A stretch of 64,000 nucleotides of DNA from Funiculus sociatus GB2-C1 (GTDB lineage: Bacteria; Cyanobacteriota; Cyanobacteriia; Cyanobacteriales; FACHB-T130). The position numbers and the translations under genes were made by a program. Each line of letters opens with the position of its first letter. The first letter of the stretch is position 1. The notes under the pieces are model-generated. The model saw nothing but the letters and a program-made list of their open reading frames with translations. It was not told the DNA's origin and searched no databases. Shown piece by piece: positions 1-64,000 of this stretch. The stretch spans positions 1 through 64,000 of the forward strand of contig NZ_JAMPKJ010000011.1 of assembly GCF_039962115.1 (NCBI RefSeq). The letters are read 5' to 3'.

Positions 1-102
1 CCTGACTTAGCCAAAGCCATAGAGGAAGCATTTAATAAGCTCTCCTTGAAGGACATCCAAAATTGGTTTACACACTGCTGTTACTGTACCTCAGCAGACT
101 AG
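1..102 (+). CDS. IS630-type transposase, C-terminal tail (partial)
   Basis: The window opens inside an open frame in frame 1 that ends at the TAG at 100-102. The 33 visible residues include the tract DIQNWFTHCCYCTS just before the stop. This resembles the C-terminal signature of cyanobacterial IS630/Tc1-like transposases (ILxWFxHCGYCTS). The DDE catalytic core would lie upstream, outside the window, so intactness cannot be judged. It sits outside the CAST, about 170 bp before the tRNA-Val gene. The family call rests on a short motif and is moderately secure. Confidence 0.6.
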   Translation, partial: PDLAKAIEEAFNKLSLKDIQNWFTHCCYCTSAD

Positions 103-269
103 GAAACGCTATATCACCACTATTAATATTTATTCCACTATTTTCAGGCATTGCTTCTCCTTGATGTTCATATACCCCATGAAAACTAGGTTAATTGAAC
201 ATTGCTCAGAGACTTCAAAATTAATAATGGTTGTTGGCTGTGAATGCCTGTGATATACTTGGAAAGATC

Positions 270-341
270 GGGCGATTAGCACAGTGGTAGCGCACATCCT
301 TCACACGGATGGGGTCACTGGTTCAAATCCAGTATCGCCCA
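270..341 (+). tRNA. tRNA-Val(CAC), CAST attachment site
   Basis: A full cloverleaf can be folded. The acceptor stem GGGCGAT/ATCGCCC is followed by discriminator A at 341. The anticodon stem is CATCC/GGATG with loop TTCACAC, giving anticodon CAC for codon GTG, and the T arm is ACTGG/CCAGT with loop TTCAAAT. CCA is not encoded. The D stem (GCAC/GCGC) is imperfect. Positions 290-306 are the protospacer of the CAST homing crRNA at 554-570, with PAM GTA at 287-289. The transposon begins at 348, so the insertion left the tRNA gene intact. Confidence 0.93.
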
Positions 342-347
342 TATATT

Positions 348-530
348 TGTACATTAACAAATTATTTGTCACTGATAACAAATTAGTGTCACTGATAACA
401 AATTAGTGTCACTGTTGTACGATGACTGATTAATTGCCATTGCTACCAGATTGCTGTCGTGGTGACGAATTATGTGTCGTTGAGACACATAAAGGTTCCT
501 GAAGTAGCAGTGACAAATTAATGTCATTGT
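348..530. repeat. CAST left end (LE) with TnsB-type binding sites
   Basis: The end begins TGTACATTAAC and holds a series of sites of the form (T)AACAAATT-n-TGTCA or GTGACRAATT-n-GTC. A first site is at 353-372. A perfect 20-bp tandem duplicate follows at 371-390 and 391-410. Degenerate sites lie around 423-440 and 444-460, and further sites at about 461-480 and 510-527. This matches the multi-site TnsB-binding ends of V-K CASTs. Being next to the homing crRNA and CRISPR array, it corresponds to the end called LE in the ShCAST literature. Confidence 0.85.
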
Positions 531-553
531 TGCAGGAACTATCTATCTAGATA

Positions 554-586
554 GTGTGAGGGATGTGCGCCTTTCAATCCACCCTA
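554..586 (-). ncRNA. Delocalised homing crRNA (divergent repeat plus tRNA-Val spacer)
   Basis: Read on the minus strand, a truncated repeat TAGGGTGGATTGAAAG (586-571) is followed directly by the 17-nt segment GCGCACATCCCTCACAC (570-554). That segment matches tRNA-Val positions 290-306 at 16 of 17 bases. The target has GTA immediately 5' of it, fitting the GTN PAM of V-K systems, and the transposon starts 58 bp after that PAM. Isolated crRNAs with short tRNA-matching spacers are the known homing guides of V-K CASTs. Compared with the array repeats it lost one G and carries a G-to-A change that improves pairing with the tracrRNA anti-repeat. Confidence 0.9.
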
Positions 587-615
587 AAATTTTGAGCCTC
601 AGACATGGAAGGGAG

Positions 616-1231
616 CTTTCAACCCACCCCTAGTGGGGATGGTCGTTGAAACCCACCAGGGGCGGCGATTCGCGATTCATCATACTTTCAACCCACCCCT
701 AGTGGGGATGGTCGTTGAAACGAAAACGAACTTCAATGTTGCTATCGCTCGTAACTGACCTTTCAACCCACCCCTAGTGGGGATGGTCGTTGAAACGATT
801 CATGGGACTCTCCTTATTCAGGGGATGGCGCTTTCAACCCACCCCTAGCGGGGATGGTCGTTGAAACGCAAATAACTTCAGCATCTTGACTGGCTTAATA
901 TCTTTCAACCCACCCCTAGTGGGGATGGTCGTTGAACTTTCTGTTTGTTGCCATTGCGGTAGGAGACATACTTTCAACCCACCCCTAGTGGGGATGGTCG
1001 TTGAAACCCAAACCGGAGTCCCTGTCTCGGTCTGGCTAACCTTCCTTTCAACCCACTCCTAGTGGGGATGGTCGTTGAAACTTTAAAACCTTGGAAAACA
1101 CCTTTGAGGAAATGCAGAACTTTCAACCCACTCCTAGTGGGGATGGTCGTTGAAACCGGCAACGCCAGAAGAATAAAGCCTGTTAAGGAAAATTCTTTCA
1201 ACCCACTCCTAGTGGGGATGGTCGTTGAAAC
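616..1231 (-). CRISPR. Type V-K CRISPR array, nine 36-37-bp repeats
   Basis: Repeats lie at 616-652, 685-721, 760-796, 831-867, 902-937, 971-1007, 1045-1081, 1120-1156 and 1195-1231, with eight spacers of 32-38 bp. On the minus strand each repeat begins GTTTCAACGACC and ends GGGTTGAAAG, very like the ShCAST repeat. Transcription should run from the cas12k side (1232 and above) towards the left end. The repeat at 902-937 lacks one A; the one at 831-867 has TAGCGGGG on the plus strand. The three leader-proximal repeats carry CACTCCTAG where the others read CACCCCTAG. A 29-bp segment at 587-615 separates the last repeat from the divergent homing repeat. Confidence 0.95.
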
Positions 1232-1427
1232 TCTTCCCACCTAGACTCCTTATCCGTGCTGCCTTTTGGGAGCATTTTTGACGGCTCCCGAAAATTCCTG
1301 CTCAATCTCCCTAAAAATAGAAAATTGTTGGTTGCCGAAATTCCTGAAGTCAATACTAGACAAGGTTTTTAAGCTTTTGACGGCTCACTGGGATTTTTGC
1401 ACCCGCTTTGACCCGTCAAAAAAAGAA

Positions 1428-1660
1428 TTAAAGTGGATTCCTCCTTGCTCGGAGGTGATTCGATAGCCACCACTGCGGTAAACCCACACCCTTATTACTG
1501 GGAGCGCACCTGATTCCTATCCTCAAGGGATAGCAGCTTCGGGGTGGGCAGCTACCAGGGTCAGAAAGCAAGACTATCTTTCAATAGTCAAACTAACCCA
1601 AATTTTTCACAACTCAGCGGCTAATGAAAGCATGAGCTGCGGCGCTATTGCTCTATTCTA
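1428..1660 (-). ncRNA. tracrRNA of Cas12k
   Basis: The minus strand reads AATAGCGCCGC near 1653-1638 and continues through segments that closely follow the published ShCAST tracrRNA: GGGTTAGTTTGACT, CTTGCTTTCTGACCCTGG, TAGCTGC, GGTGCGCTCCCAG, AATAAGGG and GAATCACCTCCGAGC. It ends with an anti-repeat, AATCCAC at 1439-1433, complementary to GTGGGTT of the repeat with one G-U pair. A T-rich run follows at 1428-1414 and may end the transcript. It sits between cas12k and the array in the same orientation, the standard V-K arrangement. The 5' and 3' ends are estimates. Confidence 0.88.
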
Positions 1661-1687
1661 TTATCAAGGTTCGGGTGGGGTTGTCAA

Positions 1688-3601
1688 TCAAACATTGCGG
1701 CGGGCATGATAGGCAGCGATCGCTAATTCTTTTGCCTTGTCCTGGGGACTGCCTCGAATTGGCTGTTGTGCTGACTCGATCGCAATTCCAATCTTTGCGG
1801 CTTGATTATGAATGCACTCAATTAATCTGCCATAGCTCCATTGATGGACGCTAGTGCGGTATTGTTTGGCATATTTTTGCTGACCTTCCAAATATTCTGG
1901 GCATTTTTGTTCGGCTTTGGCTTGAATTTCGCTTTGAACCATTTCCCGCGTATTGTCTAATTTAGGTAGAACAATACTGCCTGCGTGGTAAGTTTGCGCG
2001 ATCGCCACAATTGCTTTAGCCAACAATCTGTCAATATACTGCCCCAACTCAGATTCTCCGAATTGATTGAAAGCAGCAATTCTTTGGGCATTGCGGCGTT
2101 GATGAGATAAGACTTGTTTTTGTTGCCGCTGTCGGTTGAGTAGTTGGTAATTTTCACCGAGTAGCTGGCGAATGCTTCGGTAGGTGATAGCTTTTCCTGC
2201 TAGAGCATCCACTACGGCTACGGTTGCAGGCTTTTCCAGACCCAAGCTGACACCAACCAGTAGGTGAGGTTGACCCTGATATAAAGGTTGACTGGGACGA
2301 GGGAAGGGGTTATTAATTCGGGCGAGTGTGGAATTCTTACGCTTGATAAAAGCTTCTTGTTGCTCGTTTAGGTCGCCTTTTTCTTTGGTTTTGGTAAGGA
2401 CCTTGGTAATTTCAGCAGCTTTCTCTTGCCGCACCTGTTCTGTGCCTTCAGCCGTCCACAAACGGGTATCAACAGAACAATAGAGGATTAGGTGGTGAAT
2501 GTTCCAGGGGTCGCCTTTGCCCTCTCCCTCTTGCCAAGCAAGTTTGCCACTACGGAGAGTAAATAAGCTACTGGAGTGCTGATTTTTGCTGTCGTGCTTG
2601 ATTTTTTGGTCTTCTAGGAAACGTTGGAACCAGTGTAGTTGTTGTCGATCGCAATATATTTGAAAGGTATGCTCGCCCAAACCGTTGAATTTTATGCACA
2701 GACGACCTTGGGAGTTTTTGAGCCAAGTGATGTCCTCGCTGGTTTCGTAGGTTACAGGAAATGGCACAGCAGAAGATTTTTTCAGGAGATGGTTTTGCCA
2801 GGACTTCGCTTGTGCTTCATCTTCAGGGACAGTGCTGGTGGCGATCTCTAATGTTTCTAACCAATTAGCATCGGTCAAATCCCGACCTTTGGGGACTTTA
2901 GCGCTTAGCTGTGCCTCTAAACGTTCAATCCGAATTTCAACTTGGCGACGGCGTTTAGCAAATTTTTCTGGGTTTTCTTCTCGATTGCTGACTTTGCAGC
3001 CGTTTTTGAGGAGGTAGGCGATCGCACACCGACTTAAGATGTCTTCTGTATTGCGGTAAGCATCGAATAGGCTTTGAGAAAGGCTACGGCTTTGTGCGGT
3101 TTTAGTTTTTTTAGTTTTCTTGCCTTGCTTGCTTTTTGGTGATTCCGGGTCAACAGTGTCGGACTGAGGAGCGAATTGAGTCAGAATTTCGGCGGCTTTG
3201 CTGCGGAGAGTATCTAAAGTAACACCGCTAGTTTCTAACAGGCCGGTATCGCTCTTGAGCATTTCTAGCCAGCGAGTTTTTCCTTCCAGTTGGTATTGCG
3301 ATCGCTTCATTAGCGCCAGCCAGGATCGGTAAATATAGTCCACTAATGCGATCGCACTGGTGTAAAACCGCCCCGGCTGACCGATAAATCGAGGGTCAGT
3401 TTTGAGCGGGTTGCACAGTTGCTTAACAATACCAGCTTGCAGCTTGCCTTTTTGTCGCCACGCCTCAAAGTCAGGATGATTGCTTACCTGTTCCAGCAAT
3501 TGGTTAACCAGGGGCGTATTTTTCTGTGCCATCAACTCCCAGAGTTGGCGGCGAGTAGTTTCACTGGTAACTAAACGACACTGAATCGTTATCTGACTCA
3601 T
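1688..3601 (-). CDS. cas12k: CRISPR effector Cas12k (catalytically inactive, type V-K)
   Basis: The 637-aa product matches the size of Cas12k (about 640 aa) and starts MSQITIQCRLVTSETTR as the family does. Cas12k uses a crRNA-tracrRNA pair to bind PAM-proximal DNA without cutting it, and recruits TniQ and TnsC to direct TnsB insertion. The C-terminal half carries the RuvC-like region (LLVGVSLGLEKPATVAVVD near residue 440), in which Cas12k proteins lack the acidic residues needed for cleavage; here Gly-Leu-Glu stands in the usual Asp-containing motif. A basic Lys-rich segment (KSKQGKKTKKTKT, about residues 156-170) is visible. The gene is divergent from the MerR-type gene at 3673 and shares its control region. 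Confidence 0.96.
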   Translation of the reverse strand: MSQITIQCRLVTSETTRRQLWELMAQKNTPLVNQLLEQVSNHPDFEAWRQKGKLQAGIVKQLCNPLKTDPRFIGQPGRFYTSAIALVDYIYRSWLALMKRSQYQLEGKTRWLEMLKSDTGLLETSGVTLDTLRSKAAEILTQFAPQSDTVDPESPKSKQGKKTKKTKTAQSRSLSQSLFDAYRNTEDILSRCAIAYLLKNGCKVSNREENPEKFAKRRRQVEIRIERLEAQLSAKVPKGRDLTDANWLETLEIATSTVPEDEAQAKSWQNHLLKKSSAVPFPVTYETSEDITWLKNSQGRLCIKFNGLGEHTFQIYCDRQQLHWFQRFLEDQKIKHDSKNQHSSSLFTLRSGKLAWQEGEGKGDPWNIHHLILYCSVDTRLWTAEGTEQVRQEKAAEITKVLTKTKEKGDLNEQQEAFIKRKNSTLARINNPFPRPSQPLYQGQPHLLVGVSLGLEKPATVAVVDALAGKAITYRSIRQLLGENYQLLNRQRQQKQVLSHQRRNAQRIAAFNQFGESELGQYIDRLLAKAIVAIAQTYHAGSIVLPKLDNTREMVQSEIQAKAEQKCPEYLEGQQKYAKQYRTSVHQWSYGRLIECIHNQAAKIGIAIESAQQPIRGSPQDKAKELAIAAYHARRNV

Positions 3602-3607
3602 GAGGTC

Positions 3608-3627
3608 TTAAAACATCCGTGTTTTAA
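3608..3627. promoter_or_regulatory. Candidate CvkR operator between cas12k and cvkR
   Basis: A perfect inverted repeat TTAAAAC-n6-GTTTTAA lies 7 bp upstream of the cas12k start, inside the 71-bp divergent intergenic region. CvkR-type MerR repressors of V-K CASTs are known to bind the cas12k promoter region. A palindrome this close to the cas12k start could block its transcription. Binding is inferred from position and symmetry. Confidence 0.6.
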
Positions 3628-3672
3628 TAATAACGCAAATGTCTAATAAAAAGCTGTGTATAGAATCATGGA

Positions 3673-4101
3673 ATGCAGGAGGCGTTTTTTACCAGCAAAC
3701 AAGCGGCTGAAATTACAGGTTGTACGCTTCGCCAGTTGCAGTATTGGCGAGAGAAGGGGGTAGTTGTACCTGCAATTAGCGCCACGGGTACGGGACGGAG
3801 TGTTTATTACTCGCGTTCGGATTTGGTGGAGTTGGCGGCGATGGAGTATTGTCTGTCCGTGGGGTTGAGTTTTGAGGCAGCAGCAACAACCCTAAAAAAA
3901 CTTAAGGAGAACGAACCAGAGTTTACGAACCCGGAAAGGCAAAGCAGGTTTATGTTGTGCTGGAATGCTAATGAGCGATCACTTGAACTGGTGGAGTTCG
4001 AGCTTTATGTTGCGATCGCATTAATAAAAGAAGGTGAGCTTGTGATTCCTGTGTGGCTGGATCGGATTCATCAGCGGGTAGCGAAGAGGTTAGCTGAGTA
4101 G
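3673..4101 (+). CDS. cvkR: MerR-type CAST regulator, CvkR-like
   Basis: The 142-aa protein has an N-terminal MerR-type winged-helix DNA-binding domain ([24 protein letters not shown]..., residues 5-75), followed by a short dimerisation region ([14 protein letters not shown]). No metal-binding Cys cluster is seen. Its place divergent from cas12k matches CvkR (Alr3614 of Anabaena sp. PCC 7120), a described repressor of type V-K cas12k expression. By that precedent it should keep Cas12k and possibly tracrRNA levels low. The start at 3673 is used because an upstream ATG at 3668 is out of frame. The gene could also influence the cargo downstream, since hsdM follows on the same strand. Confidence 0.85.
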
Positions 4102-4168
4102 AGCGATCGCGTTTATGGTGATAAAGCATCGCGTCCCAGGAAATTTTGAGGAAAAGCATACATTATCT

Positions 4169-5710
4169 ATGGGCAAACTGACATTACCACAACTTGAACG
4201 TCACCTTTTTGCTGCTGCTGATATCCTGCGGGGGAAGATGGACGCTTCGGATTTCAAAGAGTATATCTTTGGGATGCTGTTTCTCAAACGCGCTTCGGAT
4301 GTGTTCGAGCAGCGCTACGAGCAGATTGTGCAGGATAATCTGAAACGGGGACGCACACCGGAAGAGGCGAAGCAGAGGGCAGAAAACCCCATTAGTTACC
4401 GAGAGGCGTTTTTTGTACCAGAGAAGGCGCGGTGGGCGTATATTCGCGATGAGCTGCATCAAAATGTTGCGGATGGGCTGAATAAGGCTTTGGGCACACT
4501 TGGAGATAGTAACCAAGCTCTGGCGGGTGTATTGACTCACATTGATTTCAATCGTCAGGCGGGAAGAAGTCGCATTCCTGATGTGAAGCTGCGGGAACTG
4601 ATTAAGCACTTCAGCAGGTATCGGCTGCAAAATGAGGATTTTGTGTTTCCTGACTTGTTGGGTGCGGCTTATGAGTACCTGATTGCTGAATTTGCCGATT
4701 CTGCGGGGAAGAAGGGCGGCGAGTTTTATACGCCGCGTGAGGTGGTGCAGTTGATGGTGCGGCTGTTGAAACCTCAACAAGGGATGTCGGTTTATGACCC
4801 CTGTTGTGGTTCTGGGGGGATGCTGATTCAGTCGAAGCAGTATGTGGAAGAGTGCGGCGGGGATGCCAGAAATCTGGCGCTGTACGGTCAGGATAATAAT
4901 GGCGGGGTGTGGGCAATTTGCAAAATTAATATGCTCTTGCATGGGATTCGGGATGCGGATATTCATAATGACGATACGCTGTTCAATCCCTTACACGTCG
5001 AAGGCGGGGAACTAATGCGCTTTGACCGGGTAATTAGTAATCCGCCTTTCTCCCAAAACTATACCCGTGAAGGAATGCAGTTTCCAGGGCGGTTTATGTA
5101 TGGATGGTGTCCGGAGACGGGGAAGAAGGCAGATTTGATGTTTGCCCAGCATATGCTGTCTGTTCTCAAGACGGATGGGATGATGGCGACAGTGATGCCG
5201 CATGGGGTGTTGTTTCGTGGCGGTGAGGAGAAGAAGATTCGTGAGAGTTTTATTGAAAATGACATCCTGGAAGCGGTGATTGGGTTGCCGCCGAATTTGT
5301 TTTATGGGACGGGGATTCCTGCCTGTATTTTGGTGATGCGTTCCAAGGGGGCGAAACCTGTGGAACGTCGGGGGCAGGTGTTGTTTATTAATGCGGATGC
5401 AGAGTATTATGGGGGTCGCGCTCAGAATTATCTGCGTCCTGAGCATATTGAAAAGATAGCGTTTGTGTTTGAACGGTTTGAGTCTTTCAATGGTTATTCG
5501 GCGGTGGTGAGTAAGGAGGAATTGGCAGAGAATGATTACAACTGCAATATCCGTCGCTACGCCGATAATGCACCACCTCCGGAACCCCAGGATGTGAGGG
5601 CGCATTTGTTGGGGGGGATTCCGAAAGCTGAGGTAGAGGCGAAGAGTCCTTTGTTAGAGGCGCATGGGTTTAACCCAACTAGGATTTTAGTGGAACTGAA
5701 GGTGACTTGA
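4169..5710 (+). CDS. hsdM: Type I restriction-modification methylase HsdM, N-terminal and catalytic part
   Basis: The protein is about 513 aa from the preferred start [14 protein letters not shown] at 4169; the frame is open to an ATG at 4115, but family homology begins at the later Met. It has the HsdM N-terminal helical domain ([25 protein letters not shown]) and an N6-adenine methyltransferase domain with the SAM motif DPCCGSGGM and catalytic NPPF. It would methylate adenine in a complex with HsdS. Many related HsdM proteins run on through a linker HGFxPT into a second domain, TERSQIKxxIESDxGVQA. Here the frame stops after [15 protein letters not shown] and that domain appears as a separate gene at 8690, so hsdM is split. 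Confidence 0.93.
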
Positions 5711-5847
5711 GCCATTGAAGGCAATCATCCTTCTCAAGTTTTACGGCCTGTGGTTTTAGCTTTCTATGATTAATAGGGCGGGTACTACCTACCAAAACCT
5801 ACATAGCCTTCAAATACCACCCCTGGGACAAACTAGCAAGAAATCTT

Positions 5848-6975
5848 ATGAGTCCTAATGCCTTCGTGGATAATGGCTTTCCTTCAGGCATCGACTTCTG
5901 TATCCAATTCCTTTCCAGCCCAGAATTCAATGTTGTAACTCTACGAAAGCTGGCTCCGTCAGCATCAAGTAAGGAAAAGAAGCAAGACCTTGCCTTGCGT
6001 GTCGCTCATGCTCTTGAACAAGGTCAACTTACATCGAACCAAGTTCTGCTTGAGTATGTAAAACAACCAAGGATGTGGTTGAGCCTAAAGCAAGGACAAT
6101 GTGAAAAAACACCCAATCTCAAATCTCCTGCTCAATTACTTAGGGAATTTGGGAAACAGGGTTGGTATGGCCCAATTACAGACTCTACTACTCCTCGGAA
6201 ATGGTACATTCACATCTCTAAAATCCCTGACTACGTTCGTAGGGGAAGTGGTGAAGCTAGCGAAGTAGACAAACGCTATATTCGGTGGCCTGTCATCGCT
6301 GAAGTCCGTCATAATTACGTTGCTCTACATTGGGAGGGATTTACATTCACCGAAATAACCGAAGCTCACACAGATCAAGCAGTGCAGTTTCCCTTCTGGC
6401 GTGATATTCATATTCCCAAACTCTTTGATGAACTGACCGAGCACTTGCAAGGTTATTGGGTTCATCCCAATCTTCATCGATTAGTTCTACATGAGATGTG
6501 GAACAAATATCTAGAAGATTTCCATTACATATGGCAGCACTTGCTAATTAGGGCAGAAGCAGACGGAGTGGCTTTGAACGCTCGTAGTTCTGGAGTGACT
6601 GAAGTTAATGTAAAGGGATTAAAGGCACTAGCACGAAAATTAGCTGAGTCGGCCTCAGAAAGGCTGGGACTTTCAGATAATTGTGAGCAAATAACCCATG
6701 TCGAAAATGCTCTCTTGCGTACTCTCATAAAAGAGTGGGGTACTAAGTCATATGAATTTAGCCTGGACAGGAAACCCGATTCGAGCGAAGCTAGCTCTCA
6801 AGATGCAGACAATAAGGCTGAATTAGAGAATCTCTTCAAAGCACACTGTTACTTTGGACTTAAGCAGGATTCTACTCAAGATTCTCTTCAGCACCTAAAG
6901 TGCCATTCAAGATACTATGGAGGTAGTACGGGTGTACTCAAATTTCTCCTCAGGGAACTTGGACTCCCAGGCTAA
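5848..6975 (+). CDS. Unknown protein, first gene of a three-gene cargo operon
   Basis: I do not recognise this 375-aa soluble protein. It has no signal peptide or membrane segment. The centre is rich in aromatic and His residues (RWPVIAEVRHNYVALHWEGFTF near residues 145-170, then a WVHPNLHRLVLHEMW stretch), the next part is helical, and an acidic-polar linker (KPDSSEASSQDADNKAELE) precedes a C-terminal helical region. The next gene starts 4 bp after its stop and a PD-(D/E)xK nuclease follows, so all three probably act together. It may be the sensor or specificity component. It begins 137 bp after the first half of hsdM, inside the split. Confidence 0.75.
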   Translation: MSPNAFVDNGFPSGIDFCIQFLSSPEFNVVTLRKLAPSASSKEKKQDLALRVAHALEQGQLTSNQVLLEYVKQPRMWLSLKQGQCEKTPNLKSPAQLLREFGKQGWYGPITDSTTPRKWYIHISKIPDYVRRGSGEASEVDKRYIRWPVIAEVRHNYVALHWEGFTFTEITEAHTDQAVQFPFWRDIHIPKLFDELTEHLQGYWVHPNLHRLVLHEMWNKYLEDFHYIWQHLLIRAEADGVALNARSSGVTEVNVKGLKALARKLAESASERLGLSDNCEQITHVENALLRTLIKEWGTKSYEFSLDRKPDSSEASSQDADNKAELENLFKAHCYFGLKQDSTQDSLQHLKCHSRYYGGSTGVLKFLLRELGLPG

Positions 6976-6979
6976 GGCA

Positions 6980-7345
6980 ATGCCCAGCTTCATTTGTAAA
7001 GGACGGTTAGACTTCCTGTCTAGCGAACAGAAGGCTGAACTTAGTAGGCACTTCAGGAAGCAGGGTACACAAGCCATGCCACATCAGCTTGCTGTTCTTT
7101 TGGGGTTGAAATACGCTGACGCGCTTGCAATCTTAACTGTTCTTGAAACAGAAGGGCTTTGCGAAAATAAACTTCTCATTTATCACAGATGCGATCCGGA
7201 AGTGCCAGCAGGGGCAATTCCATACGGCAAAGGCTTTCCTGATTTACCGTGGGTTTGTCCTTTGTGTGAAAAGATAATCGAAGATTACAATGAGTTGTCT
7301 TTTGATGTCATGGCACAGTCCACTCAGCCAATCGAATTTGTTTAG
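6980..7345 (+). CDS. Winged-helix/CxxC small protein, second gene of the operon
   Basis: The start MPSFICKGRLDFLS at 6980 gives 121 aa; the frame is open to 6917 but that would overlap the preceding gene by 59 bp. Residues 14-58 look like a winged helix (LSSEQKAELSRHFRKQG, then HQLAVLLGLKYADALAILTVLETEGL). The C-terminal part has a Cys at YHRC followed about 23 residues later by CPLC, suggesting a small metal-binding knuckle. It lies 4 bp after the 375-aa gene and 7 bp before the nuclease gene. It could be a DNA-binding adaptor or a regulator of the module. I know no named family for it. Confidence 0.72.
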   Translation: MPSFICKGRLDFLSSEQKAELSRHFRKQGTQAMPHQLAVLLGLKYADALAILTVLETEGLCENKLLIYHRCDPEVPAGAIPYGKGFPDLPWVCPLCEKIIEDYNELSFDVMAQSTQPIEFV

Positions 7346-7352
7346 TTGAACC

Positions 7353-8123
7353 ATGCCTAGTCAAGAGGAACTCGTTCAATCCGTTATCGATGCTCTAGCA
7401 CTTCTTGACAAAAATGATCCGGCATCAGATAAGCTAGCAACTTATTTGTACATTGCAGACAGAAGACTTTCAGATTATCTCGATCAGCTCAGGGAGTTCA
7501 CACAACTGGAAAGTCCTACACTTTCGGAAAGTAAAAAAGGCGGTGAGCTGCTAGAACAAGTTGCCTTTCTGGCCTTTCAGGGATTCAAGGGAGTCACAAG
7601 TTTAAAGAGCTTTCAGTCAGCAGGCCCTCAATATGATCTTCTAGTTAGTGGAGACCAACCAGCTTGGTTACATGTTTGTAATCTGCTCTATCTTAAAGAA
7701 AACCAGAGAGGTATAGTAGTCGAGGCAAAAGCCACAAAGCAACGATTGCCGGACAAACAGTTTGCGCGACTGTGCAGCATCATGGAGCTAAATCTCTCAA
7801 GCATAGTTGGCCTTGGAGTGTTCTTCACACTGAAGGGAGCAGCTGGATTCCCTGAAAGAGGAAGCTCTAGACAGCGAATCATCAGAGATTGTCGGCTTCG
7901 TCAAGTGCTTTTTCATGCTAAGACCCAGAAATTAATTGTTGTCCTAGATAAAGATGATATTTTTGAGCTAGGTAAAAATGGCACTTTAATTCAGATACTC
8001 GTTAGGAAGATTAGAGATTTATGCGAACTAAGTGGTCTTCCAACTCCTCCAGTTGATGAACCCAAAGAGATGATAGATTTACCCAATCACCTGAAGCAAC
8101 TATACGAGGCTTCTGACACTTAG
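7353..8123 (+). CDS. PD-(D/E)xK nuclease-like protein, third gene of the operon
   Basis: This 256-aa protein shows a restriction-endonuclease-like core: GGELLEQVAFLAFQGF (Glu65/Glu68 on the first helix), QYDLLVSG (Asp95), then GIVVEAKAT (Glu124, Lys126), and a following helix with Gln (DKQFARLCSIM). This is the order of motifs in Mrr-type and related nucleases. The N-terminal 60 residues are helical and may bind partners; a hydrophobic strand region and an ILVRKIRDL helix follow the core. It is the likely effector of the module at 5848-8123. Its target (phage DNA, modified DNA or something else) cannot be inferred from sequence. Confidence 0.8.
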   Translation: MPSQEELVQSVIDALALLDKNDPASDKLATYLYIADRRLSDYLDQLREFTQLESPTLSESKKGGELLEQVAFLAFQGFKGVTSLKSFQSAGPQYDLLVSGDQPAWLHVCNLLYLKENQRGIVVEAKATKQRLPDKQFARLCSIMELNLSSIVGLGVFFTLKGAAGFPERGSSRQRIIRDCRLRQVLFHAKTQKLIVVLDKDDIFELGKNGTLIQILVRKIRDLCELSGLPTPPVDEPKEMIDLPNHLKQLYEASDT

Positions 8124-8149
8124 AAAGATGAGTGAGTGCAATTGCTGAA

Positions 8150-8356
8150 TTATCTTCCACTCTGCAATATCGCTTTGCTAAATCGCCACGTCAGAACACC
8201 TGCTGCCACAGTAAGACTGATCGCCAATCCCCACCATAGCCCAACGCCGCCAAATCCTAATACAATCCCCAAGGTGTAGCCGCCGGGCAAGCCAATTCCC
8301 CGATATGCCACAATGCCAATCCATAGGGGAATTTGGGCTATGGCTGGCTTTCTCAA
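8150..8356 (-). pseudogene. Fragment of a MATE-family efflux transporter
   Basis: The 68-aa minus-strand frame reads GIGLPGGYTLG and GVGLWWGLAISLTVAA, which resembles the last two membrane segments of MATE (NorM/DinF-type) multidrug efflux pumps. The rest of a roughly 450-aa transporter is missing. It overlaps, on the opposite strand, the YARHG fragment at 8333. It is a decayed relic between the three-gene operon and the second half of hsdM, and it marks old rearrangement of the cargo. Confidence 0.6.
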
Positions 8357-8608
8357 AGGCGAATCACAGAGGCGGAGTTAGATGGTCGTAACGCTTTGTC
8401 CCTCGATTTGTTACGCAACGCAGTTTTTGCTCGTCACGGACGGCGATTTGTAAATTCAACCTTGCAGGATTATTTCAACAGCCAACCCTGGTACACGCCA
8501 CGTTATAACCCTGAGCAATTCCCAGCGCGTTTGCTGACACCCATCGAGCGGCACAACGTTGATACGATTCTCCGGTATCAGGAGCGGACTGGACAAAGGT
8601 ACTTTTGA
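8333..8608 (+). pseudogene. YARHG-domain fragment
   Basis: The 91-aa frame contains LRNAVFARHGRRFVN, DYFNSQPWYTP and LTPIERHNVDTIL, the signature of the YARHG domain (first Tyr replaced by Phe), usually found at the C-terminus of secreted or membrane-anchored proteins. The first ten or so residues come from sequence antisense to the MATE fragment, so the normal N-terminal part, including any signal peptide, is lost. No ribosome binding site is evident. It is most likely a 3' remnant rather than a working gene. Confidence 0.6.
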
Positions 8609-8689
8609 TGGACGTTCAACAAGGGTGCAGCAGTAGCTTGAGCAAAGTCGGCTATTGTGTCATAACGGATGAAAGTTACTCAAGTGTGA

Positions 8690-9766
8690 ATGACCGATTA
8701 CTTGGATTTTGCTCCTAGTGTTACGGAGCGCTCTCAAATCAAAGCCTTTATCGAATCTGATGTCGGAGTTCAAGCGACTGAAGCGAAGCTCTACGGCGTC
8801 TTTTCGGCTTGGTGGCAGTTGCACGCGCCAGGTTTGGGGGAGTTGCCGAAGACGAAGAAGGTGATGGAACTGAGGGCGGAGTTTTTGACTTCGTTTGTTG
8901 ATAGCCTCGAACCTGTCGGTTTACTTGACCGCTTCAAGGTGGCGGGAGTGGTGGCGAGTTGGTGGGATGAGGTGAAGTATGAACTCAGAACGCTCTCAGA
9001 ATCGGATTTTGGCGGGTTGGTGGATAGTTGGGTGGATACGATTCGGGATGCTCTAGAGCAAGATGATGAGACGCAGAAGAATCAGACGAAGTTCGACCCG
9101 CTCAATCATAAGCTGGTGGTGCGGTTGATGCCGGACTATCTGGAGGAAATTGCTGATGCTGAGGCGAGAATTGCCCAGTTAGAGCAGCAAAAGGAAGCCT
9201 TTGAACGGGGGGAAGAGGCGGAGGCGGAAGAGGGAGAAGCCAGCGAGGAGGAGTCGGAGGCGGTTAATTTTGCTAAGGAGTTGGAGACAAGGCTCAAGAC
9301 TCTGAAAGGTTCGATTAAGGAGCCGAAGAAGGATATTAAGGATTTAAGGAAGAATTCGCCGTTGTTGAATGCGGCTAAAATCGCAGAACTTGAGGCGAGG
9401 GTTGAGCCGATGGAAGCGGAAATTGCCGAGATTGAGAAACAACTGGAACCCTATAAGGAAATTAAAAAGCAACTGGCTCAAGCGAAGGGGATACTGAGGA
9501 CGCTCAAGAATGAATTGGTGAAGCGTTTGGACGCTAAACGTGCGGCGTTAACGGATGAGGACTGTCAGGGGTTGGTGTTGGCGATTTTCAAGGATGGCTT
9601 AACGGCTGAATTGGAGCGATATGTCTCGGCTCACCGTCAGCAGGTAATTGTGGCGGTTGAGAATTGGTGGGATAAGTATCGGGTGACGTTGCAGGATATT
9701 GAAGCTCAACGGGATGCGGCGCGTCAGCAGTTGAGTGAGTTTTTAAGTGGGTTGGGGTATGCGTGA
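8690..9766 (+). CDS. HsdM C-terminal domain encoded as a separate gene
   Basis: The 358-aa product begins MTDYLDFAPSVTERSQIKAF, ESDVGVQATEAKLYGVFSAWW, and continues to VGLLDRFKVAGVVASWW, a region normally fused after the methylase domain in long HsdM proteins. The middle is a long charged coiled coil (residues 145-290, with an acidic EEAEAEEGEASEEE patch). The C-terminal part (WWDKYRVTLQDIEAQRDAA) probably packs with HsdS. Together with the 4169-5710 product it should rebuild one M subunit. hsdS overlaps its last 8 bp. No clear Shine-Dalgarno precedes the start, so expression may depend on transcription through the upstream module. Confidence 0.8.
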   Translation: MTDYLDFAPSVTERSQIKAFIESDVGVQATEAKLYGVFSAWWQLHAPGLGELPKTKKVMELRAEFLTSFVDSLEPVGLLDRFKVAGVVASWWDEVKYELRTLSESDFGGLVDSWVDTIRDALEQDDETQKNQTKFDPLNHKLVVRLMPDYLEEIADAEARIAQLEQQKEAFERGEEAEAEEGEASEEESEAVNFAKELETRLKTLKGSIKEPKKDIKDLRKNSPLLNAAKIAELEARVEPMEAEIAEIEKQLEPYKEIKKQLAQAKGILRTLKNELVKRLDAKRAALTDEDCQGLVLAIFKDGLTAELERYVSAHRQQVIVAVENWWDKYRVTLQDIEAQRDAARQQLSEFLSGLGYA

Positions 9767-11114
9767 GACTCTGGTTAAGACTGAGGAGCTTAAGGATTCG
9801 CCAGTAGAGAAGATTCCAAAAGATTGGGAAATTGTTTCTCTAAAAAATGAGATTAATATACTTCATGGCTACGCTTTCGAGGGTGAATATTTTTCTGATG
9901 AACCTCCCGGAGACGTACTTTTAGTTCCTGGTAATTTCCACAGAGACGGGGGACTTTATTTTGATGATAATAATACCAAGTATTATCGAGGGTTAATTCC
10001 TGATGGTACTGTCTTAGAAAACGGACAACTCCTTATTGTAATGACTGACCTCTCGCCCAGAACACTTATTTTGGGGCGAGTTGTCCTGCTAGAATTACCG
10101 TTTCGAGTTTTACATAACCAACGAATTGGGAAAATTGTCCCAAAGCTACCCAATACGTGGGACAAGCGCTTTTTGTTGCTTGTGATGAATAGCGACATGG
10201 TGCGGCGCAACATCATCAGCAATGCAACAGGTACAACAGTGCGACATACTTCGCCAGATCGGATTCTCGCGAATGTAGTTCCCAAGCCACCTATTGAAGA
10301 ACAAAGCAAAATTGCCGAGATTCTCAACACGATAGATGAGACGATCGCACATACCTCCTCCCTCATCGCCAAGTTCAAGCAGATGAAGGCTGGACTGCTG
10401 CACGACTTGCTGACACGGGGGTTAGATGAGAATGGGGAATTGAGGGATGCGATCGCGCACCCTGAACAGTTCAAAGATTCACCACTGGGACAAATTCCAA
10501 GTGATTGGAAGTGTGAGAAGTTGCAACATTTATGTAAAACTCCAATCCGTGATTTTGGGAGTTTTTCAATGACTAACTTAATTCAATTCCTAAATTCAGG
10601 TATCCCTTTTTTGAAGTCAGAGATGGTTGAAGAAGAAAATCTAAATACAGAAAACTTAACTTTCATTTCTCTTAAAGTTCACAACTTACTAAAAAAATCA
10701 TGGGTATATCCAGGCAATATTTTATACAGCAAGATTGGTTCTGCTCTTGGAAAAGCAGTTTTGTATGATGGTCATTTAGGTATTTGTAACAGCAATGCTG
10801 CTATTGCAAAAATTGATATTAATGAAACGATTGCCCTACCTATGTATGTTGTCCATATTTTGAACTCAATTGAAGGAAAAGGAAGAATAATGAAAAGTAT
10901 TGTTAGCCTTCTTCCTAGAATTAATTTAACTGATATCTATAATTTTGAGCTTGCTCTACCACCTATTTCAGAGCAGCATAGAATTATTGAAATTCTTGAG
11001 TCAAATGAAAAAAGAATCAATGCAGAAGAAGCCTACTGCGAAAAGCTCAAACTCCAGAAACAAGGACTGATGCACGACTTATTAACTGGAAAAGTGCGAG
11101 TCAAAGATGCTTGA
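9759..11114 (+). CDS. hsdS: Type I restriction-modification specificity subunit HsdS
   Basis: HsdS recognises the bipartite target and positions HsdM and HsdR. The 451-aa protein has two target recognition domains. The first covers residues 1-185 and ends PPIEEQSKIAEILNTIDE; the central helical repeat is FKQMKAGLLHDLLTRG; a second domain starts DSPLGQIPSDW and ends PPISEQHRIIEILES; the C-terminal repeat is LKLQKQGLMHDLLTGKVRV. The second domain (about 10500-10980) is clearly more AT-rich than the rest, typical of exchanged recognition domains. The ATG at 9759 overlaps the preceding stop (ATGCGTGA); a GTG at 9747 is an alternative. The macrodomain gene overlaps its last 8 bp. Confidence 0.93.
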   Translation: MRETLVKTEELKDSPVEKIPKDWEIVSLKNEINILHGYAFEGEYFSDEPPGDVLLVPGNFHRDGGLYFDDNNTKYYRGLIPDGTVLENGQLLIVMTDLSPRTLILGRVVLLELPFRVLHNQRIGKIVPKLPNTWDKRFLLLVMNSDMVRRNIISNATGTTVRHTSPDRILANVVPKPPIEEQSKIAEILNTIDETIAHTSSLIAKFKQMKAGLLHDLLTRGLDENGELRDAIAHPEQFKDSPLGQIPSDWKCEKLQHLCKTPIRDFGSFSMTNLIQFLNSGIPFLKSEMVEEENLNTENLTFISLKVHNLLKKSWVYPGNILYSKIGSALGKAVLYDGHLGICNSNAAIAKIDINETIALPMYVVHILNSIEGKGRIMKSIVSLLPRINLTDIYNFELALPPISEQHRIIEILESNEKRINAEEAYCEKLKLQKQGLMHDLLTGKVRVKDA

Positions 11115-11634
11115 ACTTAAGCAAGGCAACCTATTGGAAGAAGATGCTGAAGCCCTAGTAAATGCCGTTAATTGCGTCGGCGTTATGGGTAAGGGTATCG
11201 CCTTGCAGTTTAAACAGGCATTTCCTGAAAACTTCCAGCAATATAAAAAGGCTTGCGATGCCAAGGAAGTGCAGCCTGGGCAAATGTTTACCGTTCCCAC
11301 AGGGAAGTTATTCAATCCCAAATACATTATCAACTTTCCCACCAAACGCCACTGGAGAGAAAAGTCAAAAATCGAAGATATTCAGAGTGGACTCAAGGCA
11401 CTTGTGGCAGAAGTTCAGCGGTTAGGTATTACTTCGATTGCTATCCCTGCTTTAGGATGCGGTAACGGTGGATTAGATTGGTTAGAAGTCAAACCCCTGA
11501 TTGAATCAGCGTTTGCCGAACTGCCAGAGGTAAAGGCAATTGTTTTCGAGCCTTCTCAGTCACATCTAAACAGAAAAAGACCCTCTAACCCGAAAAATGC
11601 GAGTCAAACTACCATAGACTCATATCTTGCATAG
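11107..11634 (+). CDS. Macrodomain protein, DarG/ADP-ribosyl glycohydrolase-like
   Basis: The 175-aa protein carries a macrodomain: GNLLEEDAEALVNAVNCVGVMGKGIALQFK, then INFPTKRHWREKSKIEDI and IAIPALGCGNGGLDW. These are the motifs of DarG-type macrodomains, which remove ADP-ribose from DNA. No DarT toxin gene is adjacent. The C-terminal 30 residues (SHLNRKRPSNPKNAS...) are basic and low in complexity. It overlaps hsdS by 8 bp, so it is translated with the restriction-modification operon. It may guard against self-damage or counter ADP-ribosylation of host or phage molecules; the substrate is inferred from family only. Confidence 0.85.
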   Translation: MLELKQGNLLEEDAEALVNAVNCVGVMGKGIALQFKQAFPENFQQYKKACDAKEVQPGQMFTVPTGKLFNPKYIINFPTKRHWREKSKIEDIQSGLKALVAEVQRLGITSIAIPALGCGNGGLDWLEVKPLIESAFAELPEVKAIVFEPSQSHLNRKRPSNPKNASQTTIDSYLA

Positions 11635-11635
11635 T

Positions 11636-11755
11636 CCCTCAGACTAGAAGTCTGGGGCTATACAACCTAAGTCCGCCTGCGCGGACTCGCTGGAATTCCA
11701 AGGGTTAAACCCGCGCAGGCGGGTTTTGTTTGTGTAGCCGCGATTTCTAATCGCC
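11636..11755. repeat. Dispersed palindromic repeat, copy 1
   Basis: The stretch holds AAGTCCGCCTGCGCGGACT, an arm AACCCGCGCAGGCGGGTTTT, and ends in TTTGTTTGTGTAGCCGCGATTTC. A related copy occurs at 54560-54670 and a degenerate one near 62555-62605. It lies between the macrodomain gene and vapB and could also act as a terminator for the upstream genes. It looks like a small non-autonomous cyanobacterial repeat. Confidence 0.7.
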
Positions 11756-11798
11756 AGACGATGTGAGATAGACCTAACGCAACGCAAAGAGGCATATT

Positions 11799-12101
11799 AT
11801 GGCAACACTCACCATCGACAACCTACCCGATGACTTAATGGCACAACTTCAACAACTTGCCACCCAAAATAATCAACCCCTTAACGAACAAGTCATCAGC
11901 CTGCTAAAACAAGCCTTACAAAAACCTCAACCTCCCCTAAAATTCCTCATTTCCCCTGAAACTGACCCCACCTGGGAAGAACGCCGAAAAGCAACCCCAC
12001 AAATTCTTGCTGATATCGAACGCCGTCGAAAAGAACTGCCTTCAGATATTGAATGGCTAGATAGCACCGCCCTGATTCGAGAAGATAGAGACAGCCGATG
12101 A
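11799..12101 (+). CDS. VapB-like ribbon-helix-helix antitoxin
   Basis: The 100-aa protein opens MATLTIDNLPDDLMAQLQQLA and continues NNQPLNEQVISLLKQALQ, the ribbon-helix-helix fold of FitA/VapB-type antitoxins. The C-terminal half (WEERRKATPQILADIERRRKELPSDIEWLDS) is the polar toxin-binding tail. The toxin gene overlaps it by 4 bp (ATGA at 12098). The pair is expected to be autoregulated by the antitoxin, and in this mobile context it could stabilise the element after transfer. Confidence 0.85.
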   Translation: MATLTIDNLPDDLMAQLQQLATQNNQPLNEQVISLLKQALQKPQPPLKFLISPETDPTWEERRKATPQILADIERRRKELPSDIEWLDSTALIREDRDSR

Positions 12102-12550
12102 CAACCCCGATTAAATGCGTCGTTGACGCCAGTGTGTGCATCAAACAATTTGTTCCCGATCCGCTATCTACCAAAGCACAGCAACTGTTTGCCCATCTTG
12201 CCAATCCCCTTCAGGAAATTTACATACCCGATCTGTTCTATATCGAGTCTGCTAATACCCTCTGGAGATATGTTCGTGCAGGGCAGTTGACGGCTACCCA
12301 AGTTCAAGCGAATTTAGCGACACTCAAAGCCTTATCGCTGCGAGTTGTTTCCACGGCTGAGTTGATGGAAGAAGCGGTTAATATCGCGATCGCTTACGGA
12401 ATTTCTGCCTACGATGCCTCTTATGTCGCCCTTTCCCACCGAGTCAGTTCTCCTTTGCTAACTTTAGACCAGAGGTTGGTGAATACTTTAGCAACCGCAC
12501 CCTATGACGTGCGTTTGTTTACCGACTTCTCTGTTCCTCCCTTGCCCTAA
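12098..12550 (+). CDS. VapC-like PIN-domain toxin
   Basis: The 150-aa product is a PIN-domain ribonuclease. Visible acidic residues are Asp in CVVDASVCIK, Glu in YIESANTLWRY, Asp in SAYDASYVALS and Asp in LLTLDQRL, the four metal-binding positions of VapC. It is coupled to the antitoxin gene by a 4-bp overlap and is followed 3 bp later by hsdR. Insertion of a toxin-antitoxin pair within the restriction-modification operon fits its use as a maintenance or alarm device. The RNA target is unknown. Confidence 0.87.
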   Translation: MTTPIKCVVDASVCIKQFVPDPLSTKAQQLFAHLANPLQEIYIPDLFYIESANTLWRYVRAGQLTATQVQANLATLKALSLRVVSTAELMEEAVNIAIAYGISAYDASYVALSHRVSSPLLTLDQRLVNTLATAPYDVRLFTDFSVPPLP

Positions 12551-12553
12551 CCG

Positions 12554-15500
12554 ATGCCCCAACCAACGCCAGAATATATCTACGTTGAAAAGCCGACCAT
12601 TGACCAACTTGTAAGTATGGGTTGGCAGTACATCGAAGGCAGTTGGGACGACCCCCAAGTTACCGATCGCGAGAACTTCAAGCAAGTCCTAATTAGCGAT
12701 CGCCTAAAAGCCGCCATCAAGCGCATCAACCTCGACGACAACGGCAACCCTTGGCTCGATGATACCCAAGTGAATGCCGCTGTGAGTCAGCTAGAACGTC
12801 TGACATCACAAAGACTGATGGAAGCCAATCAAGCGGCTACAGAATTACTCCTCAAAGGCACCACCGTTTTAGGGCAAGACGGCAAACAGCACACCGTCCA
12901 CTTCATCGACTTCGAGCATCCTGAAAATAACGGCTTCCTCGCCATCAATCAATACCGAGTAGACCCCCCTTGGGCAACAGGCAACCGAGGGTTTATCGTC
13001 CCGGACATCGTGCTACTCGTCAACGGCATCCCCCTCGTCGTCATCGAGTGCAAAAGCCCTAAACTCGATAACCCCATCACAGAAGCCATCCGCGACTTGT
13101 TGCAATATTCCAACCAACGGGGAAGCAGCCAACCGGAAGGCGCAGAAAAGCTATTCCACTACAACCAGTTAATGATAGCCGCCTCTGCGGGACGGGCAGC
13201 AGCAGGAACCATCGGCGCAAACTACGAGCATTATGTCGAGTGGAAAGATACCACTCCCCGCCCCAAAGCCGAAATTGCCGCAGAACTCGGCGTTACCGAA
13301 CTCAACTCCCGCCAAATGCTCATTGCCGGGATGCTACACCCCGCAAACCTCCTCGACATCCTGCGAAACTTCACCTTGTTCAAAACCAGCGGCGGACGCA
13401 CGATTAAACTCGTCCCCCGTCACCAACAATATCGGGCAGTCCACGAAGCAATCGGGCGACTCCTGCACAACCCAACCCGCACCCAACACGGCACCGATGA
13501 CCAACGCGGCGGTATCATCTGGCATACTCAAGGTTCCGGCAAAAGCCTGACAATGGTGTACCTGATACGGAAAATCCGCACTATCCCCGCCTTGCGCCGC
13601 TTTAAGATAGTCGTCGTTACCGATCGCACGGACTTAGAAAAGCAACTCTCCGATACAGCCGTCCTGACAGGCGAACCCTTACAAAGAGCGAAAAACGTCA
13701 AAAAGCTAGAAGAGTACCTCAAACAACCCGGTGCTGGCTTAGTCTTCGGGATGATTCAGAAATTCAAAGGCGGCGAAGATTCCGAGGAAGAAGAAGAAAT
13801 TGAGCCAATCAAGAAAAACCTCAATCCTTCCGAAGATATCCTAGTCCTAATTGACGAAGCCCACCGTTCCCACGCCAGCACCCTCCATGCCAATCTCTTG
13901 GAAGCCTTACCCAACTGCGCCCGCATCGGCTTCACTGGCACTCCCATCGAAACGAGTGCCAAAACAAACACTAGGCGCATCTTTGGTTCCTTTATCGACC
14001 AGTACAACATCCGCCAATCCCAAGCAGACGGTGTTACCTTGCCTATCCTCTACGAAGGCTTAGAAGCCAGAGGTGCCGTTACTTCTGGCGATGACCTCGA
14101 CCAACTGTTTGAAATCATCTTTCAGGATAAAACCCCAGAAGAACGGGCGCAAATTAAAGCCAAATACGCTACTAAAACCCAAGTCTCCGAAGCACGGGAA
14201 CTGATTAAAGCCAAAGCCCGGAATATGCTGCGCCACTATATCGAGCGTATCCTACCCGGAGGCTTCAAAGCTCAAGTCGTTGCCTCTACCCGTCTCGCCG
14301 CCGTGCGCTACCAGGAGGCATTTGCCGAAGCGCAACAGGCACTGGTGCAACAACTCCAATCTCGCGCCGCCATCTTAGCAAGTCTAAACCCCGAAACCTT
14401 AGAATCCCTGGATGCAGAAACTGGCTTTCTCGCCTTAGCCTTCCCGCACCTAGACACCATCCGCCGCTTAGAATTTGCCACCGTCATCTCCTCGGACAAA
14501 AACGACGACCCAAGCTGGAAAAAGTGGACAGATAAGAGTCAACAAGAAACCCATATCGAGCGATTCAAAAAGCCGTTAGAGCAAGATAGTTTGGCGATTT
14601 TAACGGTGAAAAGTATGCTCCTGACAGGCTTTGATGCCCCACTGGAGCAAGTTTTATATTTAGACCGGGGCATGAAAGAATATGAATTGCTGCAAGCCAT
14701 TGCCCGTGTCAACCGCGTCTATGACGATACCAAGAAATATGGGCTAGTCGTCGATTACTACGGTGTTGATATCGCGGCTGCCCTCTCTGTTTACGAGAAT
14801 GTGGATATCGAAAATGCTTGGTTTGATATTCGCCAAGAATTGCCCAAACTGCGCGACAAACACCAGCGAGTGATTGCCTTATTCACCCAAAACGGCTGCA
14901 TGATTGATGACGTAGAAAGCTGTGTAGACTTACTCCGAGACGAACGCCTGCGCGTCGAATTCAACGACACATTCAAAGATTTCCTCGACACCCTCGACAC
15001 CATCCTCCCCCGCCCGGAAGCCTTGCCCTATGTCAAAGATGCCAAGAAACTCGGTTTAATTAAAAAATCCGTTGCTGACCTTTACCGGGATGAAAAACTC
15101 AACCTTGTCAGCGCCAAAGAGAAAGTTCGGGCATTAATTGACCAATACATTGAATCCCAAGGAATTGACCCGAAAGTACCGCCGATTGATATCCTGTCCT
15201 TGGACTTCAAAACCCACGTCCAGCGCCATCGCTCAATTAAAGCACAAGCGGCAGAAATGGAATTCGCTGCCCGTCACCACATCAGCATCCACTATGATGA
15301 AGACCCGGTTTATTACAAAAACCTGAGCGAAAAACTGACAGAAATTCTTGACTCTCTTGCCGACAACTGGGACGAAAAAGTTGAAGCGTTACGCCAGTAT
15401 ATCGAACAAATCCAAGCAGGTCGCCCCACCAATGAAACGGGACTCGACCCGAAAACTCAGCTTCCCTTCCTCAACATCTTGGGCGAACATTCACAGATAG

Positions 15501-15721
15501 AACTGCCCAAACTCGCCCAAGCTACTGTAGAAATTGTCGATCGCATCCGCCAAGAAGTGCGGCGGGTAAATTGGGCAAGTCCCATTGTCCAAGAAGACTT
15601 GAGACGCTGGATAGCCGACTACTTGGATACTAACGATTTAGTGGACTACGACCAACTCGAAGAAGTGGCGGATAAACTGGTGCAACTTGCCCGCAAGAAT
15701 CGTGATAGTTTGATGGCATGA
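12554..15721 (+). CDS. hsdR: Type I restriction enzyme HsdR
   Basis: The 1055-aa motor and nuclease subunit has an N-terminal PD-(D/E)xK domain (FIVPDIVLLVNGIPLVVIECKSP, about residues 148-170). A superfamily 2 helicase follows, with Walker A HTQGSGKSLTM near 325, DEAH box LIDEAHRSHAS near 432, FTGTPIET, and a later LLTGFDAP...RVNRVYDD region. The C-terminal helical part binds the methylase core. It would translocate DNA and cut unmodified sequence. It follows vapC by 3 bp and ends in an ATGA overlap with the metalloprotease gene, so these genes are co-transcribed. Confidence 0.95.
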   Translation: MPQPTPEYIYVEKPTIDQLVSMGWQYIEGSWDDPQVTDRENFKQVLISDRLKAAIKRINLDDNGNPWLDDTQVNAAVSQLERLTSQRLMEANQAATELLLKGTTVLGQDGKQHTVHFIDFEHPENNGFLAINQYRVDPPWATGNRGFIVPDIVLLVNGIPLVVIECKSPKLDNPITEAIRDLLQYSNQRGSSQPEGAEKLFHYNQLMIAASAGRAAAGTIGANYEHYVEWKDTTPRPKAEIAAELGVTELNSRQMLIAGMLHPANLLDILRNFTLFKTSGGRTIKLVPRHQQYRAVHEAIGRLLHNPTRTQHGTDDQRGGIIWHTQGSGKSLTMVYLIRKIRTIPALRRFKIVVVTDRTDLEKQLSDTAVLTGEPLQRAKNVKKLEEYLKQPGAGLVFGMIQKFKGGEDSEEEEEIEPIKKNLNPSEDILVLIDEAHRSHASTLHANLLEALPNCARIGFTGTPIETSAKTNTRRIFGSFIDQYNIRQSQADGVTLPILYEGLEARGAVTSGDDLDQLFEIIFQDKTPEERAQIKAKYATKTQVSEARELIKAKARNMLRHYIERILPGGFKAQVVASTRLAAVRYQEAFAEAQQALVQQLQSRAAILASLNPETLESLDAETGFLALAFPHLDTIRRLEFATVISSDKNDDPSWKKWTDKSQQETHIERFKKPLEQDSLAILTVKSMLLTGFDAPLEQVLYLDRGMKEYELLQAIARVNRVYDDTKKYGLVVDYYGVDIAAALSVYENVDIENAWFDIRQELPKLRDKHQRVIALFTQNGCMIDDVESCVDLLRDERLRVEFNDTFKDFLDTLDTILPRPEALPYVKDAKKLGLIKKSVADLYRDEKLNLVSAKEKVRALIDQYIESQGIDPKVPPIDILSLDFKTHVQRHRSIKAQAAEMEFAARHHISIHYDEDPVYYKNLSEKLTEILDSLADNWDEKVEALRQYIEQIQAGRPTNETGLDPKTQLPFLNILGEHSQIELPKLAQATVEIVDRIRQEVRRVNWASPIVQEDLRRWIADYLDTNDLVDYDQLEEVADKLVQLARKNRDSLMA

Positions 15722-16416
15722 CCACCATCACCTTTGGCGACCTCAGTTTTGAACTGCGCCACAGTGCCAAACGTCGCACCATCGGCATCACCGTCGAACG
15801 GGACGGTCAATTAATCCTGGCATCTCCTCCAGAAGTGCCGATGGAAACGCTGGAGAAAGTGGTTCGGGACAAACGCCTCTGGATTTACAGCAAACTCCTC
15901 AAAAAAGAATCCCTCAATCCCCCCACTACTGTCAAAGAATACGTTTCAGGAGAAGGGTTTTATTACCTGGGACGCAGCTATCGCCTCAAGTTGGTGGATG
16001 GTGTGAAGCAACAGCCACCCCTGAGACTCTACCAAAGCCGCTTTGAATTGCAGCGCGACGCACAGGCACGGGGGAGAGAAGAGTTTATTCGATGGTATTG
16101 CGATCGCCTACGCCTGATTTTAGATGCACAGATTGCCGCTTTTGTCAATCGTGTTGGGGCTTCTCCCCGTTCGGTGCAGGTACGCGAGTTAGGCTACCGT
16201 TGGGGTTCATGCGGACATAAAGGAGATTTATATTTTCACTGGCGAGTGGCGATGCTGCCGCGAACCATGATTGAGTATGTGGTGGTTCACGAGTTGGTGC
16301 ATCTGATTGAACCGCACCATACTACTGGGTTCTGGGATAGGGTGGAGCGGGTTGTGAGTGATTGGTGCGATCGTAAACAGTGGTTAGCCCAAAATGGGGC
16401 AAGTTATGACCTTTAG
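15718..16416 (+). CDS. YgjP-like zinc metallopeptidase associated with hsdR
   Basis: The 232-aa protein shows the zinc motif VVHELVHLIEPHHTTGFW (HExxH plus the later His) of the YgjP/DUF45 group, within the M48-like peptidase superfamily. It begins TTITFGDLSFELRHSAKRRTIGITV, the usual N-terminal beta-rich part. It is not secreted. The gene overlaps hsdR by 4 bp, an association often seen in type I restriction-modification loci, where it may process or turn over HsdR. That role is inference; the metallopeptidase motif is plain. Confidence 0.88.
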   Translation: MTTITFGDLSFELRHSAKRRTIGITVERDGQLILASPPEVPMETLEKVVRDKRLWIYSKLLKKESLNPPTTVKEYVSGEGFYYLGRSYRLKLVDGVKQQPPLRLYQSRFELQRDAQARGREEFIRWYCDRLRLILDAQIAAFVNRVGASPRSVQVRELGYRWGSCGHKGDLYFHWRVAMLPRTMIEYVVVHELVHLIEPHHTTGFWDRVERVVSDWCDRKQWLAQNGASYDL

Positions 16417-16671
16417 GGATGGGTGAAAAGCCCTGAGTCAGTTTGTAGACACACTGATTGGTTCTGGCTGATCTAAGGATCTGACTTTCTTACGACTTTT
16501 CTGTGACTTTTTCCGACTGCCAAGGCGTATGCCGAAAAGTTAGGTTATGCTGGATTCTGTTTTGAAACAATTTCTGGATGCGTCTAGATGTGGAGCAGCT
16601 TTATGTGTATGCTCCTTTAACTACAGTTCCTAACTGTTGTTAGAACAAATCTAATTGAAGAGGAAATAAAT

Positions 16672-18468
16672 ATGAGTGGTTTCTCAATTGCTACAGAGGT
16701 TTTTGCATTTATCCCTAATTACGAAAACAGAAAAATTGACATCTACAAAGATGCAAAAGCATCAGGTGATATTTCAGGGCAAATGTTCTACTACACTCCT
16801 CTGTTTTCCTTGGTGGCTAATGAAGAGGGGAAGCCAACAGTAACAGTTGACGAAAAAAATGTCGAAATCCTTTTTCAATGCTTCACAGAAGAACTACACG
16901 ATGTCGTTTTGACTGAGGTAAGGGCACGACTTGGAAGTAATGAGCTTAAAAGTACGCAAATTGGCTTAATTCCTCTAACTCAAATTGAAATAGAGCCTGA
17001 ATCTTTTGGTGTGGCTTCTTCTGTTGATCCTAAGACTGCTGGGTTGAGCGCAATTTCAGTAAGCGAAAAGTATACAGCTAGCTTTCAGTTTTCTGATGAA
17101 GAGTTAGCAGGGAAATTTGCAAAACGGGTAGAGGAAAAACGTGAAGACTTCAATGTGAAGTTAACTGTTCCATCCGCAGGCACAATTGTTGACATGATTG
17201 AAATTAGTGCTAGTGACTTCAAAAAAGTCGATTGGAAAAATTTTGTTAATGACAAAAATGCCGAAAAAAATATTGATAATGAAAATCAATATTTTACTAT
17301 CGATGAGCTTTCAAATAGCTTCTCAAGCATTTTAAGACGGATTAACATTACAGTTGTTACTGAGAAACCAGATGCTAGACAGTTAACTCTTGATGACAAA
17401 AACAAGCTTCTTGAATTGTTTATTCAAAATCTAACAAAGTCTGTAGTACAAGATTTTGATAGTTTTCCGCCTCCTGGTGTCACTGACATTTTTATCAACA
17501 ATGGATCATTTAAACCTAATGTAATCACAAAGGCAAGGGAATCTACATCTAAGGCAATGACTAGCGCATTTGAAAGCTTGATAGATGCAGCTGAAGAAGA
17601 TATGAAAGGTGGGACCGAGTGGAGCGAGCGCAAATCACTACTAGAGCAATTGGATAAAGCGTACAGAAACAAAAAAGGTGATGGTAGCTTTGCAGCAGGC
17701 GTTAATGTACTTAAGGTCGTTGGTGTTTCCAGCAAAGGCACAGCAAGCTTTGACTTTACTGATGATACTCTCAAGGCGATGCGACAAGAGTCAGAGGCAA
17801 CTGATTTCAATCAGTTTAGCTCTGAGACAAGAAATAAAATGAAATCTGAACTCAAAAACTTATTACAGGAACACTCAAATTTTGAATGGGAAAAAGAAGG
17901 CGAAGAAATTATTCCTAAAAAGGTTAAATTAAGTCGGATTATTAGTGGTGAGTTTAAAGCCGAGACTAAGCTTCTACAAACGACTCGAACAATTGAGCGT
18001 TCAGTCACTAGAATCGGATTCGCAATCAACAGCAACATCAACCTGATTAACTTAGAGAACAAAATGCAGAAAGAACTTGAGGCGTTAAAAGCAGAAATTG
18101 AATCTTTGAAAGGGCAGCTATCTGGCAAGGCTGATAATTCAGCGCTCCAAACTGTAGAAACTAATCTCTCCAACACAATTGGAACTGTTCAGGCTATAGC
18201 TAATAATGCTCAAGCTACTGCTAATGATGCAGTTAACAGAGCCAATACCGCCCAGAGTATTGCTAACAATGCCCAGAGTATTGCTGATCAAGAAAAGGTG
18301 GTGATTAAAACGGATTTTGTACCTGGGACGGGCGAAGATACTAAAAAGAACTGGTTTGATTCGCAGACCGCTGCTCATCGTTATTGTAAAGACAATGGCT
18401 TTCAGACTGGATTTTTGATAGGGGAATCACCTGATGGCAAAACTTACTATGTTGCCTGTCTCAAGTAA
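16672..18468 (+). CDS. Unknown 598-aa cargo protein with C-terminal coiled coil
   Basis: I do not recognise this protein. It lacks a signal peptide and membrane segments. The N-terminal 210 residues are beta-rich, the central part is helical and charged, and a coiled coil (about residues 460-540) contains NAQ/IAN repeats (QSIANNAQSIADQ) like those of trimeric fibre proteins. The C-terminal 50 residues form a small domain (TAAHRYCKDNGFQTGF...ESPDGKTYYVACLK) with two Cys. The gene is AT-rich compared with hsdR, which suggests a separate origin. It stands alone, 255 bp after the metalloprotease gene, with a RBS-like GAGGAAA 8 bp before the ATG. Confidence 0.75.
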   Translation: MSGFSIATEVFAFIPNYENRKIDIYKDAKASGDISGQMFYYTPLFSLVANEEGKPTVTVDEKNVEILFQCFTEELHDVVLTEVRARLGSNELKSTQIGLIPLTQIEIEPESFGVASSVDPKTAGLSAISVSEKYTASFQFSDEELAGKFAKRVEEKREDFNVKLTVPSAGTIVDMIEISASDFKKVDWKNFVNDKNAEKNIDNENQYFTIDELSNSFSSILRRINITVVTEKPDARQLTLDDKNKLLELFIQNLTKSVVQDFDSFPPPGVTDIFINNGSFKPNVITKARESTSKAMTSAFESLIDAAEEDMKGGTEWSERKSLLEQLDKAYRNKKGDGSFAAGVNVLKVVGVSSKGTASFDFTDDTLKAMRQESEATDFNQFSSETRNKMKSELKNLLQEHSNFEWEKEGEEIIPKKVKLSRIISGEFKAETKLLQTTRTIERSVTRIGFAINSNINLINLENKMQKELEALKAEIESLKGQLSGKADNSALQTVETNLSNTIGTVQAIANNAQATANDAVNRANTAQSIANNAQSIADQEKVVIKTDFVPGTGEDTKKNWFDSQTAAHRYCKDNGFQTGFLIGESPDGKTYYVACLK

Positions 18469-18630
18469 TTATCTTGCGGCTGAATAGCAGCCTAACAATT
18501 TGCTTAGAACAGACTGTTGAAAGATCCGGATGCCAAGTTCACGGTTGTTCGCAGCCGCTCCGTTAGCTAATCAAAAACTGAAGCTTTTCCACAAGAAAAG
18601 TAATCAATCTCTAAACAACGAGGAGTACAG

Positions 18631-19002
18631 ATGCCAGTATTGATCGCTCAAGTGTCTGTGATTATAGTCGCTTTGATTCATGCACTAATCAGCATTAGTG
18701 AGATATTTCTATGGAAAAATCCTCTGGTGCATGAACGAATTGGTTTTAATCAAGTTGACGCAGACAAAGCCGCGCCAATTGTTGCTAATGCTGGTTTGTA
18801 TAACGGGTTTATTGCAGTAGGTCTAATTTGGGGACTTTTAACAAGCACTAATGCCGTAACTATTCAGTTATTTTTTCTAAGCTGCGTCTTTGTCGCTGGA
18901 GTATTTGGTGCTGTGACGTTAAGGTGGACAACCCTCATCCTACAAATGCTACCTAGTCTAGTTGCTCTCGTTGCTGTTTGGTATGTGAACTATTTGATGT
19001 GA
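18631..19002 (+). CDS. DUF1304-like small membrane protein
   Basis: The 123-aa protein has four predicted membrane segments (residues 3-26, 49-69, 74-94, 100-121) and a soluble loop WKNPLVHERIGFN. Length, topology and that loop fit the DUF1304 family of small inner-membrane proteins of unknown function. It follows the 598-aa gene by about 160 bp and precedes a 71-aa gene by 19 bp, with a good GAGGAG ribosome binding site at 18619. Its role in the cargo is unknown. Confidence 0.7.
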   Translation: MPVLIAQVSVIIVALIHALISISEIFLWKNPLVHERIGFNQVDADKAAPIVANAGLYNGFIAVGLIWGLLTSTNAVTIQLFFLSCVFVAGVFGAVTLRWTTLILQMLPSLVALVAVWYVNYLM

Positions 19003-19021
19003 CGTTGATATCAAGGAGAAG

Positions 19022-19237
19022 TTGATGATAACCGTTAAACTTCAGGTTGCCTACGGCAATCCTAAAATAATAGCTATGGTAAACGGTCTAGCTGCGTATC
19101 ACGCTAAAGCCGAAGAAGATAGCTATGATCAAGTGCTACTGTCTTTTGAATTTGATTCAGAAGAAAAAGCTAACAACTTTCTTGGTGATCTTAAGCAGTA
19201 TTTGAAAGGCTATGTTAAGCCTTCAAACGATTCATGA
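19022..19237 (+). CDS. Small hypothetical protein
   Basis: This 71-aa product (MMITVKLQVAYGNPKIIAMV..., ending KGYVKPSNDS) is not recognised. It has an alternating strand-helix pattern (ITVKLQVAY, a helix, VLLSFEFDS, EEKANNFLGDLKQYL), as in a small ferredoxin-like fold. It starts 19 bp after the membrane protein gene behind AAGGAGA at 19013, so the two are likely one operon. Function is unknown. Confidence 0.6.
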   Translation: MMITVKLQVAYGNPKIIAMVNGLAAYHAKAEEDSYDQVLLSFEFDSEEKANNFLGDLKQYLKGYVKPSNDS

Positions 19238-19329
19238 TCTAACAGTTTGCCGCAGACTGCAAGCATTGTAGAATCGTGCAGTAAGTTATTGCCAATGGTT
19301 TTAAAAGCATTAGGGTTGTCAGCGTAGCA

Positions 19330-19446
19330 TCGCAGTATTTGCTTAAACTGCCACTCCATCCGATGATAAGGTGACTTGGCATTAGGAAAAGTGGATCGCT
19401 TATTCATTCCCTGCCAACTTTTCCAGCAACGCTTGCCACGTCTCAA
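19330..19446 (-). pseudogene. Possible tniQ relic
   Basis: The minus-strand frame contains SPYHRMEWQFKQILRC, which resembles ACHRIEWQFKTANRC in the intact TniQ at 21205-21714. The plus-strand nucleotides also correspond (CTTAAACTGCCA-n-TCCATCCGATGA against CTTAAACTGCCA-n-TCAATCCGGTGA). Nothing else of TniQ remains. It may come from an older transposon or a tandem duplication. Confidence is limited because the match is short. Confidence 0.4.
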
Positions 19447-19684
19447 TCTGCTGCTGTAATTGCTGTTTGGGCGATCGCGCTTGGCAAGATGAGGAAAAGC
19501 GATCGCTCATTCATTCGCTCCCAACTTCTCCAGCAACGCTTGCCACGCCTCAATCTGCTGCTGCAATTGCTGGATGCGATCGCCTTTTGCCTGATGAGTG
19601 CGATCGCTCATTCCTTCCCTTCCAACTTTTCCAGCAATGCTTGCCACACTCAATCTGCTGCTGTAACTGCTGGATGCGATCGCC
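19395..19684. repeat. Three tandem degenerate copies of a coiled-coil-coding unit
   Basis: A unit of about 75 bp recurs around 19395-19474, 19500-19583 and 19600-19684. On the minus strand each codes for a leucine-heptad peptide of the type GDRIQQLQQQIEAWQALLEKL. Each has a HIP1 octamer or a close variant at an edge. The copies are in different frames with no shared start, so they look like duplicated ends of a lost gene rather than one working protein. Confidence 0.65.
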
Positions 19685-19864
19685 TCATTTATCTCGCTTA
19701 CTCTGACTCGGCAGAATTTTCCCTTCCTCCTGAGCTTGCCTAATTGCTCTTTTAAGAATTAACACCGCCATTTGAGATAAAGAGCGCTCCTCCGCGTCTG
19801 CCAATTGTTGCAGCGCTTCCTTGTCTTCTTCATCCATATAGAGGGTCACAGTCACTTTCGCCAT
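19685..19864 (-). CDS. Ribbon-helix-helix (CopG/Arc-type) regulator
   Basis: From MAKVTVTLYMDEEDKEALQQLA the product is 59 aa, with helix 1 and helix 2 (SLSQMAVLILKRAIRQA) as in small RHH repressors. The frame is open to 19927, but family homology starts at the Met at 19864. A 39-bp palindromic region at 19914-19952 lies upstream and is a likely operator. No toxin partner gene is adjacent. It may control itself and the divergent gene pair at 20047. Confidence 0.7.
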   Translation of the reverse strand: MAKVTVTLYMDEEDKEALQQLADAEERSLSQMAVLILKRAIRQAQEEGKILPSQSKRDK

Positions 19865-19913
19865 GTCATAAATCATAGGCGTTCCTGTGTGTTTTCCTCT
19901 CCAATAAATAGAA

Positions 19914-19952
19914 ACACACAGAAACACATAATGATTGTGTTATTCTGTGTGT
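19914..19952. promoter_or_regulatory. Palindromic operator candidate between RHH gene and 20047 gene
   Basis: The sequence ACACACAGAAACACA is mirrored by TGTGTTATTCTGTGTGT, with two extra bases, across a short centre (TAATGAT). A third half-site, CTGTGTGT, lies at 19885-19892. Such repeated ACACAG/CTGTGT half-sites are typical of RHH repressor operators. Confidence 0.55.
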
Positions 19953-20046
19953 CATTCATCCTGTCCTACAAAGTCAAAAGCCAGCGCTCAAACCTTCCAC
20001 AGTCCAGCGCTGGCTTTTAGCTCCCCAATAAAAGGAGACTCTAACA

Positions 20047-20592
20047 ATGGTAAAACCAAGCTATCGAAGTGACAGCCTCTGTCTGTATCAGCAAGCCTTA
20101 GACGATTTTGCGATCGCGCCTCTTCTTACCCGCCTAAAAACCTACTCCGACGCTGACTTCGATGCAGCGTGGATGAACCTAACCCAACTCGAACTCGAAA
20201 GCCTAACCGCCATCCTCATCCAAGACTTTACCGCGAACCTAAAAGGAAAAGCGATCGCCGGATACTTAAACGCCATCCGTCACGGCAGCACCAACATACC
20301 CCCCAGCTTAATTCAGCGAGCATTCACGCCCCCATCCATTGACCTGCCTGCAAACTTCCCCAATGTTCAGACCCCTCGCTACTTGTACGGCGACAAACTG
20401 CGTTGGATTCCTGACAGAGACAAGACAGACTGGGGTGTTGCAACTGGAAGATTTTACAGCTTTGCTCCCCACCACTGCGCTTGGGCGTGGTGCTACCTGA
20501 TCTGGCTCGATAAACTTTCCCCCAGCGCCGCTATTACAGTTGCCGATATCGCCTGGGAAAACGACCTCAAACCCTTGGAGGACGCTGCATGA
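20047..20592 (+). CDS. Hypothetical cargo protein, first of a coupled pair
   Basis: The 181-aa product is soluble and unrecognised. Its N-terminal half is helical (ALDDFAIAPLLTRLKTYSDADFDAAWMNLTQLELESLTAILIQDF); the second half is rich in aromatics and Pro (PNVQTPRYLYGDKLRWIPDRDKTDWGVATGRFYSFAPHHCAWAWCYLIW). An AAGGAG precedes the ATG by 9 bp. The next gene overlaps it by 4 bp (ATGA at 20589), so both products are likely needed together. Codon and GC use match cyanobacterial neighbours. No role can be assigned. Confidence 0.65.
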   Translation: MVKPSYRSDSLCLYQQALDDFAIAPLLTRLKTYSDADFDAAWMNLTQLELESLTAILIQDFTANLKGKAIAGYLNAIRHGSTNIPPSLIQRAFTPPSIDLPANFPNVQTPRYLYGDKLRWIPDRDKTDWGVATGRFYSFAPHHCAWAWCYLIWLDKLSPSAAITVADIAWENDLKPLEDAA

Positions 20593-20891
20593 AACCCCGT
20601 CCTCTCACCGAACAAGAGCAAACCCTAATCGACCTCTACGGATACTGCCAGCTGGGAATGACACCGCAGCAATTCTACGCCAAATGGCAAGTGAATCACG
20701 AAGCGATCGCCTTCATCTGCTCTCGTTCCATGTCTACCGTTCAGCGTTGGTTTAGAAGGGGTAAAAACTACCGCCGTCCGCAACCTGCCGATTTACGCCA
20801 TCTCGCTTTGATGGATTTCCTATTGGAGCATTATCAGGACATTCCCGAACAACTCTTCAAGGCGCTGTGCTGTCCTAAGCACAACCCTTAA
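20589..20891 (+). CDS. Small helix-turn-helix-like protein, second of the pair
   Basis: The 100-aa product has a segment MTPQQFYAKWQVNHEAIAFICSRSMSTVQRWFRRGKN that reads as a helix-turn-helix (recognition helix STVQRWFRRG). The C-terminal part (DLRHLALMDFLLEHYQDIPEQLF) is helical. It is translationally coupled to the 181-aa gene. It could regulate the transposition genes that begin about 300 bp downstream on the opposite strand, but nothing here proves that. Confidence 0.65.
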   Translation: MKPRPLTEQEQTLIDLYGYCQLGMTPQQFYAKWQVNHEAIAFICSRSMSTVQRWFRRGKNYRRPQPADLRHLALMDFLLEHYQDIPEQLFKALCCPKHNP

Positions 20892-20987
20892 CAATCCCAT
20901 CACCTAATGTAAATACCCATTTGAAATTATCTCGCTAGCCATCCTATGAGTAGGGTAGCTTTAGTTGTTTAGAGCGATCTACAAAGC

Positions 20988-21113
20988 TTGAGAACAATCA
21001 AAGCGAACCAGAGCAAAGTCAACAACCGCAGGGCTTCAGGACGGCGTATCGCCCAAGAAATTGAAGTTATCCACGCTGCACTCAAACGACGCGGCTACCG
21101 CAATCATTTTTGA
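20988..21113 (+). CDS. Possible 41-aa basic protein
   Basis: A short frame from a TTG start encodes RTIKANQSKVNNRRASGRRIAQEI..., ending RRGYRNHF before TGA at 21111. It is too short for most gene finders. The composition (Arg/Lys-rich with one amphipathic helix) looks coding, but no clear ribosome binding site is seen. It is the only candidate in the 313-bp gap 20892-21204. Confidence 0.3.
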   Translation: MRTIKANQSKVNNRRASGRRIAQEIEVIHAALKRRGYRNHF

Positions 21114-21204
21114 ACTAGGACTGGAACAGCAAGACTTATGTACACCAAGGAATAGTTTTAATCCTTCTCAAAGACGCGATCGCTTTTCCGAGAAATGATG
21201 GAAT

Positions 21205-21714
21205 TTACTGTAAAACAGGCTTCTGATACTTTGCCATCTCAGCAAACGTCATAAAACACCGCTGACAATGGCCGCCCACCCACAAAGCTGGAACTTTAAA
21301 CCTTGCTTTGCAATTTGGGCATTCAGATAGCAAGCGTAACTGGTGCCTCCCACACCTATTTGCCGTCTTAAACTGCCATTCAATCCGGTGACAAGCAAAT
21401 TCAGCATAACAAGCCCCACACAACCGAATTGGCTCGTGCTTCATTCCTACTCCAGCAGGAGGCAACATATTTGCCAATTTATCTGCTTCAATTCCAACTA
21501 CTGTAGTTAGAGCTTCTAACTGTTGCCGAGCAGGAAAGGGGTTGTGATAAAACTTTTCCCAACGAGCGATCGCACCTCCAAGTCCCGCCACCTTCCCTAA
21601 ACCAGTTGGCGTTAGATTGTTTGCCCGTCGAAACCGTCCCAAGAAGTGGCTCAGACTTTCCCCCTCAAAGAGTTCCACTCGAAATAGCCAAGGCTGAATA
21701 TCCGAAGCTTCCAT
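21205..21714 (-). CDS. tniQ: Transposition target-selection protein TniQ
   Basis: The 169-aa product matches the short TniQ of V-K CASTs (about 167 aa). The N-terminal helix-turn-helix region reads ESLSHFLGRFRRANNLTPTGLGKVAG. The C-terminal part has paired zinc-binding motifs: CGACYAE, then ECPNCKARF and GHCQRCF. TniQ bridges the Cas12k R-loop and the TnsC filament. The start codon overlaps the tnsC stop (TAATG), so it is coupled with tnsC. All expected zinc ligands are present. Confidence 0.93.
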   Translation of the reverse strand: MEASDIQPWLFRVELFEGESLSHFLGRFRRANNLTPTGLGKVAGLGGAIARWEKFYHNPFPARQQLEALTTVVGIEADKLANMLPPAGVGMKHEPIRLCGACYAEFACHRIEWQFKTANRCGRHQLRLLSECPNCKARFKVPALWVGGHCQRCFMTFAEMAKYQKPVLQ

Positions 21715-22550
21715 TATCTGTACTGAGCAGCTACTTCCTTTAACGTCTCCAAATCAATCTTTTGCAAGCCTTTCTTTAAAGACTCAATAGCTGCTTCCCT
21801 GAGAATCATATCCATCAAACCGATATAACCCGCCGTCGCTTCCCCCAATGTTTTCAACATCGTCTTACTAGACAAATTAGAAGCCACAGGCAACTGCAAA
21901 ACTTTCTTTTCCCAAACCTCTACCGTCTGCTTAAACTCTCCTCCTGACAACTTGCCGAAGCGATGACAAGCACGAAAGCGGTTGTAAACTTGTTCATCTC
22001 GCTTAATTACCGTATCCAAGCGGTCAGTACCTACCAAAATGACGGAAATCTCCAACTTGTCAAAGATATCCCGCACCTCAGCAAATGTTTTAGGCTTCAG
22101 GCGGTCAGCTTCATCAATAATCAGCATTTCCACACTACAGCCCTTGAGGACTCGTAAAGTGCGATCGCGAATTTCTGCTACCGTCCCCTTGACCATTTGG
22201 TATTTCAAATGTTCAAGAATCACCCCAAACAATTCCTTAGCACCACACTCTTGAGGAATTTGAATATAAACAACAGGTACAGTTGGTGGTTTACCAACTT
22301 CTTGAATCGGTTTATGACGCAATCTATAAGCATCACAGGCGATTGTTTTACCCGTTCTTGACTCTCCCACAACCCTGCCGGACTGTCGCGATTGGCGCTT
22401 TCCTTCCAACCAATCATTAAGAACTTTCACTTGTTCTAGATCCACAAAAGGCTTACGGTTCAATCGTTGAATTTCCGCCTGTACTTTCTCGCTATTAAGT
22501 GGGATCTCACCTAATTCTTGGGCAACCGCTTTAGCTTCATTTTTAGTCAT
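21714..22550 (-). CDS. tnsC: AAA+ transposition regulator TnsC
   Basis: The 278-aa ATPase matches V-K TnsC (about 276 aa). Walker A is GESRTGKT (near residue 60), Walker B is MLIIDEADRL, and sensor I is VILVGTDRL. TnsC polymerises on DNA next to the Cas12k-TniQ complex and recruits TnsB. It starts 3 bp after the tnsB stop and its stop overlaps the tniQ start, so tnsB-tnsC-tniQ form one operon. No truncation is seen. Confidence 0.95.
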   Translation of the reverse strand: MTKNEAKAVAQELGEIPLNSEKVQAEIQRLNRKPFVDLEQVKVLNDWLEGKRQSRQSGRVVGESRTGKTIACDAYRLRHKPIQEVGKPPTVPVVYIQIPQECGAKELFGVILEHLKYQMVKGTVAEIRDRTLRVLKGCSVEMLIIDEADRLKPKTFAEVRDIFDKLEISVILVGTDRLDTVIKRDEQVYNRFRACHRFGKLSGGEFKQTVEVWEKKVLQLPVASNLSSKTMLKTLGEATAGYIGLMDMILREAAIESLKKGLQKIDLETLKEVAAQYR

Positions 22551-22553
22551 CGC

Positions 22554-24269
22554 TTACCAGCCATAATCCTCACGCATTTGTTCGTAATCAAATACTTCTG
22601 GCATCTCTGGTTCTGCTTCACTTTGAATAGATGTCACTTCTATTTCTTCAGGTTCAACAGATAAGGGTTGTTTCGCTCTTTTGACTTCAACCTGTTCTGC
22701 TTTTTGACGTTCCTTTTTGGTTTTCTTTTGAGTTAAGAAAGTATCGCGATCGCGCACTTCTGTCAAAATCGAGCGGTTACTGACAGTTTTCCCTTCTTCC
22801 CGAATCTTCCGACTGCTGGCTTTCGCCTCATCTAAAGATAATTGCTCTGTCTCTAAATCCTGAGCATAAGCACGCGCTAGAAAAACCTCTTTGTTGCCTT
22901 CTTGGTGATAGACCAAAACAGTTGTGATATCTCTGGGGTCATATCGCAGCACCACGCTTTCTCCGGCATAGCCTGCCAAATGCTCACCTCGGTACATCAG
23001 GTTTTCAAATTGCAGGTAGCCCCCTCTTTGGATACTGCGTCTTGCTTGCTTCATTAAGCAGATATCTAACTCCCTTTCCGAAAAGACATCAGGAGCAGAA
23101 ACCCTTAATCCAGCATCCCATCGTTGAAACCGCGTTTGATCTCCCATCCGGGCATCAATCCGCTGGTTGTAGTTATCAACGATGTATCGCACCAATCTTT
23201 GCTCTAATTGCCTGAGTGTAAGGCTTGCATCTTTTTCAGCCTCTTTAGGTCGCTCTTGTACGTTCGACCCCGTATACCCTGGCAACGTTGAGAAAAGTTC
23301 ACTGTTGAGAGTCTTGAAAGGACGCTCAACGATACCACCTTCACTGGGGCGATCGCGTAAATGACAAACAAACCCTAACTGCACTGCAATCTGCTGCAAG
23401 TGGTTAGAACGAAAATCCTTACCCCCATCTGTATAGAAGTGTTCGGGTTTGCCATAAGTCCCCCACTCGCAATGCAGTTTGTATTCAGAACCATACTGCT
23501 TGGGCAAAATCCCATGACGTAAAGCTAACGCTACCACCTGAGAACTTGGAGCATCGTAGCCCAAATTAATGCCCATAATGCAGCGAGAATAGGTATCAAT
23601 AACTGTTGTCAGCCAAGGACGGCTGAGAAGTTGACCATGTTGATCTACCAGCAATACATCTACGCGGGTGTGGTCGCATTGCCAGACGTGGTTGCTATAC
23701 TCTACTGATAAGTCCTTACTATCGCGGGTTTTGACTGATAAACGGGATCCTCGCCAACCAGGGGTACGAATACTTTTAGCTTTCTCCTGCTTCTCAATTA
23801 CTGGTTCTAGAATGCGGTATACCGTCATGTGACTAGGAGATTTGAGGCCTAGCTGCAAAGCTCTTACCTGTACTCGCAGGAAAACCTGCTTAGGAGTCAT
23901 TCTTTTACTCCCTTTATTTCCCTCGCGATAAGTTTTAAGAATAAACTCCTGCCAGTCTTCCTCAATCCGGTGCTTACCTTTATCTGCGCGTTCTGTCTTA
24001 TTTACTCCAAGCAGTCCTTCCTGTTCCCATTTGTCAAGCAGCCGTCTTACTGTACGCACTGACTTCCCCAATTTGGCGGCTGCTTCCTGAATCCTTTCAC
24101 CAACGGGGCGATCGCTTGGTTCCAAAAGACTTTGAATTACTTCCATCTTCAGAAGAGCTTCATCCGAAAGTTCACTCACTATTACGGAAGCTTCCGTGAG
24201 ATTAGCTCCCTCGTCTGCGATATTTGCCGAGACCCTTGTTTCAGAAAAGCCTGCGTCTGGCATAAACAA
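22554..24269 (-). CDS. tnsB: DDE transposase TnsB
   Basis: The 571-aa transposase begins with helix-turn-helix end-binding domains (EAAAKLGKSVRTVRRLLDKWEQEG near residues 63-85). Its RNase H-fold core carries HVWQCDHTRVDVLL (first Asp), HFYTDGGKDFRS (second Asp) and SEGGIVERPF (Glu), so the DDE triad is complete. The C-terminal tail (about residues 480-571) is charged and ends EVFDYEQMREDYGW, the part that contacts TnsC. No TnsA accompanies it, as in other V-K elements. TnsB-type sites lie just upstream in the right end, so TnsB may repress its own operon. Confidence 0.96.
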   Translation of the reverse strand: MFMPDAGFSETRVSANIADEGANLTEASVIVSELSDEALLKMEVIQSLLEPSDRPVGERIQEAAAKLGKSVRTVRRLLDKWEQEGLLGVNKTERADKGKHRIEEDWQEFILKTYREGNKGSKRMTPKQVFLRVQVRALQLGLKSPSHMTVYRILEPVIEKQEKAKSIRTPGWRGSRLSVKTRDSKDLSVEYSNHVWQCDHTRVDVLLVDQHGQLLSRPWLTTVIDTYSRCIMGINLGYDAPSSQVVALALRHGILPKQYGSEYKLHCEWGTYGKPEHFYTDGGKDFRSNHLQQIAVQLGFVCHLRDRPSEGGIVERPFKTLNSELFSTLPGYTGSNVQERPKEAEKDASLTLRQLEQRLVRYIVDNYNQRIDARMGDQTRFQRWDAGLRVSAPDVFSERELDICLMKQARRSIQRGGYLQFENLMYRGEHLAGYAGESVVLRYDPRDITTVLVYHQEGNKEVFLARAYAQDLETEQLSLDEAKASSRKIREEGKTVSNRSILTEVRDRDTFLTQKKTKKERQKAEQVEVKRAKQPLSVEPEEIEVTSIQSEAEPEMPEVFDYEQMREDYGW

Positions 24270-24304
24270 AATTGTTTTATAGCAACATATTTGTATTTTA
24301 GGAA

Positions 24305-24549
24305 CATATTAAGTGACAGTCAATATGTTAATTCTGCCAAAAGTCAGAAAATAACCATTTCTGACAAGTGACACTTAAATTGTTAATTTTCTGGGATTTG
24401 ACACTTAAATTGTTAATCTGGTTTTATTAAAGTAAAAGGGCATCACATAAATAAAACCCCTCTATAACTATTGGTACAGAAGGGCTTCAGACACTTTGAA
24501 GCTGTGTGACACTATTTTGTTAATGTGACAAATAATTTGTTAATGTACA
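24305..24549. repeat. CAST right end (RE) with TnsB-type sites
   Basis: Five sites of the pattern TTAACA-n-TGTCA (minus strand) occur at about 24311-24336, 24366-24387, 24397-24417, 24503-24522 and 24525-24546. The last ends in the terminal TGTACA at 24544-24549. The outer 25 bp are the perfect inverse of 348-372. The region also holds the upstream sequence of tnsB, so end binding and tnsB transcription are likely linked. Confidence 0.88.
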
Positions 24550-24656
24550 TTAGTTGTAGAGTGACTAATTGTTTGTCTAGACAGATTATTGTCAATTAAG
24601 ACGAATTATAATATGTCTTCGTGCCAAATTGATGTCGTTGAACTATTAGTGACCCC
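24544..24656. mobile_element. Relic of a second CAST left end
   Basis: Reading rightwards from TGTACA at 24544, sites of left-end type follow: GTGACTAATTGTTTGTC (24561-24577), GACAGATTATTGTC, GACGAATTATAATATGTC (24600-24617) and GCCAAATTGATGTCGTTG. Their order and orientation mirror a V-K left end pointing away from the present element. The TGTACA hexamer is shared with its right end. No transposition genes follow, so only the end survives. Confidence 0.7.
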
Positions 24657-24703
24657 TCACGTTTGGAAAAAACAGCTTTCCTTACCGTTAGTTAGCAGAA
24701 AGC

Positions 24704-24730
24704 GAAAGCCCCCAAATATAGGGGCTTCTT
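24704..24730 (-). terminator. Hairpin terminator of the 24789 gene
   Basis: On the minus strand AAGCCCC, a TATATTT loop and GGGGGCTT form a strong hairpin followed by a T-rich stretch (TCGCTTTC). It lies about 60 bp downstream of the gene ending at 24789. Confidence 0.5.
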
Positions 24731-24788
24731 GGTTATGTCAATGGCGTGCGATCGCTACCTTCCCACGCCATACACGCAAAGAGTTTAA

Positions 24789-25232
24789 CTATCTTCTGGG
24801 ATTCATACAGACTGGATTTGGATTATGTAAACAATCCCAACTTCCTGGCCGAAGATTGCTATCTCCAGTAGTGCTTTGTGGTGTATTAGTGGTGGGTGTG
24901 CGTGCAGGCGTAGTGCCGGGGGGTATTGTGGCGGGTGTGGCGTCGTTGTTGGTGCCAGCGCCAGGTGCGGGTGCGCTGTCGTTGGTGGTGCCAGCTCCAG
25001 GTGCGGGTGCGCTGTCGTCGGTGCTGCCAGCGCCAGGTGCGGTGCCGGGTGTTTGGGTTTGAGCGAATAATTGTTGGCTGCTTGCGGAGGAGTCAATACG
25101 AGCATTGCCATTAATAGAATTAACGCTATTAACTTGTGCTAATGCTGGAAAAGCCAGAAAAATTCCAGCAGTTGTAACCACCGACATCATACCAACGCCT
25201 TTTTTAATTTGAGTTTTCAGAGATGTATTCAT
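24789..25232 (-). CDS. Secreted low-complexity Ala/Pro/Gly-rich protein
   Basis: The 147-aa product has a Sec signal peptide (MNTSLKTQIKKGVGMMSVVTT, core ending AFPALAQ). Several SAPAPGAGT(T/N)ND repeats follow in the middle. The C-terminal 25 residues end SWDCLHNPNPVCMNPRR with two Cys, perhaps a disulfide. No enzymatic domain is visible. It may be a periplasmic or surface protein. It is the first chromosomal gene beyond the relic CAST end. The repeat frame produces several antisense open frames, which are not genes. Confidence 0.65.
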   Translation of the reverse strand: MNTSLKTQIKKGVGMMSVVTTAGIFLAFPALAQVNSVNSINGNARIDSSASSQQLFAQTQTPGTAPGAGSTDDSAPAPGAGTTNDSAPAPGAGTNNDATPATIPPGTTPARTPTTNTPQSTTGDSNLRPGSWDCLHNPNPVCMNPRR

Positions 25233-25494
25233 CAGTTTCTATTTGGCTCTTACCAGTATCAGGTCGCACTTGATTAAATCTCATCCTCAACATCATAGTC
25301 GTCATACTATAGATAGAAGTAGTGCTTCCTAAGTGATGGAATGATGGGTAATGTCACAAATTTAGGCGCGACTGCACCTGACAAAATTATTCTTTTATCC
25401 TGCTATAGCGCCGTATCTAAGCTGGAAAGACGAAAGCCAAGTACGAGTGCGAAAAATATTTAAAAGTAGATTAATCGGATTCATATAGCGATGC

Positions 25495-26709
25495 TTAATC
25501 AAGCGCAGCTAATACCGCCTTGGGTATTAATTTATCTTTAAACCAAATAATTCTTGCTGGCACATCCTTCAAGTTTACCCCTGCTTTTTCTAGATTCAGC
25601 CGTTCCGAAATCGCTAAAATTAAGTTGTCGCATTCAGCACGACGTACCTGAGAAAATTTCTTTTGCAAATATTCCGGTCGCCAGTAGCCGACAATTTCTA
25701 GTAAGAAGGTGCGACCATCAGGATGTACTAAGCGAAAGTCGGGAATCATCACACTACCAGGAATTGGAATCAGGTCTACTTCTCGTTCTAATACCCAATC
25801 TGATTTCAACGAGTCCCAGCGGTCAGCAAAAGATGCTTCCAGCATACTATCGTAAGGCTTACCAGGGGGATAGTGGGAAACTAAGCCACAGTCAGAATTG
25901 AGGGTAAAGCGTCCCGTTTTCCAGGTTCCGGTGTAGGTGTCGCGGTTTTGGAGGATGGCGGATAGACTCCATTTTGTAACGTGGAGTAAAGCGGGGAGGA
26001 GTTTAGCGATCGCTAACCCATACCTTGTACTAGGCTTAAATAAACTCGTCGGGCCATCAACTGTAATCGTAAACCCATGATCCGCATCGCCCTCAATATA
26101 CGCCATCAATTGAAACAGTTTTAGATAGCGAAATAACAGTTTATACTCTCCTGGGACGTTGCGGTGAGCATTCAAAGTAATTTGACTAGCGCGATAGAAA
26201 ACGCCTTGTACTTGAGATAAATTGTAGCGGTGTAGCAAATCTTCTGGGGTAATCCCATCAAACTGAGTTAAGATGCGATTCTCAGCTAAATCTGCGTAAA
26301 GTCCAGCCTGAATTTGACTTGGTAAAACTTCTCTTTCTAGTTCCTGACTGAGTTTGTCAGCTAATATATTAAGTGTTGCACCAGAAGCTTGCGGACTCGG
26401 AATTGATTGTGCAGAAAGGGCAAAAACTCGCTCTCGTAATTCTGGCGGTTCCAGAGGACTAACTACTTCAAAAGTAGACAAGCTGCTTTTGAGAATATGA
26501 GCTAATCCTCGCTTTAAGCGATAATCTGGACTATCACCTTCTAATTCTGATAATTGACGGTCTAGTTCTCCTTGAGTGTTGCCTAATGCCTCTTGGAAGC
26601 AAATAATCAACTCATTGGCAACGGCTAAATTTTTGGCATCAATATTTAGGCGTTTTGGGACTATCGTTTCGCCATTTTGTCGGTGGATTAAAAGGTCAGT
26701 TGGTAGCAT
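25495..26709 (-). CDS. Bax1-like nuclease (DUF790)
   Basis: The 404-aa protein matches DUF790, the family of archaeal Bax1, a nuclease that works with XPB helicase. A PD-(D/E)xK-type site is visible near residues 325-345: MIPDFRLVHPDGRTFLLEIVGYW. The N-terminal part (DYRLKRGLAHILKS, then ELREEVF-type helices) fits the family. The XPB-like helicase gene lies 29 bp upstream on the same strand, so the pair is one operon. It probably acts in nucleotide excision-type DNA repair, cutting at bubbles opened by the helicase. Confidence 0.85.
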   Translation of the reverse strand: MLPTDLLIHRQNGETIVPKRLNIDAKNLAVANELIICFQEALGNTQGELDRQLSELEGDSPDYRLKRGLAHILKSSLSTFEVVSPLEPPELRERVFALSAQSIPSPQASGATLNILADKLSQELEREVLPSQIQAGLYADLAENRILTQFDGITPEDLLHRYNLSQVQGVFYRASQITLNAHRNVPGEYKLLFRYLKLFQLMAYIEGDADHGFTITVDGPTSLFKPSTRYGLAIAKLLPALLHVTKWSLSAILQNRDTYTGTWKTGRFTLNSDCGLVSHYPPGKPYDSMLEASFADRWDSLKSDWVLEREVDLIPIPGSVMIPDFRLVHPDGRTFLLEIVGYWRPEYLQKKFSQVRRAECDNLILAISERLNLEKAGVNLKDVPARIIWFKDKLIPKAVLAALD

Positions 26710-26738
26710 GATGAATGAACCGCAAAAAAGAGAAATAA

Positions 26739-28274
26739 CTAAGAATCAGGAAGATTTTCATCATCATCTACCCACTTTGCTGATGATTCCGCTGCTTTCT
26801 TCGTAACACTAGAATTTGCCCCATAAAAAATCTCCAACTGCCCTTTCCTCTCTCCTCCTTCGCGTCCTTCGCTTCGCTTCACCTTCGGCTGACGCGGTTC
26901 ATTCCTCTTCTCTCCCCTTCTCCTATTAGAAGTACCTTCTTCACTCGTATCTTCCGCCACAACCTCATAAAGCATAGCGCGTTTATTAGCATCATTTCCC
27001 TTACGCAAAACTCGCCCTAATCGCTGAATAAACTCGCGCTGCGAACCCGTACCAGATAATATTATTGCTACACTTGCAGCAGGAACATCAACCCCTTCAT
27101 TCAGAACGTGAGAAGCAATCAAATTTTTGTATTCTCCCTCCCGAAATTTAGTTAATATCTCGTGCCGTTCTTTGATAGGCGTTTGATGGGTAATTGCTGG
27201 AATTAAAAACTCGTGAGAAATGCGGTAAACTGTAGCATTATCGGTAGTAAAAATCAACGTGCGTTCCGGATAATGTTGGGCTAAAATATTAGATAATATT
27301 CGCAGTTTACCATCAGTACCAAGAGCAATATCTTTAGCTTCGCGGTGAGCTAACATGGCACGTCGTCCAGCTTGCGATCGCGCACTTACCATGACAAACT
27401 GCTGCCACCCTTGAATACTGCCTAAAGAAATATTTGATTCTCGCAAAAAATTGTTGCGTAGTTGAATCAGCTCGTTGTAGCGATCGCGTTCTAGTTGCGA
27501 CAACTTTACCTTAATCTGCACCACTTCATGATTGGCTAAAGCCGCACCTGCTAATTCCTCAGCAGTTTTGCGATAAACTTCCGCACCGATTAACATATTA
27601 AGATCAGTGTGCTTGCCATCAGAACGCTCAGGAGTAGCGCTGAGTCCGAGACGATAAGGCGCGATCGCATACTCAGCAATTACCCGACTAAAATCTGTAG
27701 GTAAGTGGTGACACTCATCAAACACTAACAAAGCATACCTGTTTCCCAAAGTCTCCGCGTGAATAGCCGCACTGTCGTAAGTAGCAACCAGTATCGGCGT
27801 TTTATCTCGCGAACCGCCACCCAACAACCCCACCTCCGCATCCGGAAAAGCCGCCGTTAAGTGAGCATACCACTGGTGCATCAAATCCAGAGTCGGCACC
27901 ACAATCAACGTACTGCGCGGTGTCGATTGTATCGCCATTTGCGCTAGATAAGTCTTTCCCGCCGCCGTTGGCAACACCACAACCCCTTGCCTACCGGCTT
28001 GCTTCCAAGCCAACAGAGCCTCCCTCTGATGCGGATAAGGTTCCATCTCCATACTCGCCACCAGGGAGAGAGACTCAAAACCCTTCGCCTCATCGATAAA
28101 ATTAGTCCCTTCCGCTTGCAGCACTTCCACCAATTGGCGATAATATATCGCCTGGATGCGGAACTTTTCCACTCTGTCATCCCAAGTAGCGTATTCTACC
28201 CAAGATTTCCCCCTTGGCGGTGGATGCAAAATTAAAGTTCCTCGATCAAAAGATAATGTAGGGGTACGAGCCAT
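26739..28274 (-). CDS. XPB/Rad25-like DNA helicase
   Basis: The 511-aa superfamily 2 helicase has Walker A LPTAAGKTYLAQ, DEAH-type box LLVFDECHHLP, LGLSATPERSDG and the C-terminal RLGRVLRKG motif. It partners the DUF790 nuclease downstream. The C-terminal 60 residues include a basic low-complexity stretch (SNRRRGEKRNEPRQPKVKR, SEGREGGERKGQ). At DNA level (about 26860-26935) it contains the dispersed cyanobacterial repeat also seen at 44620-44655 and 56462-56495, so a repeat appears to have entered the gene in frame. Confidence 0.88.
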   Translation of the reverse strand: MARTPTLSFDRGTLILHPPPRGKSWVEYATWDDRVEKFRIQAIYYRQLVEVLQAEGTNFIDEAKGFESLSLVASMEMEPYPHQREALLAWKQAGRQGVVVLPTAAGKTYLAQMAIQSTPRSTLIVVPTLDLMHQWYAHLTAAFPDAEVGLLGGGSRDKTPILVATYDSAAIHAETLGNRYALLVFDECHHLPTDFSRVIAEYAIAPYRLGLSATPERSDGKHTDLNMLIGAEVYRKTAEELAGAALANHEVVQIKVKLSQLERDRYNELIQLRNNFLRESNISLGSIQGWQQFVMVSARSQAGRRAMLAHREAKDIALGTDGKLRILSNILAQHYPERTLIFTTDNATVYRISHEFLIPAITHQTPIKERHEILTKFREGEYKNLIASHVLNEGVDVPAASVAIILSGTGSQREFIQRLGRVLRKGNDANKRAMLYEVVAEDTSEEGTSNRRRGEKRNEPRQPKVKRSEGREGGERKGQLEIFYGANSSVTKKAAESSAKWVDDDENLPDS

Positions 28275-28453
28275 TGGTTTTTTGAATTCTCTGTCCCCGA
28301 TAATTTTAGAAGAGTCAAGGCATAATGCAGAATGGTAGTTCGCCTGACATCTTGCACTTGATGATTTTTAATCGCCAGCTAGATTTTTTTAATGGGAATG
28401 CTTCCTTAACAAACAGCGTGTTTACGGTAGCGACAGAGGAGAACTGAACAAAG

Positions 28454-31400
28454 ATGTGGAGAGTAACGCATCCCCGACTGCGGCGCTACGGTGTTGCTGT
28501 AATTAGTACAGGTATGGCGCTACAACTGACATTACTGCTAAAGCCACTAATCGCGCCTACCATTTTGCCACTGTTTTATGCCGCCGTGACGGTTAGTGCT
28601 TGGTATGGCGGGATGAAACCGGGGTTGCTGGCTACAATTTTGTCTACTTTAGTCATCAACTACTTCTTTGTAGCTCCAGTTTACTCGCTGGCGATCGCTA
28701 GTTTGAACGATATCTTGCGGCTAGGCGTGTTCGTGCTGGTAACGCTACTGATTAGCACACTCAACTCGGAACTTTGCACTGCTAAACAGCGGCTGGAGAC
28801 GAGTATGCTAAAACTGCAAGCCAGTGAAGAGCAATATCGTCGCATTGTCGATACCGCTTACGAAGGTATTTGGACAACTAATGCTGAGTTTAAAACCGAG
28901 TATGTCAACCAGCGGATGGCGCACCTTCTTGGCTACAGCGTAGAGGAAATGCTGGGACACTCGATTTTTGACTTTATGGATGACGAAGCTCAAATCGAAG
29001 CTCAAGCGAGGATTAAGCGACGCAAGCAGCCAAATAAAGATCAGTTTGACTTTCGTTACCGTCGCAAAGATGGTTCAACGCTTTGGACGATTGTCTCCAC
29101 TAGCCAAATTTTAGACGAACGCGGTCAATTTATGGGCGCGATCGCTATGATTACCGATATTACCCTCCGCAAGCAAGCTGAAGAAGAACGCATTCAACTA
29201 CTCAATAAAGAACAAGCGGCTAAAGAACAAATTACTAACACTTTAGAAAGCATTTCCGATGCTTTTGTTGCCTTAGACAGCGAATGGCGGTACACCTACG
29301 TAAACACTCACGCAGAGCATTTTTTCCAGAAACCCCGCGAAGAGTTAATCGGCAAAATCGTGTGGGAAGTATTTCCCCCACTCCCTAACTCGCAATTTTA
29401 TATTCATGCTCATCATGCACTCTCCGAGCAGGTAACTGTCGAGTATGAAGAGTTTAATCAGCGCTTTCAAAAATGGATATTAGCCCGCATTTATCCATCC
29501 AAATATGGTTTAGCTGTTTACTTTCGTGACATCACTCTCCGCAAGCAAACTCAACAGTCCCTACAGGATAGTGAAGAACAAATTAGTCTGATAATAGACT
29601 CGGTGCCGATATACATTTCTTACGTTGATTCAGAACAGCGTTATCGCTTTAATAATCGGGCATACGAAGAATGGTTTGGATATTCGCGCACCCAAATTAC
29701 CGGAAAGCACCTGAAGGAAGTTATGGGTGAGTCGATTTATCAGTCAGTTGAAAAGTTTATAGAAGCGGTATTGTCTGGACAAAAAGTAAGTTATGAAAGC
29801 GCCTTTACACGCAGCAATGGAGAGCAGCGTTATGTTCAGGGTACTTACGTTCCCCATTTTGGAGAAGGGGGAGAAGTTAAAGGATTTTTTGTTCTCGTCA
29901 ATGACATTACTGAACGCAAGCAAGCAGAAGAAGCATTACGGCAAAGCGAGGAACGCTACCGAGCTTTTGTAGAACAAAGTTCAGAAGGAATTTGGCGGTT
30001 TGAACTTGAGCAGCCAATTTATATAGAGTCTCCAGAAGATGAGCAAATCGAGCAGCTTTATCAATATGGATACTTGGGGGAATGTAACAATGTTATGGCA
30101 CAAATGTATGGCTATGACAGTGCCGAAGAAATTGTAGGAGCAAGACTAGGAAACTTTCTTGTTCGTGAAGATATAAATAATATTGAATATTTACAAGCAT
30201 TTATTCGTTCTGGCTACCGACTACACCAAGCAGAATCTTATGAAATTGATAAGCAAGGTAATTTCAAATACTTTGTGAATAACTTGGTGGGAATTGTGGA
30301 AAATGGTCTATTAGTAAGAGCATGGGGAACTCAAAACGACATCACTCTGGACAAGCAAGCAGAAGCCACATTGATCGAGAGCGAAAAACGGTTTAAAATA
30401 GCGGCACAATGCGCTACAGATGTGATTTATGAATGGGATATCAAGAGCGATCGCATGGAGTGGTTCGGTAAAATAGACGAACACCTGGGATACGAACCGG
30501 GAGAGTTTCCCCGGACGCTACAAGCTTGGGAAAATATGCTGCATCCGGACGATCGCGATCGCGTCATAGCGGCGGTAGACCAACATCTGCAAACAGGCGA
30601 ACCATTTTTCCAAGAATACCGCGTCCAGCGAAAAGATGGCACCTACCTGTATTGGACAGATAGCGCCACAGCTATCAAAAACGAAAATGGTAAACCGATA
30701 AAATGGATCGGCGTAAATACTAATATTACAGAACGCAAGCGGGCAGAAAAGCAAATCCTTCGCTATGCCAATCGCTTACAAGTTCTAGCCGAGGCTTCAC
30801 GAACTTTTGCTGAAGCAATCCTAGATTATCAAACTGCCTTGGATACAATCTGTCAGCGCACAGTCGAGTTAGTTGGCGATACTTGCACTATTCGCCTAGT
30901 GTCGGACGATGGACAGTGGTTGAATACAGTTGCCGTTTATCACCCTAACCCAGAAGCGATCGCCTTTGTCCGCGAGTTGTCAGCTGCTGCACCCCAGCGC
31001 ATCGATGAAGGATTAACGGCTCGCGTGTTTGAAACAGGAGAGTCGCTGCTCATCCCAGTTGTATCACAAGAGCAGCTACGCGCCTCAATCAAAGCAGAGT
31101 ATTTACCGTGTTTGGAACGCTTTAGTGTATACAGCCTTCTGGTCGCACCACTGCGGGTGCGGGGTCGGATCATTGGCACAATCGCTCTTTCCCGCGACAA
31201 GAGCGACAACTCGTATACTATTAATGACCAGGTATTTCTGCAAGATTTGGCAGATCGAGCCGCCTTAGCAATTGACAACGCCCGCCTCTACAACGAGTCT
31301 GTGCAGGCGAACCGGATGAAAGACGAGTTCCTAGCCACACTGTCCCACGAACTGCGAACGCCGCTTAACGCCATGCTTGGTTGGACTCAGCTACTCCGTA

Positions 31401-32509
31401 ACCGCCAGTTCGACCCCACTACCACCGCCAAAGCGCTAGAGACAATTGACCGGAACACGCGATCGCTTTCTCAACTCATCGAGGATGTTCTAGATGTCTC
31501 CCGCATCATTACAGGTAAACTGCGTCTGAATGTTTATCCAGTAGAACTTCTACCAGTTATTGAGGCAGCAATTGATATTGTCCTACCAGCAGCTAACGCC
31601 AAGGAAATTTACATTGAATCCATATTAGACCGCTCAGTGGTATCAGTCTTGGGAGATTCCACTCGTTTACAGCAAATTGTCTGGAACTTACTTTCTAACG
31701 CCGTCAAGTTCACACCCAGCAAAGGTCGGGTGACAATTAAACTGTCAGTAGTCAGGGAACAATTGTCAAGTCGTCAAATTGAAACGTTGTCAACAGACAA
31801 CTATGCTCAAATTCAGATAAGCGACACAGGCGCGGGAATTAGTCCCGATTTTCTCCCCTACGTTTTTGAACGCTTCCGACAAGCTGATGGAACAACAACG
31901 CGATCGCATGGTGGACTCGGACTCGGTTTAGCCATTGTCCGCCATCTAGTAGAACTGCAAGGCGGCACAGTCCACGCCGAAAGCCTAGGAGAAGGACAAG
32001 GAGCAACATTTACAGTCCGGTTGCCACTCATCGATAAGGGACAGGCGACTAGGGACAAGGGACTAGGGACACAGAAAGATTCACACCCTACCCCCATTCC
32101 CGATCCCCAATCCCCCATCCCTCTAAATGGTTTGCGCGTGCTAATCGTAGATGATGAGGCAGATGCACGCGATTTACTCTCTACAATGCTTGCAGAGTAT
32201 GGAGCCGAAGTCACCGCTGTTCCGTCTGTGAGCGTTGCACTTGAAACACTACAACGTTTAAAGCCTGATGTACTCGTCAGCGATATTGGGATGCCGGAAG
32301 AAAATGGCTACAGCCTGATTCGCAAAATTAGAGCGCTCGATACCGCGTCGAAAAATATTCCCGCTGTGGCGCTGACAGCTTATGCTAGAGCAGAAGACCG
32401 GACGCAGGCTCTTTTGTCAGGCTTCCAGCTACACGTCCCCAAGCCAGTCGATCCAGCCGAGTTAGCTGCCGTAATTGCCAACCTCGCCGGACGCACTGGA
32501 CAAGTTTGA
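28454..32509 (+). CDS. Hybrid sensor histidine kinase/response regulator with DUF4118, PAS and GAF domains
   Basis: The 1351-aa protein starts with a DUF4118/KdpD-like membrane region (residues 10-100). About five PAS domains follow, beginning near 116 (SEEQYRRIVDTAYEGIW), 265, 375, 500 and 645; each ends in a DIT(L/E)RK-type linker. A GAF domain covers about 790-945. The HisKA motif is LATLSHELRTPLNAMLGW (about 960), an HATPase domain follows with DTGAGISPDFLPYVFERF and GGLGLGLAIVRHLVE, then a receiver domain (LIVDDEADARDLL, Asp in VLVSDIGMPEENG). Near residue 1205 a short tandem repeat codes for TPIPDPQSPIP between kinase and receiver. The signal sensed is unknown. Confidence 0.93.
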   Translation: MWRVTHPRLRRYGVAVISTGMALQLTLLLKPLIAPTILPLFYAAVTVSAWYGGMKPGLLATILSTLVINYFFVAPVYSLAIASLNDILRLGVFVLVTLLISTLNSELCTAKQRLETSMLKLQASEEQYRRIVDTAYEGIWTTNAEFKTEYVNQRMAHLLGYSVEEMLGHSIFDFMDDEAQIEAQARIKRRKQPNKDQFDFRYRRKDGSTLWTIVSTSQILDERGQFMGAIAMITDITLRKQAEEERIQLLNKEQAAKEQITNTLESISDAFVALDSEWRYTYVNTHAEHFFQKPREELIGKIVWEVFPPLPNSQFYIHAHHALSEQVTVEYEEFNQRFQKWILARIYPSKYGLAVYFRDITLRKQTQQSLQDSEEQISLIIDSVPIYISYVDSEQRYRFNNRAYEEWFGYSRTQITGKHLKEVMGESIYQSVEKFIEAVLSGQKVSYESAFTRSNGEQRYVQGTYVPHFGEGGEVKGFFVLVNDITERKQAEEALRQSEERYRAFVEQSSEGIWRFELEQPIYIESPEDEQIEQLYQYGYLGECNNVMAQMYGYDSAEEIVGARLGNFLVREDINNIEYLQAFIRSGYRLHQAESYEIDKQGNFKYFVNNLVGIVENGLLVRAWGTQNDITLDKQAEATLIESEKRFKIAAQCATDVIYEWDIKSDRMEWFGKIDEHLGYEPGEFPRTLQAWENMLHPDDRDRVIAAVDQHLQTGEPFFQEYRVQRKDGTYLYWTDSATAIKNENGKPIKWIGVNTNITERKRAEKQILRYANRLQVLAEASRTFAEAILDYQTALDTICQRTVELVGDTCTIRLVSDDGQWLNTVAVYHPNPEAIAFVRELSAAAPQRIDEGLTARVFETGESLLIPVVSQEQLRASIKAEYLPCLERFSVYSLLVAPLRVRGRIIGTIALSRDKSDNSYTINDQVFLQDLADRAALAIDNARLYNESVQANRMKDEFLATLSHELRTPLNAMLGWTQLLRNRQFDPTTTAKALETIDRNTRSLSQLIEDVLDVSRIITGKLRLNVYPVELLPVIEAAIDIVLPAANAKEIYIESILDRSVVSVLGDSTRLQQIVWNLLSNAVKFTPSKGRVTIKLSVVREQLSSRQIETLSTDNYAQIQISDTGAGISPDFLPYVFERFRQADGTTTRSHGGLGLGLAIVRHLVELQGGTVHAESLGEGQGATFTVRLPLIDKGQATRDKGLGTQKDSHPTPIPDPQSPIPLNGLRVLIVDDEADARDLLSTMLAEYGAEVTAVPSVSVALETLQRLKPDVLVSDIGMPEENGYSLIRKIRALDTASKNIPAVALTAYARAEDRTQALLSGFQLHVPKPVDPAELAAVIANLAGRTGQV

Positions 32510-32570
32510 ATAATTTTAGAGCGCGATGGCTTCGCCTCGGACTCCGTCCTACGCATCTTCTCCCCCTGCA

Positions 32571-33293
32571 TCACAATTGATCTGGGTCAACCCCCATCTG
32601 ACGCAGCCTTTCTGCTAATCTTTCAGCGCGAAGACGTTCTTGTTCAGCCCGTTCTTCTGACCACAGCAACAACTCCCCTTGGGCATTCCACCACCGCAGC
32701 CAATAGCCGTTTCTACCTTCATGGCTTCCTTGCCAAACTCCCAGAAATAAATCTAATCCGGGAATCCAATAACGTCCCGCCTCATCGGGTGTTTGCAGTT
32801 GGTAACGCTGCGACTCTAGCCCATAAACTTCGACGCGCCCCGTATCTGGTCGAAAGATAACATAGCGAGGCACTTGAACTACTCTTTCATAAAAAAACCA
32901 CTTACCCACACCTTCGGTAAATTCCACCGAATATTCTTCGCCATAAGTAGCAGAAAGAAACTCCATCACCACTTGGGGTATTGTTCCCTCAGTATGTGGC
33001 GTGTAGCTGCGACGCGGATAAGGACGAGTCCAAGGTTGCACCGGACGCACATACATCCAGTCTGGTGCTTTGCAGATGATTCGCCCCTCAATGGCGGCAC
33101 ACAAGGCAAAGTTAGACACGATGAGGGCATCTTGTATTAAGTTCGGAAAAGCGGTCAAAGGCTGGCGCAAAGCAGCAGCTAATGGTGGTTGATCTGTATT
33201 CTCCACAGGATCGTCTGGTAGGGTAAAATCTTCTGGCAGCAGAGGCCAGGTAATTGATAGTTGCGGTAGGGGGGTTTGAGTGATGGGAGACAC
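32571..33293 (-). CDS. Uma2-family PD-(D/E)xK nuclease-like protein
   Basis: The 240-aa protein contains VVMEFLSATYGEEYSVEFTEGVGKWFFYERVVQVPRYVIFRP, the pattern of the Uma2 (DUF820) family, which is very abundant in cyanobacteria and has a restriction-endonuclease fold. The C-terminal segment (WSEERAEQERLRAERLAERLRQMGVDPDQL) is the usual charged coiled coil of these proteins. Function of the family is poorly known. It stands alone between the sensor kinase and the convergent or divergent neighbours. Confidence 0.85.
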   Translation of the reverse strand: MSPITQTPLPQLSITWPLLPEDFTLPDDPVENTDQPPLAAALRQPLTAFPNLIQDALIVSNFALCAAIEGRIICKAPDWMYVRPVQPWTRPYPRRSYTPHTEGTIPQVVMEFLSATYGEEYSVEFTEGVGKWFFYERVVQVPRYVIFRPDTGRVEVYGLESQRYQLQTPDEAGRYWIPGLDLFLGVWQGSHEGRNGYWLRWWNAQGELLLWSEERAEQERLRAERLAERLRQMGVDPDQL

Positions 33294-33445
33294 TTTTCTT
33301 TTGGTGAAGATAAAGTAGACTTTTGCTTCTATTGTGGTCTAATTACAAGATTTATCAACGACTGGCACGCCCACAAGCGATCGCGTTTATTTACGTGGTA
33401 ATTTGGTGGCCAGGAGTGCGATCGCTCTCACCTCCAAAACACACC

Positions 33446-35245
33446 ATGCCAAGTTTTCTCCCCTCTAAACAAATTGCCTTTATCACAATTGCTGTCTCTG
33501 TAACTGTTTCTTGGTGCCATACAGCACCAGCCGCATTTATCGAACCCCTCAGAAGCAAGCAGGGTATGGTTGTCTCCGCCCATCCATTAGGTAGTGAAGC
33601 GGGAGTTTCCATGCTACGCAAAGGCGGTAACGCGGTTGATGCAGCAGTGGCTACAGCTTTCGCTATCTCTGTGGTAGAACCTTTTTCCGCAGGTATCGGT
33701 GGCGGTGGGTTTTTGTTGCTGCGCTTGGAGAAAACTGGCGAAATCAAAGCCCTCGACTTTCGGGAACGCGCACCCTTGAAAGCTACCCGCGATATGTACC
33801 TGGATGCGGCGGGAAAAGTGCGTCCCAATGTCAGTGTAGATGGACATCTGTCGGTGGCGGTGCCGGGAACCGTAGCAGGACTGTATGAAATTCATCGCCA
33901 GTACGGTAAGTTATCTTGGCAGGAAGTTGTGGCACCGTCAGTTAAGTTGGCGCAAGATGGTTTTATTGTTAGCCGCCGCTTTGTCGCCGCTGCTGAACGG
34001 AGAAAGGAACCGTTATTAAAAAATCCGGCGGCGCGTCAAGTTTTTACGCGCAATGGGGCAATGTATCAGCCGGGAGAAAGACTGATACAAACAGATTTAG
34101 CCAAAACATTACAAGCGATCGCGCAAAATCCCCAAAGCTTCTACACTGGCAACATTGCCAGGGCTATAGCCAACGACATGGCAAAAAACGGTGGTTTAAT
34201 TACACTCGAAGACCTCAGAACCTACAAAACCACTTGGCGTACCCCAGTCTGCGGCAATTTCCGCCAATCTCGTATTTGTTCAATGCCGCCACCTTCCTCC
34301 GGAGGCGTTCACCTACTAGAAATATTAAATATTATTGGGGGAACCCCATCTCCCAACCCCCGGTTAATTGAGGGGTCTGGCGACGTGAAGGCTAGGTTAG
34401 TTGACGGGGAGGCTAACGACCTGAAATCTAAAGGATGGCATCATCCCGACACGCTACATCTAATGATCGAAGCGATGCGAATTGCCTATGCAGATCGTGC
34501 CGAACATCTAGGCGATCCTGATTTTGTGAAAGTCCCAGTCTCATCACTAATTAATCCTGCCTATGCCGCTGAAAGACGACAGGAAATTAGTATGAATAGG
34601 GCTAGATTATCCAGCGAGGTGAAACCAGCAGATAAGGAAACTCTACAACGCCTTGCTCGCGAATCAAACGATACCACCCATCTAACGGTGGTAGATGAGA
34701 ATCGCAACACAGTCAGCCTTACCTTTACAGTTAACTACGGCTTTGGTTCCGGGGTAGTTGTACCCGGTACCGGGATTCTCTTAAACGACGAGATGGACGA
34801 CTTTGCTGCTGCGCCTGGAGTGCCTAACGCCTATGGTTTGGTGGGCGGTGAGGCGAATGCGATCGCACCTCGCAAAATTCCCCTCTCCAGCATGACACCC
34901 ACCATTGTCACCGAAAATGGTAAACTCCGCATGGCTGTTGGTGCGCCCGGAGGCAGCACCATTATTACCACCGTCCTGCAAGTCGTTCTCAACGTCTTAG
35001 AATACGGCATGGATGCCGGACAAGCTGTGTCCGCCCCTCGCATCCATCATCAATGGCTTCCCGACCAGGTGAATGTAGAACCTTTTGGTTTAGATGTCGC
35101 TACCATAGCAGAACTGCGTCGTCGCGGTCACAAAATCGAAGAGCGATCGCCTTGGGGTAATGCTAACGCGATCGTAGTAACACCGGACGGATTTTTAGAA
35201 GGTGCAGCAGATCCTCGCGGTGAAGGTGCGCCTAGCGGTTATTAG
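33446..35245 (+). CDS. ggt: Gamma-glutamyltransferase
   Basis: From MPSFLPSKQIAFITIAVSV at 33446 the product is 599 aa with a signal peptide; the frame is open to 33323 but that adds an unlikely leader. The enzyme hydrolyses or transfers the gamma-glutamyl group of glutathione in the periplasm. It is made as a proenzyme that cuts itself before the Thr in SNDTTHLTVVDENRN (about residue 410), giving large and small subunits. Other conserved parts are MVVSAHPLGSEAG, GGNAVDAAVATAF, SAGIGGGGFLL and GAPGGSTIITT. All key motifs are intact. Confidence 0.92.
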   Translation: MPSFLPSKQIAFITIAVSVTVSWCHTAPAAFIEPLRSKQGMVVSAHPLGSEAGVSMLRKGGNAVDAAVATAFAISVVEPFSAGIGGGGFLLLRLEKTGEIKALDFRERAPLKATRDMYLDAAGKVRPNVSVDGHLSVAVPGTVAGLYEIHRQYGKLSWQEVVAPSVKLAQDGFIVSRRFVAAAERRKEPLLKNPAARQVFTRNGAMYQPGERLIQTDLAKTLQAIAQNPQSFYTGNIARAIANDMAKNGGLITLEDLRTYKTTWRTPVCGNFRQSRICSMPPPSSGGVHLLEILNIIGGTPSPNPRLIEGSGDVKARLVDGEANDLKSKGWHHPDTLHLMIEAMRIAYADRAEHLGDPDFVKVPVSSLINPAYAAERRQEISMNRARLSSEVKPADKETLQRLARESNDTTHLTVVDENRNTVSLTFTVNYGFGSGVVVPGTGILLNDEMDDFAAAPGVPNAYGLVGGEANAIAPRKIPLSSMTPTIVTENGKLRMAVGAPGGSTIITTVLQVVLNVLEYGMDAGQAVSAPRIHHQWLPDQVNVEPFGLDVATIAELRRRGHKIEERSPWGNANAIVVTPDGFLEGAADPRGEGAPSGY

Positions 35246-36377
35246 ATAAATTAAAAATGTAGAATTTAAAATAAATCTTTTTAAAATTTTAAATTCTTTG
35301 CGATCGCTTGTCCTATTAATTATCAAATTCCCACACGATTGCATTAGCTTCCCGTAATTTGTCCCAGCCATTTATTTAATCAATAGTGCTGAACCCTTAA
35401 TAAACCTTTGTTTTAAATAAATGGTTAAAATAAGCAACTTTGGATTAACAACTATCTATCCAAACCAGTCAAAAGTTACTGATCTTTCTCAAGTTTATAA
35501 GTTTAATTTGGTCTACAAAAGCTCTTAAATTAAACTTTTACAGTATTTATTTTTTTTTACTTGTTGCCATAAATTAAAATAAATTAGTGCATCAATCTGG
35601 TTGTCCAAATTGGGAATTTTACAATCAGTTATTTTGTAGATTTGAATCCTAATTCCCTATACGAGTAAGCATCGACCCGTTAGAACCGAGTGAAACTAAT
35701 TCTTCACTCCCACAACTAAATGCCTTTCACCTCTAGATATAATTGTTCACAATCTAAGGTTGTTAGCAGTCGCTTGTGGTAAAACATGATTTCGGTCGGT
35801 AGGGAAGTGGAGTTTCACCTAGTCGGGTAAGCCTCCCTACACTTCACCGGGCGTACAATCTCTCGCCTCCAAGGCACGTAAATCAGTAATAATACTGCCT
35901 AATCCACATTAATTCAGTATAAATCCCCAGAAAGTGTGATGCTTTTGATAAAATTTAAGTTGTAAGATTACTGGAAAAAGATGTCGCACAGTAAGATGAG
36001 AATTACGCAAAGCGAGAAGGTGTAAGTATACCAAAGCTTTAGAGGAGCTAATAAATTGATGATGCACAAAGCTGAATCTACCAAATAGTGCGGAATTATC
36101 CAGCTACCTAGAGTATCCCAGAGGACTCATAACGATATCAATATTAAGTAGGTGTATCTGTTGCCAAGTGCAATCCGAGTAGCGCTTCTCAGCGAAAAGA
36201 CAGCCTAGTAGCGTCTACAGCAAGCCTTTGGCATCGCAGCCCCCACAAACCGTCCGAGGAAGCTAGAAAAGATTAATTATCAAAAGTTTCCCGACAATCC
36301 CTTACATTTAAAGAAATTGAAATCGATGGGTTCGCGTACCACACAAAACTAATAGTTCACTAATCGCGGCACTCTAG
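35246..36377. other. Gene-free 1.1-kb region with one structured stretch
   Basis: No convincing coding frame is seen on either strand. The first 350 bp are AT-rich. Around 35790-35880 there is GC-rich, self-complementary sequence: GTAGGGAAGTGGAG against CCTCCCTACACTTCACC, followed by GGGCGTACAATCTCTCGCC. This could be a non-coding RNA or a worn mobile-element remnant. The last 300 bp should contain the promoter of the kinase at 36378. Confidence 0.5.
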
Positions 36378-39300
36378 TTGGCAACGCGGCTAGTCAAAAT
36401 GAGCAGATTTAAGCGCAAAAAGTTAGAATTACACCTTAATCGGCGCACTGTCCAGCTTCTCAAAGCTCGTAAGGCGTTGCCGACGGAAGCGACATTGCCA
36501 ATGACTTATGAAGAATTAGAAAGACTGGTGAGGGAGCGGACAGCCGAACTAGCGCTAGCTAATGAAGAACTGAATCAAGAAATCAATAAGCGCCAGCAAG
36601 CAGAAGCAGCGCTGCGGGAAAGAGAACAGCTTTATCTTCGCCTACTAGACACTACCAGCGAAAGCATTTGGCTAGTCGATGCCGAAGGGCGGACGACTTA
36701 CGTTAACCAGCAAACAGCCGATATACTTGGCTACACTACAGCCGAGATGATTGGTCGTTCTGCCTTTGATTTTCTTTTTGAAGAAGATTTGCCAGAAGCT
36801 CAGTGGTATTACCCGCGGATGCTACAGGGAATCAAAGAGCAGTACGAATGGCGTTGGCGTTGCCGAAATGGTCAAGAAGCGTGGGTACTCGCTAGCACTA
36901 ATCCAATTTTCGATGAGAACGGTCAATTTCAGGGCGTTCTCGGTATGTTTACAGATATTACTAGCCGCAAGCAGGCACAAGAGGCTCTAAAAGAGAGCGA
37001 CAGGCTATTCCAAGGTCTATTCCAAGCAACATTTGAGCAGGTGGCTGTTGGCATCGCGCACGTAGGAATAAACGGACAGTGGCTACTGGTTAACCAAAAA
37101 CTCTGCGACATTGTGGGTTATACGCAAGAGGAATTGCTAACGCGAACTTTTCAGGATATTACCCACCCCGATGACCTAAATACAGATATTGAATATGTCC
37201 GCCGAGTGTTGGCATCAGAGCTTCAGACATATTCAATGGAGAAACGCTACATTCGCAAAGATGGTTCCCACATCTGGATTAATTTAACCGTTTCTTTGGT
37301 ACGAGAACCTGACGGTAAGCCTAAATATTTCTTTTCTGTTGTTGAAGACATTAATGAACGCAAGCAAGCTGAGAGTGCATTACAAAAATCCCTTAAGGAA
37401 TTGTCAGACATCAAGTTGGCGATAGATCGAGCCGCGATTGTCGTCGTGACAGACGAGAAAGGAATTATTAACTATGTAAACGATAAGTTTTGTCAAATCT
37501 CTCAATATTCCAGAGAAGAACTGATAGGACAAAACCATCGCCTGATTAATTCCGGTTTTCATACAAAAGAATTCTTTCAAAACCTGTGGCAGACAATTTC
37601 TAACGGAAGAACTTGGCAAGGAGAGATTAAAAACCAAGCCAAAGATGGCACTTATTACTGGGTAAATACCACGATTGTTCCTTTTCTAAATAGCCAAGGA
37701 AGACCGTTTCAATATTTAGCAATTCGATTCGACATCACTGAACGCAAGCAGACAGAACAAGCATTGCAGCAGAGTGAACAAAAGCTGAAAATAGCTCTAA
37801 AAGCTGCCGAAATGGGTACTTGGGACTGGAATATTCTAACTAATGAAGTTACCTGGTCGGATAAGAACGAGCAGCTATTTGGTCTGGCTCCGGGTACTTT
37901 CCGGGGAACCTATGAAGCCTTCCAAGAATGCGTTCATCCTGAAGACCGCGAAGCTACACATCAAGCTGTAAGTCGTGCCGTTGAGGAAAAGAAGGACTAC
38001 GAGAAGGAATATCGTATTATCAGACCGGATGGTAGTATCCGCTGGATGATCGGAAAAAGCCAGTTGTTTTGTGATGAAACTGGTTTGGTGGCAGTGCGGA
38101 TGATTGGCACAACCAGGGATATCACCGAACAGAAGCTCTCTGAAGCAGCGCTAAGGCAACAAACTGAGCGGGAGCGGTTGATAGGAGCGATCGCGCAACG
38201 CATCCGCCAATCTTTAAATCTGGACGAAATTCTCAATATTACAGTTACTGAAGTACGGAATTTTCTCGCCTGTGACCGAGTGGTAATTTACCGATTTTCC
38301 CCAGATGGAAATGGTCTGGTAGTTGTAGAATCCGTCTCTCCTGGTTGGATATCTATGCAGGGAGTAGTAATCCAAAGTACCCTGGTAGAAACCTATTTTG
38401 AACGCTATAAACAAGGAAACATTATCGCAATAGAAGATATTTATACAGCAGGTTTAGATCAAGATTACATCGATATAATGGCTCAGTTCCAAATCAGGGC
38501 TAACTTAAAAGTACCAATTTTGCAAGGGGAACAGGAGAGCAGACAAGCAGACAAGCAGACAAGCAGAAAAACAGACTTGGGAGAAAAAGCTTTGTCCCCA
38601 ATCCCCAATCCCCAATCCCCGATCCAAAATCGATTCTGGGGACTGTTGATTGCCCATAATTGTTCGGAACCCCGACAATGGCAGCAGTGGGAAATTGATT
38701 TGCTCTCTTCATTGGCAACACAGGTAGCGATCGCTATTGAACAATCTGCACTATTCAAACAGGTGCAGGAACTTAACGTTAACCTGGAACGCCAAGTCCA
38801 AAAACGTACCACCCAACTACAACAATCTCTCGGCTTTGAAGCAGTGCTGAAACGCATCACTGACAAAGTTCGCGATAGTCTTGACGAAAGCCAGATTTGC
38901 CTTGCTGCTGTAAGAGAATTAGCTCTCTCATTCTACGTCGGCAGCTGCCATGCCTCTTTATACAACTTGGAGCAAGAGACCGCTACTATCTGCTATGAAT
39001 ACACCATTTCAATGCCTTCCTCTAAAGGTCGCGTGTTGTCGATGGCTTCCTTCCCGGAAATTTACCAACCCCTCCGCCAAGGTAAGTGTTTCCAATTTTG
39101 TTCGCTCAATGCGAACTCTAATGATGGTCAAGCGGCTATGCTGGCGTGTCCGATTTTTGATAATCAAGGAGTGTTGGGGGATTTGTGGTTACTCCATCGC
39201 CCAGATTACACTTTCAACAATTTAGAGATTCGGCTGGTGCAGCAGGTGGCAAATCAATGCGCGATCGCTATTCGTCAAGCCCGACTTTATCAAACTTCAC

Positions 39301-40019
39301 AAGCGCAAGTTCAGGAACTCGAAAAACTAAATCAACTCAAAGATGACTTTTTGAGTACAGTTTCTCACGAGTTGCGGACTCCGATTTCTAATATGAAAAT
39401 GGCGATCCAAATGCTCAAAATTGCTCCTACGGCCGAACGAAGTCAGCGCTATTTGCAGATATTGCAAGCTGAGTGTAATCGAGAAACTGAGCTTATCAAC
39501 GATCTCCTAGATTTGCAGCGCCTAGCCGCTGCGTCTTATCCCAGCTTTCTTGCCACTGCAATAAATATACCCGAATGGCTGCCTAGCATCCTTGAACCAT
39601 TTCGTTCGCGCGTTCAGGAACGTCAGCAAATCTTACAGCTTCACATCCCGCCAGAATTGCCTCCCCTCGTCTCCGATTTAACGAGTGTGGAGAGGATCGT
39701 GAGCGAGTTGGTTAATAATGCCTGCAAGTACACCCCACCGGAAGAACAAATTACTGTGACTGTGTATGCAAAGGAGAAAACGCTGCAATTGAGCGTCAGC
39801 AATTCTGGTGTTGAGATTCCCCAGAAGGAGCTAAGCCGCATTTTTGAAAAGTTCTACCGCATTCCCAGTAGCGATCGCTGGAAGCAGGGCGGAACTGGTT
39901 TAGGATTGGCACTGGTGCAGAAACTCACAGAGCATTTGGGAGGTACTTTGCGAGTGGAAAGTGCTAATAATCAAACAACTTTTATCGTCGAGTTACCTTT
40001 AATATTTCGTGAACAGTAG
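36378..40019 (+). CDS. Large soluble PAS/GAF sensor histidine kinase
   Basis: The 1213-aa kinase lacks membrane segments. An N-terminal coiled coil (residues 48-80, [22 protein letters not shown]) precedes four PAS domains (from about 85, 215, 340 and 465, each ending ITERKQ or similar). A phytochrome-like GAF domain (about 615-790; [17 protein letters not shown]) and a second GAF (about 820-975) follow. HisKA is [18 protein letters not shown] (about 993), and the HATPase domain ends [19 protein letters not shown]. No Cys chromophore attachment site is obvious. A heptanucleotide repeat encodes [10 protein letters not shown] inside the first GAF near residue 740. An alternative start is the Met at 36399. 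Confidence 0.92.
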
Positions 40020-40121
40020 GGATTGGGGATTGGGGATTGGGGATTGGGGATTGGGGAAAAAGTCTTACCTAGTCCCTAGTCCCTAGTCCCCAGCCCCTAG
40101 TCCCCAGCCCCTAGTCCCCAG
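40020..40121. repeat. STRR heptanucleotide repeats after the kinase gene
   Basis: At least five copies of GGGGATT, then several CCCTAGT and CCCCAGC heptamers, fill the gap between the kinase stop and the convergent DUF1802 gene. This is the short tandemly repeated repetitive (STRR) type typical of cyanobacteria. The opposed repeats can fold together and may work as a bidirectional terminator. Confidence 0.8.
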
Positions 40122-40707
40122 CCTCCCTATTCACAATCTGGCGGATTTGGGCTGTTTTTTCGGCATACTCCGCATCATCCAAGACTGGTTTTGCGCCTTC
40201 AATTGTTAGCGGTTGGGCAAGATCGATCCATGACTTGCAGCCGCCGTATTCCGGACTATAGGTAATTATCTCTGGTTGGGGAAGTTTGTAAGTGCGTAGC
40301 AGCAGCACATAAAGGGGAGTTCGCGGCTTCCATTTCAGGCGATCGCTTACAAATTGCTCGTTCCAGATATGGTAAGGTAGCAGCGCCTTAACAGCCGCTT
40401 CGTCACTTACCTGGAAAATATCGGTAATTTTAGCCCAAGCGCCAATTCTGATAGTCTCAGGATGCCAGCCTGACGGCACTGTTTTCACCAGGTGGGAATA
40501 TTCAGCTTTTAGCAAATTCGGCTGTTGATGTTCAAATGTTGGGTAAAGCAAAACTTCTTTTTGGGCAACTTGAAAGCGGTTTCCCTCCTCGCGGATGCCG
40601 CCTTTGCGTAGCAGCATAATCGTTTTGCCTTGTTCTAAAGCATCAACAGCAGTTGCCCATTCTTTGAAGGCGTGAGTAGTATTTGTAGTGGTTGTAGTGG
40701 ATTGCAT
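40111..40707 (-). CDS. DUF1802 family protein
   Basis: The 198-aa protein contains AFKEWATAVDALEQGKTIMLLRKGGIREEG and LLYPTFEHQQPNLLK, the diagnostic pattern of DUF1802, a conserved family of unknown function found mainly in cyanobacteria. It has no signal or membrane segment. The last few codons lie in the STRR tract. The start is followed by a run of Thr (STTTTTNTTHAF), so a slightly later start cannot be excluded. Confidence 0.82.
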   Translation of the reverse strand: MQSTTTTTNTTHAFKEWATAVDALEQGKTIMLLRKGGIREEGNRFQVAQKEVLLYPTFEHQQPNLLKAEYSHLVKTVPSGWHPETIRIGAWAKITDIFQVSDEAAVKALLPYHIWNEQFVSDRLKWKPRTPLYVLLLRTYKLPQPEIITYSPEYGGCKSWIDLAQPLTIEGAKPVLDDAEYAEKTAQIRQIVNREAGD

Positions 40708-40788
40708 AAGTTATCGGGTAGAGTCCTGATTCAAGACTAGCGCCAACATTTAGGATGAAGGCATAACCCTATTAGTCAGGACTAACAA

Positions 40789-41748
40789 ATGCAAACGCGA
40801 TCGCTTGGCACTTCCGAAATCCAAATCACGCCTATCATCATGGGTACATGGCAAGCTGGCAAAAAGATGTGGGTGGGAATTGAAGATGCCGACACTATAA
40901 AAGCAATACGGGCGGCGTTTGATGCTGGTATTACAACAGTTGATACCGCTGAAGTCTACGGAGAAGGACACTCTGAACAGATTGTCGCCCAAGCCCTCTC
41001 AGATGTGCGCGACAAAGCAGTGTATGCCACAAAGGTGTTTGCCAACCATCTCAAGTATGACCAAGTGATAGAGGCGTGCGATCGCTCTCTCAAAAACCTA
41101 AACACCGATTACATCGATTTATACCAAATTCACTGGCCTGCTGGCACATTTAAAAGTGAAATTGTCCCCATTGAGGAGACAATGAACGCTTTAAACCATC
41201 TGAAAGAACAAGGTAAAATTCGCGCAATCGGCGTTTCTAATTTCAACCGCGCTCAATTAGAAGAAGCCGCCCAATATGGACGCATTGATAGTTTGCAACC
41301 GCCTTATTCTCTATTTTGGCGTTGGGTAGAAAAAGATTTAACTCCTTACTGCGTCGAAAACAATATTTCCATCGTTGCCTATTCTCCTCTTGCTCAAGGA
41401 TTATTAACTGGTAAATTTGAACCAGGACATAAATTCGACCCCCAAGATAACCGCGCTAAAAATAAACTCTTTCAAGGAGAGAATTACGATCGCGCTCAGT
41501 CAGCTTTAGACAAACTGCGTCCGATTGCTGAACGCCATGAGTGTAGCCTAGCTCAGTTAGCGTTAGCTTGGTTAATTGCCCAACCACAGGCGAATGCGAT
41601 CGCAGGCGCAAGAAACGAGCAACAAGCCGTAGACAACGCCAAAGCCGGTGATATTAATTTATCTGCTGATGAGGCGCAACAAATTGACGCAATTGGGCGA
41701 ATTGTCACCGACCATTTGGATGATAATCCTGTCATGTGGAATTGGTAA
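40789..41748 (+). CDS. Aldo/keto reductase
   Basis: The 319-aa enzyme has the TIM-barrel aldo/keto reductase signatures. The catalytic tetrad is visible as Asp and Tyr in DTAEVYGEGHSE, Lys in YATKVFAN and His in YQIHWPAG. Cofactor contacts include GVSNF and the C-terminal AGARNEQQAVDNAKA, fitting NADPH use. The substrate is not evident. It is monocistronic, starting 81 bp from the divergent DUF1802 gene. Confidence 0.9.
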   Translation: MQTRSLGTSEIQITPIIMGTWQAGKKMWVGIEDADTIKAIRAAFDAGITTVDTAEVYGEGHSEQIVAQALSDVRDKAVYATKVFANHLKYDQVIEACDRSLKNLNTDYIDLYQIHWPAGTFKSEIVPIEETMNALNHLKEQGKIRAIGVSNFNRAQLEEAAQYGRIDSLQPPYSLFWRWVEKDLTPYCVENNISIVAYSPLAQGLLTGKFEPGHKFDPQDNRAKNKLFQGENYDRAQSALDKLRPIAERHECSLAQLALAWLIAQPQANAIAGARNEQQAVDNAKAGDINLSADEAQQIDAIGRIVTDHLDDNPVMWNW

Positions 41749-41853
41749 GTAGGACACCAAATAAACGTAAAATACTCTGTGTATATAGCGTTTCTTAGTT
41801 AGGTAGAATATATTGCGGTTCTAAGAGGGTGTCTGAGAAGTGTCACAAGTTTC

Positions 41854-41932
41854 GATCCCCCCAGCCCCCCTTAAAAAGGGGGGAGAATCAAGTCTTAGTC
41901 CCCCTTTTTAAGGGGGATGCAAGGGGGATCTC
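41854..41932. repeat. Dispersed palindromic repeat with two hairpins
   Basis: The stretch has CCCCCCTTAAAAAGGGGGG and TCCCCCTTTTTAAGGGGGA, two strong near-perfect hairpins, between GATCCCCCCAGC and AAGGGGGATCT. This is a common cyanobacterial intergenic repeat. It sits in the gap between the aldo/keto reductase and the 42106 gene and could act as a terminator. Confidence 0.75.
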
Positions 41933-42105
41933 CACCCTTTTAGCGTCTCGATTATGACTATTTCAGGCATCCTCTAACATTGGTAGTGGCTTTTTGATTG
42001 CCATGCCCCTACAGATGTATCGCGCCCAACCCTTGAGTTGCTATAGAAACACGGTTGTTATATACAGAGTATTTTACGTCTACCTAGTTAATTAAATTGC
42101 AATCT

Positions 42106-42972
42106 ATGGCAAAAGCCGCAGATATTGGCAGCAAACGTTTAATCAGTTTGGCAAAGACTGGCTGGGTGCAATGGGTGACACAAAACCCCGATATCGTAGC
42201 TGGAGAATTTCTTGATTCACAATTCCAGTGGCTCAGCCGTGAAAGTGATGTCTTAGTAAAAGCCAACAGCCCGGAACACGGCGATTTTTTAGTGCTTAAC
42301 GAGATACAATTAAACTATCAAGTTCGGATGCCGAAGCGGATGCGGGCTTATGCAGCACTAGCAGAAGAAAAGTACAACTTGCCAGTTTATCCGGTGCTGA
42401 TTAACATTAGGCAACCCTCAGAAACAATTGTAGTGGCACGCTACGACTCTGAATTTATGGGGTTGCGATCGCGTCAAGATTATCGAGTAATTAATCTCTG
42501 GGAAGTAGACGCTGAAATTGCTTTTCAACCATCACTACCATCTTTACTACCTTTTGTGCCAATGTTGAGGGGCGGAGGTGAGGAGTATGTAGTCAGACGC
42601 GCCGTACAGCGTCTAAGAGAAGATGAACAGTTAAACGAGCTAGAACCCCTGTTAGCGTTCTTTGCTGGTTTCGTCTTAGAAACTCGTTTAGTACAACAGA
42701 TTATGAGGTGGGATATGGCTGTGTTAAGGGAATCTCCTTGGTATCAAGAGATTTTAAGAGAAGGACAACAACTAGGGATGCAGCAGGGAATGCAGCAAGG
42801 GCTGCTGTCAGGTATTGAACTGGCTTTAGAGTTAAAATTCGGCACTGAGGGCTTACAGCTAATGCCGGAAATCTCTAATATTCAGGATGTGGAACGATTG
42901 AAAGCGATCGCGCAAGCAATCAAAACGGTAAATTCTTTGGATGAACTGCGATCGCGTATAACGGCAAGCTAA
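42106..42972 (+). CDS. Rpn/DUF4351-type PD-(D/E)xK transposase-like protein
   Basis: The product is about 288 aa from MAKAADIGSKRLISLA (an ATG at 42097 adds three residues). Motifs resemble the Rpn-like PD-(D/E)xK family common in cyanobacteria: SRESDVLVKANSPEHGDFLVLNEIQL with Asp and Glu of the active site. A tail of LGMQQGMQQGLLSGIELALELKFG repeats follows. Related proteins promote DNA recombination, but this one is not tested. A paralogous 3' fragment lies downstream at 43654. Confidence 0.8.
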   Translation: MAKAADIGSKRLISLAKTGWVQWVTQNPDIVAGEFLDSQFQWLSRESDVLVKANSPEHGDFLVLNEIQLNYQVRMPKRMRAYAALAEEKYNLPVYPVLINIRQPSETIVVARYDSEFMGLRSRQDYRVINLWEVDAEIAFQPSLPSLLPFVPMLRGGGEEYVVRRAVQRLREDEQLNELEPLLAFFAGFVLETRLVQQIMRWDMAVLRESPWYQEILREGQQLGMQQGMQQGLLSGIELALELKFGTEGLQLMPEISNIQDVERLKAIAQAIKTVNSLDELRSRITAS

Positions 42973-43060
42973 TTGTTCAATGTACATTGCTTCTTCAGGT
43001 ACAAGTAAATGCGATGAATGAAACAATGTACATTAACCTTTTTTTCCTATTATCTATTCT

Positions 43061-43507
43061 CTAGTCGCTAAAAGCATCCTTGATGCTATCAATGGTGCGT
43101 TCCACAACATTCTTTGCGTCGTCTACTGCTTTCTCAGTCCGAGCCGCATCTTCATCTGCTCTTTTCTCAATTCGATTCCTATCTCTTTTTGCTTTGCCCT
43201 CAACGGCGCTATCATCCGTTGATTGCTCAACTCGGCTGGCATTTTTATTTGCAGCTTCCTTAACCTTATCTTTCGTATCTTCGATGAAATTCTTGGATGG
43301 TTCAGCCACGTCGTCACGGTATTTCTCTTTAACTTGATCGCCCACGTCTGCTGCGGCGATCAAGTTTACAGCAGGAGAAGCCATTGCTGCGGTGTTCGAG
43401 AAAAACGCACCCTGCCAAACGAAGGCGATCGCTGACACGCAAAACAGAGTTGTAGCCAGCCAGCGTCCTACAGTCGAAAGCCGTTTTGTAAAATAATTCA
43501 GTTTCAT
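43061..43507 (-). CDS. Secreted charged helical protein
   Basis: The 148-aa product has a signal peptide (LATTLFCVSAIAFVWQGAFF... ending around AAMASP). The mature part is a long amphipathic, Lys/Glu/Asp-rich helix (KEKYRDDVAEPSKNFIEDTKDKVKEAANK...), with repeated DR and ER pairs, like LEA- or stress-related proteins. A periplasmic or thylakoid-lumen stress role is possible. The antisense frames across it are shadows. Confidence 0.7.
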   Translation of the reverse strand: MKLNYFTKRLSTVGRWLATTLFCVSAIAFVWQGAFFSNTAAMASPAVNLIAAADVGDQVKEKYRDDVAEPSKNFIEDTKDKVKEAANKNASRVEQSTDDSAVEGKAKRDRNRIEKRADEDAARTEKAVDDAKNVVERTIDSIKDAFSD

Positions 43508-43653
43508 AGAATACCATGAGGTTTAGCATCCTATATTTACTTCATTTAGCGCATCAGCCAAACCGCTCTGTAGATAGATGTTCTCCCGTTAAAAGTTGTT
43601 AGACAAATTCACTCTTTCGATAGATTGAGTGAACGAACGTCATGTAAGCTGCA

Positions 43654-43767
43654 CAGTTTAAGTTTGATGTGGAAATATCTTATATCGACGATGTGGAGCA
43701 ATTAAGAGCGATCGCGCAAGCAATCAAAACAGATCGCACTACCAGCCTGCTTAGGAACGTGGATTAA
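43654..43767 (+). pseudogene. 3' fragment of an Rpn/DUF4351-type gene
   Basis: The frame reads QFKFDVEISYIDDVEQLRA, IAQAIKTDRTT and ends NVD. It matches the C-terminus of the 42106 protein (LKFGTEGLQLMPEISNIQDVERLKAIAQAIKT). The nucleotide core GCGATCGCGCAAGCAATCAAAAC is shared. No start or catalytic part remains, so it is a relic of a tandem paralogue. Confidence 0.7.
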
Positions 43768-43795
43768 ATAATTTACAAAATTTGCGATCTGTAGT

Positions 43796-43814
43796 GGCAT
43801 GGCAATGCCATGCC
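43796..43814. repeat. Palindrome GGCATGGCA-A-TGCCATGCC
   Basis: A perfect 9+1+9 palindrome lies between the pseudogene fragment and the gene at 43931. Similar palindromes are at 61119-61147 and 45566-45588, forming a small dispersed family. Confidence 0.6.
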
Positions 43815-43930
43815 CTGGAGCAGGAAATTTGGGGTTAATAAATTCATGTTCCTTATCCATCTGGTAATAATTCGTAACTGCTAACTCGAATGGTGTATCC
43901 CTATTGAGGCGATGGCGTTTCTGGTTAGTT

Positions 43931-44548
43931 ATGAAAAATTACCGCTCTGCTTTTTGGGTCAATAGTTTATCCCTACTGGTAGTTGTTGCTTTAATTGTCT
44001 ATACCAAAGTGTTTGGTGCCTCAGCAGGAATATTATTTGAGCCGCCAGTGACCCCACAAAATCCAAGTGCGGGTTTGTTAACTCATACATTTCAATTATT
44101 ATGCACTGTGCCGCCCATTATTTGTACTTTTACTTTTGCATTGCTCCGAGCCATTCAATCACCCAAAAAAATAAATTTATTTATTCTATATTCGGCGCTG
44201 ATAACTGGAGGTTTTCTGATTAATGAAATTTTTCGGATTCACATTATTCTGTTAAGGGCGGGTATTCCCAAGCTGGTGACTATAGTGGTCTATGCCGCAG
44301 TTGCCTTAGGATACGGATTAGCCTTCCGACGGAAACTAAAATCAACGCCCTACATTCTGCTACTCAGTGGCATCGGTCTATTATTCAGCGCGATCGCGGT
44401 GGACTCGCTGAGGTTGAGCGGTGATGGATTTCCCAGCTTGCTAGAGGGGGTTCCGAAGTTGTTCAGCGAAATCAATATTGCCCTTTATTTTTGCTATGTC
44501 TGCTATGGGGAGATATTGCGATCGCTCAATTCTTCCCCTGTTGAATGA
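43931..44548 (+). CDS. Six-segment membrane protein of unknown function
   Basis: From MKNYRSAFWVNSLSLL the product is about 205 aa; the frame is open to 43904. At least six hydrophobic segments span the chain (about residues 9-30, 53-74, 83-103, 113-132, 138-158, 170-190 of the longer form). Loops are short and lack a known motif. No neighbour suggests a function; it is convergent with the ABC ATPase gene downstream. Confidence 0.68.
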   Translation: MKNYRSAFWVNSLSLLVVVALIVYTKVFGASAGILFEPPVTPQNPSAGLLTHTFQLLCTVPPIICTFTFALLRAIQSPKKINLFILYSALITGGFLINEIFRIHIILLRAGIPKLVTIVVYAAVALGYGLAFRRKLKSTPYILLLSGIGLLFSAIAVDSLRLSGDGFPSLLEGVPKLFSEINIALYFCYVCYGEILRSLNSSPVE

Positions 44549-44606
44549 TTATGTGGTAATCGTTGGCAGCGATCGCGGTTATTTCTCTTCAACCCAGCCG
44601 CGATCG

Positions 44607-45533
44607 CTACTCTTCCCCTCCTCTCTCTGCGTCTTCTGGGCCTGGGCGGTTCGTCACCTCAACATAAATATGCTCTAGCCGTACAGCTTGACGCGAAATT
44701 GAATCCAGAGGAATACCATCAAAACGCGCAATAATCTCCTTCAATTCTAAAGGCTCCGGCAACCAGAAAGCCAAATCATCACCATAACGCCGGACAGCGA
44801 AATTATATTCTTTAGCACGCGCGATCGCTCTCTCTTCCTCCGACGTTTGCACCACCACAACCTCCACCGCTGGAATTAATTGCCGAAGTTGTGATAAACT
44901 CCCCTCAGCCAAAATAGAACCATTTTTTAGAATACCAACTCTTTGACAAAGACGCTCAGCCTCATCTAACAAATGCGTCGTCAACAAAACCGTAATTCCC
45001 TTATCTTTGAGACTCCGAATTAACTCCCAAACTTCATAACGCGACTCAACATCTAAACCCGTCGTCGGTTCATCCAAAATTACCAACTTTGGCAGATGAA
45101 CCAACGCCACAGCAATATTCAACCGCCGCTGCATCCCACCGCTAAGAGTTTCCACCGGACTTTTAGCGCGACTTGCTAAATTGACAGCCTCCAAACAAGC
45201 TTTTACCTGTTGACGACGCTGCTCACTATTTAAACCGTAAATTCGCGCAAAGAAATTAAGATTTTCCTCACAGCTTAGAGTTTTATAAAGCAAATTTTCT
45301 TGCGGCGCTACACCAACTAACCTCTTTGTTGCTTCCGAGACAGGCTGGTTATTAATCCTAATCTCACCACTATCAGCCTTACTCAAATTACAAACTATAT
45401 TAATAGTCGTCGTTTTCCCTGCGCCATTTGGCCCCAGTAACCCGTAAATTTCTCCAGGTGAGATATGTAGCGATAAATCTTGTAAAACCGGGCGCTTTCC
45501 GTAAGACTTACTTAGCTTATTGATGTGGAGCAT
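44607..45533 (-). CDS. ABC transporter ATP-binding protein (ABC-2/DrrA type)
   Basis: The 308-aa ATPase has Walker A GPNGAGKTTT, Q-loop region VAPQENLLY, signature LSGGMQRRL, Walker B LVILDEPTTGLD and the H-loop TTHLLDEAERL. The C-terminal 80 residues are the extra domain of DrrA/CcmA-type exporters. It is downstream of the permease at 45725 on the same strand, so both form one exporter. The last residues (EVTNRPGPEDAERGGEE) are encoded by a dispersed repeat like those at 26860 and 56462, which seems to have replaced the original 3' end. Confidence 0.9.
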   Translation of the reverse strand: MLHINKLSKSYGKRPVLQDLSLHISPGEIYGLLGPNGAGKTTTINIVCNLSKADSGEIRINNQPVSEATKRLVGVAPQENLLYKTLSCEENLNFFARIYGLNSEQRRQQVKACLEAVNLASRAKSPVETLSGGMQRRLNIAVALVHLPKLVILDEPTTGLDVESRYEVWELIRSLKDKGITVLLTTHLLDEAERLCQRVGILKNGSILAEGSLSQLRQLIPAVEVVVVQTSEEERAIARAKEYNFAVRRYGDDLAFWLPEPLELKEIIARFDGIPLDSISRQAVRLEHIYVEVTNRPGPEDAERGGEE

Positions 45534-45565
45534 CGAGACAATTGCTAAGGGATTAAAAAAGTTAG

Positions 45566-45588
45566 AGGGTAGGCATCATGCCTACCCT
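45566..45588. repeat. Perfect palindrome between ABC genes
   Basis: AGGGTAGGCAT and ATGCCTACCCT flank a single C. It lies in the 190-bp gap between the permease and ATPase genes, so a hairpin in the mRNA could reduce read-through or stabilise one half of the message. Confidence 0.6.
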
Positions 45589-45724
45589 GTCAATCCTCTT
45601 ATATTAAACTATAAATTCCACAACTTGTCAAGGTTTTTTTAACGTAAAATACCGCAAAAATAAGGGGATTAGGCAGGATATTATCTTTTACTTTGCGTAC
45701 CTTTGCACCCTTTGCGTTGAAAAT

Positions 45725-46498
45725 TCAAAGTCTTCTTTCAACGCTCAACATTCGACGATAAGACAGCCATCCACCTGCAACCATGAAAACAGCAAACACG
45801 CATAAAAACCAAAAATGCGGGGCAATTTTATCCAGGCTATAGCCGTTAGCAGATACACCGACTAACGCTACATTCATATGATAAATTGGGTTATATTTAG
45901 CTATGTCTAGGAGCGTCTGGGGAAATAGCGAAGTAGGCAAAAACGCACCTCCCAAAATTAATAAAGGCACTCCAAACGCAGCTACCAAAGCATTGACATC
46001 CTCAGTGCGACGGGCGAACTGCGTACCGAGAATAAATCCTACACCTACATAGGAAATAATACTTAGTAAGATAATCAGACTTCCCAACAGCAAAGAACCT
46101 TGAAACCTGGCATTCCAAAAGGCAGCGATAGTATAAACTAAAAGCGCTTGACCGATGCCGATGCAGCTATGGGCGAGGAAAATTCCTAAAAAATAGGACG
46201 TACCGCTCAAAGGCGAGATGAAAAGGCGTTTGAGCGTTTGCTGTTCTCTTTCTGACACCACGGTTGCCACACTACCGCCTAAACAACTGAAAAACAGCGC
46301 CGCACCTACTAAAGTAGAAGGAGCGGCGAACTCAAAAGCTTGAGCTATTGACAGCTTGGCACGTTCTGCCAGAATAAAGCCACTGAGGAATAAGACCGAA
46401 AATGGGAAAATACACCAAAAAATCAGGCTGCGCCGCCGCCGCAACAGTTCAATCAAGATGCGTTGGCAAACTGCCAGCGTTTCGCGCCCGTATTTCAT
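45725..46498 (-). CDS. ABC-2 type permease
   Basis: From MKYGRETLAVCQRILIELLRRR the product is 257 aa; the frame is open to 46525. It has six membrane segments, with the conserved ABC-2 loop SEREQQTLKRLFISPLSG and LLILGGAFLPTSLFP. It pairs with the ATPase downstream to form an exporter of unknown substrate. It is divergent from the cruE-like gene at 46527, with only about 28 bp between starts, so the two may share a control region. Confidence 0.88.
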   Translation of the reverse strand: MKYGRETLAVCQRILIELLRRRRSLIFWCIFPFSVLFLSGFILAERAKLSIAQAFEFAAPSTLVGAALFFSCLGGSVATVVSEREQQTLKRLFISPLSGTSYFLGIFLAHSCIGIGQALLVYTIAAFWNARFQGSLLLGSLIILLSIISYVGVGFILGTQFARRTEDVNALVAAFGVPLLILGGAFLPTSLFPQTLLDIAKYNPIYHMNVALVGVSANGYSLDKIAPHFWFLCVFAVFMVAGGWLSYRRMLSVERRL

Positions 46499-46526
46499 AG
46501 TGTGAGGATAAAAGCTGAGTAGCATA

Positions 46527-48476
46527 ATGAGTCAATTATCCACTTCCCCACAATTGCCGTCCATCTCCCGCCGCACGCTGATCAAAATGTTCGGTGTCGG
46601 TGCTGCTGCTGGATTACTGGGATATTCTCGCTTCTCCAAACCCCAGCCAACTGTTTTTCGGCAAGATAACATTTTGTTGCCACCAATGCTGAACCAGCCA
46701 AAGAGCGTTGTGGTAGTGGGGGCTGGCTTGGCTGGGTTAGCCTGTGCCTATGAACTGAGCCAGCGTGGTTTTACTGTAACGCTTTTAGAGCGATCGCCTC
46801 AACTTGGAGGCAAAATCGCCAGCTGGCCAATCCAGGTGGGGAACGAAACTTTTATGATGGAGCATGGCTTCCACGGGTTTTTTCCTCAGTATTACAACCT
46901 CAAGAGCATAGTAGAAGAACTCGACATCGCTGAGAATTTCATCGATTTAAAGTTCTACTCGGTTGTTTATCGGGATGGCAATTACAAGCCAGAAGTCTTC
47001 CGCCCCAGCAATTCAGCTTTTCCCTGGAATATTGTAGATTTAGCTGTAGCATCCCCCAACCGACTGCGCTGGGGGATTAATTTAACCAAAGTTGGACATT
47101 GGGAAGTTTTCCGGGCAATTACGGGATTTCAAACTCAAAAAAGTTTCCAACGTTTAGATCATTTATCTGTTGCCCAATGGGTGCAAAAAGATTTCCCAGA
47201 TGGGTTGTATGACTTATATTTTCTCCCCTTTGCGAAATCAAGCTTAAATGCACCAGATAAAATGAGTGTGGGAGAATTAATGCAGTTTTTCCACTTCTAC
47301 TTTTTTGGCAATCCAGAAGGTTTAGCTTTCAACGGCACCAAACAGGATATGGGAACTTCGCTAGTACAACCAATTGCTAAGGCAATTGAACGCAACGGTA
47401 GCAAGATTATTAAAGGTGCAACAGTTAGCGAAATTCAGGCACAAGAAGGCAAAATAAATTCCCTCAGCTATCAACAGGGAGATGCTGGAAATGAGGTGCC
47501 ATTTTGGGTAAAGCGAAATTCTACTATTGCCAACGAGCAACTAGAATATTTTGGTGCAGGAGATACTGTTTTTGCGGCGACACCACAGGGGAATGAAGCA
47601 ATTTCCCTTAGTTGTACTCACCAAGGCTGTACAGTAGGACTGGCAGATGATGGTAAATTTCACTGCCCTTGTCACGGCGCAGTTTTTGACAGTGAAGGTA
47701 GAGTAATAAAAGGGCCTGCAACTAGAGATTTATCACGCTTTAAAGTAGTGCAACGTCAGGAAGATCAGCTGCAACTCGTAGGAGCAAATAATAACTCGCC
47801 CCTACAGGAATCAGTGGAGACAGTAAAGGCGGATTACTACGTATTTGCTACCGATGTACCGGGCGTGCAACAATTGTTTAATAGAATGAATGGGGATGTC
47901 GAGGAAAGAGTGCGATCGCAAGTTGAAAAATTAGCGGTAGCAGATCCCTTTGCCGTTTGTCGCTTCTGGTTTGACCGCGATTTTGAATGGGAACACAGCA
48001 ACTTTGCTTCTCTCTCCGGCTATCAACTAACTGACAGCATTTGCCTTTACCACCGGATTCAGGATCAATTTATTGAGTGGACAAAAGAAACTGGCGGTAG
48101 TGTTGTTGAATTACACGCTTACGCCTACAAAGAAAAAGATTTTCCTACTCAACAAGTGTTACTTACGACTTTTGAACAGGAACTCTATGAAATTGTCCCA
48201 GAACTCAAAGCGGCCAATATGTTACACCGGGAACTGGTGAACCAAAAGAACTTCTCAGGGTACCCACCCAATAGTTACGCAGATAGACCAGAGACTAGCA
48301 CAGCTATTCCTAACTTATTATTTGCTGGTGACTGGGTGAAAATGCCGTTCCCGTCTGGCTTAATGGAACGGGCAATTAGTAGCGGTTTGTTGGCAGCAAA
48401 TGAAATTTTACACCGCGAAGGATTGCAAAGGCGACCATTGCTGACGGTGAATCCAGAAGGCGTGTTGCAGATATGA
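46527..48476 (+). CDS. cruE: Carotenoid desaturase with internal Rieske domain, CruE-like
   Basis: The 649-aa protein starts with a twin-Arg-like signal (ISRRTLIKMFGVGAAAGLLG). The FAD-binding motif follows: VVVVGAGLAGLACAYELSQRGF, ERSPQLGGKI. An internal Rieske [2Fe-2S] domain carries CTHQGCTVG...CPCHGAVFD (about residues 368-395). The C-terminal FAD part ends LFAGDWVKMPFPSGLMERAISSG. This fits the CrtU/CruE beta-carotene desaturase/methyltransferase group that makes aromatic carotenoids such as synechoxanthin. The next gene resembles CruH, which supports the pathway call. Other amine-oxidase-like desaturases remain possible. Confidence 0.78.
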   Translation: MSQLSTSPQLPSISRRTLIKMFGVGAAAGLLGYSRFSKPQPTVFRQDNILLPPMLNQPKSVVVVGAGLAGLACAYELSQRGFTVTLLERSPQLGGKIASWPIQVGNETFMMEHGFHGFFPQYYNLKSIVEELDIAENFIDLKFYSVVYRDGNYKPEVFRPSNSAFPWNIVDLAVASPNRLRWGINLTKVGHWEVFRAITGFQTQKSFQRLDHLSVAQWVQKDFPDGLYDLYFLPFAKSSLNAPDKMSVGELMQFFHFYFFGNPEGLAFNGTKQDMGTSLVQPIAKAIERNGSKIIKGATVSEIQAQEGKINSLSYQQGDAGNEVPFWVKRNSTIANEQLEYFGAGDTVFAATPQGNEAISLSCTHQGCTVGLADDGKFHCPCHGAVFDSEGRVIKGPATRDLSRFKVVQRQEDQLQLVGANNNSPLQESVETVKADYYVFATDVPGVQQLFNRMNGDVEERVRSQVEKLAVADPFAVCRFWFDRDFEWEHSNFASLSGYQLTDSICLYHRIQDQFIEWTKETGGSVVELHAYAYKEKDFPTQQVLLTTFEQELYEIVPELKAANMLHRELVNQKNFSGYPPNSYADRPETSTAIPNLLFAGDWVKMPFPSGLMERAISSGLLAANEILHREGLQRRPLLTVNPEGVLQI

Positions 48477-48566
48477 ACCTTACCCAGAACCGCGCTGAAT
48501 TTAGGACAATTAAAGTCGGCTTGATCCGATAGCTATTAGCCTGCGAATTAAATTCGCAGGCGATAT

Positions 48567-49655
48567 TTGTTGATTGGTGAAACTATGCAATCTTCTTCTA
48601 TAACTACCCAACATCAGAACATTCGCCAGATAGGAATCAACCTTAATTACTGGTATGTAGTTGCACGCAGCACCGAAGTAAAAAACCAGCCGCTGAGTGT
48701 CGTTCTCTGGAATCAACCAACCGTAATTTATAGAGATAGCACAGGCAAAATTCACGCCTTAGAAGACCGCTGCCCTCATCGTCAAGTTAAACTTAGTCAT
48801 GGTAAAGTTATTGGCGACGAATTGGAATGTGCTTATCACGGCTGGCGTTTTAATGAGGCGGGTGAATGTGCAGCAGTTCCCTATTTAGCAGCTAATCAAA
48901 AATTACCAAGTTGCCAAATTCGCCGCTATCCTGTGCAAGAATTGGACGGTTTTATCTGGCTTTTTCCTGGGGATCGCACCGATGTAGAAACGCAAAGTTT
49001 CACGTCTATAAAACCTCTTTGCGTTCCTGAATGGGATCATCTCAACTATATTGCTACTGTTTCAGTTATTAAGTGTAATGCCCATTACTCGTATTTAATT
49101 GAAAACCTGATGGATATGTACCACGGACATTTACATCAGGATTGGCAAGCTTGGACTGATGCAGTGCTTGAAGATATTAACGAAGAAGTTAATCGTGTAG
49201 ATGCTCATTATCAAGCTCAGAGTTATTACAAAATAGACAAGATTTGGTCTATTTCTCAGTTGTTTTTCCCAGCATTGCGTCGCTTACACCCAGAACCGTT
49301 GGATGTAAGTTATATCTATCCGCACTGGGTTTCAACATTAGGCAAGGATTTCAAAATTTACTGTCTACTTTGCCCGGTGAATGAAACGACAACTCGTGCT
49401 TATCTCATTCATTTTACATCATTAAATGCCTTTTGGCGGTTGCATAAATTGCCAGTAGCATTTCGCCGTTTTGTGAAAAATAGTTTGTTTGGTTCTGCTC
49501 AAAAATTACTCGATGGATTAGTCCTTGAAGATGTACAAATGATTGAGGAAGAACAACAGGCGTATTTAAATAATCCAGAACGACGGGGTTATGAATTAAA
49601 TCGAGCATTGGTAAGCGTACAACGACTAATGAAAAATCAAGCAGAACAAGAGTAA
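48567..49655 (+). CDS. cruH: Rieske oxygenase, CruH-like
   Basis: The 362-aa protein has an N-terminal Rieske centre (RCPHRQVKLSHG, then CAYHGWRFNEAG). The catalytic domain has mononuclear-iron ligands in ENLMDMYHGHLHQDW (two His) with a later Asp. Such proteins hydroxylate aromatic or methyl groups; CruH oxidises the ring methyl groups of aromatic carotenoids to carboxyls in synechoxanthin synthesis. It lies 90 bp after cruE on the same strand. The call depends on this pairing; it may be a different Rieske oxygenase. Confidence 0.75.
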   Translation: MLIGETMQSSSITTQHQNIRQIGINLNYWYVVARSTEVKNQPLSVVLWNQPTVIYRDSTGKIHALEDRCPHRQVKLSHGKVIGDELECAYHGWRFNEAGECAAVPYLAANQKLPSCQIRRYPVQELDGFIWLFPGDRTDVETQSFTSIKPLCVPEWDHLNYIATVSVIKCNAHYSYLIENLMDMYHGHLHQDWQAWTDAVLEDINEEVNRVDAHYQAQSYYKIDKIWSISQLFFPALRRLHPEPLDVSYIYPHWVSTLGKDFKIYCLLCPVNETTTRAYLIHFTSLNAFWRLHKLPVAFRRFVKNSLFGSAQKLLDGLVLEDVQMIEEEQQAYLNNPERRGYELNRALVSVQRLMKNQAEQE

Positions 49656-49760
49656 GCGATCGCTTACTCTTGTTCTGTGTACCTTGATTGTTAAAAGCCC
49701 TTCAAGGTAAAATGCTCGATCGCGCCTGCATAAAGAGCCGCGCTCAGCTACGATAAAATC

Positions 49761-50105
49761 ATGGAAGTCACACCAAGAGAAATTCGACTTTACATTACCT
49801 CAGACGGCAGAATTCCTTTCAAGGAGTGGTTTGATTCCCTACGAGATAGGAAAGCCAGAGTTAGGATTAAGTTGAGGCTTGATAGAGTTGAGCAAGGCAA
49901 TCTGGGAGACTGTCGGTCAGTTGGAGCAGGAATCTTTGAACTCAGGATTGACTATGGGCCAGGCTACCGAGTCTACTTTGGACAAATCGGGTCAACAATT
50001 GTGCTTCTCTTCTATGGCGGAGATAAAAGCACTCAAGAGCAAGATATAAGCAAGGCTAGGGACTATTGGAGAGAATATGAAGAACGTGAAAACGCCGACC
50101 AGTGA
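49761..50105 (+). CDS. RelE/HigB-type toxin (Gp49-like)
   Basis: The 114-aa product has the RelE/ParE/HigB fold pattern: FKEWFDSLRDRKARVRIKLRLDRVEQGNLGDCRSVGAGIFELRIDYGPGYRVYFG, then LLFYGGDKSTQEQDISKARDYW. This matches the Gp49/HigB group of mRNA interferases. The antitoxin gene begins inside its last 29 bp, toxin first, as in HigBA. Self-regulation by the antitoxin is likely. Confidence 0.88.
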   Translation: MEVTPREIRLYITSDGRIPFKEWFDSLRDRKARVRIKLRLDRVEQGNLGDCRSVGAGIFELRIDYGPGYRVYFGQIGSTIVLLFYGGDKSTQEQDISKARDYWREYEERENADQ

Positions 50106-50394
50106 TAGCTATCACGATTATCTAATTTCATCACTAAAAGACCCCGAAGAATCTGCTGCCTATATTGAAGCGATATTGGAAGAAAAAGACCCTGAACCTG
50201 AATTGTTCAGGCGGGTACTTAGTAATGTAGCCGAGGCTCTTGGTGAACTAAATATGTCACCAGAAGAAGCAAAGCTGCACCAAGAGAAATTAGAAGAATT
50301 GATCGCAAAACCAGGAATTTACGCAATTTATAGCTTGGGAGATTGGCTTCAGGCTTTGGGATTAAAGCTAAGTGTTACTGTTAAAGCAGATTAA
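50077..50394 (+). CDS. HigA-like antitoxin
   Basis: The 105-aa product reads YHDYLISSLKDPEESAAYIEAILEE...FRRVLSNVAEALGELNMSPEEAKLH, typical of addiction-module antidote proteins linked to Gp49/HigB toxins. The C-terminal half (IYAIYSLGDWLQALGLKLSVTVKAD) would usually be a helix-turn-helix; here it is reduced but recognisable. It overlaps the toxin gene by 29 bp, a coupling that keeps their synthesis in step. Confidence 0.78.
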   Translation: MKNVKTPTSDSYHDYLISSLKDPEESAAYIEAILEEKDPEPELFRRVLSNVAEALGELNMSPEEAKLHQEKLEELIAKPGIYAIYSLGDWLQALGLKLSVTVKAD

Positions 50395-50544
50395 TCCTTG
50401 ATAGTACGCAAAGCGATCGCTTAGTCTTGTTCTGTGTACCTAGGTCAAATGAAGTTCGTCCAAAATGCGCGATCGTCCTGTTTCCCCGAAGTGGGAAAAT
50501 GAAACAGAGTAATGCTTAGTGACACAGGGAAAGGAAGAAGGAAG

Positions 50545-51087
50545 ATGCTGAAACGAATTGCCGCAATACTGTTTGTAGTATTAATGAGTTTACAAAGTTG
50601 CACTGCTGTCACCGCCACCAGTGGGCTAAGAAGCTATGTCGATAGCACCGACGGCTATCAGTTCCTATATCCTCATGGCTGGGTTGAAGTCAACGTGGGC
50701 AATGCAGCAGATATCGTCATGCACGATATCATTGAGCCAAGCGAAAATGTATCAGTCGTAATTAGCCCAGTTCCTGAAGGTAAAACCCTGGCTGACTTAG
50801 GGACACCTAGTGAAGTAGGTTACAAATTATCAAAAAGCGCGATCGCACCCCCCGGATCGGGACGCGAAGCGGAATTGGTGAACGCCGAAAAAGCCGAGTC
50901 TGGCGCTAAAACTTATTACTTCTTAGAATACGCCGTCAAACTCCCAAATCAGGAACGCCATAATTTCGCCTCAGTCGCCATCAGTCGAGGCAAACTCTTC
51001 ACCTTCAACGCCTCCACTACAGAGAAACGCTGGGCAAAAATGCAGCCGATGTTGAAACAAGTCGTCAGTTCATTCTCAGTTTATTAA
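50545..51087 (+). CDS. PsbP-like (CyanoP) lipoprotein
   Basis: From MLKRIAAILFVVLMSLQSCTA the product is 180 aa; the GGAAGAAGG ribosome binding site fits this start better than the upstream ATG at 50512. It has a lipobox (LQSC) and the PsbP fold pattern (YQFLYPHGWVEV, VMHDIIEPSENVSVVISPV, KTYYFLEYAVKLP, KRWAKMQPMLKQVVSSFSVY). CyanoP is a lumenal, lipid-anchored protein involved in early photosystem II assembly. All expected parts are present. Confidence 0.87.
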   Translation: MLKRIAAILFVVLMSLQSCTAVTATSGLRSYVDSTDGYQFLYPHGWVEVNVGNAADIVMHDIIEPSENVSVVISPVPEGKTLADLGTPSEVGYKLSKSAIAPPGSGREAELVNAEKAESGAKTYYFLEYAVKLPNQERHNFASVAISRGKLFTFNASTTEKRWAKMQPMLKQVVSSFSVY

Positions 51088-51153
51088 TAGCTAATGGCTA
51101 ATGGCTTTTGAACAAGCGAGCAATTTGCCATCCTTCAACTGATAACTTGACTA

Positions 51154-51756
51154 ATGACTATGAATATTCCTTCCTTTGTCTTAGCCTCCGCGTCCCCAGC
51201 CCGCCGCCGCTTGTTGCAAACTGCTGGAATTGATCCGGTAGTTGCAGTCAGCGATTTTGATGAATCGCAAGTCCAGTTGAACGATCCAGCCGAACTGGTG
51301 CAAACCCTAGCACTGCGTAAAGCCGAAACAGTGGCTAGTCAATTTCCAGATGGTTTGGTGTTGGGGTGCGATTCCGTTTTAGCCGTCAACGGCGAAATTC
51401 ATGGGAAACCAGTGGATGAGAAAGAAGCGATCGCACGTTGGCAAAAAATGCGCTCCTCTGTAGGCAACCTCTATACTGGTCATGCTTTAATTGACCAACG
51501 GCAGGGTAAAACTCTAGTAGAATGCGGCATCACGCGAGTCTACTTTGCCAATATAAGCGATCGCGAAATAAACGCCTACGTCGCCACTGGCGAACCTCTC
51601 AAATGCGCTGGCTGCTTTGCTCTCGAAGGCAGAGGCGGACTATTTGTAGAAAAACTTGAAGGCTGCCACACCAACGTCATCGGTCTTAGTTTGCCCCTGC
51701 TGCGCCAAATGCTCGGTGAACTGGGATACGATGTCACAGACTTCTGGCAACAATGA
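51154..51756 (+). CDS. maf: Maf-family nucleotide pyrophosphatase
   Basis: The 200-aa enzyme starts [16 protein letters not shown], the Maf signature, with later [20 protein letters not shown], the GHALIDQR-type strand and [22 protein letters not shown]. Maf enzymes cleave non-canonical or canonical NTPs to monophosphates. The gene follows psbP-like by 66 bp on the same strand. Confidence 0.92.
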
Positions 51757-51853
51757 AAGTTATCCTTAGTCATTAGTCCTTTGTCTTCGGCGCTAATGAC
51801 AAATGGCTTAATGACCAATGACCAATGACTAAGACATTAAGAGAGGGGATATT

Positions 51854-52285
51854 GTGGGAGTAAGTAAAGAGTTCAAAGAACAACTCAAAGCTGGCAAAGT
51901 TGTTGAAGCACTCACCTTAGCACTAAGCGAAGCCATAGAATTAGAAATCACCACCTGGGTTTCATCCGCTAATTCAGACACTCCGGCAGGAGGAGAGCAA
52001 CCCCTACCCGGCCATTCTATGCGAACCCGCATTAACATCGTAGATGGTGACATCGAAAATGAAGTAGGCAGCGAATTTCTTGGCAATGGTTCCTACACCG
52101 AATTGCGAGAATTTCACTTAGAGCAAGTTCAGGAAGGTCGTGAAATTATCCAAGAAAACCTGGCAAACTTACAACAGCTATTTACAGTCTTAACTAACAC
52201 ATTGTCTCAAATGCAAACATCGCGGTTGTCTTCAAATAGTCAACCCCTTTTTCCTCCTTCCACGCCAAACAACCCATCTGAGTAA
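51854..52285 (+). CDS. DGDI-motif family protein 1
   Basis: From a GTG start the product is 143 aa and is not a known family to me. The N-terminal part reads FKEQLKAGKVVEALTLALSEAIELEITTWV, then TRINIVDGDIENEVGSEFL and YTELREFHLEQVQEGREIIQ. The next gene begins with a clear paralogue of this whole region, and two more genes downstream share the short I-x-x-DGDI motif. The gene pair looks like a tandem duplication. The C-terminus is short and Ser/Pro-rich. Confidence 0.7.
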   Translation: MGVSKEFKEQLKAGKVVEALTLALSEAIELEITTWVSSANSDTPAGGEQPLPGHSMRTRINIVDGDIENEVGSEFLGNGSYTELREFHLEQVQEGREIIQENLANLQQLFTVLTNTLSQMQTSRLSSNSQPLFPPSTPNNPSE

Positions 52286-52387
52286 AAAGGCACTCCTGCA
52301 AAGGTAAAAGGTAAAAAAAGTTATTTACTTTAATTTTACCTTTTGCCGGATTGATTAATAACTAAAAAATTAGCTAAAAATATCTTT

Positions 52388-53710
52388 ATGGCGGCAAGCG
52401 ACGACTTCAAGCAAAAACTCAAAGCTGGCAAAATTGTTGAGGCACTTTCTACCGCACTCAGCGAGGCAATTGAGTTAGAAATTACCACCTGGGTTGCCAA
52501 AGCGGACTCAGATCGAGAGCAGCCCGAACCAGGCTCTCGGATGCAGACTCGGATTAATATTGTCGATGGCGACATCACCAACGAAATTGGCAACCAATTT
52601 CTCGATACTGGCCCCTATAGCGAACTGCGGCAATTTCATTTAGAACAGGTTCAGCAAAGCCGCGAAATTATCCAAGACAACCTCAAAAGTTTGCAAAAAT
52701 TATTTGGAATTTGGGCGCAAATGCGACCTTCAAATTCTCCAAAATTGTCTGGTGTAGAGAGTCCTAAACTACCTCCAGACGATGCTGATCCTTTAGTTAT
52801 GGAGCCTGAAGTTTCTGTGGTAGAGGTTGCGATCGCTTCTGAGTCCGTTATTGAGGTTGACACTGTTAGCGAAGCCCCGTCTGACCCCTCCCCAACCCCT
52901 CCCCAAATCGGGGAGGGGCTTCTAGATTCCGCATCCCAGAACAAAAGTTCTTCTTTTCCTTCCCCCCTTGCAGGGGCTGAATCATTAGGTTTTCCGACTT
53001 CGCCTTTAGCAGCATCCGTTCCCGCACAAACCCCACCAGTTGCGCCCACCCCGTCCCCACAGACATCGGAAACAACTGTAGAGCCTGTGTTGAGTTCCGA
53101 GGAATGGGAACAAGAGGAATGGGAGGAAGTTGCGCCCACCCCGTCCCCACAGACATCGGAAACAATTGTAGAGCCTGTGTTGAGTGCTGAGGAATGGGAA
53201 CAAGAGGAATGGGAGGAAGTTGCGCCCGCCCCGTCCCCACAGACATCGGAAATAATTGTAGAGCCTGTGTTGAGTGCCGAGGAATGGGAACAAGCCCTCT
53301 TAGAGGAACCGCCATCAGAGCCAGCGTGGACGGCTACTCAGGAGACTGTAGTGAACTGGGGAAGCGATGAAGAGTGGGAAGATGTCGAGGTAGAGGAACC
53401 AGAACAACGCTTCACCGGATGGTCGCAGACTGGTTTACAGGATGACGAATGGGAAGGGTTCGACAACTGGGAAGAAGAGGAACAAAGCCAACCGAATCAG
53501 CCACAAAGAAACTTTACTTCAAGCGATCGCCTTTCAAATCCGATGGCAGTTTTGTTCGGAGATATACCACCCGAAGAAAAGCCCCAATCTAACTCGGAAA
53601 TGCCAGACGAGGAAACACCCGTCACCTTTGAAGACCCTTTCTTTTCAGATATACCCGTCGAGCCTGGGGATAACAATCCTACTGATGAAAAAAGCAAAAA
53701 ACCAAAGTAA
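52388..53710 (+). CDS. DGDI-motif family protein 2 with acidic repeat tail
   Basis: The 440-aa product begins with a domain paralogous to the preceding gene (residues 1-115: FKQKLKAGKIVEALSTALSEAIELE, TRINIVDGDITNEIG). A long disordered tail follows. Residues 164-195 are read from a dispersed CCCCTCCCC/GGGGAGGGG repeat (52878-52975). Three 30-aa repeats, VAPTPSPQTSE...VEPVLSSEEWEQ, are at 53039-53298. The rest is very acidic with many Trp (EEWEDVEVEEPEQ, DDEWEGFDNWEEEE). It could bind many basic partners. Function unknown. Confidence 0.72.
   Translation: MAASDDFKQKLKAGKIVEALSTALSEAIELEITTWVAKADSDREQPEPGSRMQTRINIVDGDITNEIGNQFLDTGPYSELRQFHLEQVQQSREIIQDNLKSLQKLFGIWAQMRPSNSPKLSGVESPKLPPDDADPLVMEPEVSVVEVAIASESVIEVDTVSEAPSDPSPTPPQIGEGLLDSASQNKSSSFPSPLAGAESLGFPTSPLAASVPAQTPPVAPTPSPQTSETTVEPVLSSEEWEQEEWEEVAPTPSPQTSETIVEPVLSAEEWEQEEWEEVAPAPSPQTSEIIVEPVLSAEEWEQALLEEPPSEPAWTATQETVVNWGSDEEWEDVEVEEPEQRFTGWSQTGLQDDEWEGFDNWEEEEQSQPNQPQRNFTSSDRLSNPMAVLFGDIPPEEKPQSNSEMPDEETPVTFEDPFFSDIPVEPGDNNPTDEKSKKPK
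53039..53298 (+). repeat. Three 90-bp tandem coding repeats
   Basis: Copies begin at 53039, 53129 and 53219; the third is slightly shorter and diverges at its end. Each encodes a 30-residue acidic, Pro/Thr-rich unit with the EEWEQ motif. Near identity of the DNA points to recent duplication. Confidence 0.85.
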
Positions 53711-53731
53711 TAGCACCGGAGGCTAACAATT

Positions 53732-54535
53732 GTGGTGAATAGACCTGACACAAATAGTAGAGATATTATCCCTAATTTGCGACCTAAGTTTCACAACTTT
53801 TTACAGTCTTTAAGCGATGTACTCATCGACATCACGGCTCTAGAAGTTAATACAATGGTTGTCGATCAAATTACCGGAACAAAGTTCATTCCTTGGCAAG
53901 CTTATCGAGATATTTATCCCATTTGCAAGCCATATTTGGAAAGAATGGGAATTCATCCGTCCCTGCACGCGCGTTACCTGAGTCTTCGTAAGCAAATCGA
54001 AATAGAGTATTGTTTATACCGCGTTGAAGATGTTGCAGAAGATGCTTCCCAGCTAAGGGAATTTGTCCGAGTTCTCAGCGATCCCACAGCCGAACTGGAT
54101 TTGCAAAAGACGAAACTACCTAACCCACTCAACCCATCTGCTAATCCGGCTGTTGAAATTAAAAGGATTCAAACTCTGCTCGACGATGGTAGATTTTTAC
54201 GCAGTTTGCGGAAGGTAGATGAACTAAAGGCGGCGCTTGACAATCGTAACGAAGCACTCAAGAATAGCGAAATTGCTGCATCAGAAAATCCGGAAGAGGC
54301 AGTGACAACCGACATTATTTATGCTCAGTCGGTTATTCAGTTAGATGGAGATATCATCAACCGCTACCATGAAAAACTTTTTCAACACGAGCATAAAGAC
54401 ATAATTTTAGATATTCATAGACAAGGAGTAACTGCTGGGGAAAAACAGTGGCACGGACTGTTAGAGTTTATGGTAAACATGGTAGAATCTTTGGTGAATC
54501 GACGCTCGATAAAAGACATATTTAACCGGAATTGA
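53732..54535 (+). CDS. DGDI-motif family protein 3
   Basis: From a GTG start the 267-aa product is soluble and not recognised. Its C-terminal part reads VIQLDGDIINRYHEKLF followed by a His-containing helical stretch (HRQGVTAGEKQWHGLLEFMVNMVESLV), which parallels the DGDI region of its neighbours. The N-terminal part (NLRPKFHNFLQSLSDVLIDITALEVNTMVV) aligns loosely with the IELEITTWV region of the first two. It lies 21 bp after the previous gene, so the cluster is an operon. Confidence 0.68.
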   Translation: MVNRPDTNSRDIIPNLRPKFHNFLQSLSDVLIDITALEVNTMVVDQITGTKFIPWQAYRDIYPICKPYLERMGIHPSLHARYLSLRKQIEIEYCLYRVEDVAEDASQLREFVRVLSDPTAELDLQKTKLPNPLNPSANPAVEIKRIQTLLDDGRFLRSLRKVDELKAALDNRNEALKNSEIAASENPEEAVTTDIIYAQSVIQLDGDIINRYHEKLFQHEHKDIILDIHRQGVTAGEKQWHGLLEFMVNMVESLVNRRSIKDIFNRN

Positions 54536-54559
54536 TATTGCGTAACAGCCTAACAACTA

Positions 54560-54670
54560 AAGCCCGCAGACTGGAAGTCTCGATGCTCCGCAAACCAAGT
54601 CCGCCTGCGCGGACTCAATTTAGCCTGGGTTGGCAGGCTTTGTTTGTGCGGTTGCGATTTCCAATCACTA
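54560..54670. repeat. Dispersed palindromic repeat, copy 2
   Basis: The stretch matches the element at 11636-11755: AGACTGGAAGTCT, AAGTCCGCCTGCGCGGACTC, TTTGTTTGTGCGGTTGCGATTTC. It separates the third and fourth genes of the DGDI cluster. Confidence 0.68.
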
Positions 54671-54764
54671 GGTATTTTTGCAAAACTGGGATGCACCCAA
54701 GCAGGCTTAAGAGAAGTGAGCCTCCCAAACTGATGTCAATTAAACCGAATATTGCTAAAAATGA

Positions 54765-55487
54765 GTGGGAAATAATTCTCCAATATCATCCAGAAAATGC
54801 CTTGATTTAACTGCATACATTCAAGTCGAGGAAGTCAAAGACGAAAAGGGACAAGTAGTGTTTCGCTTCGTGCGATTTAACTTAGATCAGAACGTCATAG
54901 ATAGAATTCTGCAAGCTAGAACAAAGGGAAAAGATTTGTGTATTTCCCCAAAGAGACTTGGGGAATTGCGCTCTTATGCTTTATTAGATGCGGAAAATCG
55001 ATTACAATCTGGGCTAACTTTCTGCACTTACTACTATCATGTAACTACAGAGAAAGTGGCTGATAACATTGTTATGCGGAGTGTGATTTCTCTGGATGGA
55101 GACATCATTCACCAAATTCGCCATGATTGTCTCGTTGACTCAACTTGGTGTTTAGCGATCTCAACCGCACACCACTGGCTTGTCGCTCAACTTTTAAACA
55201 ATCTGCATCTCAAAACAGCTTTGCTGTTAAAGTGGATATCTTGGGGGCTATCTTTATTAATTGTCCTTCCTACAGTTATTGTTTATATACAGCAGCTTAA
55301 TCCATTGAAACTGTTAGTATCGCTGCTAACATCGTGGCTATTGCAAATTGGATTTAAGCGTCTATTATATTTATTTTTCCCATTGCTAAATCGCTGGCTT
55401 TTGCGTCAGTTATTATTGCGATTGCTCTCTTCTAATCCGATGGAACAGAAAATTGCCAAGGGCATTTTAGAGTGGTTTGGAGTATAA
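54765..55487 (+). CDS. DGDI-motif family protein 4, membrane-anchored
   Basis: The 240-aa frame contains SVISLDGDIIHQIRHDCL (about residue 105) and two or more C-terminal membrane segments (LLLKWISWGLSLLIVLPTVIVYI, LLVSLLTSWLLQIGF, LLYLFFPLLNRWLL). The first ten or so residues are read close to the end of a dispersed repeat, so the real start may be a later codon near TAYIQVEEVKDEKGQ. It would anchor the family at the membrane. Function unknown. Confidence 0.62.
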   Translation: MGNNSPISSRKCLDLTAYIQVEEVKDEKGQVVFRFVRFNLDQNVIDRILQARTKGKDLCISPKRLGELRSYALLDAENRLQSGLTFCTYYYHVTTEKVADNIVMRSVISLDGDIIHQIRHDCLVDSTWCLAISTAHHWLVAQLLNNLHLKTALLLKWISWGLSLLIVLPTVIVYIQQLNPLKLLVSLLTSWLLQIGFKRLLYLFFPLLNRWLLRQLLLRLLSSNPMEQKIAKGILEWFGV

Positions 55488-55653
55488 ATGCCAGGGGTCA
55501 AGGCATTCTGCTTTACTTGTTGATGTGGACGATAGTACCTCAAAAAAAATATCTAGAGATAGATAAAGTCAAAGACGCATCTTCTGTAGAAGAAGGGACG
55601 GGTGAGGTATAACTGGAAATCCCATCTAAGGGAGAGTCAGGAGAATAAAGTAG

Positions 55654-56454
55654 ATGTCATTTATTAGAAAATACCCGCTTGCTACCTTCTTTATCTTGGC
55701 TTATGCGATCGCGTGGTTAGTTTGGGGTAGCGAAATCGCCGCAACCTTCGGCTGGATTTCCTTCCAACTCCCCGAAAACTTAGCCTTCTTTGGCATTAGC
55801 ATATCAGCAGTGATGATTAGTGCGATCGCAGACGGAAAAGCTGGAATTAACAGATTCTTTAGCCAACTGGTGAGGTGGCGTGTCGGCGGGAAATGGTACG
55901 CGATCGCTTTCCTCATACCAGCTGGCATTAGTCTAGCAGCAATTGGTCTTCACATCCTGCTAGGCGGGAATCATCAAATCGCCACCATAATTCCATTGGA
56001 AGGAATATTACCCTTATTCATTGAACAAATCATCATCCATCTGTTAACTGAGGAACCAGGGTGGAGAGGATTTGCTTTACCAAGACTTCAGGAAAATTTT
56101 AGCGCCTTATGGGCCAGTTTCATCCTGGGTTTAAGCTGGGGAATGTGGCACTTTCCCTTATTTCTCCTCCCAGGAACACCTCAAGCTAATATCCCCTTTG
56201 TAGGTTTCCTCCTTTCCACGATAGCGATCGCGATTCTGATGACGTGGATCTACAACCATACAAAAGGCAGCGTATTACTCGCCGCATTCTTCCACGCTGC
56301 CTATAATACTACACTTGTCTTCTTTGGCACATTGTGGGGAGATTTGCGAGTCTTCTGGTTCTACGTCGCCATCACCTGGATAGCAGCGATTTTCGTTGTC
56401 ATCATAGAAGGCGCAGCACATCTCGATCGTAAAAAGACACTCACAGCTACCTGA
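55654..56454 (+). CDS. CPBP-family intramembrane glutamic protease
   Basis: The 266-aa membrane protein has CPBP/Abi motifs: EEPGWRGFALPRLQ (paired Glu and Arg), GMWHFPLF (His) and HAAYN (His). At least seven hydrophobic segments surround them. CPBP proteases process prenylated or other membrane substrates. AGGAG precedes the ATG. It is a single gene between unrelated neighbours. Confidence 0.87.
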   Translation: MSFIRKYPLATFFILAYAIAWLVWGSEIAATFGWISFQLPENLAFFGISISAVMISAIADGKAGINRFFSQLVRWRVGGKWYAIAFLIPAGISLAAIGLHILLGGNHQIATIIPLEGILPLFIEQIIIHLLTEEPGWRGFALPRLQENFSALWASFILGLSWGMWHFPLFLLPGTPQANIPFVGFLLSTIAIAILMTWIYNHTKGSVLLAAFFHAAYNTTLVFFGTLWGDLRVFWFYVAITWIAAIFVVIIEGAAHLDRKKTLTAT

Positions 56455-56620
56455 AATTATCCCCTCTCTGCGCCCTCAGCGCCTCGGCGGTTCGTTTCCC
56501 ACAAGCAACCGTGTCTCCCCTGCTACCTTTTTGTAACAATTTCTGTAACAGGACAACTACCAGCATCCTATCGCGTCTAAATTCAGACAAAGACATGGCT
56601 AATCCTGCCATCAACAGGCA

Positions 56621-57487
56621 ATGCTACTAAAAGATATCCGAGACTACCAAATTCTCTTTCTAACCTCATTTCTTGTCTTAGGAATTTCGACAAGAGACTG
56701 GACGCTACGACCAGATTTAATTTTAGTTGTAATAGTGACTTGCCTAGTTACTCAGTGGCTAGCAACATCCATCAAACAAAACCTACTCCAAGGAACTGAA
56801 TTAACAACCAATACTCCCATCAAACCTTCATTTCGCAGCGCTTTAATTACAGCTTTAGGTTTAAGTTTGCTGCTAAGAGCTGATAATTACACCACAATGG
56901 TTTTAGCAGGTTCCTTAGCAATTTCAAGTAAATTTATTTTTCAAATTCATAACAAACATTTTTTCAATCCTGCCAATTTTGGTATTATTTCAGTTCTCAT
57001 TTTGACACCCGATGCCTGGGTTTCCCCTGGACAGTGGGGGGATGATTGGTGGTATGCCTTGTTATTTGCAGGAACCGGAGGCATGATATTAAAACGAGTC
57101 GGGCGATGGGACACAACCGCTGCTTTTTTATGTTCCTATGCCCTTTTAGAAGCGATTCGCAATATCTGGCTTGGCTGGACGTGGGACGTATTTTTCCATC
57201 GTTTAACCAGCGGTTCTTTACTGCTGTTTGCCTTGTTTATGATTACAGATCCTCGGTCAATTCCCAACGCCAGAATCAGCCGCTTAATATGGGCTATTTC
57301 CATCGCCGTATTAACTTTTATCCTGCGGAATCAATTTTTTGTTTCTACCGCAGTTTTCTGGGCTTTATTTGCCCTAGCACCCTTAACTGTAATTTGGGAT
57401 TTAGTTTGGAAAGCGCCCAGATTCTCGTGGTGGGATTCAGCAAATAAACCTGAAAATGCTGAAGATGAGCAGTATATACAAGCGTAA
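56621..57487 (+). CDS. RnfD/NqrB-like membrane protein
   Basis: The 288-aa integral membrane protein shows the RnfD/NqrB family pattern (FNPANFGIISVL, with many membrane segments and a D(P)RS motif ALFMITDPRSIPN). In Rnf and Nqr complexes this subunit binds flavin. No other rnf/nqr subunits are nearby; instead the next gene encodes a DUF2330 protein 21 bp downstream, so they form a two-gene unit. The electron or ion role is inferred only from the fold. Confidence 0.82.
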   Translation: MLLKDIRDYQILFLTSFLVLGISTRDWTLRPDLILVVIVTCLVTQWLATSIKQNLLQGTELTTNTPIKPSFRSALITALGLSLLLRADNYTTMVLAGSLAISSKFIFQIHNKHFFNPANFGIISVLILTPDAWVSPGQWGDDWWYALLFAGTGGMILKRVGRWDTTAAFLCSYALLEAIRNIWLGWTWDVFFHRLTSGSLLLFALFMITDPRSIPNARISRLIWAISIAVLTFILRNQFFVSTAVFWALFALAPLTVIWDLVWKAPRFSWWDSANKPENAEDEQYIQA

Positions 57488-57508
57488 ACACTTACTAAAA
57501 TCAAAGAG

Positions 57509-58870
57509 GTGACAATGAAGTTATTTCGGATTTTCCAAACCTTACTTATAACTTGTCTAGCGGTTATTTGCTTTGCGCCTACAGCCTGGGCATTTTGTGG
57601 ATTTTATGTCGCTAAAGCAGATACCAAATTATACAACAAAGCTTCTCAAGTAGTGATTGCGCGGAGTGGCGATCGCACTGTTCTAACTATGGCGAATGAC
57701 TATCAAGGAGATGTCAAAGACTTCGCCTTAGTTGTCCCCGTTCCCACGGTACTTAAAAAAGACCAAGTTCGCGTTGGCGAACCCAAAATTATCGAACGTT
57801 TAGATGCTTTTAGTGCGCCGCGACTCGTCGAATATTTTGACGAAGATCCGTGTAATCCTGTCATGTACTCTCCAAGACCTGTATCCAGAGCAGCGATGGA
57901 ACCTGGCGCAGCAAGAGGAAATAGAGACGAAAGCACTTTAGGTGTCACCGTAGAAGAACGTTTTACAGTCGGAGAATATGACATTGTAATCCTCAGCGCC
58001 AGAGAATCTAATGGTTTAGAAACTTGGCTAAATCGCAACGGCTATCGCATTCCCAGAGGTGCCAAACAACTGCTGCAACCATACATCCGGCAAAACATGA
58101 AATTCTTCGTTGCTAAAGTCAACTTAGGAGAATTTGAAAAGTCTGGGACTCAATTCCTGCGACCTTTGATGATGGCTTATGAATCTCCTAAATTCATGTT
58201 GCCGATTCGTCTAGGCATGATTAATTCTACCAGCGAACAAGACTTAATTGTTTATCTCTTATCGCCAAAAGGTCAGGCAGAAGTTACCAACTACCGCACA
58301 GTCAAAGTTCCCTCGGATGCTGAAATACCAGTATACGTTAAAAACGACTTTGGCAATTTCTACAAATCGATGTTCAAAAACGCCTATAATAGAGAAAATC
58401 AAAAAGTTGCATTTCTCGAATATGCGTGGGATATGGGTAGCTGCGATCCGTGTTCTGCGGAACCATTAAATCCAGAAGAACTGAAGAAAGCTGGTGTATT
58501 TTGGCTAGATAATTACCCTTCGGATATCCAGCAGTCAGCGCCCTTCAGGAGAGGCATTGTTCCCTCCAGTAATGTTTTTATCACTCGTCTTCATGTCCGC
58601 TATACCCGCGATAAGTTTCCGGAAGATTTGATGTTCCAAGAAACATCAAACCGTCAAAACTTCCAGGGTCGCTATATCCTGCGCCATGCTTTTACAGGGG
58701 AAGTTAAATGTCAAGCAGGACAACAATATAAAAAGTCTTTGCCGGGACGATTTGAACAAGAAGCGCAGACTTTAGCGAAGCTTACAGGGTGGAATATTCA
58801 GGATATTCGGAAAAAAATGCCTGTGGCACAAAGCAATTCTAGACCTTGGTGGCAAAATATTTTCCCTTGA
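57509..58870 (+). CDS. DUF2330 secreted protein
   Basis: The 453-aa product has a signal peptide (LLITCLAVICFAPTAWA) followed by FCGFYVAKADTKLYNKASQVVIARSGDRTVLTMANDYQGDVKDFALVVPVP, the DUF2330 signature. Cys residues in FCGFY, DPCN, GSCDPC and VKCQ could form disulfides or bind metal. It follows the RnfD-like gene by 21 bp. A redox partnership at the membrane is possible but unproven. Confidence 0.85.
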   Translation: MTMKLFRIFQTLLITCLAVICFAPTAWAFCGFYVAKADTKLYNKASQVVIARSGDRTVLTMANDYQGDVKDFALVVPVPTVLKKDQVRVGEPKIIERLDAFSAPRLVEYFDEDPCNPVMYSPRPVSRAAMEPGAARGNRDESTLGVTVEERFTVGEYDIVILSARESNGLETWLNRNGYRIPRGAKQLLQPYIRQNMKFFVAKVNLGEFEKSGTQFLRPLMMAYESPKFMLPIRLGMINSTSEQDLIVYLLSPKGQAEVTNYRTVKVPSDAEIPVYVKNDFGNFYKSMFKNAYNRENQKVAFLEYAWDMGSCDPCSAEPLNPEELKKAGVFWLDNYPSDIQQSAPFRRGIVPSSNVFITRLHVRYTRDKFPEDLMFQETSNRQNFQGRYILRHAFTGEVKCQAGQQYKKSLPGRFEQEAQTLAKLTGWNIQDIRKKMPVAQSNSRPWWQNIFP

Positions 58871-58876
58871 CACCAT

Positions 58877-59019
58877 GACTTACGCACTTGCCGTGAACTA
58901 AAGTTCCGGCTCAAAGCTCAAACCCATTAAAATGGGTTGGTTTGAGGTTTTTTAGTCAGTTTCAACTGACTTGGGCTTTTAGCCAGGAAATAAATTTCCT
59001 GGTTCCAAGTGCGTAAGTC
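58877..59019. mobile_element. MITE-like element with perfect 14-bp terminal inverted repeats
   Basis: GACTTACGCACTTG at 58877-58890 is the exact inverse of CAAGTGCGTAAGTC at 59006-59019. The inner 115 bp hold two further hairpins (AACCCATT/AATGGGTT and CAGGAAA/TTTCCTG) and no coding frame. It lies after the DUF2330 gene and may also serve as a terminator. Such termini suggest mobilisation by an unlinked IS transposase. Confidence 0.75.
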
Positions 59020-59192
59020 CTAAACACTTAAAGTGTCATAAGTTTACATTTCTGTTAAATAAGCAGGTTTTTTATGAAGCTTCCGTGAAGATGAGGCATC
59101 TTAAAACCTGCTTATTACCTTCATAGGGTTGTCTTAACGTGCGATCGCTACTGTGTGAGGAATAACGAAAGCTAAGTACAAACACGGTTGCT

Positions 59193-60527
59193 ATGAAGAT
59201 CCAGAAAGCTCTAATTTCCCGGTTCGATCGCCTTGTATCCGGAGGATTACTGACAGCAGGGATATTGGGAGCGATCGCGTCTGGGTCAGCCCAAGCCACC
59301 ACCCTCCGCTTTGCCACATTCAACGCCTCACTAAACCGCAACGCTGAGGGTCAACTAATTACCGATTTGTCAACCCCCGACAACGTACAGGCCAAGACCG
59401 TTGCCGAAATCATCCAACGAGTCAACCCTGACGTACTGTTAATCAACGAATTCGACTATGTAGAAGGCGGTAAAGCAGCCCAACTATTTCAAAATAACTA
59501 CCTTTCAGTTAGCCAGAATGGTGCTTCCCCCGCTGAATATCAATATCGCTACGTTGCACCATCCAACACTGGCATACCTTCCGGATTTGACCTAGACAAC
59601 AATGGCACAGTCGGCGGCCCAAACGATGCCTATGGCTTCGGATTCTTCCCCGGACAGTTTGGCATGGCACTGTACTCCAAGTACCCAATTTTAGAAGAAA
59701 GCATCCGCACCTTCCAAACCTTCCTGTGGAAAGATATGCCGGGAGCCTTACTTCCCAACAACCCAGCGACACCCGAACCCAATGACTGGTACTCGGAAGC
59801 AGAACTTGAGGTAGTTCGTCTCTCCTCTAAAAGTCATTGGGATATCCCAATTAACGTTAACGGAGAGATTGTTCACGCCCTCCTTAGCCATCCTACCCCG
59901 CCAGTATTTGACGGCCCCGAAGACCGCAACGGTAGGCGGAATTTTGACGAAATTCGCTTTTGGGCAGACTATATCACGCCCGGAGAAGGCGATTACATCT
60001 ACGACGATCAGCGCACCTTTGGAGGACTGAGTGCTGATTCAAGCTTTGTTATCATGGGCGACCAAAATTCAGATCCCTTTGATGGCGATAGCTTACCCGG
60101 TGCGATACAGCAATTGCTGGATAATCCCCTTGTCAATACCAGTGTCACTCCCACCAGCGAAGGCGGCCCAGAACAGGCAATTTTGCAAGGCGGTGCTAAT
60201 CTAACCCATAAAAGCAACCCAGCATTTGATACAGCTGACTTTGCTGATGGTACACCCGGTAATTTGCGCGTAGATTACGTTTTGCCATCGCAGGATTTAG
60301 AGATTGTTGATGCAGCTGTATTCTGGCCTAAGAGCAGCGATCGCCTGTTTCCTCTAGTGGGGACGTTCCCATTCCCCAGTTCCGATCATCGCTTGGTGTG
60401 GACTGATGTTAAGGTGGCTGATGATAGCGCTAGCATACCTGAACCTTCCGCTACTCTGGGGATTTTCAGCCTTGGCATTCTGGGGATAATTGGCAAATCC
60501 CGCCGTCGCCGCAAACCGATTGTTTGA
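59193..60527 (+). CDS. Endonuclease/exonuclease/phosphatase family protein with PEP-CTERM anchor
   Basis: The 444-aa product has a signal peptide (GLLTAGILGAIASGSAQA) and an EEP fold: TLRFATFNASL, NPDVLLINEFDYV, IMGDQNSDPFDGD and a final SDHRLVWTDVKV. It ends with a PEP-CTERM sorting signal: IPEPSATLGIFSLGILGIIGKSRRRRKP. It should be exported and processed by an exosortase system. Substrates may be nucleic acids or phosphoesters outside the cell; the exact reaction is unknown. Confidence 0.9.
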   Translation: MKIQKALISRFDRLVSGGLLTAGILGAIASGSAQATTLRFATFNASLNRNAEGQLITDLSTPDNVQAKTVAEIIQRVNPDVLLINEFDYVEGGKAAQLFQNNYLSVSQNGASPAEYQYRYVAPSNTGIPSGFDLDNNGTVGGPNDAYGFGFFPGQFGMALYSKYPILEESIRTFQTFLWKDMPGALLPNNPATPEPNDWYSEAELEVVRLSSKSHWDIPINVNGEIVHALLSHPTPPVFDGPEDRNGRRNFDEIRFWADYITPGEGDYIYDDQRTFGGLSADSSFVIMGDQNSDPFDGDSLPGAIQQLLDNPLVNTSVTPTSEGGPEQAILQGGANLTHKSNPAFDTADFADGTPGNLRVDYVLPSQDLEIVDAAVFWPKSSDRLFPLVGTFPFPSSDHRLVWTDVKVADDSASIPEPSATLGIFSLGILGIIGKSRRRRKPIV

Positions 60528-60641
60528 GTTAGCGTAGCGTAGGTTGGCTTGTGCAACGAAATCCAACACTCATAACCATTGGTTAGGTTTCCACACGGTA
60601 ATCCCAATCTACAAATATTCTTAAGTGAACCGTATTGTTCT

Positions 60642-61094
60642 CTAAGATGCTTCTCTTTCCAGCAGCAAAGTAACAGGGCCATCATTCTCAATTTCTACCT
60701 GCATCATCGCCCCAAATTCACCCGTTTCAACTCGCACACTTTGGCGCAACTTCTCAACAAACTGTTCGTAAAGCTTTTTGGCAACATCTGGTGCAGCTGA
60801 ACGGTCGAAGGAAGGGCGGCGACCTTTGCGACAATCTCCGTAGAGGGTGAACTGGCTAATTACTAACAGTTCGCCCCCGATTTCTTGAATCGATTTTTCC
60901 CAGCGTCCCGTCCCATTTTGCTCATCTGGAAATAAGCGTAATTCCAAACATTTTCGCGCTATCCAATCAAGTTCTGCTTCGGTATCCGTATCGGCAATGG
61001 CTACGAGTAAGTTAAGCCCTCGCCCAATTTTGCCGATGACTTTACCTGCAACCTCAACTTGAGATGATTTAACTCGCTGAACGACAACGCGCAT
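60642..61094 (-). CDS. dtd: D-aminoacyl-tRNA deacylase
   Basis: The 150-aa protein shows Dtd signatures: [40 protein letters not shown] and the C-terminal [11 protein letters not shown]. Dtd removes D-amino acids wrongly attached to tRNA. It forms a dimer; the cross-subunit Gly-Pro motif here is in NDGPVT. Complete and ordinary. Confidence 0.93.
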
Positions 61095-61118
61095 AATTAG
61101 TCATTAGTCATTACATCT

Positions 61119-61147
61119 GTAGGGACATGGCATTGCCATGTCCCTAC
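61119..61147. repeat. Perfect 29-bp palindrome
   Basis: GTAGGGACATGGCA and TGCCATGTCCCTAC flank one T. It lies between dtd and the GTPase gene. It is related to the palindromes at 43796 and 45566 and to half-sites near 41997. It may act as a transcription terminator for the GTPase gene. Confidence 0.7.
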
Positions 61148-61217
61148 CAAACGTTAGAACCGCAATGTATTCGACCCAAGAGAGAAACGCTATAAACTAT
61201 TAGCAATTAGCTAATTA

Positions 61218-62339
61218 CTATTTCCCGAACCCTTTGCCACGACTTGCAGAGGGGAGACAGACACATTTCTGGATTTGGTCGCGCAGGGTTTCTTTATCTA
61301 AATCCTGACCAATCAGCACCATCTGGGTTTTCGGTTGACCTTTCCAATCTTCATCGTCAATACTAAACCGCTTGCCACAGAGGTGGAAAATATGCCGTCT
61401 GGGGCTTTCGTCAAACCAAAGAATCCCTTTGGCACGGAAGACGGTAGAAGGTAATTGATTATCTAAGAAATTTTGAAACTTCTTGATAGCAAAAGGCTTG
61501 TCGCTTTCAAAAGAAATTGAGGTAAACCCGTCATTTTCCAGGTGGTGCGAGTGGTGGTGATGGTCGTGGTCGTGGTCATGAGTGCAAACATCATGTTCAT
61601 GATCGCAAGCACTATGGTCGTGATGGTCGTGATGGTCGTGATGGTCATGGTGGTCGTGGTCGTGTTCCGATTCAACCTCTAAATACCTGTCAGACTCAAA
61701 CAAACCGACGCTGAGAATCAAAGGCAATGACACCTGTGCGCGTGCGGTTCGCAGAATTCTGGCATCAGTTTTCATGTCCCGAATTCTAACTTCCAGCGAA
61801 TCCAAGTCAGCTTCATCTACCAAATCTGCTTTGTTTAGTAGAATAATGTCACCATAGGTAATCTGGCTGGTGGCGGCTTCGCTGTTGAACAAATCGAGAC
61901 TGAAATTTTCTGAATCTACCACCGTGATAATAGAATCCAGGCGGGTCATGTCTCGCAGTTCCGTCCCTAAAAAGGTGAGTGCAACTGGCAAAGGATCTGC
62001 GAGTCCGGTTGTTTCCACTACCAGATAATCTATTTTGTCTTCGCGTTCCAGAACTTTGTAAACTGCCTCAACCAAATCGTTATTAATGGTGCAGCAGATA
62101 CAACCGTTACTCAACTCCACCATGTCTTCTCCGGTGGTGACAATCAGTTCATTGTCAATGCCGATTTCACCAAATTCATTGACCAGAACAGCGGTTTTCA
62201 CGCCTTCCTGATTGCTTAAGATGTGGTTGAGGAGCGTGGTCTTGCCGCTGCCAAGGAAACCTGTAATGATCGTGACAGGCAAGCCGTGTTTCGGGGAATC
62301 GATTGCTGGGGATTGGTCAGGTTTAACTGCTGGTTGCAT
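61218..62339 (-). CDS. COG0523 (CobW/YeiR-type) GTPase with His-rich loop
   Basis: The 373-aa G3E GTPase has Walker A GFLGSGKTTLLNHIL, the metal-binding CxCC motif (NGCICCT), Walker B region VVETTGLADP and NKAD. A long His/Asp-rich loop (residues 223-267, DHDHHDHHDHHDH and similar) is typical of zinc or other metal handling. The C-terminal CobW_C domain follows (KGILWFDESPRRHIFHLCG). It likely supplies zinc to target enzymes. It is divergent from cysS, whose product is a zinc enzyme. No Zur box was identified by eye. Confidence 0.9.
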   Translation of the reverse strand: MQPAVKPDQSPAIDSPKHGLPVTIITGFLGSGKTTLLNHILSNQEGVKTAVLVNEFGEIGIDNELIVTTGEDMVELSNGCICCTINNDLVEAVYKVLEREDKIDYLVVETTGLADPLPVALTFLGTELRDMTRLDSIITVVDSENFSLDLFNSEAATSQITYGDIILLNKADLVDEADLDSLEVRIRDMKTDARILRTARAQVSLPLILSVGLFESDRYLEVESEHDHDHHDHHDHHDHHDHSACDHEHDVCTHDHDHDHHHHSHHLENDGFTSISFESDKPFAIKKFQNFLDNQLPSTVFRAKGILWFDESPRRHIFHLCGKRFSIDDEDWKGQPKTQMVLIGQDLDKETLRDQIQKCVCLPSASRGKGFGK

Positions 62340-62554
62340 AACGCGACTGTCGAAAAGGTCAGAAAATGGAACTATGTAAAGATCGGCAGGGCATTAAATG
62401 CAGATATTTGCATCCCTGCTACCCACCTTTATTATGGCTTGTTACACGGCATGGAAAAGAACGAAGCTGATAAGATGCCGATGCCGTTTAACATGGAGGC
62501 AAGCGATCGCTGGTGTTAACCCTCCGATTTTACAGATGCGATGATATATTGCGT

Positions 62555-62605
62555 CTCTACGGCTACACAAACAAAGCTTGTCTGCGCTGACTATAATCAA
62601 TCCAA
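62555..62605. repeat. Degenerate copy of the 11636 repeat
   Basis: Minus-strand sequence GTCAGCGCAGACAAGC and TTTGTTTGTGTAGCC resembles the right half of the element at 11636-11755. It lies just upstream of cysS. Only part of the element can be recognised. Confidence 0.4.
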
Positions 62606-62610
62606 AGTTT

Positions 62611-64000
62611 ATGACCCTATCACTCTACAACACCCTAACCCGTCGTAAGGAATCCTTTGAACCCCTCAATCCCGGTAAAGTCGGGATGTACTACTGCGGC
62701 GTAACGGTGTACGATTACTGCCACTTGGGTCATGCTAGAGCTTGCATAGTTTGGGATGTGACGCGCCGCTATCTGCAATTTCTCGGCTATGATGTGCGCT
62801 ACGTACAGAATTTTACTGATATTGATGACAAAATCCTCAATCGAGCCAGGCTTGAGGGTTCAACGATGGAGGAAGTCGCAGAACGCTATATCCAAGCTTA
62901 TTTTGAGGATATGGCACGGCTGAATATCCAAGAAGCTGATGAATATCCCCGCGCTACTCACACAATAGATGGAATTAAGCGGCTGATTCACGAGTTGGAA
63001 CAGAAAGATTTTGCTTATCCTTCGGCTGGCGATGTCTACTATGCAGTTCGTGAATTTCCGGAGTATGGGAAGCTTTCGGGACGCAAGTTAGAAGATATGC
63101 AGGCTGGCGCAAGTAATCGGGTTGAGGTGGAACCGGAAGCGTCTAAGAAAAAAGATCCGTTTGATTTTGCTTTGTGGAAGGCTGCTAAACCAGGGGAACC
63201 TGCGTGGGAGTCGCCTTGGGGTGATGGTCGTCCGGGATGGCATATTGAATGCTCGGCTATGGTGCGCGATCGCTTGGGCGAAACTATAGATATCCACGCT
63301 GGCGGTGCTGACTTAATTTTCCCCCACCACGAAAATGAAATTGCTCAATCAGAAGCAGTAACAGGCAAGCCTTTATCTCGTTACTGGTTGCACAATGGTA
63401 TGGTAACGGTGAATGGCGAGAAGATGTCTAAGTCTCTGGGCAACTTTATCACCATTCGGGAGTTACTTGATCGTCCAGTTGACCCGATGGCAGTGCGGTT
63501 ATTTGTTCTTACAGCACAGTACCGCAAACCTATCGACTTTACCGATGAAGCCATACAAGCTGCTACCAACGGTTGGAATACCTTAAAAGAAGGTCTGCTG
63601 TTTGGCTACCAGTACGGTAAACAGTTAGGTTGGAGAGTGGAACAACAAGAAAATCTTCCAATCCCCAGTCCCCAATCCCCAACCCCCAATCCCTTTGTTG
63701 AGAGATTCCAAACAGCAGTCGATGATGACTTAAATTTTCCTGGCGGTTTAACAGTATTGTTTGAACTGGCAAAGGAATTAGGCAAGCAAGGGCATATTTT
63801 AGTTCACCAGGGTAAAACTGAGACACCACCGGAAGAGTTACAAGTTCGGTGGCATACTTTGGTTGATTTGTCAACAGTTTTAGGCTTAGAAGTGGGGGCG
63901 CAAGACATAGCTTCGCTAGAGGATGAAACTGCTGGTGATATAAGCGATGCGGAGATTGAGGCGGAGATTGAAAAGCGACAGGAAGCGCGGAAAGCGAAGA
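62611..64000 (+). CDS. cysS: Cysteinyl-tRNA synthetase (3' end beyond window)
   Basis: The frame opens with ATG TCACTC-type sequence (MTLSLYNTLTRRKE) at 62611 and runs off the window without a stop, giving 463 codons. It has the class I signature HLGH (in YDYCHLGHARA), zinc Cys in YYCGVT, the strand GWHIECSAM, HHENE (zinc His) and KMSKSLGNF. It charges tRNA-Cys. At residue 350 a heptanucleotide repeat encodes LPIPSPQSPTPNPF between the catalytic and DALR domains, an unusual insertion for an essential enzyme. Confidence 0.93.
   Translation, partial: MTLSLYNTLTRRKESFEPLNPGKVGMYYCGVTVYDYCHLGHARACIVWDVTRRYLQFLGYDVRYVQNFTDIDDKILNRARLEGSTMEEVAERYIQAYFEDMARLNIQEADEYPRATHTIDGIKRLIHELEQKDFAYPSAGDVYYAVREFPEYGKLSGRKLEDMQAGASNRVEVEPEASKKKDPFDFALWKAAKPGEPAWESPWGDGRPGWHIECSAMVRDRLGETIDIHAGGADLIFPHHENEIAQSEAVTGKPLSRYWLHNGMVTVNGEKMSKSLGNFITIRELLDRPVDPMAVRLFVLTAQYRKPIDFTDEAIQAATNGWNTLKEGLLFGYQYGKQLGWRVEQQENLPIPSPQSPTPNPFVERFQTAVDDDLNFPGGLTVLFELAKELGKQGHILVHQGKTETPPEELQVRWHTLVDLSTVLGLEVGAQDIASLEDETAGDISDAEIEAEIEKRQEARKAK

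Follow-up and report, generated by a model that had tools for sequence, protein, structure and literature searches.

Two questions are raised by the segment at positions 554 to 586 of the window, which is the whole 64,000-nucleotide stretch of DNA analyzed here and is the first part of a contig of 122,872 bases (C11) from a genome of about 6.5 Mb: what this short unit beside a transposon end might be, and why its 17-nt portion matches the neighboring tRNA-Val gene at every base except one. With a probability of about 0.88, we judge the unit to be the anchor (delocalized, or homing) crRNA of a type V-K CRISPR-associated transposon (CAST) that homes to tRNA-Val, and the mismatch to be a T-to-C change of the spacer in the PAM-distal half of the guide, where mismatches are commonly tolerated. 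The features on which this assessment draws are the following.

270–341, plus strand: tRNA-Val(CAC), the attachment gene (ARAGORN; Rfam RF00005, 64.5 bits)
287–289, plus strand: PAM GTA, a GTN sequence (sequence; survey)
290–306, plus strand: anchor protospacer within the tRNA gene, matching at 16 of 17 bases
348–537, plus strand: transposon left end with TnsB-site-like repeats and terminal TGTACATTAACAAATTATTTGTCAC (sequence; resembles other V-K left ends)
554–570, minus strand: anchor (homing) spacer of 17 nt, GCGCACATCCCTCACAC
571–586, minus strand: truncated repeat R*, TAGGGTGGATTGAAAG (sequence; survey)
616–1231, minus strand: CRISPR array with nine 37-nt repeats (Rfam CRISPR-DR15 nine times; Rfam lists the opposite strand)
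1428–1653, minus strand: tracrRNA region, ends approximate (homology to other V-K tracrRNAs; anti-repeat AATCCAC at 1439–1433)
1688–3601, minus strand: Cas12k, 637 aa (PADLOC Cas12k, 1083 bits; NCBIfam V_Cas12k, 1010 bits, cut-off 150)
3673–4101, plus strand: MerR-type regulator in the CvkR position, divergent to cas12k (Pfam MerR_1, E = 2.5e-17)
21205–21714, minus strand: TniQ (Pfam TniQ)
21714–22550, minus strand: TnsC (Pfam TniB/AAA_22)
22554–24269, minus strand: TnsB transposase (Pfam Mu-transpos_C, rve)
24311–24549, minus strand: transposon right end, whose outer terminus repeats the left one in inverted form

The element is a complete type V-K (Cas12k) CAST that occupies positions 348–24549 and adjoins the tRNA-Val(CAC) gene. 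Its left end starts with TGTACATTAACAAATTATTTGTCAC at 348 and the inverted copy of this sequence ends at 24549; the TGTACA-type ends, 348–374 on the plus strand and 24523–24549 on the minus strand, differ at 2 of 27 positions. Reading from the tRNA, the order is left end, anchor unit, array, tracrRNA region, cas12k, MerR regulator, cargo, and tniQ-tnsC-tnsB, which is the gene order of the published V-K CAST layout. TnsB, TnsC, and a single TniQ are recognized by Pfam at 21205–24269, and no TnsA-like family was detected among the subset of window ORFs that was scanned. A strong promoter-like sequence (TTGACA-16-GATAAT) was located by a promoter scan at 1687–1660, next to the tracrRNA region. 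One Cas12k gene was found in the genome, and the relatives of its product in named genomes are cyanobacterial.

The spacer GCGCACATCCCTCACAC, on the minus strand, agrees with tRNA positions 290–306, GCGCACATCCTTCACAC, at 16 of 17 bases, and the sole mismatch is a C for T at spacer position 11, which corresponds to tRNA nucleotide 32. The matched site is preceded by GTA at bases 287–289, and the distance from this PAM to the left end of the element, which starts at 348, is 58 bp. Upstream of the spacer and on the same strand lies R*, TAGGGTGGATTGAAAG, a shortened copy of the array repeat, whose end is AGGGGTGGGTTGAAAG. The R*-spacer unit sits between the array and the left end, on the array strand. 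The initial annotation, which had reported the one-mismatch match, the GTA PAM, and the 58-bp distance and had taken a homing crRNA to explain both the insertion site and its orientation, is borne out on each of these points by the V-K CAST anchor layout, the match, the PAM, and the spacing. It had also named better matches of the spacer at unrelated sites as an outcome that would speak against this reading; in the 6.47-Mb host genome, tRNA-Val(CAC) proved to be the only PAM-bearing match with 3 or fewer mismatches, and no alternative or better target was found within these limits.

For the window element, we infer a sequence of events in which the anchor unit would be transcribed, R* would pair with the tracrRNA anti-repeat and load Cas12k, and the 17-nt spacer would guide Cas12k to the tRNA-Val(CAC) gene via the GTA PAM. 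TniQ, TnsC, and TnsB would then place the element 58 bp beyond the PAM, immediately 3′ of the tRNA and with its CRISPR end turned toward that gene. Because spacer and tRNA share the same sense, the crRNA would not base-pair with the tRNA itself. The T-to-C mismatch at spacer position 11 would fall in the PAM-distal half of a 17-bp heteroduplex and would presumably be tolerated by the window element. An RNA-DNA heteroduplex of 17 bp has been seen in the structure of the ShCAST transpososome (PMC9876797).

Anchors were surveyed by taking Cas12k loci from named genomes and from 391 genomes of the order, and by searching the DNA downstream of cas12k. An anchor was recognized by an R*-like end (a 10-mer with at most 2 mismatches) followed by a 17-mer matching a site on the opposite strand 60–1600 bases further on. 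Two doubtful loci were left out of the statistics, one with a chance-level match (L156) and one with a non-GT PAM (L147), and the survey then comprised 94 anchors with 63 distinct spacer/protospacer pairs. The genome sets overlap, and this overlap was handled by counting distinct pairs. An anchor was lacking within 4 mismatches at 27 Cas12k loci, which represent contig ends, degenerate loci, or loci with a diverged R*. The PAM is GTN in 93 of the 94 anchors. The identity between guide and target drops from 0.95 to 0.33 between positions 17 and 18, which puts pairing at exactly 17 nt, in agreement with the ShCAST heteroduplex. A perfect match to the occupied site was observed for 55 of the anchors, and one or two mismatches for the other 39 (41%, duplicates included), or for 32 of the 63 when distinct pairs are counted.

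Mismatches are distributed unevenly along the spacer. Among 39 independent events, for which related cases were grouped by the similarity of their spacers and not on a tree, only 5 are at positions 1–8 and 34 are at the PAM-distal positions 9–17 (binomial p = 8e-6). This bias shows that seed-mismatched anchors are weeded out and do not persist. V-K anchors as a class are therefore under functional selection, and PAM-distal mismatches are tolerated. Because 41% of anchors are mismatched and most events fall within positions 9–17, the mismatch at position 11 of the window anchor is an ordinary one. Some observations do count against the best explanation. Position 11 is rarely mismatched, the window anchor being the one case among the 39 events, and the resulting rC:dA combination is not a wobble pair. 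Likewise, the flanks of the element contain just 1 extra base compared with a same-species genome and no clean 5-bp duplication, a matter that is taken up below. The window is the only place in the survey where tRNA-Val(CAC) is the target, the other Val targets being tRNA-Val(GAC) and tRNA-Val(TAC). A gap of only 45 nt separates its R* from the array, compared with a survey median of 112.

The T-to-C change is, as judged from sequence comparison, on the spacer side, because every tRNA-Val found has T and the exact PAM-plus-spacer sequence is absent from phylum genomes and viral contigs. When the mismatched base was left open, about 114 tRNA-Val-like hits were recovered from 113 of 293 order genomes, all with T, and the exact PAM-plus-spacer sequence occurred in 0 of 386 phylum genomes and in none of the viral contigs searched. 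The initial annotation had entertained homing to a slightly different donor tRNA and had recommended a search for cyanobacterial tRNA-Val genes with the exact 17-mer; no C variant was found in the 293 order genomes, and this proposal does not hold up within the genomes searched. It is true that a mismatch exists and that other V-K anchors (such as L142) sit at a tRNA other than their best match, but given these searches we consider it very improbable that the spacer was made for a donor-genome tRNA-Val whose nucleotide 32 is C. A change on the spacer side could also have occurred after insertion, in which case the spacer was still perfect when the element homed, and the C represents neutral decay that no further transposition has put to the test. 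This possibility, which overlaps with the best explanation and amounts to a sub-question of timing, is less likely than not. It agrees with the presence of T in all tRNA-Val genes seen. The C may have been there at the time of insertion or may have come later, as a search of the 391 genomes for sister elements sharing this anchor found none. However, decay of this type would spread over all 17 positions, and the concentration of events in positions 9–17 speaks against it as an argument at the level of the family rather than of this single case.

Another interpretation is that the mismatch was selected and tunes the guide, either by lessening re-insertion at the occupied site or by lessening the blocking of transcription of an essential tRNA gene by Cas12k. 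The high proportion of mismatched anchors (41%) could be read this way, as could the over-representation of position 15, which accounts for 10 of the 39 events (p = 0.003 within positions 9–17, uncorrected, and about 0.03 when corrected for nine positions), and the fact that the tRNA-Ala anchors L028, L099, and L124, among others, are altered in different ways at one and the same anticodon base. Yet 55 of the 94 anchors are perfect despite an occupied site, including ten directed to tRNA-Pro(CGG), and the window change is at position 11 rather than 15, which makes this interpretation quite unlikely. Given these 55 perfect anchors, there is no need for the earlier suggestion that the mismatch weakens re-targeting of the occupied site. 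There is a negligible chance that the resemblance is fortuitous and that the 17-mer is not a guide at all. When 17-mers sampled from both element strands were checked against all sites that follow a GTN in the flank (1–347), the anchor was the only one of 16,124 with fewer than 4 mismatches; in addition, the R*, PAM, spacing, and strand are all correct, and the same arrangement is present at 93 other Cas12k loci. A homing guide with an ordinary PAM-distal mismatch remains the preferred reading.

A more far-reaching idea concerns V-K homing guides in general, which might be tuned and not just tolerant. PAM-distal mismatches, with their excess at position 15 and repeatedly at the tRNA-Ala anticodon, would then be favored by selection, either because they moderate the binding of Cas12k at essential tRNA genes or because one guide can thereby move between related tRNAs. 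The window change at position 11 would be one case. We regard this idea as unlikely. If it were true, the anchor would become a privileged guide through an R* whose pairing with the tracrRNA surpasses that of the array repeats, as it does in 31 of 48 combinations, against 11 with the opposite outcome.

Certain observations on position 15 can be recorded separately. In six tRNA-Ala anchors (L028, L099, L110, L119, L124, and L135), the changes are at spacer position 15, which corresponds to an anticodon base of the target, and the substituted base differs between elements. The spacer of anchor L142 reads as tRNA-Lys(CTT), but its element is located at tRNA-Met(CAT), from which the spacer differs at position 15 only. 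This one case suggests that mismatch tolerance may let guides shift between tRNAs and that a switch of attachment tRNA is possible. A period-6 pattern of mismatches (positions 3, 9, and 15), seen by eye, was set aside, as there is no structural reason for it in Cas12k and the counts are too small.

The truncated repeat of the window offers a further point of comparison with the array. The window R* ends with GTGGATTGAAAG, and its GTGGATT is fully paired with the tracrRNA anti-repeat AATCCAC (1439–1433, minus strand), whereas the window array repeats (GTGGGTT) need a G-U pair with the same anti-repeat. Across related loci, pairing of R* with the tracrRNA is better than that of the array repeat in 31 of 48 anti-repeat/R*/array combinations, equal in 6, and worse in 11. 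By distinct anti-repeat type, R* pairs better in 14 and worse in 3 (14 of 17 informative types, p = 0.013). These counts point to a trend toward better predicted pairing by R*. Better pairing as a general rule was dropped, since there are clear counter-examples (L040, L152, L162, and L148).

The insertion site can be compared with that of a same-species genome (G062, locus L047), which carries the same tRNA-Val and flank without the element and reads CCCATATATT joined directly to TAGTTGTAG. In the window, the element is flanked by CCCATATATT and TTAGTTGTAG, which is 1 base more than in G062. Tn7-like elements are expected to produce a 5-bp target-site duplication. No clean 5-bp duplication is seen at the element flanks, which read ATATT and TTAGT. 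The missing duplication can be read as a trimming of the junction by about 4 bp, next to an older end, after the insertion, or else as an irregular insertion, and it has no consequence for how the machinery or the anchor is identified. A resemblance to a V-K left end is seen both in the sequence that follows the tRNA in L047 and in the sequence after position 24549 of the window; for L047, the similarity to the left end of L023 is 82% over 88 bp. An older V-K element therefore once resided at this tRNA-Val, of which only an end is left, and the present element inserted directly beside this remnant, which persists in both genomes. In the window, the remnant is a decayed left end that occupies positions 24550–24690 and abuts the right end of the present element.

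The arrangement of the anchor spacer is already known for V-K CASTs, whose anchor protospacers usually lie in a tRNA gene close outside the left end, and the window is a further natural example of it. The published layout consists of R*, a 17-nt anchor spacer, a GTN PAM, and a distance of 46–82 nt from PAM to left end (PMC9938897). With the V-K CASTs described there, including AnCAST of Anabaena sp. PCC 7120, the window element shares a 17-nt spacer behind a truncated repeat near the left end, the GTN PAM, a tRNA directed toward the element, and a PAM-to-end distance within the published range (58 in the window), as well as an array and tracrRNA downstream of cas12k, a divergent MerR regulator, and tnsB-tnsC-tniQ at the right end (PMC9938897). 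It differs from them in its tRNA-Val(CAC) target, the one mismatch, the 45 nt between R* and the last repeat, and the lack of the published CvkR box at cas12k and tnsB. The delocalized crRNA of ShCAST (Saito et al. 2021; Hsieh and Peters 2021), as it is described in PMC11406308 and PMC12719977, also combines a truncated repeat with a 17-nt spacer aimed at a tRNA gene and directs RNA-guided insertion just downstream; according to the same descriptions, the published ShCAST example targets tRNA-Leu and involves another Cas12k lineage and cargo. Homing guides of type I-F3 CASTs likewise tolerate mismatches to the chromosomal site (PMC11406308, section 3.3.2), but these systems use a Cascade effector and guaC, yciA, ffs, or rsmJ att sites, and tolerance is reported there on the basis of experiments.

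The window locus thus adds one more natural case of RNA-guided homing to a tRNA gene, and a useful by-product of following up its anchor is a mismatch profile for the family. The survey provides a natural specificity profile of Cas12k homing guides, with exactly 17 paired bases, a strict GTN PAM, protected positions 1–8, and frequent mismatches at positions 9–17. Why the use of att sites by V-K CASTs is so changeable, and whether native spacers are optimized, are listed as open points in a review (PMC11406308); the profile bears on both and supplies concrete mismatches for transposition assays.

Some features of the regulator and the cargo are also apparent. A motif search found the published CvkR box to be absent at the cas12k and tnsB promoters. 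The sequence AAACA-N4-TGTTT has just 2 copies in the window (0.16 expected), at 3611–3624, between cas12k and the MerR gene, and at 24264–24277, in the tnsB start region, and it is a candidate operator of a divergent CvkR. The cargo in 4115–16416 includes a type I restriction-modification system (HsdM at 4115, HsdS at 9747, and HsdR at 12554), a macro-domain/DarG-like protein at 11107–11634, an RHH antitoxin and PIN pair at 11799–12550, and a YgjP-like peptidase at 15718–16416.
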